Positions 1 to 64,000 of a DNA stretch of 64,000 bases are shown piece after piece (position 1 is the first letter of the stretch; each line of letters opens with the position of its first letter). The notes beneath the pieces were generated by a model. That model saw only the letters and a program-made list of their open reading frames with translations. It made no database searches and was not told the origin of the DNA. Both the position numbers and the translations under genes were made by a program. Origin of the DNA: Bolinopsis microptera (Eukaryota > Ctenophora > Tentaculata > Lobata > Bolinopsidae); the NCBI RefSeq assembly GCF_026151205.1, contig NC_087073.1:9376411-9440410 (forward strand). Direction: 5' to 3'.

Positions 1-150
1 ATGTGATGCATTCGCAGAGCACAGATAAAAAAAACTGATTCAATGATTAAAATTATAGCTGTGAGTGTCAATAAATTACTGTGTCGTAAAAAAAGGAACG
101 ATGTACACGTGATCTGAGATACCAATATCTCAATATCAAAAGGATAGTGT

Positions 151-384
151 CTAGAAACATTCATAGTCCATGGTGGCAGGTATCAAGTTAAACGAAGTTA
201 CACTGACTGGCAATGTATACGATTGCCGTCTCCCTCTCTCACCCCTGACCGCTATCAGGGTGCTCCTGAGGATTGAGAATCTAATCCTGGTGCGCATGTA
301 ACACATAATAGCCGCATAGTCTTCTCCTCTCTTCTGGGATAGTTTACAAAATGTCGTGATTTTGTATTTATATAAGCAAGTCAC
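151..384 (-). pseudogene. Relic of a mobile-element protein C-terminus (copy 1)
   Basis: This 77-codon frame contains the block CYMRTRIRFSILRSTLIAVR followed by GERGRR. It resembles a conserved block that, as I recall, ends many multicopy reverse-transcriptase-like proteins in cnidarian and sponge genomes (Y-x-R-x-R-[LI]-x-F-x-[IL]-LR). A second copy lies at 644-865 in the same orientation. Both are far too short to function. The exact element class cannot be told from this piece. The parallel spacing of the shared residues is seen directly; the element assignment is inference from memory. Confidence 0.4.
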
Positions 385-643
385 TCATCCTAAAGCTTCG
401 CAAATTTAATTTGTTTTCGTACTTTGCGATATATTACACTGTCCAATATTCGATATAGTTCCAATGGTTATGGTTTTTAGCGAGGTTGCTGGTTGTCTCG
501 AAAGATTATTTATCATTTCAGTCTAAGGGAGTAAATGGTCATCCTAACTAAAAATTATTCAAACAATATACACATAATATAGCAATGACCCTATATAAAA
601 TCTTCCCTTTAAGAATTAAAAAAGTTTCCTTAACAATCAAAAA

Positions 644-865
644 TTACCCTTGGCCTTGTGGCTCCAAGTTAAGATCTAGACTGTTTTTATCAACAATGTT
701 TTTTCTCGCACCTCTGTCTCCACGGAGAGAAATCACTGTTGTTCTTAGGATTTCAAAGCGAAGGCGCTTTCTAATGTATCCTACAGCATCCGAGTACCTC
801 TGGCCAGTGTGGTACTCCATCTTACTGGCCAGCTTCTTAACCAGTCTTTCAGCTTCACCACCCAT
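644..865 (-). pseudogene. Relic of a mobile-element protein C-terminus (copy 2)
   Basis: This frame includes VGYIRKRLRFEILRTTVISL followed by RGDRGARK, matching the relic at 151-384 residue for residue across the Y-x-R-x-R-x-x-F-x-IL-R core. The upstream residues (EAERLVKKLASKMEYHTGQR) look like the helical region that normally precedes this block. No catalytic reverse transcriptase motif remains nearby, so this is a dead 3' fragment. Two copies in one orientation 0.5 kb apart suggest a tandem or repeated insertion. Confidence 0.42.
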
Positions 866-1340
866 TCCACCAGAAGACTAAAGGTGTGAAGCTTCCTTTC
901 TCCACTTCAAGAACCCTTGCGTTGTAACATCGCTTTTTCTCATTTTCATGGGAAATCCTAATTCCTAAATGCTGTCTTAACCAGTATGTCTTCACTTCAT
1001 ACCGTTCAGTAGTCTTGTAGGTTATGTTAAACTGATATCATAGCCTGTGTTATCATCAGCGTGGAAAGATGTAACAAATATAAGAATTACATCCTTTTCG
1101 ACGGTTTCCATTCAGTGATACAAGTAACCCGATGGTTCCTGGCGGGCAATGCTACAAATTGAAATCTCTAACAGCGATTTTTTAAAAAGGTCTTCATGGA
1201 CGTAACATTATCACGGTTCCTAGTAATCTATTTTTCATAGCTGTTTAAATCCATTTCGTGTACGCTGAGATTTTCTTGCCTCTAAACAACCTGATCCAAT
1301 GACTTACAATTTACTAGTGAGATTTTGATGGAGTTGGTAG

Positions 1341-4300
1341 ATGAGTAATGTGTCAGAGGAAAAAGAAGGGAACTTGCTTCGTAATGTCAAAGCATTCTAC
1401 ACTAAAGGAAGCTTCAAGTCTGAGTCCCAGGTATAGCATATTATAATACGAACTACATTTTTTGACTTTTTTTATCACCTCTTACAGTATTATAACGGTA
1501 GATCTAGATTGAAAGTAAGATTGGACAGCGATAGTCCTGAAAGTCTGAGTCCATAGAGATATAGAAAGAGAGAGAGAGGCTCCTGAAAGTTTGAAGGAGA
1601 GGAAGAAGACAAAGAGAACCTCTAATCCTTTTGCTTTGATTGTAATTTATGTCAACTGGAACTCACTGTGACAACTACAAACCACACCGGGTACGGTGTT
1701 CTATTCTTAAGTCTTAACCACAAATTGCTGGTGAGCATTTAATTGAATCATCTATACTAACTATTACTGCATTTCAGAAACGCGAGGTAGATTCTCCAGA
1801 AAATGCAGAGAAGACCCAGTCTCATGAGGTAAGCCTCAGTTTATGTTTAAAATTTTTAAATATGCACAACATACTGGATTTGTGGATTTGTGACAAACGA
1901 CATGAATTTTTTTGCTGATGGCAAAGGTATTATACCTAATGAGTCTCTAATGAGTCTCATTGTTGCTCGCTAGCGAATAGCTCCCGATGAGATTACTGAT
2001 TGGGTGACGAAATCACTGATTAAGTGCCAAGATCACGTATCTGCAATATCTTAAAAGGGTCATAACTCGGTTGAACAACCAACTTGAAATTTTGGGAAAG
2101 CACTTCAATTATCAAACCAAACAGGTCTAGAAACTTTGAAGTTCATAGCTGAAAGCGTTCTCACTTTATGGTGACAATAGCGAAAAAAAGGGATTGGCGT
2201 GCCACATCCACTGTAATTAATTAAATTTGACGAAATTTCAGGAAATCTAAGTTTGACCCATACGTATCTATAATCTCTGAAATTTCTGTGCAATTTTAAG
2301 AAGAATTACGTGAGTTATTAAAGGGTTGCGTGTGGGCAGTTACTTTTGGGCCACCCTGTAATCTGTATGTACTGTAGTTCGACACACACTAAACTTCGAG
2401 AAGCCTCTAAGTTCGACTGTGTTGACTGAATTTCACACCCGCAACCAATAAGGCCGTTAACTATTGATTGCATATGACACGATTGAGGTGCTTGAAGTTT
2501 GATTTCGGTCGGAGGAAGCTCACCGCAGAAAGCTTAACAAAACGAAAATTCATATATTTTCCAATTTCTGTCCCATTTTCAAATATGAAAATTTCTGAAC
2601 ACAAAAAAATTGACAGATTGGATGGACTTTTTGCCCGGAGACCAATTAATCTAGTTAATTGATGATGTTATGAAACCAAATTTAGCTACTGGAAGTCAAA
2701 ATCCATAAGAAAATTGAAAAATCATATTGTTGCATTCTCTGTCCCATTTTCAGTTTTTGAAGATGAAATTTCCAGGGCCGAAATTTTACAGTTTTGACTG
2801 AATATCTCGCCTGCAACCAATTAGTCAGTCAACTATAGATGGCATATGACATGATTGAGGTGCTAAAAGTTTGATTTCGATCGGAGGAAGACCGAAATTG
2901 TCCCACACATCCAGAAACACGCCATCTTGCCAGACATCCTGGAAGGAAATTTTTTTTGGGAGAAAAAACGGGAGGAAAAAGAGGACATTTTTGAGAAGTT
3001 ACTCCTGAATTTCGAAATATTTTTTTGGAATAAAGACAAATTAATTGTGGAAATTTTTGAAGAAAATGTTTCGATTGTATAAAAATCAAAGAGGAACATC
3101 CTGTCAGTTTTGGAACACAGTGAAATATACTCTATATAACCAAATTGCTTCCATGGCTTTTATGCCACAGAATTTAGAAAAAAACGCATCTGGGAGGAAA
3201 TATAAAACTTTCTGGATGTGGGGAAATTGTACAGTTTTTATTGATTTTCACACCTGCAACTAATTAGTCCGTTAACTATAATAGATGGCACAAACTTAAT
3301 TACGAAGATAGCGCAAAGAGATATATGCAACAACCTAAACAAATGTGTTCTCGAATTTGGGAGCCGAAGTTATTCCTCTTTAAGTTCCAAATTTTAGACG
3401 GGATCTGGAATCCGGTTTTGAGCGGGAACGGTTTAGATAAGTAGTGGTTCACCCCTAGCTGTTGAAGAGTACTCTGTATTGTATAAATGTAAATGTATTG
3501 TACAATATGATAATATTACTGAGTGGAGTTGGGTTAAAAACATATAAGAGATACGATGATTTAACTTGTGGAAGCTTTCAATAAACATGTGTTAATCGTC
3601 GTCAGCTGAATGTGATGTGGTGGACAATGCTTATATGTGATTGAGTGGTGTCAGGGATGGAGGGTGGGGGAGGTGTGGGTGGGAAAGTGAAAATTACAGT
3701 ACAATGTCAATAAAAATTTAGTCTTCTGTTGAGGTTGAGAAGGAAATGCCAGATGGTCTGGACTTTAAGGATTTGGCAATTTTAGGAAGAATGGGGTCCC
3801 AGAGGGAACTACATTTGGGTGCGCGGTCTGTTCTGTTCATAGCTGGTTGTCGTATTTGTATAGCTGCGTGTTCTGTGAGGTCAAGTTGGGAGCGTGAGGT
3901 GAGGGATTTGAGGACTTCGATGTTGTTCCAGGAGATGGTGTGGCCGGTGGTCAGGGCATGATGTGCAGGGGCTGATTTGATTCTGTCTGTGGATTCGTCG
4001 ATGGCGTTGTTGAGTCTGTAACATCGTTCGTGTTCTTTCATGCGGTGGACCAAGGGTCTGTAGGTCTGTCCGGCGTATTTGGAGGGGCACTGTGAGCAGG
4101 AAATTTCGTAGATGGTGTTGGGAGTGAGGTGAGTAGGGGGTGTGGTCTTCGTTTTGGTGAGGAGGTTGCGGAGGGAGGTAGCAGAGGAGTGGGTGACTTT
4201 GATGTCGTGTTGTCCGAGTATCTTGGAGATGGGTTTGGATAGGGAGGGATGGAAAGGAAGAGAAACACTAAGGGCATGTTCACGGGTCTGTCGGTTGAAT

Positions 4301-7300
4301 GAGGCTAGGGATTGGTGGCGAGAGGGGTTGGTGAATTTCCGTTGTACTTCGTCCATGATGGTGGTGATGCGGTGAGGAGGGAAGCCGTTCTGGAGGCAAA
4401 CGTGTCGTACTGTCTGGAGTTCGTCGTCAAGGTGTTGGGGTGAGCAGATGTTGTGGGCTCTTCTGGTCAGGGATCGGATGACTGCGTTCTTAGATGAGTT
4501 GGTGGTGCAGGAGGAGTACTTGGTGTAGAGGTTGGTGTGGGTGGGTTTTCTGTAGACTGATGTGGATTTGTCAGGGTGGATGAGAACGTCAAGGAAGGGT
4601 ATAGTTCCGTCTGTAGAGGGATGTTCTTGGGTAAAGTTGAGGTCTTCAGTAAGGGAGTTAAGGAATGTAAGGAAGGATTCTGCGTGGTTTCTGTCTCTGA
4701 AAGATCCAAGGCCGTCGTCAACGAAATGGGAGTAAGTGTTCGGAGGGTCAGGACATGAGGATAAAGCTAAGGTCTCGATTTCAGCAAGACGGATTTCAGC
4801 TAGTTCAACAATGAGGGGGGATCCCATTGTACCACCTTCGTCTTGGGAGTAGAAGGAGCCGTTGAATTCAAGGTATGAGTTGTCAAGGCAAAAGTTGATA
4901 AGGGAGCCTATGGTGGTGGTGGTGACATTGGAGGGAAGACGAGAGGGGTTCTGTTCAAAGGAGGAGATGACAGTTTTGAGGGCTAGGCGCATGTCACAGG
5001 AGGTGTACAAGGATTGGACGTCTAAGGAGGCGTGGTAGTGGAAGGAGGGATTGAGAGAGGAGTCGAAGCGATGTTTGAAGTCGGAAGAGTCTTTGAGGCG
5101 TAAGGGGTTCTGGGCTAGGGGTTTGAGGAAAGATGCGAGGACTTTGTGGAGGGCTTGGAGGGGGGTGTTGTAGAAGCTGACTACGGGACGGATAGGTGCG
5201 CCGGGTTTGTGTATCTTAGGTTGTCCGTAAAGTTGAGGCCATCTAGGATGTAGGTTGCGCATCTTGTGGTATAGGTCGGTCGTGATCTTCTTGTCGGTGT
5301 GTAGTTTCTTGAGGACTTTCTGTAGTTTATGATAATATTGTTTCATCGATTTCTGACATTGGAATGATTATTGAATATTCATACCATGTTATCTAAATGG
5401 GTCACGCGTGGTTGCCCCAAATATTCTGTCGGTACCAGATTCAATGTTATTCCTCACGGATACGGCCGGCGCGAAAATGATTTATTGTACAGAAAATATT
5501 TTTCTTCGCCAAATGCTTGTTTTGCCGGGTATATGTAGGTACGTGCGCGCAACCATGTGATTTTCATGGTAGGTTTCCCTGGCATACATAACCCATGATA
5601 CTAATTTAAGCCACGATACACCCAATTGACTATTGAGTGCAAATACCATACCTTGCACGACAAACTGCATGTTTCAATCTCTGATGTAGTACCATTTCAG
5701 GTTGTTTCTCCGGATCGGGGGAAACGACGTCGAGTCAAAAGCAAGAGATATTCCGGGTTCCAGATAGAGTCCCTGAAGCGAAATGAGCTGCAAAATGACA
5801 AACGGTCTTTGAAGAACTCCCCTCTCAAATATTCTTCAGGAAACACTGTTAAAGCTTGTCCTAAAAGCAGAAAACAGCAAAAAGTCTGCCAAAGCCTTGA
5901 ACTAGTGGAACCCAAAATATTCAATAAGAGGCAGCAACGAATCTTGACGGTCCCTCTTGATCGCATGTTAGAGTATCCAGATTTTGAAACTGCGTCCACA
6001 ACTTTGGGTGCCCAGAAAACTGCGAAGACAGAGAAAGCGCCCAAAAATTGTTCCTTGCCTGGAAGTCTCATCACTAGGATATCACCTGCAGTTTGTAAAG
6101 ACTTAAAAGGGCCGTCTGTGCCCTTATCAAATTCCAAGGACAAGAAAATTCCAAAGAATCCGACCAAGATGAAACGAAAACACGCATTATGTGGTATCTT
6201 CGATGACATATGGGGTACGAAAACTAGCGAAGCAGCTGAAAAACCTCAAATCAACGGATTTAAACAAATGTTGAATGATGCATTCAACAAAGCGCCCCAA
6301 GTTTTAACTGACCATTCGTCTTTTCATACCACAAACGAGAATCAAACCGAGACCCTCAAAAAAGAGGATTACTCATTTTATGGTGAATCTTCTGAACCAA
6401 CTCAAGCTAATTTGGTTCCCGTTGAAACCAAGCTCTTAGATTGCCCCTTTCCGGAGGTCATGAACTCATCTTATGAAGTGCCTTTTCCCGAAGACCTAGT
6501 CATGAACTCTGATATACAACCATCTCATGAAATCCCTTTTCCGGAAGTCATGAACTCTGACATACACCCATCTTATGAAGTGCCTTTTCCGGAAGTCATG
6601 AACTCTAGCTCTGATATACACCCATCTTATGAAGTGCCTTTTCCGGAAGTCATGAACTCTAGCTCTGATATACACCCATCTTATGAAGTGCCTTTTCCGG
6701 AAGTCATGAACTCTAGCTCTGATATACAATCATCTTACGAAGTGCCTTTTCCGGAAGTCATGAACTCTAGCTCTGATATACACCCATCTCATGAAGTGGA
6801 GATAAAGACTGAAAGTTCGTGTCCGTTTGACTTTGTGGACGATGACCGTCCTGCCTCTTGGCTCCACTCTGTTCAATCAAGGTGTGCTGCTCAATCTAAA
6901 CTAGTGTCACTTCAACTCTTTATCAAGAAAACCTTTATACCGGTTACCGCGCTGACGGAGCACAGGAAGAAGCGGAAACAGCGGTGCAGAAAACGGAAAG
7001 CCCCGTGTCACGTGACAGATGCTGACGACGAGGACTCAGATGGGCCGTCCTCCTCAATACCCAGACCCTGTACTGTCCTATCCGGACCTCTGAAACTGAT
7101 GACGTTGGAAGATCTGTGGATTCAGAAAGAGTTTTATCTGCGGTATTTGTGTAATTATTATCATGTCAGCAGTGAGGGATGTAAGGGTTGGCTGATCAGC
7201 AGACTGCATCAGTTTATCTTGCAAAGTGTGGGGAGCAGTTTCTTGTCCAAACACAAAACTTTTAAATTATTTCGAACCCCCCAACAACGTCCAAACCGAA

Positions 7301-7356
7301 ATATTTCCTGGGTAAAACTTACTGTAGAGCGCAAAACCAAACTTTTAGATGAATAG
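1341..7356 (+). CDS. Hypothetical basic nuclear-type protein with tandem repeats and SAP-like C-terminus (3 exons)
   Basis: The model is join(1341..1430, 1778..1828, 5701..7356), with all junctions in phase 0, giving about 598 residues. Donors are GTATAG and GTAAGC; acceptors are TTTCAG and TTTCAG. I do not recognise the family. The N-terminal half is Lys/Arg-rich (for example GKRRRVKSKR just after exon 3 begins). The middle carries an acidic tandem repeat of the unit EVPFPEVMNSSSDIHPS, and residues near the C-terminus include a second basic cluster (RKKRKQRCRKRK). The final 80 residues have a leucine-patterned helix-turn-helix resembling a SAP motif (YLRYLCNYYHV, then GCKGWLISRL). A DNA- or chromatin-associated role is inference. 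Intron 2 is 3.9 kb, contains an antisense Penelope-like element, and explains why the coding exons are far apart. An earlier in-frame 5' exon cannot be excluded. Confidence 0.75.
2322..2359. mobile_element. Solo terminus of a mariner-like inverted-repeat element
   Basis: The stretch ends TACTTTTGGGCCACCCTG followed by TA. Read on the other strand this is CAGGGTGGCCCAAAAGTAAC, closely related to the terminal repeat of the complete element at 53412-54161. No matching left end is visible within the preceding kilobase, so this looks like one surviving end of a degraded copy inside intron 2 of the gene at 1341. Confidence 0.5.
2440..3300. repeat. Diverged tandem repeat, three partial copies, in intron 2
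   Basis: The phrase CAACCAATAAGGCCGTTAAC near 2450, CAACCAATTAGTCAGTCAAC near 2815 and CAACTAATTAGTCCGTTAAC near 3257 mark three diverged copies spaced about 365 and 440 bases apart. The first two are followed by CATATGACA[CT]GATTGAGGTG and then TTTGATTTCG[GA]TCGGAGGAAG. Copies also share a GTCCCATTTTCA block. No coding capacity is evident; the open frames here are chance products of the repeat. Confidence 0.65.
3718..5346 (-). mobile_element. Penelope-like retroelement: reverse transcriptase with GIY-YIG endonuclease, 5' truncated
   Basis: A single open frame of 542 residues encodes a Penelope-like polyprotein. In order: YGQPKIHKPGAPIRPVVSF near residue 40; palm motif A LDVQSLYTS near 110; GGTMGSPL near 172; catalytic motif C FVDDGLGSF near 208; then a C-terminal GIY-YIG-type domain starting IYEISCSQCPSKYAGQT around residue 428 with RPLVHRMKEH after it. 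An in-frame stop lies eight codons upstream of the ATG, and the roughly 200 N-terminal residues usual in the family are missing, so this is a 5'-truncated insertion even though the rest is intact. GIY-YIG plus RT is diagnostic of Penelope-like elements. It lies antisense in intron 2 of the gene at 1341. Base composition is GC-richer than its surroundings, consistent with a recent arrival. Confidence 0.93.
6430..6810 (+). repeat. In-frame coding minisatellite, 54 bp main unit
   Basis: Within exon 3 of the gene at 1341 the protein segment SYEVPFPEVMNSSSDIHP is repeated. There are about seven versions, of which the last four are nearly identical at the DNA level and the first ones are shorter or altered (one reads EVPFPEDLVMNSDI). 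All length changes are multiples of three, so the frame is kept. The antisense frame over the same bases is also open and repetitive, but this follows from the repeat. Confidence 0.9.
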
Positions 7357-7535
7357 TTTTTTACTTTTCTAGTAATTAATTAAATAATGTCCTTCTCAGC
7401 TTTTAAAATTGATAGTCATAGGTTTTTAAAATTCTCAGATTGAGGTTTTTGATTTATTTTCTTAAATGTAGTTCAATAGTCTCTTAGTGTGTAATTTGAT
7501 AAAATCAAAAATTTTCCCAGTAAAGCACAGTCGAT

Positions 7536-7541
7536 AATAAA
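7536..7541 (+). terminator. Possible polyadenylation signal AATAAA
   Basis: AATAAA occurs 180 bases after the stop codon of the gene ending at 7356, in an AT-rich stretch. This is a plausible 3' end signal; such hexamers are frequent by chance in this composition. Confidence 0.3.
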
Positions 7542-8029
7542 TAGCGCAATGTTTCATTTTCCATCGCAACTTAAACTCTAATAACTGTGGATCGGAATCC
7601 ATTTCATTTAATCATTCGACATTTTATATCAAGACGAGTATTCTTGTGCTACTGTCTAATTGAGTTTGATAGTCAATAGTTAGTTTTTTTACTGTAACTG
7701 TCAAGTGTCAATTTAGTGTTATTTCAGAACCAACCCGAAAATGAGTATATTTTCTTTCTCCATATGCTATATAATAATAATAATATGCCATATAATAATA
7801 TGCCATAGCTTTTCTGTCATTCGGTTCGCCCAAATAACTTAAAATGATCGTATATTTTAGTTTTTAAAGTCTACTGTCAGTGCACTGAGCAGCGAGTATA
7901 GTATAACTACAATGTGAATCAAGTGTCCCCACGAATCACTACTATATATAATACGCGCGCACTCAACCCTGATCCAAAAACGTTTCATCAATATTTATGA
8001 AAGTGGTTAAAGCCGTAGTACATACATAT

Positions 8030-8195
8030 TTGTTTGTTTATAGAACCCGTCCCCAATCTCGTATTGGAAAATGACTAAACTCAGGTCTGAGTGTGAATAC
8101 GGGTGGTACCTGCAAGAGTGTTCATTAAGCATTTAGAGTTCTGTAAAACTGCAGTTACAATTGTGCTAGAGTATTTTTAGTATATACGATTGGTA
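8030..8195 (-). repeat. Dispersed retroposon-like family A, copy 1
   Basis: This is similar along its length to 48395-48575 in opposite orientation, and to 25068-25152. Shared blocks include ACCCGTCCCCAATCTCGTAT, GTGTGAATACGGGTGGTACC and CATTTAGAGTTCTGTAAAAC. The end next to the CCCGTCCCC block carries a (TTTG)n stretch, the complement of an (ACAA)n tail, so read on the minus strand the element ends in a short-repeat tail like a SINE or a truncated LINE. No coding sequence is visible. Confidence 0.65.
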
Positions 8196-8281
8196 TCAGA
8201 TATATATCCCTACATACTTCCAAAATTTATAAAGCCGTAGTACATACATATCACATTACACCGGAGCCTACACAGTGCAAT

Positions 8282-8340
8282 CTCCTCCAGTCGATCTGCG
8301 CCGCGTATGTTTATATAAGCGCGCGGCGCAGACTGGAGGA
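8282..8340. repeat. GC-rich hairpin (inverted repeat)
   Basis: CTCCTCCAGTC-gat-TGCGCCGCG pairs with CGCGGCGCAGACTGGAG across a loop of about 16 bases rich in A and T. The arms are complementary apart from a three-base bulge. A stem this GC-rich is conspicuous in an AT-rich neighbourhood. It may be a fold-back repeat; no function is shown. Confidence 0.7.
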
Positions 8341-9176
8341 AACCACACTCTGCAAGTTCGATCCAGTGCAATGCTACATGTACGTACTACGGCTTCATCT
8401 CCAACTTTCTGCACAATGTACTGGAATGTTTTGAAGGAAAAGAAAGAACAAAAAAAGTGATATATATAAATAAAATCAGCGTTTAATGTTAGCCTTAGGA
8501 GGGTAACTTTAATTCCCTGGTTTCTAAAATCAGCTTTTTAAAAAAAATAATAAAGTATGTAACGTCGATACCAAACCGATTATTTAATTGAGCGATAATA
8601 ACTGAGTAGTTGATTCCTGGGTTGCGGAGTCATTCAGATGTTCCAGTTTTCGAATGTGGTTCTTGTTCAGTTCTTGACCAGAAGTGTTTAATGAAGTAAG
8701 TCAGACAAGCAAACTCTTCCTTAAATGCTATAAGTCGTCTCAATCCCAGAAATTATGATCATGATGACCCAGTGTAAAAGTGCAGAAATCGGCCGAAAAT
8801 AACAAAGACTAAAAACAGCTAAAAAGTGACAGGATTCAAACACAAGGAAAATTATTAGCTTAGAGCGTAATAAGGAATATCTCCAAACGGAGTTTTTTTT
8901 TTCTGAGAGGGTGAGAGGTTCTTTAATTAGAGCTAATGATTAAATGAGACCCACTAAAGGTACTAAATTAACCGGACTGCTAGCAAGGAATCGAGAGTGG
9001 GAATAAAAATAAAAGCGGAATAAATTTTAAGATAATCAAATACAAAAGCCTTTACGGGTGATACTCGTAAAATATTTGTTCCAAATATTACCGTCGACGA
9101 GTCCAACTCGGCGCGCGTCCTGGTAGGATATAAACCTGCAAGAAAGTGGGTGATATGTTTATAGTTTCACCTAATA

Positions 9177-9233
9177 TAACCGACCACGTGCTTTCGCGCC
9201 ACTGCAAGCACAAGGGCTCTGGATGGAGCAAAT
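9177..9233 (-). repeat. Fragment of GC-rich dispersed repeat, inverted
   Basis: Read on the minus strand this contains GCTCCATCCAGAGCCCTTGT, GCTTGCAGTGGCGCGAAAGC and then ACGTGGTC, matching the repeated units at 56442-56577 and 56897-57006. The internal segment between the two GC-rich blocks is deleted here. Confidence 0.65.
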
Positions 9234-10259
9234 GTTTAGTATCTACTAGACCTTTTCTAATTAAATCCTCTGATGAACTTGGCGCAAAATCGGTCCGTAG
9301 CCAGGATTACCTGCCAGAATATAACAGGTGGAGCCTCTGGAAGATTGGACTTTGGAGCATTTGTCACATTATAATTATATCCGTGATCTGGCATCCTGAG
9401 CACATGGCACAGAAATAGCCCTTGAGACATAATGTATGCTTTTTGGGTCATTTTCTCAGGGGCATGCAGGCAAGGCTATCATCAGAGGAGGCTTTGTCTG
9501 CCATGCCTCATTGCTGGCTATTTTATATACCATATACTGTACTACGTGACTGTCCAGAATTATTAAATATGCGACTTTTCATGATACTACCAGTCCCACC
9601 GTGCGACACAATTATTACACAAGAGAAACGTCATCTTAGGACGAGGAGGATTAAGACTCCTCGGGCCTACATAAAACCAGTTAAGTTCCTTCTGTTACTT
9701 AATGTAACGTCCTAAATCATCAATAAATATATTTGGTATTTAATTTTAGTTTTTTCGTACACTTAGATAACATAGTTTGCCTTTGAACTGGCTGAATTTA
9801 ATTGTGAACACTAGCTCGGTTTCAACAATGGAACGGAATTACTATCGATAATACTAATCTCAAATTTGTGCGCTGTGCGCGCTAAGCCTTACTTACAGTG
9901 AGTATCGTTTGCTATTATATCTACAATGTATGCAATATTGACCACAGTACATTGAATTTTGCCCAATTAGAATTGTTCTGCGTGTAGTAGCTAGAGTTGA
10001 ACTAAACATAATCAATGTGCGCCTTTGATCATATCGAAGAGTCTTTGTTCCTACAGTGCTGTGCACAGGGAATGTTTGCTTTGGTGGTGTTAAGCAACAG
10101 GGCTTTCAATAGATTTAGTAGCTCCGTGCCGTCCGTTTTTATGGTCAGTAGACCTTTCCGCATGGTACTCTATCGTGAAGCTAAGTTTTTCAGCAGCGGC
10201 ATTCGCCAAAACTTGATTAGCGGTTAAGTATTTTTCTGTGTAATTCGTTGAAACGAACC

Positions 10260-10265
10260 TTTATT
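10260..10265 (-). terminator. Possible AHCY polyadenylation signal
   Basis: AATAAA on the minus strand, about 190 bases past the AHCY stop codon. Plausible position for the 3' end; unproven. Confidence 0.35.
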
Positions 10266-10457
10266 CCACCATTCATAATGGACAAGTAAAACACTCTTAT
10301 CTGCTCAAAATATCATTATAAATATAAAAGCTTAAAATGATCGATTAAAAATGGCAATTCGACACCATAAAAATAAAGAGGTCCCTTAATTCTCTCTACG
10401 CTAAAATAATCTATAATCATGCAATCTCTGACCATCAATGACTCAAACTAAAAGTTC

Positions 10458-24777
<14,320 letters not shown>

Positions 24778-24852
24778 GGTTAAGCAGATAAACAAAGTTC
24801 AAAGTTCGGAGTAAAAGTAGTCAGAGATGCTAAGCTGTAGATGCTGAACTAG

Positions 24853-24861
24853 CCTTAAATA
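24853..24861 (-). promoter_or_regulatory. Candidate AHCY TATA-like box
   Basis: TATTTAAGG on the minus strand lies about 75 bases upstream of the AHCY start codon, a sensible distance for a short 5' leader. There is no experimental support, and AT-rich flanks produce such matches by chance. Confidence 0.25.
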
Positions 24862-25067
24862 GTACCGCATGGACTCATCGCACATTGAACTGATCGAATA
24901 TTATCCAACGCGAAACAATTTTTTTGAAACAGGTACAAAAGTTCAATATCCAGTTAGCGTATGCGCGGCACTGACAAACTATGCTTATAAAATTATATAC
25001 ATAATACCAGTAAAACAGGTATTTTACCTTACTGTACTGACAGGCTGAGCGCCATCCAGGAAAACAG

Positions 25068-25152
25068 GTACCACTTGTATTCACACTCAGTATTGAGTTG
25101 GGTCATTTTACAATACGAGATTGGGGACCGGTTTTATAAACAAACAAAGGAA
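25068..25152 (+). repeat. Dispersed retroposon-like family A, partial copy
   Basis: ACTTGTATTCACACTC, then AATACGAGATTGGGGACCGG and a TTTTATAAACAAACAAAGG tail match the terminal part of the copy at 48395-48575, which ends GATACGAGATTGGGGACGGG and a longer ACAAAC tail. This is a 5'-truncated copy. Confidence 0.6.
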
Positions 25153-26644
25153 CTGGTATGGTATGGTATGTGGTAACATTTTACATTGTATAGTAAAATA
25201 CAAAAAAGTTTTAATGGATATCGATAGTTGTAATATTTTCTAATTTTATGTATTTTTCAAAGTTATTTATTAAACCGAAACGTAATATCGCGTCGAACGG
25301 TTGTGTTGTGTATCCGGATTAAATAAAGTATTTATTTAACATTTATTTGACATTCAAAAATAAAGTTAACAGTTAAATTTCCCATTTTGCACTTTAAGTG
25401 TAAATAAAACAAACTAAGCGCGCGTTAAAATCTCATTTATGATTTATAATTTAAATCATAAACAATTAACAATATACATTTTTTAGTTGGTGCAACTGAT
25501 TAGGTGTACAAAATGATTTAAATCGACAATTCATCCTTTTTTTATTTGACAGATTTAATTTTGTGTTCAGCGTTAATACTTCATAACACACAATGGAATC
25601 ATAAATTAGTTTATTTTTGCAAACAGAAACAAAATGTTTATGAAGGAGTATATTAGTTCAAACATTTTAGTTAGAAAGCTGTTATTTTGATTTTTTCTCG
25701 GTTATACATCGAGAATATTATTTATAAAATTGGACTTTACCATTTCGAAATTTAAATGATAAATTGATAACTGAAGACGTACATAAATGTAGATGCCGCG
25801 CACAAACACATTTATGTCTTTTGTGCGCGCGCTTATATTTTTCGGCACTGGATGTTACTATTAACAATTTTCAGGACGATGCGTTGTGCATGTGGACGTA
25901 AGTCCTAATTTTGCCTTACAGCTGAACTTTTTGTCTCTCCGCAACCTCAGTAAACACATTCGCCTTTATTATCATTCTACTGCACTAACGAAGCAAATCC
26001 GCTTCTTGTTATGTTCAGGCCTTGTATCTTCTCTGGGCTCACAAATCTGTATGCCTTCAGACCAGTACGATTGTTTTCGAATCGCAGAAAGGTTACTTTT
26101 TATCTGGCCGTCCGATGTCAATTTTACCCCTTTTGAGACGGTGACATAGTGAACTTTCACGATACGTCTTTAGCTCAAGTAACACTACAAATAAATGACA
26201 ACTAAGGCACAAGTTGTCTGGAGCTGTTTGGGACTAATCGTATTAGTCCCCAATTTTGATTTTATCATAACGATTTAATAACCGAAATAAAACAAAATCA
26301 AATAACAATGACATAAACATCATCATACGTACGAAGACCCATAAAAATGTAGCTAATTAAGCTTTTCACTAATATATAAGTTAATTAAACGTTTAATAGC
26401 GATATGAAGATTGAACCTTTAAAAATATTCGTTATGCTTTTCTTTATTACTAACATAATTTAATTCTTCCAAGCACTCAATTTGAAACATTCCATAAATA
26501 ACATCCATTCACAATACTTATAGAAATCATATTTTTCCTTAATTCCTTCTAATTTAACTTTTACAAATATAAATATTTAAGCATTATTATCTCCAAATAC
26601 AATATTAATCCTATTTCTGTTGACTTGTCCACTCACTGTAGGTC

Positions 26645-29600
26645 ATGGGTAGATATCCCTATTCACACCCAAGATTTGAAAACGACAAGACTTTCTGCAG
26701 AAACATCGACACCATGGCGGTAAGATTATTTATTTTTATGACAATGACATGAAAGTTGTAATATAGGGGGTGTCACGTCCGTCTATGTTCGCTTGTCTCA
26801 TAGAATCCAAAAAGGACAGGACATAGGCGGACATAGGCGGACATAGGCGGACATAGACGGACATAGACGGACATAGGCGGACATAGACGGACATTGGCGG
26901 ACATAGTCGGACATATACGGACATTAGCGGACATTAATGGACACCTAAATTGCTAAATAAAATGTTCAATTTTTGCTGTTATAGGGGGATCATGTTTTTT
27001 GTCCGTTCGGTACCCTATCTTTTCAAAACGGACAAAAAATAAAGCGGGTAAATGGAAATAACATTTAGATGCTTCCTCCTCCTACTCTTCCTCCTCCTCC
27101 TCCTGGGTCTTCCTGATCTTCCTCAGTCCTCTTCCTCCTCCCCTCCTCAGTCCTCCTCCTACTCCTCCTCCTCGTCCTCAGTCCTCCTCATCAGTCCTCA
27201 ACAGTCCTCCTCCTCCCCAGTCCTCCTCCTCCTCCTCCTCCTGGGGCCTTTTCCTGGGTCCCTATATAATTTGATATAATAAGTTAAAGCTATTAATAGC
27301 TTTAGTGTGATTAATAAGTCGTTTGTTTTGTACAAAATTATAATGCATAGAAGTTGCGAAAAATTCTCACAATGTTTGTCCGCTAATGTCCACCAATGTC
27401 CGCTAATGTCCACCAATGTCCGTCCGAGTCCGCCAATGTCCGTCCGGGTCCGCAAATGTCCCAAAAAACACGTCCGTTGTCTCATAGAATCCAAAAAGGA
27501 CAGGACATAGGCGGACATAGACGGACGTGACGCCCCCCCCCCCCCCAATATAGGTTCAGCAAGATATTTGCCACGACAGCCATGAAATTGAACCCTAATA
27601 TCTTAACAGCGTACGCAACAACGCACGTCGCACAGTACTTGGATCTTTCCCCACTATGACATTATGTACAATGTACATACGTTTAGATTAATAAAGTAAT
27701 GAATCAACCGACCGCATGCGTATCCACGCTTGCACTGTCGGTGTAACCTAATATTTTTACATATCTTTCATATATTCAGGCTCCCTTGGAGGGTCCGCTG
27801 CACAAGAAATCGCTGGGTCAAAAATCATATCCATGGCAGAGACTTTACAGTACACAGACCCTATCCAGTGGAAGACAGGGAGTCATGCATTACGATCCAA
27901 AGGTATGCATTGATTGATTGAATCAGGAATCTTGCATAAATTGACAGCGTGCAGATTTGCACATTCATGAAAACCACTCCAGTTACTCAGTTGACCTACT
28001 GTATTGTTAAAATTAAACGTGGAGATCTGTCAAACTTATGCATGTTAGGCTGTTCACTATGTATTACATTTGTTCGCAATATAATACTTGCAGTACAACA
28101 ACGTGTCATTGTAATTGCTTGTCATGTCTCTCACAGATCGGATGAACTTCCAGTGTTATTGCTTATGTGCAAAGCACGCAGAATAAATATTTTGACTTAG
28201 GAAAATTAGATAATGCAATTGCTCAACATTCAATTGTTAATTATTCAGGCACCTCGGGATAGTTTAGACTTTATCATAAAAGCAAGTTACAACCACCACA
28301 ATTTGTTCATGGCAGACGTCAATGAAACCCTCCTTCAACAAGAAACTCTTGGTGGAAATCACGGGTATGTTATGATGCCTAAATTACTAGAAATTGTTCA
28401 CTTTTTTTCATACTGTTATTTTATAATCATAGACTTAAAAAGTGGTAAAAATTCGCCGAAAGACCTGTACATGCCTTTACAAGTGACCAGGTGTAAAAAA
28501 ATTAGGGACACCGAAACACCAGATGACCAGTAAACTGGTCATAGCAATTACATCAATTGCACCTTTAAGCCAAGCGATGCTGCAACCAGGGCATGCCATG
28601 CTAGGTTTTATTTCTATCTGTTAATTTCTGAAGATAGAGATAAGTTAGAGTTCTGTCCTTTGCCCAATTACCTTTTAAAGAGCTGATAGTTAAATAAACG
28701 ATGACATTAGAACTGTTTCCTTGAGTTTGATTGGATAATGGGCAATGATGTGGGGAGTAATTGGTTAATGATCTATACCAGCTTACATATAGCTCTCTTC
28801 TAAAGAATTTATGTATGAATTTGGCGACAGATAATATATTTGAGGATATGTGCTGTCTCAGAAGCACTAAGCTAAAAGCTTATATAATAGGTGTACGGCG
28901 TACGCGACTGCTACTATTTAGAATGAGTACTTACTGCTTACAGTGATAAGGTTTGAATATTATGTCCCAGCGATTCAGAAATTCGATATCATTCACTAAC
29001 ACCATGTTCCAGCAATTGCAGTAGAACCTTAGTCGTTGTCATGATAATCCTAGTTGTTGTCATGACAACGCTTTGTAAATATTCCTTATGGACCCTGATA
29101 ATTCAATAAAATCATCAAGCTCTTACATCTCGAGCAGATATTTTATGTCACCAGGTTACAATTAGTTCATTTGTAATGTGGCAGTAAATCATTTTTAACA
29201 TAGCTATATGCTTATTAAGAGAATTCAAGAGTTAAATTAATAAACCTACTTCATGTGACGTGGTAGGAATGAACCCTGTGTAAACAATGTTTTGACTTAA
29301 TCGGCATTCATTAAAAGTTAAACTATCGAGCTACATGCAGTTTGCAGATAGTGCTCTCGCGAGGCCTTTGCATGTCAAGACTGTGACCTCCCACGACAAA
29401 CATTCATTGCCAAATGTAAATTATGGATTTAAACTGTTTTTGCAAGAGGATCGGGGCTGGTATTTGGTCTTTTTCGGTCCAAATGTTATTTTTGACGATT
29501 AACCCTATTACATTTACAAATTTTAGTGGTATTTTCTACCATTTTATAAAGCTTCAAAATCTAAGTGACTTTTTAAAAAATTGCATTTTTCAAGATTTAA

Positions 29601-32600
29601 TATGTTAACAGTAATAAACATGAACATCTTTTGAGAACATTTTAAATCCTGATTGTGAAGTTCAAAACTACGTGTCTCTTGCGATCAAAGTAGCAGCGAA
29701 ATATCAGAATACATCGCTGTCATCACAAACATAAAGCATTAGATTAATTTCTCCTAAGTTCAGATACGGTCCAGAATAATTCCTTGTTACCTAAAATAAG
29801 ACAATGAGTTTTTTTAATTAAATACTTAGTTAATCCAAATACTTGTTTTAAGTGGACATGGAACCAACTTGTTATATTGTAATGTTGAGTTACAAGGTGT
29901 CAGTAATATTCAATGCATTGACCAAATTCTGTTAATTAAGATTAATCCTGTATCTCTGAATGTAGGTTTATGAGTTGTGCGGTTCACAGAGCTTATTGTA
30001 CGTGATTACTGCAGTTTAATATTATTATGACTTCATGATTGTGGATGCTTACAAGATTGTGGCTGCAAAACTGTGACTTATGTTACAAACAGCTGTAATG
30101 ACAATGTGTCGTAATTTAATCGCTAAGGGGGGCTAAGTTCCCAGGATAGTTCTAGAAACGATTTAATTAGGGATCACGTGATAATTTTTCAAAACTCCCA
30201 GAAGTACAGATTCGCTGAACAAGAATCTCATATATCAAGACCAAATCAGTCAGGAAGAATTAATTTAGATGAAAAAATAAGAATCAGAACAAAATAATAA
30301 AATTAAATTGCAAAAGAACTGATCGACATTATATCATTATTGGGTAGAACGTTTAAAGAATAAATTACGGTAGCCACAATATACTAAACAGAAACTGTAC
30401 AACGTCGCGGTATGCATTTATTTCAAGTAGCTAACTAACTTCAATGTCTAAGAGGCTAGCCGGCTAGGGTGGTTCTTGTCTTATACTCCGCATGCAATTC
30501 TGTCAGTTCGACTGTTGGGCTAAAGGAAGCACTTCCAACTCCAAGTCGAGTCCTTGAGTGGTAATTTGCATTCGAGGCGGTGTAGCTCGTTCAGGGGTTA
30601 CTTGTGTTCTTTGAGTAGATATTATCTGCATGAGTTTGGAAACATACAGCTTTAAGAACTTTCTAAAACTCCTCACTGTAATTGAATATACAAAGAAGTT
30701 AGCCATTATGTTGAGGTACTGCACTAACATAACAGATCGCCACACTACAGTGCCATGATCTGCTCCTAGGAGCCAAGTTATATTTGCAACACCATACGGC
30801 AGAGTGGAAAGTAACAAGACCCCCACAGTTAGCAGCACTGTTATCACCCCCTCCCACCGTAATGTTCGTCCGTGCTGGGAGCTAGCCTTTTTGGCGACAA
30901 CCAGAATACAAATCGATGTGGCCGTGAGGGCTATGTAGGAGAGAGCGTAAACGGCAGGGAATGCTATCAATAAATACCATTTATACCATGATGGGAGATT
31001 TGGTGAAGTGTCAGCATAGGCACAAAAATAGCCAAGGTAACTAAAGTAAACATCATTTCTGAGATAGATTATCCTAACAATAACCACTGGAGAGTAAACA
31101 ACCACTGTCAAGAGCCAGACTGAAGTAAAGATTTTATGTCCGAACCGTGAGGACCAAACTCTGGATTTCAGGGGGTTTACCATAATTATCAGCTTTAGAG
31201 TTGTCAGGGTGCATGTTTGGAACACGGTCACATGTGATAATACCCAGCTCATATTATTTGAAACTTCACAAAGTAGTTCTCCTACCACCCAGCGGTCTGT
31301 GATGGATGCCAAAGTCATTGGGAATACTTTGAAGGCATTTTGTAGAAGGTCGCAGATAGCCATGTGCTGCATCGCTGCTATGATTACCTTCTGAAGTTTG
31401 ATGGCATTGTATCTTATAGTCGCTACTAGAATGATGACATCCCCTATCAGGGACGCAATAAGAGTAGTTAAGCTCCATAAGATGAAGATATATCGCTCCC
31501 GGTCATCTGTTATTACGTAAAGTGTCTTGTTGTCTGTTCGCATTTTATACAGAATACATCACTAGAATGATCGTTATAACAGGATTGAAAATGAAGCTTT
31601 TAGTAATTTTTGACAGCCAGTTTTTTTCATAACCAAAAATATAGCAAATGAAAAGGTAATACGAACTGAAAACATAGTAATCACAACAAAAGAGATCCAT
31701 GATATGCTGCACTAGTAACGTGGACAATTTGCACCTGCGGCAACAAAAAGATTTGTCAAAACCAAAAATATAGCAAATGAAAAGGTAATACGAACTGAAA
31801 ACATAGTAATCACAACAAAAAAGATCCATGCCAGTAACGTGGACAATTTGCACCTGCGGCAACATCATTTTAAACTTTTAATGCTTTCATATGATTCAAT
31901 AAGGTCTCTTCGGATCTTAACGAATTACCATTTTAACAAATTTAGTCTCCAATGTAACTCTTTACTAATGGATGTTTTCAAAATTCACGATTTCGTCCTC
32001 AGACGTGTTCTAAAGAACCGAAAGAAGAAAGAAGTGCAGTTTGTAAAGCCGACACTGGTTGAACCCGAGTTCAGAGAGAATGTGATGCTTCCCAGGTTCA
32101 CCACACACAGTGTCAAGATGGCTATAGGTAGGTGTTATTTTCATCATACAATAAGGATTATTCCCTCTATTGACAGTATTTAATATTAACTAACAACATC
32201 GAGGATTTCTAGATCTTTTAGGAAATGGCTTCGTTATAAGTCCACTAAATCTATCAAAAAACACACATTATCTAATGTCAAATTTTTTTATGTGTTTGAG
32301 CTGAGACGTGTGAATGAGGCAATTGCAATCGTTTAAATGGAAGAGGGGTTATCAAGGAATTCTTAGTATATGCTATGGGATGAGTGTACACAAACTATAG
32401 TTGTGTTTCAGTTGAAGTTACCAGTGGTATGGTAGTACTGTAGCCTCAGAAGATGGTGTGCACTGTGCGAGTTGGACTTTCCGTTCCATTTGTTCCGCGG
32501 AATAATATTTTCAGACGAAAGTCGATTATCTTAAGATCTGACTGATAGATGTCTGTGCAAGTTTGGGCGAGTTTCTATTTGCCAAATTTAAGATATCACT

Positions 32601-35250
32601 TCGAACACAAGAAAATATATCTCCAAATTGGCGCTGCATTCCGCTACGAACCGCAAATTTGGAGATATTTTCTTGTGTTTGTAGTGATATATGTTCATTA
32701 TATGCAAGCCTCTTGATTTATAATCACCGAGTCTAGTAATTGTTTAAGAGAGTTCTCTGGCAGTTACGAAACTCGAGAGACTGTGGGATACTGAAGGGAA
32801 AGGAAGCAGTTCTAACGAGCTCTTCTCAAACACAAGGATATATCTTGTGAACTTGGCTAGTATATATCAAACATTTGATATGAAGTTGTAGAGGGAGTTA
32901 TGTGCCTCGCCGGGCTAATGTAGTGGATGACCTTGCTGTACGGCAAGTTAAACAAGGATCTGAAATTACTAGGTTCCGTACAGAATCAACTCTGCACCCG
33001 TGTCAATATGTTCATTATATGCAAGCCTCTTGATTTATATCTTATAATCTTAAATTTGGCACATAGAAATTCGCCCATACTTGCACAGATTATCTGTGTT
33101 ATAGCCATATAAAGTTTGAAGAAAATCTATCAGTCAGATCTTGAAATATATGCCTCGGTACCACTACAAATCACCCATTTGGAGATATTTTTTGTGTTTG
33201 AAGTGATATCTCAAATTTGGGAAATAGAAATTCGCCCAAACTTTCATAGATAGTTTATATTATAATCACATAACTATCTGGAAAGTTTAAGAAAATTATG
33301 TCGGTCAGTTCTCGAGAAAATCTAAAATATATTCTAAGTTATTTACTAAAACACTCGATTTTCGACCTTTTGTTATGGAAAAGATTTGTCGAAAGTCCTT
33401 CTGCACTGTGCGAGTTGGACTTTCCGTTCCATTTGTTCCGCGGAACGATATTTGACGAAAGTCGATTATCTTGAGATCGAATCCTACTGATAAATTTTCT
33501 TTAAACTTTCCAGATAGTTGTATGGCTATGATACGGATAATCTGTGCGATTTTGGACGAGTTTCTCTGTGCCAAACCTGAGATATGACTTCAAACACAAG
33601 AAAATATCTCAAATTGGCGCGTTTTAGCGGAACGCAGGCACATATTTCGAGATCCTACTGATAAATTTTCTTTAAACTTTTCAGATAGTTGTATGGCTAT
33701 AACAGTCCTCCATTCCTCCTTCTCCTTCTCAGTCCTCTTCCTCCTTCTCCTCCTCATCATTACTCCTCCTCAGTCTTTCTCCTCATCCTCAGTCCTACTC
33801 CTCCTCAGTCCTCCTCCTCAGTCCTCTTCCTCCTCATTCTCCTCTTCAGTCCTCCTCATCCTCATCCTCCTCTTCCTCTTGATTATCTGTCTCATAGCCA
33901 TACAACTATCTGGAAAGGGGGGATCATGTTTGTGTCCGTATCTGTCCGTTCGGTACCCTTTATTTTCAAAACGGACAAAAGGTAGGGCAAACAAAAACAG
34001 AATAAAACGGACAAAAACGGAACAAAAATGTTATGGAAATAACATTTAGATGCTTCCTCCTGCTCATCCTCCTTTTCCTCCTCCTCCTCCTCCTCTCCCT
34101 CATGCCCCTCTTCCTCCTCCTCCTCAGTCCTCCTCCTCCTCATCCTCCTCCTCCTTCTGAGTCCTCCTCCTCCTGAGTCCTCCCGAGTCCATCTCCTCTT
34201 GAGTCCTCCTCCATCTGAGTCCTCCTGATTCCTCCTCGTCCTAAGTCCACATCCTCCTGAGTCCTCTTCCTCCTCCACATCATCCACTTCCTAGTTCTCT
34301 TCAGTCCTCCTCCTCCTTCTGAGTCCACCTCCTCCACCTCCTCAGTCCCCCCGAGTCCTCCTCCTCCTCCTCAGTCCTCATCCTCCTCCTCCTCCTTTGT
34401 CCTCATCCTCCCCCTCTTTCTGAGTCCTCCTCCTGATTCCTCCTCCTCCTGAGTCCACATCCTCCTGAATCCTCTTCCTTTTAAAGAAAGGAGTTCCTTT
34501 AAAAGGAAGAAAATCTATCATTCACATCTCTAAATATTTGCCTGTGTTTCGCTAGAAGCCGCCAATTTGGAGATATTTTCTTGTGTTTGAAGTCATATCT
34601 CAGGTTTGGCACATGGAAATTCTCTCAAAATCGCACAGACCATTCGTCTTATAGTCATATAACTATCTGGCCTGGAAAGATTAAAGAAAATTTATCAGTA
34701 GGATCTTGAAATATGTGCCTACGTTCCGCTAGAAACCGCCAATTTGAGATATTTTCTTGTGTTTGAAGTCATATCTCAGGTTTGGCACATAGAAATCCTC
34801 CTAAAATCGCACAGAATATCCGTCTCATAGCCATACAACTATCTGGAAAGTTTAAAGAAAATCTATCGGTCAAATTTTGAGAAAATCAAAAATATATTCT
34901 AAGTTATTCACTAAAACACACGATTTTCGAACTTTTCATTTGGAACAGATTTGTCGAAAGTCCTTCTGCACTGTGCATATGCGCGTCACATGTCTGTCGG
35001 TCGCTGTACATCAGTTATATAAAAACCGTGTTATTTTCCGCGCTGTATCGTAGCGCGCATTATGCATAATTCACATGGCCCGCTTGGTCGGTCTAGCTGC
35101 GGATAAATTGACGAACAGAAGCTTAGCTGTTCGATTTTGTTATTCATTCCTACTTGAATTTCAAAACAAATATTTTCAGAAAGTCATCACGTTCCCTTGA
35201 CGAACCCTGGATATTCTCGAAAGCATGACGGAGGTTTTTATACCACCTAA
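26645..35250 (+). CDS. CFAP276: Cilia- and flagella-associated protein 276 (C1orf194 homologue), 5 small exons
   Basis: The model is join(26645..26719, 27780..27902, 28249..28364, 32003..32127, 35180..35250), phases 0, 0, 2, 1, giving 169 residues, the length I recall for the human protein. Each exon was found by homology and phase. Exon 1 is [17 protein letters not shown]; exon 2 contains [16 protein letters not shown]; exon 3 contains [15 protein letters not shown] and [12 protein letters not shown]; exon 4 contains NRKKKEVQF; exon 5 ends [16 protein letters not shown]. These match the mammalian pattern of P-W-x-R-L-x-S-T, LDF...A-x-YNHH, a HGR junction, K-K-x-x-F and a C-terminal GYSRK-x-DGGF. 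The family is a microtubule inner protein of axonemal doublets, so the organism has motile cilia. Introns are far larger than the exons: intron 1 holds a 780 bp transposable element, intron 3 an antisense GPCR gene, intron 4 a repeat array. Confidence 0.92.
26767..27546. mobile_element. Non-autonomous inverted-repeat DNA element packed with minisatellite
   Basis: Left end GGGGTGTCACGTCCGTCTAT and right end (reverse complement) GGCGTCACGTCCGTCTATGT are terminal inverted repeats of about 25 bases, starting with a G run. Both sides are flanked by AATATAG (or AATATAGG), at 26760 and 27547, consistent with a 7 or 8 bp target-site duplication. Inside, 10-12 bp units of the type GGACATAGGC run from about 26815 to 26940, and the complement type GTCCGCTAATGTCCACCAAT from about 27380 to 27470. 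A TCCTCC-rich core lies between. The core phrase GTTCGGTACCCT and the block AACATTTAGATGCTTCCTCC also occur at 33950-34065. No transposase is present. Confidence 0.8.
28365..30502. other. CFAP276 intron 3, left part
   Basis: No gene or strong repeat seen. Short frames at 28213, 28601 and 29423 have no homology signal. This side is downstream of the antisense GPCR. Confidence 0.55.
30503..31543 (-). CDS. Rhodopsin-like (class A) GPCR, intronless, nested in CFAP276 intron 3
   Basis: A complete single-exon frame of 346 residues with seven hydrophobic segments at about 20-45, 55-75, 90-115, 133-155, 185-210, 232-255 and 265-287. The conserved disulphide is present: Cys in GELLCEV before TM3 and Cys in GYFCAYAD in loop 2. 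TM2 keeps the acidic residue (AICDLLQN). TM6 keeps the Pro of the CWxP site (LLSTLPYGV). TM7 reads [12 protein letters not shown], an NxxxY-like version of NPxxY followed by a basic helix 8. The DRY motif at the end of TM3 is absent: the equivalent place reads [14 protein letters not shown]. It is an orphan plasma-membrane receptor; ligand and G protein cannot be predicted. The gene is antisense to its host. A 130 bp tandem duplication lies just upstream. Confidence 0.88.
   Translation of the reverse strand: MRTDNKTLYVITDDRERYIFILWSLTTLIASLIGDVIILVATIRYNAIKLQKVIIAAMQHMAICDLLQNAFKVFPMTLASITDRWVVGELLCEVSNNMSWVLSHVTVFQTCTLTTLKLIIMVNPLKSRVWSSRFGHKIFTSVWLLTVVVYSPVVIVRIIYLRNDVYFSYLGYFCAYADTSPNLPSWYKWYLLIAFPAVYALSYIALTATSICILVVAKKASSQHGRTLRWEGVITVLLTVGVLLLSTLPYGVANITWLLGADHGTVVWRSVMLVQYLNIMANFFVYSITVRSFRKFLKLYVSKLMQIISTQRTQVTPERATPPRMQITTQGLDLELEVLPLAQQSN
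31628..31868. repeat. Tandem duplication upstream of the nested GPCR
   Basis: AACCAAAAATATAGCAAATG at 31631 recurs at 31759 and the copies remain nearly identical through ACGTGGACAATTTGCACCTG and CGGCAACA. The period is 128 bases, and the second copy lacks a short internal segment (ATATGCTGCACTA). The high identity indicates a recent event in the 5' flank of the GPCR. Confidence 0.9.
32440..34990. repeat. Complex repeat array with TCC-rich tracts in CFAP276 intron 4
   Basis: Several diverged copies share CACTGTGCGAGTTGGACTTT (32459, 33407), TTTCTTGTGTTTGAAGTCAT (34572, 34752) and CCATACAACTATCTGGAAAG (33898, 34831). Some copies are inverted against others, so that 32613-32640 and 32651-32682 form a fold-back around GGAGATATTTTCTTGTGTTT. 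Two long TCCTCC-type low-complexity tracts (33705-33880 and 34050-34480) interrupt the array. The open frames over the TCC tracts (Ser/Leu-rich or Glu/Arg-rich) are artefacts of composition. No coding sequence is present until CFAP276 exon 5. Confidence 0.85.
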
Positions 35251-38200
35251 AAGACAGAAACCCGAACTCTTCAAACTTGCGTTATCCTCGTTGCTGAGCT
35301 AAATGTTGTTTAATCTTTATGACCAACCTTTGTCAATGAATATACTATATTATTAGGATTTTAAGGCTTTAAATTGTTTTATGGTTTGAATCTGTTTAGG
35401 ATACGGCATGATAAGATTCAATCATCACACGAATTTGACTACATTCAAATCTCAATCAATTCAAGCTAGTTCTTAGATGTTATTTTGGGGATTTTAGCTT
35501 GCTTTATTGATTACAGGACGGGTTGTGTCCTTATAGCTAGAATCAGACCGGTAGAATTAGAAGTCGAGACAGTGGTAGAAACAGCAAAATTATATTTCAA
35601 TGATATGTTCAATGAATTTTTGATCAGCTGTTTTAAATCGTGGTCATACAATAAACGAGTTTAAAATGAGCTAATTTTCAATATTCTAGCAAACTTTCAA
35701 CCAGTCAATTTCTACCGATAATCACACACCCAGATACTGTCGCAGATTTAACATCATCGTCAACTTATATTATAAAGAGTATTATTTTACATGAAATAGA
35801 ATGGTTTTGTGAAGAATAACATTGCATGCAGATTGCAGAGCTATTAAATTACGGCTGATTCGTGTAAATAATGTAAATTTTAAAGAACTTGATTGACGTT
35901 AAAGAACTTGAATCAGCGTTTAATTTCACCGTTAGATTGTTTTGGTACGCCGTACGGCCCTCACCTGAGAAAAGGACCAATTGTTAGTACTTTCACATGA
36001 TGCAATTTTGCAAATGTGATGGACTCTGATAAAGAGAACCGTCACCTCACACCTGGTTTTGCCGGCCATACCTCAACGAGGCGGTCCAAGCGTCTCTTCT
36101 GCGAATCTACCCTACCCATCAAATATCAAGTCGAGTTGAGACACACTTTTAAAGCTGTAAACAGCATACCGCTCTTAGATCAGTAAGAGAAATCAAACGC
36201 CAGAATTAAAACACTTTGTTAAAACAACAACCCACGCCTCTGGTGAAGCACGAATGATAGATACCCTCAGGCCTCAAATATACAGTTATCCTTCTTTGTT
36301 ATGTAGTCAAACTTACCCAATTGTGCAAAGCCTGAAGAAACAGAGAAACCTCGACTGCCAGATCAAGGATTGCATCACTAGTAGCGAATTATGGTTTTAC
36401 CCATCTGTCATGTACGCCACAACTGACTGTGCGCCCAAATGTGCCTTTTTGGCCCCGACTACCACCCCTTGGTTCAAAATTATCAGCCACAATTTTGGGC
36501 CTTTAATTTCGATAACTTTCATTTTCATGTCCAGTATGGCATCCCAACAGGAGGATGCCAGGATCACAATTTGATCCGACGTTCACCATCAACTATCGAT
36601 CAATCCTGCTATTCGTGCGTTGCGCGGCGCTAATTGTGACACGCAAGAATATAGCAATGAAAACTCAAGTCACGTAAATATGTTTGCGCGTTCCATAAAA
36701 TTACACTATAAGCTTGGAATGTGGCCATTTATATTATCGTATCGTAAGTTTCTCACAGATCTTAAGTTACAAATAATTTCTTGGTTTTATCAACCATTGT
36801 GGTTCCGTTTTAAACATATTATTTGCGCATAACACCAGGATTTTGTAAAATCCGGATTGGAGTATTATTTATGAGTCGCATTGTTGTAATGTATTCTGGG
36901 TAAAATCTCACACACGCACACTTCCGCCTCCTATTCAATACACTAACCCTTATAACATCAATCAAACAATATTAGGCTCCCACGTTTCACACTTCTCATT
37001 GGTCAGTACGATTCCCGCCATTTTCACTCCACACTAGATACATACCTACACACTTCACATCATGCACCTGTTCACCGTTGTAGCACTCCATGCTTCTGTA
37101 TCATGTGTAGTATATTTAGTAGTAGTTTTAGGAATGTACAGTATTTACTATAAAAGTTTGTCGTCGTATAAACTAATTTTGTTATGAATTTTGTTATGAC
37201 TTTTTTGTATCGAATTTTTGGATAAAGTTGATTGATTAAAAATAAATTAATGTACACAAATTTTGCCTCAGATATATGTTTTTTACGTTTTGAATTTTTA
37301 ACACTTGTTTTTAGATCATGAATACGATGTAGTTACATTGAAACGTCGAGTAATCTCCTTTCCCTAATAAGAGCATTTTTACTTGTCGCAACAACCGGGA
37401 TAAAGATAATTTTTACCCAGAATACACCAGGATTTTGTCTTTCTCAGAGATGACGTGGTTCTAAACGAAAATTATACTGTATAAGCATTAAGCCTTTATC
37501 GAACTTCGAAGATTAAAGATACACCTTTTTCAATTAAAAAGAATTATAGCAGCTTTACAGCCTTTATACAAATCATAGGAGTGGGATTTTACAAGATTTG
37601 GCTCCATTAATCAAGTCACAAATTAAATTTTAAAATCAAAAGCAATCAACGAAAGAATTTTCAATTTAATCAGTTAATAACCGGACGACATAATATATTA
37701 TCCTCGGTCGACTTTCATCAAGAAAATTTAGAATTGCATCGTGGACTTATCAATATTGGCAGATGAGCAGTGGCGTAACATTGCGTCTCGCCGTCATATT
37801 CCTAGTAGTAATTTTATTTTTTCAAAATGGTAACATGACGAAAATTATCACCCCTAAGATAGCGCAGCCTTCTACAAGCGGGGCCGGCAAGACCATTCGA
37901 TACGCCAGTGACCAAGGACCAATATTTTAAAACAAACTCTAAATTAACTTGTTAACTTATTTGTTTAACAGCCGTGTTTCCTCAAAGAAACACCAACCCT
38001 TCTCTCAACAGCTTGTATTAAATTCCATCCTTTTGTGATCACATTTCGTAAATCATAGGAAGCATTAGAGATCGATCACTAAATTTGCGTGATACAAATA
38101 CATATGCATACATCAGTCTCAAAATATGGAATTTTCCGTAAAAAGAAAATAGGGAGAAATTCCGAAGAAATGTTCATGAGATCTGGTTAAGGGCAATGTC

Positions 38201-38398
38201 AGGCCAGATTTTGTTTCTGTCATTGACCACAGTAAACCTCATATTATCACAATTACCTTCACCGGCGTGTTTCCTTCTTTGTGAGACAGCAATAAATAAT
38301 TGCAGATAATTCACACATCGTCTGTTGCTTTGTCAGCAAAACATTAACACTTTAAAAACAGAAATTTAATGTAATAAATTTTCATTTTGTGAAATATT
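35251..38398. other. Convergent intergenic region after CFAP276
   Basis: Between the 3' end of CFAP276 and the 3' end of the LRR-LDLa gene. No coding region is supported; the 106-codon frame at 36254 has no recognisable features. A possible small TA-flanked inverted-repeat element occupies 36896-37424. Confidence 0.6.
36896..37424. mobile_element. Possible TA-flanked MITE
   Basis: TTCTGGGTAAAATCT at the left and AATTTTTACCCAGAA at the right are inverted repeats, each flanked by TA. The phrase CACCAGGATTTTGT also occurs on both sides of the interval (36835 and 37426). The terminal repeat is short, about 12-15 bases, so this is tentative. Confidence 0.4.
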
Positions 38399-41300
38399 TC
38401 AAATTCCCTCTTGTATTTGCCGGTACTGGCTGTGAGGGTTGTCTCTGGAAGTCTCTACGCTCATCAGCCGAGCTGCGATGTCGGGTTCTGATTTGTAGCG
38501 TGGTGGTGGTGTTCCGGGTACATCACTCCGGAATGAGTGATCTATTTCCGTGTAAAGTGGGGGCTGGAGGGGGTCCTGAGTGTTGGCCTTCCTCCGCTGA
38601 CGGTACACCACCACAAACAGGATTACCGAGGTGATGGAGATGCACGCTGACACTGTCGTTGCTATAATAACGATCGTTGTGACTCCTGATTTTGTTTGCT
38701 CTAATTCTGACATGTCTGAAATGTATCGTGTGTCATACTTCTGGAAAGTGTTAAATCCAAGGTGCTAGAAAATTACAAAGTTCTTATATCACGGACGTTT
38801 TATACAAAGAAGCGCACTTGGCTAACTGAGAAGACAAGGAAATATTCCAAAAATAGCTGCTCTAGCGACGAGCAGTGCCAAGTGGTGGGAGATAAGGTGT
38901 TATCTGTACGTACTGAATCCCCATTCACCACTAGAAGCTTTACGTGTTATCCCGACAAATTTCATTACCACACATTAATCAACAAAGACGTAAAGAATGT
39001 GGCAAAATTCTGGAGGGATGGAAGAAGAGGAGCAAAGATAAGGTCAAGACTCTTTTTCAATGTATTCCGGGATAAACTTTCATTATGCAGTTACAGTATG
39101 TGTCTGGGTGACCTAGTTACAAGTGGTTCCAAATTGTGTGCCTCACAAATAGGTGACCTCAGTGACAGGGTTTGAGAGAGCGTAGGGCCCCTAAACCAGG
39201 ACATATACGCCCTGTTTACCTCATATTAACGACATTCACAGCTTCCAGTCTATGTTATCTTTGTTCAGGTTACATGATCGGATACATCATGGAGCCAAAT
39301 ATCATTTCAGGGCGAAAAAATGTCCTAAATTCTAAAAATGTGGGGCAGTTTAATTGTTTATCCGGGTTTACGAGTTAGATGCATGCACTAATCTCAGCGT
39401 GGCTTGAACAATGAATGGTCACAAATCAATTAATTCCATTGCGCTATAATTTTTGTTTTAGACCAAACCTTGACACATTTTTATCACCACGATCTCCCAG
39501 TCGCGCAGAGTGCATAATCCAAATTCCAAAATATATGTTTTATAAGATTGACGAGACTGGTGTTGTCTAATATGTACTGTAACTCATAAACTTACGAATA
39601 TGTCTAGATAATGGTTGTCTAACCTAAGCACATAGACCCGTTACAAATCGCACAGGAGGTTTCGTCCAGCTGATCTTGACAATCGTTAAATCCGTCGCAG
39701 ACAAAGGAACAACTGACACAGCCTCCACTGAGGCACTTCACTTGTTCGTGCTCACAATGGTAGTCTGGGTGGAGGAAATAGGGGGTTAATCGCTTCATTA
39801 TTGTGGAAAATTAATTAATAAAGTGATTTATCAAATGGTCAATAATGTGAGATTTTATATCGATATTTATCAGCAGGACAATATCAGCACTGATAATACC
39901 ACTTCTTCTTAAAAAGGAATAATTCCAACGGAAAACTTTTAGGGACCACATTCTAGAAGCTAAGTAAAAACCCATATAAATGCGTGTGCTGCTTCAAAAA
40001 TTATTTTGATATCATATGTTTTCGAATGATGACCAATAAAATAACACCCAAAATATCCCGGTTTCCACACTTATAGCAGTTTAGCAAAGCCATATGGAAT
40101 GTCCCTATAAGTTTTGCAGACAGGTGTTTTTGGATAATTTTCACTAGTGAAGGGGCGCGGCCATTAATTAGTTTTAACTTGTTATTGAGGTCCTATTAGA
40201 AATATGTACCGTTTATAATTATTACGACACGTGCTTATAATAGTAAATGTAATATAAGAGAGAACAGTTTAAAAGGTTGAACTGGGCATTTGCCAGGGGT
40301 CTAATAACAACGATAATTTTTATACTCCAACAATTTCTGTTAAAAAAGTGGGCTTGACGTCGGTTTCCTTGTAATAAACACTGGAAGCTTCATTCAGGGG
40401 GCCCCAAATATAGATCATGAACGTGATATAACCATAAAATGGCAGCAACAAACTTCGGAAGTCTATAACCTGTTAAAAAAGGTGTGTTGTACTGTGTACA
40501 CCATCTTCAGTATAATTTCTGGGGCTGTCAAGTCACTGTGATTGCAGACCAAATCAGTTTGAATGTTTGATACACTCAAGGAATGACCAACAACTGCTTT
40601 ATATCAACACCTGCGTGCTAGACAGTAGACAGCGAGAATGCTAATCCTGTTCCAGTTAATTTGACCAAGGTCTACCCTAGCAACCTCCAGAGCTTGAGTA
40701 TAATGAGACGAAATGAAACTCTCTAGAAGGACCTGGTCAACAACCCGTACCCAGTAATATATCTGGCGGGTCTGATTGGTTTTAGGCTGAATTTTTTGTA
40801 GTTGGTGGAATTGAAAAGTTCCAACTGTGACAACAGGAACACATAAAAATGTTTCTATTTCGAAACATATTTATTCTAGTGCTTGCACACGTCACGCCCA
40901 TCTTGTTGTTATGCAAGTGGAGTTAATTTTATTTATATTTTTAACACGGGTTTCTCTTCAATGCTCATTCCCATAATGAGTGGATAATTGTTTTGATCCA
41001 TTTTAGGCCACTGATGGAACATTAACTTCCACATTTCTTAATCCAATCAAAACCCAATGACTGCTCAAACAAGGTGATTGATTTCATCAGAGGATCGTGA
41101 AAACAACACGGCTATTATACTCATCCGCCGCTGAAGATAAGAGATTCACAGTAATTGAAAAGTAATGTTAGACTCTTCAAACGTATTGTAAGAACGGCTT
41201 CCCTCATTACATGACGGTTTAAAAGATAACGTGAGGTGGAAGTTACCATAAAGCTACATACCCACCGGGTAATACGTAGTATTTGAAGGAGATATATTCG

Positions 41301-44300
41301 TACCGTGGTAAAGCAAATCAATAATGTGTACTGTCTGACATCTTTTAGACAGTTACATGTGAACTTTGCCCTTGAATTTTTTTCTCACGGTCGTCGGAGG
41401 ACTTTATATGTTGTCTTAGAGACACACACACTGTACAGGTCAAAAGGGCCGGGCCGCATTTTGGACCATCCCGTATAACACGATTAGTATAGCTAGGCCC
41501 CAGCTAGATACCATCGAATACCACTGGGGCTACCTCCAAACAATTTAGGGTTTAGTGGAGATAAACGTGCGAGTCTCAGGGTTTTTAAAGTGTAACCTAA
41601 TTCCTAAAATACTGATAAGGTCCTGACAATTTGGCCGAAAATTGTGAAAGGTTAATAATATATATCATATATATAATATATATATGGTGTGTGTAGGGAA
41701 ATTATTAGTGGTGAGCACTTGACGCGCTGTAGAACAGTGTACTCCCTCCTTGAATAGTACATATCGTGCATATTGTCTGTGAATATTGTATTAATACCCA
41801 AATCATGTGGGGCGAGTGACCAGCGTCTATGGGGTCTTATCTTTTCAAGCTGAAGATGTCACCGAGGAATTATTGAGGCATTTTTAGATTGAATTTCAGG
41901 GGTACACATTTGGGGATCTGATAAAAGTGTAAATCTGATTTCATTTTGCGGTGCTTGGCACAACGGGACTACGGGAGGAATAAAAGGATGCGTTATGACA
42001 CAATCCACCAAGAAATAACGTACCACAGTTAGCCTCATCTGATCCGTCTTGGCAGTCTAACACCGTATCACAGACCCAGGAGTCCTTGATACATCGACCA
42101 TCTGATTCACACTTAGAGGTGCAGTTATCTGGAAATAGTTCTAATCACAAATGATGGACAGCTTTTTTGTAAGCAATCTTGTGCGATCTACGTCTAATTA
42201 CTATCATTGAATTCTACCGAAAAATTCTTATAAAAATAAAAACAGCTTGCTCGATTTCTAAAAACTCGCCGAATAATGGACTGTTTTTTTAATTTTTTAT
42301 TTCTTTCCTAGAAAAACTATTGCGAGTAATTACTGTAATCGAATTCTAAGGAAAAGTTTTTTACAAAATTGATATATCAATTAGCAGCAATCTTTTACAG
42401 CTTGCCCTCTTTTTAAAAACTTGCCAAATAATGGACAGATTTTTGTTAGAAAACATGGTACGGAGTGACTACTATATTCTAAAGAACAAATATTGCCGTC
42501 AGAATCAATGTATCACAGCTTGCTAGCTTTCTACAAACTCGCCAGATTTGCCGTAAAATAAAATCGAATAAAGGAAAATCGACCAACCACTAAATCTTTC
42601 GCGTAGATCTGTTTACCAGACTTTCCCAAAATAGGATACATATAAAGGACAGGTTCACTTGAAAATTCTTACCGTAGCAATTCATCTCATCAGAATTATC
42701 AGGACAGTCCTGTACTCCGTTACAGATCTGAGTGTAGTCGATACAGCCTCCATCCGAACCACAGATCCAACCAGATGGACATATGTTTCCTGCTTCTGAA
42801 TCTAATAAAGGAGATAAGGGTTACATAATGGCTTGTTACGAATCGTTAAATGATAACCGAATGATATTTGATATGCAAAAAAAAATGATAATTTATATTT
42901 CGTTATATTCTACATAAATGCAGAATTGCCGAAAATAGGGCTCGATTATTCGAAAATATTTTCCAATGACTTTCACAAATCTTCACCTCCACACATGAAT
43001 TTAGATTCGTCACTCCAGTCACCACAGTCGTTATTACCGTCACATTTTATGTTGGGATCCACACATCTCCCATTATTACACTCGAACTGATCCTCGCACA
43101 GTGTAACTTCTGAAACAGCAGTGAAGTGATTAGAAACTCAATATAAATTATATATTTTGACGTCAAATGCAGTGCCGAAAGGTCGGAGGAAACGCCGTTT
43201 TCAGAGGAGAACTATTGATATTTGTATTTTGCACTCATGACTTTTACAAAACACTGCTAATTAGGAACTTAGCATGATTCAATCAAACTCTTCAATAAGA
43301 ATTCGCTGTAAATAGTTTTATAAGCACAACAGATTCTTTCGTCATAACTTCGATACTTTCCGAGAAAATACTTATCATGAAGAAAACAGTGAAAGGTAAG
43401 GCCGTACGTTAAAAAGCGAGATGTCCTAGCAGTGCGTTAAAGCCTTTCATTCTAACTAACTGTACGACCAAGAATCCCGTCCATCCGCAGACTGAAACTC
43501 TAATTTCTGGACTCCGCTGAAGCGCAGACAGTCGGAGACGGCATAGTTTCGATATTTGAGGAGTTAAACTGGTTGTCTATCGTGCCGCTATTTGTTAAAC
43601 TGGACATTCGTATAAATAAAAATTTGCTCGCGACTGAATTTTGTTAATTTATCGTACGAAATGCAGCTCTGTACACGAGTCGAGTAAGGAAACCAAACTT
43701 TTATCTTCTAATAATAAAGTATTGAAAGAGAGCATACTTAGAATTAGACTTTGTTAAAACATTTAACGACACTTGCACCTTCAAGGTTTACATATTGCTA
43801 TTTATTGTTTATAATTGGAAACCTATCTACCGTTAAACTCAACTTAAGATAACTTCAGGTCACGGTAAAGAAGTATATGTGTCATACGCCCTGCTAAAAC
43901 TGAGAATTTTAAAGAAAATTAACAATGCGCACCGGATGTTGGCCCCGATTCAAAGAATCTTGAAATCTTTTGCTGCATGAATCCCTCATGAGTTTGTTGT
44001 TCACAATCCATTGTTCATAATTAATATTACATAATACATATATCGCTTAAGTTCGTTTAAGATAACTTCATGACACGGTCAAGAAATAGGTGTGTCCATT
44101 ATACGCCCTGCTAAATTTCAGACTCTTTAAGAAAACTAACAGTGCGGACCGGATATTGGCCCCGATTCAAAGAATCTTGAAATCTTTTACTGCACGATTC
44201 CCTTAATTTAGGGGTGAAAATAATAAAGATAACCGGATTAAGAACAGATAAAAACACAGGTAAAACTCCCATAACAAAACCCATGACCATAGTCGAAGTG

Positions 44301-47300
44301 TTCAAGTTCTCAAGGTCTAAGATCACTTCGCAGAGTGCAAACAGATACCCAGTCTGGATGACACCTCCAGCGTTTGTAAGGATGATCTTGATACTGCTCT
44401 TCTTATCCGCCTGAACGTGAGCCTTTATTTTAGGATTAGACCCTCTCTTGTAAGACTTGTGTTGGTGGTTGCTCATCAGGTGTTTGACTGTCAGAGCTGA
44501 AGCTACGATGGAGACAAGCTGACCCGGGAATGTGGGCCACGTGACCAGGAGGTAGGAAAATATTATCAATCTTCTCTTAGTATTGGACTGATCCACGTCA
44601 CCCAAACCAAAGGCTTCCTCGTCAAACCAGGGAGTGAAGGTGTGGTAGGAGAAGAAGAAATAATCAGGTCTGATCGTCATAGAGCACACTAGGACTATGA
44701 AGACTCCGAAACAGTAGAGCACAATGGACCAACCGACAGTGTTCTGACTGATAGTCCTAAAGGGTTGACGTAGCTGCCGGAAACGGCAGATGGACATGGT
44801 CGCAGCAACAAATCCAGGGGTTTGAGAGAGGAGAAAATCAACACAGCCATAGATTTTTAGAATCATTTCACGTGCTTCTCTACAACTTTTCTCCTCCTTT
44901 TCCATCTCGCAGAGCGGCTCTCCTCCTTTCAGTACCTGGATCGATATAAATGTTCCCACAATCAGTCCTGTAGCGAAATCAATACTCGACAGCACCATGA
45001 ACAGGGATCTCGGCACACTCCTGTGTTTCTTGTAGTTGTAAATGAAGACGAGCGTGTTCAAGAAGATTGATGCTATTGTCAGGAGGATAGAAAAGACTCC
45101 GATATAAATATCCGGGCTAGAGAAACCTCCGCGGCTATAAAGTGCCATGTTGATAAGAGAAGATGTAGCGAGATCCCCACACACACAACGAAACTATGAT
45201 CGACACGAGCGTTATACTACAAGATTAGCAGAGTATATTACTACTAGATAATGCTGGAGAAGAGTTATAAGTGCATGCAGTACGTTAAATATTCACCAAT
45301 GTCGTCTTACTACCACTAACATCATTCGTCAAATATAATTAATAAGCTTTCCATAATGGTGTGTGTGGTCAGTCATCAGGAGGAAAGACGTGATCATCAG
45401 TTAACTACAGACTTAATGGGCCACACTCCTTTTCAGGTGGACATTTGCCCGGCTAGATTAAAGTGGTTGAGGCTGCGTAATCACGGATCATTGCACGCAC
45501 GTAGGAAGATGAGATTGTACAGGTGTAAAGATGTGATTATATATCCTTATAAAACAGGTGCCCGGTGCTCTGTTATCATCATCAACGTGATACAAGTTGT
45601 GACCTGTGTCTCCATCAGCTTGCGTGAGGTCATATCAAGTCTGTGATATCTCTTGTCACTCTTACACGTGAGCAAAACTTCTTGGCAACTTCAGGGAAAC
45701 CAGACACTCAGAACTCTAACTGAGATTAACATCCAGCGGTGATTCTTGTTCATCAATCCAAGATAAGAATCAGATTCCTAATATCACCGTATCTTATTTC
45801 AGGGGAGCCGTAACCCTGTTGCAGGTTCGAATCATTGACACCTTCATCAGGTCTAGGCTGTGTGTAGCCTCCCGGAGAGGCATTCTGGGGAGTGGGGAAG
45901 CCTTGCAGGACTAATACACCATTTAAATTATCATACTGTGTAATTGGGGTAATTTTCAGGGAAGTGTAGATCTTGTTTCACGTGACTTCAAGACGTGGAA
46001 CAGTGGGAGAAGCGGGTAGTTACAGAAATAGAAAAGTATTTCAAGAACGTAGAGGGCTGGGCAAGTATAAGGCACTGAGGTCGGAACCGTCTTTTATGAG
46101 CTTTTGTCGGGTTGGCACTTGTCACACTGCCTAAAAAATGTGTAGAAATGACATAAATACCAAAATACCTTCCCGCGTAGTACACTTGTGTACAGTTCTA
46201 TGGAATTTTTGAAGGGATGCCGATGAAAATACTACTCTAATGAAAGTTTTAAAAATAAAAGAATATTGTTCCTTGACAAGAATCAACAAAATAATCATCA
46301 ATGATATTTTACCCCATATCTTTGCTGACTACCAATATTTTGAGGGTATGATTGAAGTAGCAGTAAGCACTGAAATGATTAGAAAACAGAAATATCTTAA
46401 GTGCTGGTGGACATCATTGACGTGAAGTTACGTAATCCTTCAGCTTAACGACTGATTATTCGACTATTCGGCGGAAGGTTTAATGAGAAATTATATAAAT
46501 TCCCTTTTTAATCATGATTTTAAAGGGAACAGAGTCTTAAATTAAATACTGGTGAACTTTCAGAGGACCAATGATATAGTTAACGGACGATCTATTTCCA
46601 TTATAAAAGTTAAACAGTAACCGTATGCGATTCAGTGATTGCCAGATTCGAGATTTCCTTTGTCACGGAAATACTGCCGTGAAATGCCTGGTTTCTTTAC
46701 AGTACCCAGCAGCAGCTACAATTTTTGTCACTTATAAATGAGATATGAGATAGGCTGTGGACGCAAAGTGCGATGTTGTAAATATACAAAAAATAGTATA
46801 GGCTACATTTTGCGATGGAAAATGATAAATACCGCAGGGTCAAAGTTGCAAAGTTATAAATACCAAAATTGAAATCTGTCAAGATGTGTTGATCGTGGCG
46901 AAGTATTCGAATTCCATCAAGATTATTTGGTGAAAACCATTGAGCACCCCAGTTTTGGTGGTAAGAGACCAGCTAGCAATCAGGTGTTCTGATTTAAACA
47001 CCACCATAGTATTATTATGCCTGCTTATTAAAAATGTTACAACTTTCTTGAAGTGCAGAGTGTAACTGTTTCCAAGTAACAGTGGCAGTTCAATTTCAGA
47101 GTTACAATTTAAAATCCTCTTGTAACTCTGAAATTGAACTGCCACTGTTACTTCCGACTGTGAAGTTGATGGAAACAGTTCCACTCTGCACTTCAAGAAA
47201 TGTGCACACTTGACCTGTGAGTAAGGAGTGTTATGTTTAAGGTCACCTGAAGTACTCATGAGATTCAACCACCGTCTCCTACAAGTAAATACTCAAGTAC

Positions 47301-50300
47301 ACACTTGGTGTACATGTCACGTGTATAAGTACATGTCACGTGTATACTTACAGAGTCTCTAGTTTTAGAAGTACACTCTAAGTACACACGTGCAACACTT
47401 TTAAAACACTGCTCAGAGAGGGAGAGAGAGTTTTTCCTGATGTGGCTAAAATTACTGAAGAGCTTGCTGATATTAATTACTCACATGTCGTATTACATAC
47501 ACTATACAGGGCCATAATGTCTACTAGTAATGTCAAACTCATCAGAGAGTCTCATTCCTATTTTCGTAACTGATCACTTAATTTCCCTAGTTCTGCATTA
47601 AGAATATATAATAAGTTACTGTTAATGAAAGTTTTGTACAGAGCTAAGATGCACAATTTGTGATTATACAATTATAGTAACCACATCAGTTAAAAAACCG
47701 GTCCGTGAACCTATATCATACAGGAAGCCAGCTCACAACCAACCAATCAGAACAGAGAACAGTGCTCACGTGGTTTAAACAGGAGGTTTCTAAGAGGGAA
47801 TGTATTTGTGTAAAGCGCTTGGCAGGATACCACAGTTGACCATTATAGAGAGAAATCGTCTACTGTTATGAAACATCAAATGGTATCATCTGATTGGCCT
47901 TCAGTTTTGATTAAAGCATTTTATTAAATCTGCAGTCATCTTATATCAAATCATACCTCTCAATTTTACCGACAAGTCACTTCTAGAGAATTGTCCAACA
48001 TTTAAGCGATATTTACGATGGTCCCATTATCTTTCTCGCTATTTTAAGCTCCAGTTTAACTGCCAACTAAAATTATATCATATATTGTACATAAATTACG
48101 ATAAACCCATTCCATAACACAGAGAAACTTCCACGTCTGTTTAACTCCAAACGGTAAGCTGATTAAATCGCAAGGCATTATTGCTCAATAATCGGTTTGT
48201 TATCGACGCTACATACTTTGATTTTCCGACTTTAAAGCTGACTTAAGAAACCAGGGAATTACTTTTACCTTCCTAACATTAAATTGTTAATTTTATTTAT
48301 ATATTACTTTATTTTTTTTTCCTTCAAAACATTCCAGTAAATTGTAAATTAAATTAAAAATTTTGGGAGCATGTAAGGATTTAGATTTGATATCGATCGT
48401 ATATACTAAAAATGCTCTAGCACAATTGTAGCTGCAGTTTTACAGAACTCTAAATGCTTAATGAACACACTTGCACTTTGCAGGTACCACCCGTATTCAC
48501 ACTCTGACCTAAGTTTAGTCTTTTTTCCGATACGAGATTGGGGACGGGTTCTATAGACAAACAAACAAACAAACAAATCGCATCAATCACTCTGAACTGA
48601 TATAAGTTGCTTCGGAATGTGATAGCTATTAAATCTTTCTTGAGATTACATAACGAAAATAAAAATGGACTACAAAAGTCAAAATAACCATTTCTTACCA
48701 TTCCCAGGACTGTCGCAGTCACGCTCATCGCTAAAGTCCTCGCAGTCGTCATAGCCGTCACACACCCACAGCTCTGACACACACCTCCCGTTGTCACACG
48801 TAAACACGTCGTCACGTGTCTCACAATCCATCTGGGAAATGAAGGGTTTTAAACTGTTTTGTTGGCTTCATTGTTCAAATACCTAAATATTTCCCCCACT
48901 GTGGTGTGGGCCAGGGTTTCTCAATGTAGTTTACTTTTCCAGGAACTCAACAGGCTGCATCTAAAATTGAACTGTTTCAAAAAAATATAACCTTTTGCGA
49001 ATTCATTGTCCTAAGTTTTAACTTTAACCATTGTCCATTTGTTGTGCTATTAAATTGGAAGGGTGGAGTTAATAGTACAATACAAGAGCATTTCCTGTAC
49101 TTAAAAGGGAGAGACAATGTGTAACTCTTGCCAAGAGCACCTCGTGCTACATTCCTACAAGACTACACAAAATGTTACAATATGAAATTCTAGTAGCAAC
49201 ATTAATTTTTAAGTGTCTCCGTCATCAATGCTTTGGCATAGATCATACTTGGTGAATTTGTTAAGAACGCGGCCTTGATAAAAACTAAAGATACAAAGTC
49301 TGACAAATAAATGATATACTGAAAACTGAAAACTGAAAAGTGAAGACGGTATGATATTTTGAAATTGTGATTTGTGACACACATCATACCTCGGTAGTGG
49401 CGGTGGCACAATCTTCCTCGTCCAATCTGTCATGACAATCGTAGTTTCCATCACATACCATAGATTCTTGAAGACACATGTAACCATCCCATCCGTCACA
49501 CAGAAGCTCACCTGTCAGTATTGGAGTTTAAATCGATATAAACAATAAACATCTAGAGATTGAAATAAGTTTAAAAATTACTATAATTATATTCTGATAT
49601 ACTTTATTCCAGCAGCGAGTAACAAATTTAAAATCGTCCACCTGCCCCTGTTAAATGTACGGCTTGGAAATCGGAGAAATAGAATTTTCCATAGACTGAC
49701 CTTATCACGAGTTATAATCAAATTACAAAGAAAGTTCGAGAAACTTTAATCTTGCCAGTTATCTAATTTTATTATACTGTTACATCACACATGTTTTGGT
49801 CCCGCATTTATTGTCCACGCACGGAAATTGGAAAGTAACAGTGCCAACTATCGTACTTCATGGACGAACTGGACATCGGTTAATATCTACTGATGTAGTT
49901 CGAAGAGCTGCTCAAAGTACTACATGATTTCAACTTCATAAAAAACATTATGGTTCACATTACCTGGCGCACAGAACGCTGGTGTAGGGGTGGTACATCC
50001 CACAAAGGTTCGGTCTGGTAGATCCTCAATCCTGTACCCGCGGTAGTTCTGCAATTATACACAGTTAGTACTACTAAAAAGAGTTTTGAGTAACACTACT
50101 TGATCTTAATGTCCTAACCTTATAACTTATAAGAATTTCTCGACTCCAATTAATCAGCTTTGCCACTACTACGTGATTCTGTTGAACCATCACTAACACA
50201 TTGTCAATATATTTAAATTGTGTCTCTCACAGTGCTCGATCATTTGATTGGAATTTTCGAAAACTGGAAGAATACTACTCACAAACCGGATTTACACTCC

Positions 50301-52553
50301 ACTGATGTCTGATTTTGATGCAACCACTTTTTACCATAAAAATAATAGCAAGCTTCAATGTTTGCATTAGTAAAGCAAAATCAACTATATCTGCGTTTCT
50401 TGGAAATTTGTCGCGGTTTGTGTATATTTTATTAAAACAAATTTCCTAGACCACAGAATCGGTAGGTGTAAGTAACTTCACACAAAATCACGTGACTTAA
50501 AACAATAGCAATATTTGCAGTTGAAGCAAACAAAACAAATATGTTCAAGATATTAGTGAATACGTAGTGTTTGCGACAAAAAATTGTCTTTAATGCTGCA
50601 ACGAATATTATAATCCCTTCGACCAATTAGATATATACAATTATATTGTCATCAGATCCCAGAGGAACAACAATTTCAACTGTTTAAAATGGCGAAATAT
50701 GCTAAAGACGTTACAAAAATGTATTATTGGATGATAATACTTACACTTGGATTAAAGCATGTGATATCAATCTGAGCATTTTCCATTTGGAAGGAGCGTG
50801 AAGGTTCGTGCCACGAGTTCATCGAACAATCGCAGTCAACGGTATTTGCTATCCTGATAAGTTGCTTAAGTAAGAATTTATATTAATGATATAAGAATTG
50901 ACATCAATCTAAGTTTAACCCACTGAAAATATCAGAAGATAGGTGGTATATTCGAATTATCTTAGTCGACTTATTTTTCCGCCATTATATTACGAAATAT
51001 TATAAAGATACTACTCACAGTGATTTTAAAGCGTAGTTATTCTGAATAAGTTGGTAGGAGATGTGATTTAGCTGGGGGTTGTCGCTTACGTCTCTGAGTA
51101 AAGAATTAAATATGGTTAACCTTAATCTGCTTACGTCTCTGAGTAAAGAATTAAATATGGTTAACCTTAATCTGCGTCGTTTTGGGTGGTTATACCTACC
51201 TCAGTTTCAGTTCCAAGTCAACATTTCCGACAAGCCGTTAGCCGTCGAGCAAGGATTATTCATTGAGCTCACTAAATTAGGTAGTTAACCAACAATACAG
51301 TTCAACAATTTACGATTGTATTGTACATATTTTAGTACGTTATTTTGACACGTATGGATAAATTGTCAGGTGGTAACTCTGGTAAGGTCGTAAAACCGGA
51401 GAATCAGTCGAGTATTTAACTATTTTAGATTTGATGTGCCGAACATACTGAAACAGTACTAAAATGTATTCCGACATTTCCCATGCTTATTAAGATTAAC
51501 TGTATTTACTGTGTCTGGACCAATTTCCTGGCCGGTCAATTAACCGCGATATCAAGAAAAACAACTCCCACTACTTTCCCAACTATGTATACAACAAATA
51601 ATGTAGAACAAAAGTAAAGTCAAACTTTTTAACTGTGAAAGGACTTACAAGTGTGTTAAATGGTTGTTGTTATCAAATAAAGATTCTGATAACTCGTAAA
51701 GCAGATTGTTTCTTATGTTCCTGAAATATTATTCAAATGATCAACATAAAAATGTTAAGGTTTTTCAGTTATAAGAGTTTCCCCACAAACATTGCATCAC
51801 TAAAACAATCAGAAGACCTAATAAGTACATTAAAATTAAGAATCTTACAATTCATTACTTCAATTTATTAAATAATTAGGTCTCTTTAATTTGAACTTAC
51901 ACAACTTTTAATCTGACATTGTTTCTGAAGGTGTCTCGATGTATTGCTGTTATAATGTTGCTTTCTATGTAACTGCGAATAAAGGGCTTTTTAAAAAGTC
52001 ATATTTATGAGTTTAAAAAGTAAACGGAGTACCAAGCGATGGTTATCCTCAAGCCAGTAGCGCCACAAAAGAAACCAAATTGGCAACTTGGCTTTCAATT
52101 TACGATTGCATAGAGAGTTCTCATATGCTTTTATATTTGTCCATCCCCAGCATAATTAAAGAATTCCCCTTGCAATGAGTATCTTTATTCTTCAAATCAA
52201 GATCTAAATCACTTACAGCTCCTCGAGATCATAGAGCTCAGCAAAGCTGGTTTCTGACAGTATCTGCACTCTGTTATCACTTAGATTTCTGTAGAAACAG
52301 TATTTTAATTTCCAATAACTCTGAGCAAAATAAAAAATGATCAGAAATTATTCTCCTTGACATTACTGAATACTGAGTATCAGAACGATTAAATAAACAC
52401 TCACAATATACGTGTAGCTGAAGGTAGCCCAGGTGGAATAACTTCCAATAGTGACTCGACACATGTGACAACGTTATTTTGACATGTGCAGAGAGTAGGG
52501 CAGCTGGCCAGTAGGTGGAAAAGAGATAGAAGGAGGAGGATGTAAGTAATCAT
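38399..52553 (-). CDS. Single-pass membrane protein: LRR domain, six LDLa modules, TM helix, PPxY tail (14 exons)
   Basis: Minus strand exons: 52553..52405, 52288..52217, 51972..51901, 51720..51649, 51093..51019, 50853..50745, 50048..49964, 49511..49390, 48831..48699, 43109..42987, 42801..42673, 42128..42024, 39764..39624, 38715..38399. The phases close exactly, giving 567 residues. A signal peptide ([17 protein letters not shown]) precedes an LRR N-cap ([14 protein letters not shown]). Then come about five LRRs, mostly on 72-base phase-2 exons, and a C-cap starting [12 protein letters not shown]. Six LDLa modules follow with calcium-site patterns such as [29 protein letters not shown] and [16 protein letters not shown]; later ones sit on phase 1-1 exons. 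The last exon encodes one TM helix ([20 protein letters not shown]), a stop-transfer RQRRK and a tail of about 60 residues with two PPxY motifs (PPLY, PPRY). It is not a relaxin-type receptor: there is no 7TM domain, and the LDLa modules follow the LRRs. A cell-surface receptor or adhesion role is inferred. Confidence 0.88.
39765..42023. other. Intron 12 of the LRR-LDLa gene
   Basis: No nested gene seen. An AT microsatellite (TATATATCATATATATAATA) lies near 41660. Open frames are short and unsupported. Confidence 0.5.
43838..44209 (-). repeat. Tandem duplication of the GPCR 3' end
   Basis: The block around 44060-44209, which includes the last coding codons and 3' flank of the GPCR at 44111, is repeated at 43838-43993. 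Shared phrases include CATACGCCCTGCTAAA versus TATACGCCCTGCTAAA and the exact TTGGCCCCGATTCAAAGAAT. The outer copy has only the C-terminal tail and is a non-functional remnant. It is about 10-15 percent diverged, so it is an older duplication. Confidence 0.85.
44111..45184 (-). CDS. Divergent rhodopsin-like GPCR, intronless, nested in intron 9 of the LRR-LDLa gene
   Basis: A complete 357-residue frame with seven hydrophobic segments near 27-50, 62-84, 112-136, 148-168, 206-235, 275-298 and 305-328. TM1 has [11 protein letters not shown]2 keeps the acidic residue ([10 protein letters not shown]), TM3 ends [13 protein letters not shown] in place of DRY, and TM7 reads [17 protein letters not shown], an NPxxF version of NPxxY leading into helix 8. 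An unusual charged insert ([15 protein letters not shown]) lies between TM2 and TM3 with two Cys. It is an orphan class A receptor at the plasma membrane; ligand unknown. It is on the same strand as its host, inside the 5.6 kb intron 9, so it needs its own promoter. A tandem relic of its 3' end lies just downstream. Confidence 0.87.
   Translation of the reverse strand: MCGDLATSSLINMALYSRGGFSSPDIYIGVFSILLTIASIFLNTLVFIYNYKKHRSVPRSLFMVLSSIDFATGLIVGTFISIQVLKGGEPLCEMEKEEKSCREAREMILKIYGCVDFLLSQTPGFVAATMSICRFRQLRQPFRTISQNTVGWSIVLYCFGVFIVLVCSMTIRPDYFFFSYHTFTPWFDEEAFGLGDVDQSNTKRRLIIFSYLLVTWPTFPGQLVSIVASALTVKHLMSNHQHKSYKRGSNPKIKAHVQADKKSSIKIILTNAGGVIQTGYLFALCEVILDLENLNTSTMVMGFVMGVLPVFLSVLNPVIFIIFTPKLRESCSKRFQDSLNRGQYPVRTVSFLKESEI
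45185..48394. other. Intron 9 of the LRR-LDLa gene upstream of the nested GPCR
   Basis: No gene. It contains a long near-perfect hairpin at 47044-47200 and short repeats of GTACATGTCACGTGTATA type near 47305-47350. The GPCR promoter should lie just right of 45184; the first 200 bases are unremarkable. Confidence 0.55.
47044..47200. repeat. Long inverted repeat (157 bp hairpin)
   Basis: The inner arms are 34 bases, starting AAGTAACAGTGGCAGTTCAA at 47074 and ending CACTGTTACTT at 47153. They are exactly complementary around a 12-base loop. Outer arms CTTGAAGTGCAGAGTG and CACTCTGCACTTCAAG also pair exactly, and between them AACTGTTTCC pairs with GGAAACAGTT, with an extra 20-base stretch on the right side. 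No flanking duplication was recognised. Confidence 0.9.
48395..48575 (+). repeat. Dispersed retroposon-like family A, longest copy
   Basis: This is the reverse complement of 8030-8195 over nearly the whole length (GTATATACTAAAAATGCTCT, GGTACCACCCGTATTCACAC, CGATACGAGATTGGGGACGG). It ends in TCTATAGACAAACAAACAAA and further CAAA units, a retroposon-type tail. It lies in intron 9 just before exon 9. No coding capacity. Confidence 0.75.
51084..51173. repeat. 45-bp exact tandem duplication spanning a splice acceptor
   Basis: GCTTACGTCTCTGAGTAAAG and the following 25 bases occur twice in direct succession (51084-51128 and 51129-51173) without a difference. On the minus strand each copy contains TTCTTTACTCAG|AGACGTAAG, the acceptor and first bases of exon 5 of the LRR-LDLa gene. 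Confidence 0.95.
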
Positions 52554-53089
52554 CACATTCTAGGAAATATTATTATTGCATAAATTCAAAAAATGTTAAC
52601 CAAATGGGTGAAATGCTAAAAGCCAGCTGCTATGAATTGAAATTAAGAGTAAATTCTGTCAAAAAATTGTAAATTTTAATAAATAACTTAAATAACTATA
52701 CCCAAACGACCTAGTTCAAATTGATAAACTTCTTCTTTGCTGGATAGAGATGAAACCACAGATAATCATCATGCTTTCTCTTTTTTTTATTAAATACTTT
52801 TCAAATTTTACAGAGTAGAGCAATAAATGAATATAAAATAGAATCGTTCAAAATATCGCCCCCGTCTGTAAAATAAAATGGGCACCCAAACACGGTCAAC
52901 ACATACTGAACTATGTGTGAACTATGTGTTTATACCTTATTCTATCGAATAAGGTATAATTCTCTCAGGAAGAAAAGCATTACGAATGTTCCTTGATTTA
53001 GAGCTGTTAATATTGCACTTTATCTTTGATATACCTGGTCTACTGATATTAAAAATATCTGAACCATTTTCTACTAAAACTACTAAGCT
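52554..53089. other. Upstream flank of the LRR-LDLa gene
   Basis: AT-rich, without coding features. The promoter of the LRR-LDLa gene should be here. A short fold-back (CCTTATTCTATCGAATAAGG) lies near 52938. Confidence 0.5.
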
Positions 53090-53390
53090 TCCTTTCACGG
53101 AAAGCCAGTTACCTGGCAACGCCCACTCATGATGCTTCTCCAAGCTCACACAAATGTAAGCGAGGAGGAAGATAGTCATGCATTTCTGCACGAGGAGCCC
53201 ATCACAGCAACCAACAATTAATTTGTAGTTTCCAAAGCTGAGGCCCTGTACCAACCTCAGCTTGGTGGACTGGCTGGATCTCGAAGGGAGAACTGAGAGA
53301 TACCCAGTGTATAATTTTTTGACCCCAGCGCGTTTGAACCAGGGACCTCTGGGCTGCCAAGCCAAAGTGGATACCACTAGGTTACGGCGG
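53090..53390 (-). mobile_element. tRNA-derived SINE
   Basis: Read on the minus strand from 53390, GCCGTAACCTAGTGGTATCC resembles a tRNA 5' half with an A box. GGCTTGGCAGCCCAGAGGTC follows in the anticodon-arm place, and CCTGGTTCAAACG is B-box-like. Pairing of the acceptor stem is lost and a non-tRNA body of about 200 bases follows (for example CAGCCAGTCCACCAAGCTGA). This is the layout of a tRNA-headed SINE, not of a working tRNA gene. The 3' boundary is uncertain. Confidence 0.6.
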
Positions 53391-53411
53391 ATTCTTCCTT
53401 CAGCTAATGTA

Positions 53412-54161
53412 CAGGGTGGGCCAAAAGTCAGTACCCATACGTTGGCCTTTATAGCTCAGTCACTGAATGCCCAATTGAAATAATTCTTTCTGGTATGACT
53501 TAGTACCACCACTGGTTCGAGGAATTTGTCAACTCGAAAAATATTCGTGTTCATTTTTTTTCGCATTTATTTGATAATTTGGATAGTCGGATCGAGCTAA
53601 ATTTTACTGAATTTTCTTTGGCCATTCGAATTACGTTTGTCCTGAAAAAATTAGAGTTAAAGCTTCTCAGATGACCGAGATACGAAGCATAACGAGTTTA
53701 TTCATTACATGCGATCAGGTGATTGGCTTACCTAATCACGTGATAAGGTGAACCCGTTAACTACCCCGTTAAACATTATGGGAATCGTTAAGGCTGCCCA
53801 ATTAAGGTGTCGTGTCACGGTGTCACATAATCACCCAATCAATTTTGCTAACGAGATACACAAAATTCTTGATAAATTCGTCATTTCTAATCCGTTTCAC
53901 ATAATGTTTTCAGATCAGATGCAAAATGTGATAATCTACCGTCTCAGAAAAAATTAGGAGTCCAACATGTTCAGAGAGAACAATATAAATGTTTTAATAT
54001 TGAATGGGCGTGGTCTAAAATATTCGAATTTTCAATTTTTGGCGACGAAATCCTCGAACAAGTAGGTACAGTATGCCATCTGCAAAGCAACAACTTTCAA
54101 ATATAAAACACGGCGGAGGTATAAGACCCAACGTATGGGTACTGACTTTTGGCCCACCCTG
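53412..54161. mobile_element. Non-autonomous mariner-like element with TA target site
   Basis: The left end CAGGGTGGGCCAAAAGTCAG and the right end CTGACTTTTGGCCCACCCTG are exact inverted repeats; pairing continues for about 30 bases (TACCCATACG and CGTATGGGTA). Both ends abut TA, the target duplication of the Tc1/mariner group. The 750 bp interior has no transposase frame. Confidence 0.88.
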
Positions 54162-54387
54162 TAGTTATATTAAGAATTTCCAACCTGCTGCTGTATGTAT
54201 GGATTCCACAGTTGTACACAATATTCAGGATGGGGTCTTATCAAAGATGGGGTCTTATTAAGACCCCAAAACAGTTTTATCGCTAACAATCAAATTTCTG
54301 ACTATCCAACATATCATTTGGCTAGCTTTAGATATTTATCCTTTTATCTGCCACAGATCAAAAATATTTGTAAAAAAGATTTGAACA

Positions 54388-54719
54388 CAGTGGCGTAACT
54401 TAGGGCCCCGCAGACCCCGCTGTGCGGGGGGGCGCCGTATAAGGGGGGCGCAATTTTCCTGAATTTTAGGCCCTTTCACTGAAAAAACGTCTTGTTTGTG
54501 TATTTCCCTGTCCAATTTAGCGTTCGGCCGACGCGAAAAAAATATTTGGGGTACCCTTTTTTTGCTTCAGGGGGGCGCAAAAAGCCTTAGGGGGGGCGAG
54601 AAAAAAAGTACCCGACCTTTTTTTTTTTTTTTTTTTTTTTTTTAGGGACACAAAAAATTTTAGGGGGGCGCTTTTCGTCACTGAGCGGGGGGGCGCCAAC
54701 AGGCAAAGTTACGCCACTG
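54388..54719. mobile_element. hAT-like MITE with 8-bp target-site duplication
   Basis: The left end CAGTGGCGTAACTTAGG and the right end (reverse complement CAGTGGCGTAACTTTGCC) are terminal inverted repeats of the type I know from hAT elements. The element is flanked on both sides by TTTGAACA (54380-54387 and 54720-54727), the 8-bp duplication expected of hAT. The 332 bp interior is G-rich with repeated GGGGGGCGC blocks and a T run of 23 near 54620. No coding frame. Intact ends and duplication imply a fairly recent insertion. Confidence 0.92.
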
Positions 54720-54732
54720 TTTGAACAGGGTC

Positions 54733-57240
54733 GTTGCTCTAACCAGAGCCCTTCTGCGCCTGCAGTAGCAAGTCACGTAGTAAGCGTAGGCCCATTGTTA
54801 GATGAAGCAGGGTCGTACATTACTGAGCGGCGCTCAGCCTGTCTTTCAACCAAACATTATAGCCTGGGGTCCCCAGGTTAGTACAAGTAGTCGTACAGTA
54901 GTCCATTTACAACAACATGGTATTGCACAAGCGTGAATTTTAAAAATACATTTTATTTCTATCCAACCAAGAATTCAGGAGGCAACCAAGAATTCAGGAG
55001 GCAAAGGTGGGTCTGCACTCTCCGATCCTGTATCACCCTGGATTCTTTTCGACTTATCTTTATAAAAGGTATATACCTTCTAGTCAATCTCTTGCTACTC
55101 CAAGTCCCATAGGATATCTGATCTTAAGTTCGTGCTAGTTATATATATGAAATATATTTGTGTCTGCTTTAATTGATACTAAATAAAATTGTTGTTTTCT
55201 TGAAATTGTTGTTTTCTTATTATTCAGAACTTTTCGTGCATCAACACCAAAAGGAATCTATCTCTGCCCACAAATCCGTTAAAGACATGGGGGGTCATAT
55301 CAATATCTGATTACCAATGGTCTGCTCATATCAATCAGACGGCTGATGGCACTAAAATGGTTTGGTACATAGATTATTGCAAATCAAAATAAAGCACATC
55401 TGTCCTGCTGCCCATATAGAAGCTTCTTAAGGAGTTAAAATGCATTTTGCTTTATATATTAATTCTGTTCCAGAATACTCAAATTGCCCACGAATCTGCT
55501 ATCCTTGGTTTCTGCATGCAGGATATTATATATATATTGTGAAAAGCTAATTCTTTGAGAAAGAAAATTTAATTATTTAATTATTTATCACCAATTCACC
55601 AATATGATTAAATTCAATTTTAAGATTTTATACAGTATATTTCTGAAAAAGGTGCTTATAACTGTTTCTCAAACATTAAAGCTATAATGTTTATTACCTC
55701 ATACCTAGCACGCCAATTCCTAATGCACAGCGCTAGAGATTCAGCAGAATGACAGGCTGAGCACCGCTCAGTAAAGTTTGATAATCTATTACTCGTTTTT
55801 CTCACGAGTTAAGCTCGAAAAGAGTGCCACGTATACAGTATATGGTATAGAGATTAAGGATAGGCGCGTCTGGTATTGCTCTAACCAGAGCCCTCTCACT
55901 TGCAGTAGCGCGCGACCGCCGAAGTCGGTTGTGAAACAAGCGCGTCACGCAGTACGCGTAGGCACATGGCTATGTGAACGTCTGGTACTATACGTGGTAA
56001 AACTTTGCTCATTATCAATGGACTGACCAGACGAGCGCAACTCTGTAGTATTTGTCTCGAGAATATTTCAAGAAGAAAGCGGCGCTCGCGTTGTAGCGCG
56101 ATGCGTTACTGTGCCGAGCCGCGCACTCAATGAGGCTTCTCGCTAGATCGGCGAGATGCGCTACTGTGCCTCGCCGAGCTGCGATGAATTGACATCGTCA
56201 ATTAACGCTCGCGCTACTTCGAAGAAATTTAGACGAGTATCATCAGTCAAGTAAGGTAAAGCTCTGCTAATTAATCTTGTCATACGTTGTATGACCCGCC
56301 GCGCACGAAGTGCGCGGCTCCCCCTGTATCGTCACCTAGTGAAACGACCGTGGGTGTCACAACGTGATACAAAATTAATTCACACCGGGTTTGTACATTC
56401 AATAATAACAATAAACATGGACAATGCAGCTCTGAGCTTGCTTTGCTCTATCCGGATCCCTTGCGCTTGCATTGTGTATTGATGATTGACATACGTTGCC
56501 GCCGTGGCGCACGCCCGCCTCCTGGCTTGTGAACCAAGCGCGCACGCAGTGGCGCGAAAGCACATGGTTAGTTGAAGAGCACCTAACCATTTCTTCGAAG
56601 TAGCGTCGAGCGCTACTTCGAAGAAATTTAGACGAGTAACATCCTTCAACGAGTAACATCCTTCAACTTTTTACCTAACATTTGAATTTTTGTAGTGACA
56701 GGATGGGTCCCCACCAACCATTCTTCCTTGTGTCATGTGTACTTGCTTCAAGTTCATCATCTCCTTTTTCTAACAATCATGGTGTCTTCATTGACTAATC
56801 GCATTAGTGAACCGACAGTGGGGGTCACGACGTGATACAACACAGACTGGTCAAAATCTAATCACGCCGGCCCTTGAAAAGAGCGCCGCGCATGCCTTGC
56901 TCTATCCAGAGCCCTTGCGCTTGCAGTAGCGCGCGCCCGCCTCACGCGCCTGACTTGTGAAACAAGCGCGCCCGCAGTGGCGCGAAAGCACATGGTTAGG
57001 TGAACGCATACCTATTACCCCCAAGTCTTGTAGCGCGATGCAACACTGAACACTTGACGGATGTTACTCGTATAAATTTCTTCGAAGTAGCATGCGCCGC
57101 TTTCTTCTCTGATGGCAAGTGCTACGAAGTAGCGCGCGCCGGGCCAGATCATTAACAATGGTCAATGCACCACTTGGCCACGTCGAGCTGCGGTGCGAAG
57201 GATTGACATCGTCAATCAACCCAACTCAGGACTCAGTTTC
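54733..57240. repeat. Cluster of a GC-rich dispersed repeat
   Basis: At least four copies in one orientation are seen at 54733-54806, 55876-55980, 56442-56577 and 56897-57006. They share GCTCTA[AT]CCAGAGCCC, CTTGCAGTAGCGCGCG, TTGTGAAACAAGCGCG, GCAGTGGCGCGAAAGCACAT and GGTTAGGTGAACG. Between them lies a second motif, CGCTACTTCGAAGAAATTTA with GACGAGTA, present near 56213, 56610 and inverted near 57065; near 56595 two copies form a palindrome. The GC-rich open frames in this stretch are composition artefacts. A fragment of the same family lies at 9177-9233. Confidence 0.8.
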
Positions 57241-58771
57241 AAGTTTCCTCCGCGGTAGCTGGTAGGTATACTATTACTGATAATATCTGCTCAGATAAAA
57301 GAGTGAAGATGAATCGCATGATATGAATACAGTGTATTTCATGAGGTGAACTAGCTGCATGTTATAACGAACGCCGTGTCTATTAGATGTACAATTGCAA
57401 ATTTTTCGTTCCCACTGAACCGGGAACAGAGAAGCTTCTTGCATCACCACCCAACTTACATAATACGCGTATTAGTCAGGAGATTTGTTACTCATAGTCA
57501 TGGTCATTTGCCATTGACGATATCAAGTTTTGCTGCTCGTGACGCCGTGACGGCTAGAAGCATGATTTCATACTCGGCGTGACCGTTATACAACTCTTTT
57601 TAAGATCTCGCGAAGAAACATACTACATTAGTGAGTGTTGTGGAGTTTTTAATTTTAAATAGTTATCGTTGTGACTCAAGGCAATGTCAGGATACGTAAT
57701 ATGTGAACGACCTCTTATAAAGTTTCAACAATTGTAAACAATGATTTACAGTAGGCCAAGTAAAGCATTCATGTACATTACCAAGCGTTTATTTAAAACA
57801 GTATCGAAAATAACAAAAGCTTTAAAAGGGGGCAATTTATAACTACAAAGTAAACTGTAATTCTAACGTAATGTGGAAATAATTTAATTTTCCGAATAAA
57901 ACCTAATTTCATAAATGCGATTCGTTTTCATCCTCATAATCAATGTCCAAATATTATTGACAAAATTTCTTAAAAGTGCAGTCACCCTCAGGTCTCTGAA
58001 TCCCAAGCAAAGCGTCTAATGTTCAAACCTCAGTCATACGTTAATCTATGGACAAATTCACTTAAGTTGAACATAAAAATCATAAAATCAAACTAAAGGA
58101 AGGCTCGATGACGTTTGAAGAAAATAAAGTAAAAATTCTTGGTGCAATTTTAGAATTGCCAAACCATTTAAATTCACATTATATCATAATGCAATGCGAA
58201 TTAATTTTACATTCCCGCAGGGGTCTCAAAACAAGGTTTATATAAAAATAAAGCACTAAATATTTCAAATGGAATCTATCTTATGTGTAACTAAAAGAAT
58301 TATTCGTCCACGAGACTACGCTTGAATTTCAAAGTCAGAAACCTAGCCAATCTAAAACCAGTGGACCATTTTGGTTTTCGTGCCAATCCGGTTGTTGCAA
58401 GCACAAGTACCGTACGTGTCAGTGTCGCGTTTTTCATGGCATATGAAAAAGATCTAGATGTTGATAAGCAACTCTGATGAGCGAAAAACTGCGATTATTT
58501 AATCAAAAATCATTAACAATTTAATGGAACAGAAAACTCATCAAAAGCTCAAAGAACAGAGACATTTTCTAAAATAACCCATAAAAACAGACTATCATAA
58601 TTCATTATAGATATAGTTTATATCGTAACATACAAAATATTCTTTTCATCAAATCATTCAGAGTCGGAAGGGTCCCTTGTTCGTCAAAAGTACAAATCAC
58701 TCTTCATCCTATGATATCAGGAGTGCGGCGAGTATATTATATAACACCTAAGTGCAGTATTAGAATAAACC
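57241..58771. other. 3' flank of talin, no gene
   Basis: AT-rich sequence without supported coding frames or clear repeats. The talin 3' untranslated region must occupy the right part of it. Confidence 0.55.
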
Positions 58772-61700
58772 CTACGTGTCCTGGTTGTCCTGCAGTTTCT
58801 TGAACGAGTATGTCTGAGCGTGTCGGATTTTGGCTAGCTGTTTTCGGGCCTGTTCCAACTCCCTTTCCCTCCGCAAGATCTCCTCCTGCGCCTGGAGCTC
58901 AGCAGCCATGGCGTACACTGCACTACTCTGGACACTCACCTCAACCTGGGAACACGGCATATTTGTTTAATATAAATAATCTTAAATCGTAAGTTAAAAC
59001 AATTTGTAGTACATAAGTCATAATATACACTTGCACTGATAGAGGTGCGACCTAGAAGAGTATAAGAGCGAAATACGCTCAGCGTACATGTCTATGATAA
59101 ATAAAACACCGACCTCTTGTTCGTCGAACACAGACGCTGATTGAGCTGCCTTGACCAGGCAATCAGCTGCCCTCTTGACCTTGTTACCAGCCGTCTGGAG
59201 ACGCTGTGCGTTTTCTGAATGCTGATCCGCTTTAACCATGCAGGCCATCAGCAGCTGGGCTGTGGAGTTAGCTACTCCCTTTGCAGATGCGATAAGCTTC
59301 TCTTCAGAGGCATTTCCCTGGTAGGAGTAACAATTAGGGTTTAACTAGAATTAAATTACCCAGCTCCTAATTACTGATGGTATTTTTATTTTCATCAAAC
59401 AAAATGCAAGAAATAAAATAGTATAAAGGCATACCTGCACGGCAGCATTAGCGGCTTCACACAATGTGCTGGTGGCAGCTGCCACCATCCTGGCAGCACC
59501 AACCAGACCCTCTGACCAGATGCTCTCTTTGTCCAGATTTGTTGTCGTCACTCGGCCCTGTCTTGCCAATTCTCGCTGAGTAGCAGATGCAACTCTAACC
59601 AAGGCACTGGTGGCACCAGCAATTGCCTTAGCTGCTTCCAAAATCTGTTCTTCGAAGTTGAGAGACTCGTCCACTTTCTTTCCTGTTTTCTTTCCTGAAA
59701 ATGGTCATGTGTTTAAAAAGTGAATACCCATTTCATACTTCTAAAAATTGTACATAATTTTGAGATATAAAGTCCAACTTTCAAACTACATATATATGAC
59801 TCAAATCTCGCATCTTCAACTTACTGGGCTGAAGCATTGACAGTTTCTTGGCAGCAGCCTCGATACTGGCAGCAGCATTGAGCAGTTCGTTCTCAGCAAT
59901 AACATTAGGATCATCAGGGTTAACCCAGTCAGCTCCAGTCTTCATTTCCTGGAGTCACGTCGATCATGAGCAATATTCAAAAAATCTCTAGAATAAAAAG
60001 TGCTCCACTTTAAGTACTCAAAAATCGTTTATTACAGTCACCAGGGAGCAGGAGGCGAGCTTACCTCAGCACAACCGATAGGATTTCCGGTGCTTTCAGC
60101 GATTTGCTTGGAATACTCGATGAGTTGTTTGTTCTCAAGTTGAACAAAGGCAATATTTCAAAATAATTTCTGGAATCAAAAACCCTTCACTCGATATTTA
60201 AAAACGGTGTAATACAGTAATCAGGGAGGGGAGCTAACCTCAGCACAACCGATGAGATTCTTGACGCTTTCAGCGATTTTCTTAGAATACTCGATAAGTT
60301 GGCTGTTCTCAGGTTGTCCAGCAGAAAGTGATTCACACATGTACTCCAACATATCCCGATAGGCCATACTCGTACTGCGACCAGCTTGTAACACCTGATT
60401 AGAAGAGGTTTTACTACACTTCGGTTATAATTATACAGTTTCTTCTATTGTTGTGAATTACACTTTCAATGCAATGGAGCATCAAATCGGAAAAGAGAAC
60501 GGCAAGGCCCCACAAATGGTATGTGTTTTACCTTGAGCTTGAGTGCCTCGCTCTCCGCGTTATTAGAGGCTCCCTTGCACGTGTTCAACATGTCAGTGAT
60601 AGCCTTGCGACCCATGTTACCCGCAGCTGCAATGTCGTCTTGTTTGGCTGTGTTACCTGCTGCCACTGCTTTTGTAGTAGCAATTGTGATCTCCTTAGCG
60701 GCTCTGATGAGGTCCTAGAGAGAGTGAGAGTTAGAGGACGAATTGTTTTTATTTTGTATGAGAATAAGAAATAATATCAGATAAATGTTATAGTGATTTG
60801 AAGTAGAACGCTGGAAGAAGTAATTGTATTGACTAAATCTGAAGGTAAAAACAGCTGTTGATTAGTTTCTACAGTAACATTTGTAGAGATGTACCTTGGT
60901 TCCACAAAGGTCAAATTAAATGCTTCGCCAAGTTTAGAATGATAACTAAACTGAACGGAGGTGCAATACTGTAACGCTGTATTATTTTTCATAACTCTGA
61001 AGTTCACTTGAATTGAAAATGAAATGCTGTGGTGCTATTGCCCATGCTGTCTTCTGTGAAGAAATGACTGTAAGTATAACATAATACTGCACTTGGAGAA
61101 AAAGTGCTGAACAAAATGTAAGTGCTTAAATTGGAGCAGAGAGTGGATACGATTCTCCTAAAAATAAGATAAAATTAAACCCACTGTTCCGTCCCTAACA
61201 AAATCCTTCCCCAAACTTAGAGCAGAAGAGACAAACAGAGTAATTTGAAAGGTAAGAGAAGTTTGAATCAGAAAAATCATGAATGGGAACTGGGATGATT
61301 AATTGCGGTTCCATTCTTAAAATTGCTGTTATTGCTGTTAAGACCAAAGCGGAGAAGACGGTTTTCCGAGCGAGAAAACTTAAAAGATCTGTTTCATCAT
61401 CCCATGGAGGAAATATCCACATTAACAAGTGCAGTGCCCAGCAAATCGGAGACATAGAATCACACTCGGCAGGTGACATAAGAATCACACTCTTCAGGGC
61501 AGGGATCACTCGTTCTTTAATTCTACCTGGGCATTTGCCATCCTGGCCTTTTCTTTGGTTGCTTCGGCACTTGGCCTGGACATAATGGAGCTCTGCAGGC
61601 GCGGTCTGACCTGAACTTCCGCGTCAGAGTCAAAACCATCGGAGTCAGAATTGCCTGACTAAAGGTTGTGCCAGGGTTAAAAAGGGGGTTAGTTGTTTGT

Positions 61701-64000
61701 GCTAGTGGTGCTCGACGGCATTTATGTTTTAGAAGAATGTGCTGTAAGAGTTTGGTAAGTATTTAATGAGCCCCTCTGTTGGTATTATAGTTTAACGTTA
61801 GCATGCATGTTTTGGAGTTTGGTGATCTTTGGTGAGTTTACGGTATAAACATTTTAATGCACTCGGTAATATACGTAAAAGAAAGCTTGATCACATATGA
61901 CGTTAGAAATACGATGACCATGATTGCCACAAATATATTTAGAAAACAGCTCCATGACTACCTCTGGAGAAGCTGATGCAGCTCCAGCTGAAGCGTTGTC
62001 CAGAGCTTTGATGTCGCTGGAGACGGCGTCCACTGCAATTTCTAGAGCTCTTGTTCCTCGGCTGGCCTTGTCTTCAGCACTCTTCACTGTCTTCAATAAA
62101 GAGCTGGTGGGAATAGAAAATTAGTTAGTTAAATACATATTCAACATCGGCGGTAAATCGGACGCTGGGCGCGGTAAATTGGGGTTTTTACTGTAATTGG
62201 AAACTAGAAGTAGTACCGAACACGCGGTAAATTAGGGTTTTTATTGTAATTAGAAACTAGATGATGTACCTAACACTTTGAACCATCTCTTTAGCGCTAC
62301 TCTTTAAATTGTCCATGGTATCGTGCTCACTAGATTTACCACACGCGTCTTTGGTGGAATCGATCAAACCAGACAGTGCCTTAGCAACATCCATACAGGC
62401 GTTCAGCAACATAACCTGGGTCTCAACATCGTCAATAGACAAAGCTCCAGCACCACGTTTAACTGCGTCAGCAAGGTTGGAGATGGTGGTTTGAGCAGCT
62501 AGGGCAGCCTGCTTGAGTTGAGCCTGATCTGCTGCAGCTCCTGCAACCAGTTGTTTGGTGTTCTCTACCAATTTCTTAGCGGTTCCTGAGGGGAGTAAAT
62601 GTCACGAACCACACGCAGAATATTAAAAGAAGTCTATCCGAAATTCAATTTCCAGGCAACTTCTTAAGAATTTCGCCATGTCTCGGCGTCAGAAACTTAC
62701 CAAGAATATTTTCTCTGTGGTTGGAGAAGGGTTCTCCTGTGTTCTCCAGAGCGCCGGTCCTAGCGAACATCTGCATGGTTTCCAAATCTCCGGTGATACC
62801 GACAATAGAGTTAATAGTGTCGATACACGCCTGGGTTCCTTGACTACTTTGCTGCAGTGACTGTAGGAGGAACGAGTTAGCGAGCAAATCAAAGATATAA
62901 ACTTAACAAATTTGTTGAGTGTCTAAGTAATCATCACAACATGATTTACCATGAAGTAGTCTAGCTGTTTAACAGTGATAGTAACACAGCAAATTACTCA
63001 AATATCACAGTTGTTTATAGGTAATTCATCATAATTTAAGGTGGTACATTATACATTCAGGTGATCTAGTATTAATTAAAGTATGCCCCCTTTGGCACCG
63101 GCATAACTATATCAAGTTATGGCAAAGAAACATTAATAATTTGAAGGTATGTTTGGTAAACTAACCTGAAGGATAGCGTGTACACCATGTGCAACTCCCT
63201 TGGCATGTTCACTCAGTTCTCTCCGGGAGATGGAATCCTTAGGATTACTCTGAACAGTAGCGCTTGTTTTCACCAGCTCAGAACAAGGATTAGCCAGCTT
63301 GTCTGTGGCGTCCCTGAGAGGCTCTGTACCCTGGCTGTCGGCACACTGTCTCACGTTATCCACCAGACTAGCGTACTCTTCAGATATAACCTGAGCAAGA
63401 TCGGACAGAGACTCGGGGCTGAGACTGGCCTTACCGACCATGTCCTGGCCAGCACCAGCTATAGCTCTGGCATTGTTCAGGATAGCCTCGTGTTGAGCCA
63501 TCACGGAAACACTTTCTTCAACTGGGTCGTTGAGAGTTCCACGTGACTTGGCGATATTCTCAATAAGTGAGGTGGACAGACCACTTTCAGGAGCCATTTC
63601 CAGGGTAAGTCTGAGGTCCTTGATAGCCTCATCGACAGCTTCAACATCCTGGTCTAATTTAGGATGAAGAGCAGTGGCGTTGGGGTTCCCTCCGCAATCT
63701 TTAGAGGTGCTTAACATATCGGACATTGCCTCCATCAGAGTTCTAGCCTGGAGTGGGGAGGACAGTTAATCATTTATATCGTGATGTAATCGTGAAAGTG
63801 AATATAAATTTCCGACAGTCGGGACCCTACAAGAAAGCTTGAAAGTTAAATTGTAAGAACCTGAGAGAAGAGGTCCTGTTGTCGATCCATGTCACTAAGT
63901 TTAGATGCAGCTCCAATAGTAGCACGAGATACAGGGTCAAAGTACAAAGACAATGTAGCCACGTTGTGTCCAAGCCTCTCGGGGTGACTCTTTGCAGACT
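58772..64000 (-). CDS. TLN: Talin, C-terminal third (rod bundles and dimerisation helix), 5' part outside window
   Basis: Minus strand exons: 64000(partial)..63861, 63747..63166, 62860..62701, 62585..62270, 62103..61962, 61658..61527, 60714..60532, 60394..60239, 59948..59825, 59694..59435, 59317..59114, 58945..58772. Phases agree throughout, giving about 850 residues. Talin links integrin tails to actin at adhesions. Recognisable blocks, in order: QGTQACIDTINSIVGITGDL; ETQVMLLNACMDVAKALSGL; KAVAAGNTAKQDDIAAAGNM; PNVIAENELLNAAASIEAAA; VDESLNFEEQILEAAKAIAG; RMVAAATSTLCEAANAAVQ; and the terminal dimerisation helix EEILRRERELEQARKQLAKI ending in an organism-specific KLQDNQDT. This covers roughly rod domains R9 or R10 through R13, including the actin-binding THATCH/I-LWEQ region, plus the dimerisation helix. 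Exon 61658..61527 carries an acidic Ser/Asp insert (GNSDSDGFDSDAEVQ) in the segment where human talin has a different linker. The donor after 59114 is the weak GTCGGT. Confidence 0.96.
59968..60316. repeat. Tandem duplication of a talin half-exon with its donor and intron
   Basis: Bases 60147-60316 (3' half of the exon at 60239-60394 plus the following intron) are repeated at 59968-60142. The extra copy still encodes NKQLIEYSKQIAESTGNPIG then CAE against NSQLIEYSKKIAESVKNLIG then CAE in the real exon. It keeps a donor (GAG|GTAAGC). The frame from 60133 to 60065 is 69 bases, phase 0 at both ends, without a stop. Confidence 0.88.

Follow-up and report, generated by a model that had tools for sequence, protein, structure and literature searches.

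A predicted single-pass receptor with leucine-rich repeats, six LDLa modules and a twin-PPxY tail in the ctenophore Bolinopsis microptera

A 14-exon gene on the minus strand

The window analysed here is a stretch of 64,000 nucleotides from Bolinopsis microptera, covering C2:9376411-9440410 of an assembly that totals 264.65 Mb and has 232 contigs, and all genome searches were conducted in this same assembly. In keeping with a ctenophore source, three chains of the Mnemiopsis gene ML032222a rank first and the Pleurobrachia chain 4zdm fourth among the solved structures matched by one ionotropic glutamate receptor of this genome (best 60 of 232), ahead of the kainate and AMPA receptor chains listed; for another such receptor no ctenophore chain was among the best 60 of 246. 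On the minus strand of 52553-38399, an independent rebuild from the sequence yielded 14 exons which join in phase and encode a protein of 567 residues, starting at 52553 and closing with a TGA stop codon that ends at 38399 (Table 1). The initial annotation had proposed a model of identical exon count and length, likewise closing in phase. All 13 introns are of the GT-AG type and in phase. The LRR exons are phase 2 and the LDLa and transmembrane (TM) exons phase 1, while phase 0 occurs at two sites, namely at the entry of exon 7 and at the exon 8/9 junction. When codon preferences were derived from four other ORFs in the window, the modelled frame obtained the best score in 12 of the 14 exons, the exceptions being exons 3 and 7.

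An acceptor-like TTTCCTAG is found immediately 5′ of exon 1. Further, exon 5 has two identical acceptors 45 nt apart, and use of the upstream one would result in an exon of 120 nt, which stays open and gains 15 in-frame residues. A perfect 45-base tandem duplication, present in two copies, extends across the exon-5 acceptor (window 51084-51175).

Table 1. Features of the receptor gene, the gene nested in its ninth intron, and candidate WW-HECT clusters. Positions refer to the window, except for the WW-HECT clusters, which are given by contig and position in the assembly.
Feature	Position	Strand	Description
Exon 1	52405..52553	-	signal peptide and LRR N-cap; hydrophobic residues 1-24
Exon 2	52217..52288	-	LRR 1, 72 nt, phase 2-2
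Exon 3	51901..51972	-	LRR 2, 72 nt, phase 2-2; frame not top by codon usage
Exon 4	51649..51720	-	LRR 3, 72 nt, phase 2-2
Exon 5	51019..51093	-	LRR 4, 75 nt, phase 2-2
Exon 6	50745..50853	-	half LRR and start of LRR C-cap (CDC...ITC)
Exon 7	49964..50048	-	final C-cap cysteine (FVGC) and first LDLa1 cysteine (C209); frame not top by codon usage
Exon 8	49390..49511	-	remainder of LDLa1
Exon 9	48699..48831	-	LDLa2; strong donor at end, phase 1
Intron 9	43110..48698	-	5589 nt; separates LRR-LDLa(2) from LDLa(4)-TM half, no module spanning both
Intronless GPCR gene	44111..45148	-	in intron 9, same strand as receptor; Pfam 7tm_1 E=0.0012 (below cut-off), paralogues
Exon 10	42987..43109	-	LDLa3
Exon 11	42673..42801	-	LDLa4
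Exon 12	42024..42128	-	LDLa5
Exon 13	39624..39764	-	LDLa6 and short juxtamembrane cysteine pair
Exon 14	38399..38715	-	TM helix and cytoplasmic tail: PPLYTEI (residue 514), PPRY (533), YRQI (560), stop TGA
WW-HECT cluster	C1:9.920-9.925M	one strand	four WW rows, four HECT rows
WW-HECT cluster	C2:15.443-15.468M	one strand	five WW rows, three HECT rows (one of the three 11 kb further on)
WW-HECT cluster	C6:3.088-3.108M	one strand	two WW rows (17 kb apart), four HECT rows

Domains of the predicted protein

The translated protein consists of a signal peptide, an LRR N-cap, four to five LRRs, a divergent LRR C-cap, six LDLa modules, one TM helix and a tail of 68 residues, in this order. In the hydropathy analysis, the signal peptide (residues 1-24) and the TM helix (about 472-502) were the only hydrophobic stretches, in agreement with the single TM annotated initially. 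The protein is presumably located at the cell surface. In the 567-residue protein, Pfam recognised Ldl_recept_a in six stretches (E=4.2e-39), bearing out the six LDLa modules of the initial annotation, and LRR_8 in two (E=1.1e-12). The four LRR exons (72, 72, 72 and 75 nt) provide four full repeats, and a half repeat is placed ahead of the C-cap, which makes the earlier count of about five LRRs a fair one. Each of the six LDLa modules contains six cysteines and an acidic C-terminal loop of the form D-x-[SL]-D-E, and extra cysteines are present in LDLa6 and in the juxtamembrane stretch. Among the best 60 of 250 phmmer matches to solved structures, the LDLa part was related to LRP2, VLDLR and LDLR, and the LRR part to LINGO1 (E=3.6e-22), FLRT2, LGR4 and lamprey VLRs. 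No EGF module or YWTD propeller was matched by Pfam in the protein at E≤1.

Both LRR caps had been assigned by the initial annotation, and they are visible as cysteine patterns and through weak phmmer matches, but the Pfam models LRRNT and LRRCT gave no match to the 567-residue protein at E≤1. The N-cap in exon 1 has the pattern Cx3CxCx6C. By phmmer, the four cysteines of the C-cap (CDC, ITC, FVGC) were aligned with their counterparts in Reticulon-4 receptor-like 2 at a weak E-value of 0.019, and Slit was matched weakly over query residues 18-202. Judging from this cysteine pattern and a weak score, a divergent C-cap seems to be present. Across the Bolinopsis genome, LRRCT had no match at E≤1, and the C-terminal cap domain PF01463 is described as undetected in three ctenophores including Bolinopsis (PMC11797021). 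A four-cysteine cap which is recognisable in the LRR-LDLa gene suggests that the reported absence of LRR C-caps in ctenophores may be an effect of model sensitivity.

A GPCR gene nested in intron 9

Within intron 9, an intronless GPCR frame is open over 345 codons. Searched against the genome, it gave 37 non-self rows, one of which is an adjoining fragment. Alignments starting at query residue 1 account for 19 of the 37 rows, and 14 of these 19 are located in frames open over 320-387 codons. All six paralogues that were read (L006-L011) are intronless without an in-frame domain upstream, and all six share the initiator methionine and a matching M-x-x-F-S stretch, which reads M-A-L-Y-S (followed by R-G-G) in the nested gene. 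Since the start is conserved in all six, the nested GPCR is, as judged from its paralogues, a gene of its own and not part of the LRR-LDLa receptor. It belongs to a divergent family of single-exon GPCRs that is barely recognised by Pfam. Just downstream, at window about 43900-44025 on the minus strand, a partial copy of the GPCR C-terminus was found, with 57% identity over residues 303-344 and one stop. Despite this adjoining copy with its stop, we rejected an interpretation of the nested GPCR as pseudogene debris, as its frame is open over 345 codons. Nested genes have been described from another ctenophore, Hormiphora, in which 2357 nested intronic genes were counted in 1654 hosts, many of them parallel to the host (PMC8527503).

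One gene, two genes or a fusion

We consider it probable that exons 1-14 constitute a single gene, from which one mRNA would be spliced. The LRR and LDLa regions are inseparable at their junction, because exon 7 holds both the last cysteine of the C-cap and the first cysteine of LDLa1. Intron 9 is the sole weak joint of the gene model. The initial annotation had named a transcript ending before the LDLa exons, or a separate one starting at them, as a sign that two genes were joined; applied to intron 9, this would mean that one gene, for an LRR-LDLa(2) protein, ends in the intron and that another, for an LDLa(4)-TM-PPxY protein, begins in it. Such a split draws on the length of this intron, by far the longest with 5589 nt vs. 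116-2259 nt for the other 12, and on the other gene contained in it. In addition, the in-phase join is weak evidence for unity, LDLa exons being phase 1 anyway. Reading through exon 9 leads to a stop after six residues and thus to a short secreted form, five AATAAA hexamers are present in the intron, signal-peptide-like starts occur at 47542, and trans-splicing is reported to be common in ctenophores (PMC8527503). On the other hand, the exon-9 donor is strong, as 32 of 127,982 positions score as high when both window strands are counted (leave-one-out matrix, receptor gene included), and exon 10 is preceded in frame by stops and not by a signal peptide; its acceptor is ordinary, with 271 of 127,968 positions scoring as high (leave-one-out matrix, both window strands). 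For comparison, 42 overlapping 5.6-kb slices from both strands of the window, receptor gene included, served as controls. By the criteria of our script no TM-bearing terminal exon exists in intron 9, which is weak evidence, as 62% of the control slices have none either and 38% have one. The two signal-peptide-like first exons share one common ATG, and such starts are not above chance because 31% of the control slices have an exon of this kind. In summary, the sequence signs of a split in intron 9 do not exceed chance in what is a weak test, one gene is the likelier arrangement, and two genes are improbable. Alternative ending in intron 9 of the single gene could produce a secreted LRR-LDLa(2) form. 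A third arrangement, in which the exons for LRR-LDLa(2) are joined to the 7TM ORF of intron 9 to give a relaxin-receptor-type LRR-LDLa-7TM protein, has next to no probability. The ORF does lie in the very next intron on the same strand, LDLa, LRR and 7TM are combined in relaxin-type receptors (PMC4837482), and three AGs in the phase of exon 9 exist (45127, 45097 and 45073). However, one of these three lacks a pyrimidine tract and the other two cut into TM1, whereas the two AGs before TM1 that do have pyrimidine-rich tracts are phase 2, and exon 9 ends in phase 1. The start and initiator methionine conserved in the six intronless paralogues, with no domain upstream in frame, equally argue against fusion, as does the low 7tm_1 score (E=0.0012). 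Based on the conserved start and the splice phases, the fusion was rejected.

Comparison with known receptors and relatives in the genome

LRRs and LDLa modules are combined in one ectodomain in RXFP1/RXFP2 and in the GRL101-type LGRs. In RXFP1, however, LDLa is N-terminal to the LRRs and the chain runs into a GPCR body, whereas in the comb-jelly receptor the N-cap directly follows the signal peptide, all six LDLa modules come after the C-cap, and one TM precedes the stop in place of the C-terminal rhodopsin-type 7TM of the relaxin-type (type C) LGRs. The LRR-then-LDLa order and the single TM, opposite to the relaxin type, had been recognised in the initial annotation. This comparison stands as a contrast of order and TM number but not as a relationship, given that the gene has no 7TM exon and that the 7TM ORF of intron 9 is separate.

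Tandem calcium-type LDLa modules are shared with LDLR, VLDLR and LRP2. Receptors of the LDLR family have a single TM and an endocytic tail, together with a YWTD propeller and EGF modules. LDLa modules and a single TM are also present in the comb-jelly receptor, but no EGF module or propeller was found and an LRR domain stands at the N-terminus. A capped LRR ectodomain is likewise found in LRR receptors of the LINGO/FLRT/LRIG type, which have a single TM and Ig or FN3 domains between LRR and membrane, where the comb-jelly receptor has its LDLa modules. With a cysteine-capped solenoid it belongs to the extracellular capped LRR class (LRR_8 E=1.1e-12; caps assigned by cysteine pattern, C-cap E=0.019). 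LDLRAD3 (LRAD3) is a single-pass protein that is not known to have an LRR. Two PPxY motifs and extracellular LDLa modules are described for it, as in the comb-jelly receptor, but also three LDLa modules and a dileucine motif (PMC11150648), as opposed to six LDLa modules and YxxPhi motifs here. By motif layout, the two-PPxY tail is common to both, whereas outside the cell the comb-jelly receptor has an LRR domain of ~200 residues ahead of its LDLa modules. Polycystin-1 is described with N-terminal LRRs, a C-type lectin and then LDL-A (PMC3677617). It differs by the intervening C-type lectin, its one LDL-A, the PKD and REJ regions and 11 TMs, so that the LRR-then-LDLa order alone is in common.

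According to the initial annotation, no protein of this architecture had been described. Indeed, no described single-pass LRR-LDLa protein was found among the matches listed from open-licence full-text literature, but LRRs ahead of LDLa already exist in polycystin-1. We conclude that the predicted receptor puts known modules together in a new way and does not represent a new kind of machine.

The genome was searched with the whole protein for relatives, giving 81 rows, 11 within the receptor gene and 70 elsewhere. All 70 outside rows fall within query residues 224-463, a range that takes in the LDLa modules and reaches slightly beyond them. No close paralogue was found, as neither the LRR part nor the tail was matched outside the gene in this search, which also missed the gene's own exons 2, 3 and 4. 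Further, 80 LRR_8 rows and 150 LDLa rows (best 150 of 199 and 150 of 1810 candidates scored, respectively) were compared by eye, and no pair within 20 kb was seen; this comparison carries little weight, as scores were given to the best candidates only and short exons escape such searches, as exons 2-4 of the receptor did above.

On this occasion we noticed a very large family of 7TM receptors without introns, in which LDLa modules share the reading frame at least in the members inspected, exemplified by L004 (C9:7212500-7217500) and L005 (C1:13584500-13589000), with about 100 more places. In L004, LDLa and 7tm_1 were found by Pfam in one ORF; L005 was recognised as LDLa-7TM by eye, and many other rows adjoin LDLa places. 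The 7TM part of one member gave at least 106 rows, with some on each of C1-C13 (104 of 539 candidates scored), some genes contributing more than one row. By an eye count, about three quarters of the rows belong to frames 1000-1300 codons long. Among the literature matches listed there was no report of this family.

Cytoplasmic tail and candidate ligase partners

The twin PPxY motifs noted in the initial annotation were recovered in the 68-residue tail as PPLY at residue 514 and PPRY at 533. PPLY overlaps a YxxPhi motif (YTEI), which results in a composite PPxYxxPhi (PPLYTEI), and a second YxxPhi motif, YRQI (560), is close to the C-terminal end. PPxY fused with YxxPhi is known from the epithelial sodium channel. 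In 200,000 composition-preserving shuffles of the tail, at least two PPxY motifs were obtained in 0.12% and at least one in 6%. No Pfam domain matched the tail over the cut-off, and it resembles no known immune signalling motif by eye.

Genome-wide, 25 rows for WW and 53 for HECT were detected, and WW and HECT rows cluster on the same strand at three places (Table 1). Because WW and HECT exons cluster in the same genome, NEDD4-type partners for the receptor tail are plausible, the clusters representing candidate WW-HECT genes.

Proposed function

At close to an even chance, and hence tentatively, we favour a type I single-pass receptor encoded by the 14 exons, which would act in ligand-binding endocytosis or adhesion and recruit a NEDD4-type ligase with its tail. 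Via the six LDLa modules and/or the LRR face, the ectodomain would bind at least one extracellular ligand, either a protein or a lipoprotein. Ligand binding by LDLa modules is calcium-dependent. The YxxPhi motifs could couple the tail to clathrin adaptors so that the ligand is taken in, and the PPxY motifs may recruit a HECT ligase of the NEDD4 type through its WW domains, so that ubiquitination would set the level of the receptor.

The same gene can be understood differently, and the main rival to an endocytic receptor is a ligase adaptor of the LDLRAD3 type, whose tail would chiefly serve as a membrane adaptor or activator of NEDD4-type ligases, with the ectodomain deciding where. LDLRAD4, PMEPA1 and Ndfip are membrane adaptors or activators of such ligases, and LDLRAD3 reportedly is one for ligases of the Itch/Nedd4 type. 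The candidate WW-HECT genes would suit this role, as would two PPxY motifs in a short tail beside one TM and LDLa modules, a layout described for LDLRAD3 (PMC11150648). However, the YxxPhi motifs, one of them overlapping the first PPxY, favour uptake of the receptor itself, and we regard a role chiefly as an adaptor as rather unlikely. Only a slim chance is given to an innate-immune or phagocytic recognition receptor with microbe-binding LRRs. The LRR part is similar to VLR structures; in amphioxus, a single-pass receptor with LRRs and a folate-receptor domain is reported to bind bacteria and to aid phagocytosis (PMC10199209), and canonical TLRs are reported absent in Mnemiopsis (PMC11797021). 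On the other hand, the gene is not expanded in the genome search, unlike many recognition families, and its tail shows no resemblance, by eye, to known immune signalling motifs.

Regarding origin, it is possible, albeit doubtful, that the LRR-LDLa(6)-TM-PPxY architecture is a receptor type born in ctenophores by exon shuffling independent of the relaxin receptors, and that it acts as a ligand-gated recruiter of a NEDD4-type ligase in a lineage that is among the earliest to branch off within animals. In this scenario, phase-2 LRR exons would have been joined to phase-1 LDLa exons via the phase-0 junction. If the transcript is confirmed, early animals had joined LRRs and LDLa modules in at least two different ways, and ctenophores have an LRR-LDLa receptor other than a GPCR. 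The tail, with two PPxY motifs of which one overlaps YxxPhi, would then offer a compact test case for the age of receptor control by NEDD4-type ligases.

Other features of the window

Besides the receptor and its nested gene, several further coding regions were recognised in the window. Talin rod exons occupy 56383-63765 on the minus strand, identified in 63136-63765 by Pfam (TLN1-like_RS and VBS) and elsewhere by eye. Exons of adenosylhomocysteinase lie at 22929-24035 on the same strand, with a Pfam AdoHcyase match in 22929-23264 and 23706-24035 assigned by eye. An intronless open frame at 30506-31558 (minus strand) is 7TM-like by eye, with Pfam silent at E≤0.01, and the minus-strand open frame at 3721-5367, which has a weak RVT_1 match below the Pfam cut-off (E=0.0046), is probably a transposable element. 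On the plus strand, a single open frame at 16322-17692 encodes Ig and von Willebrand type D domains.
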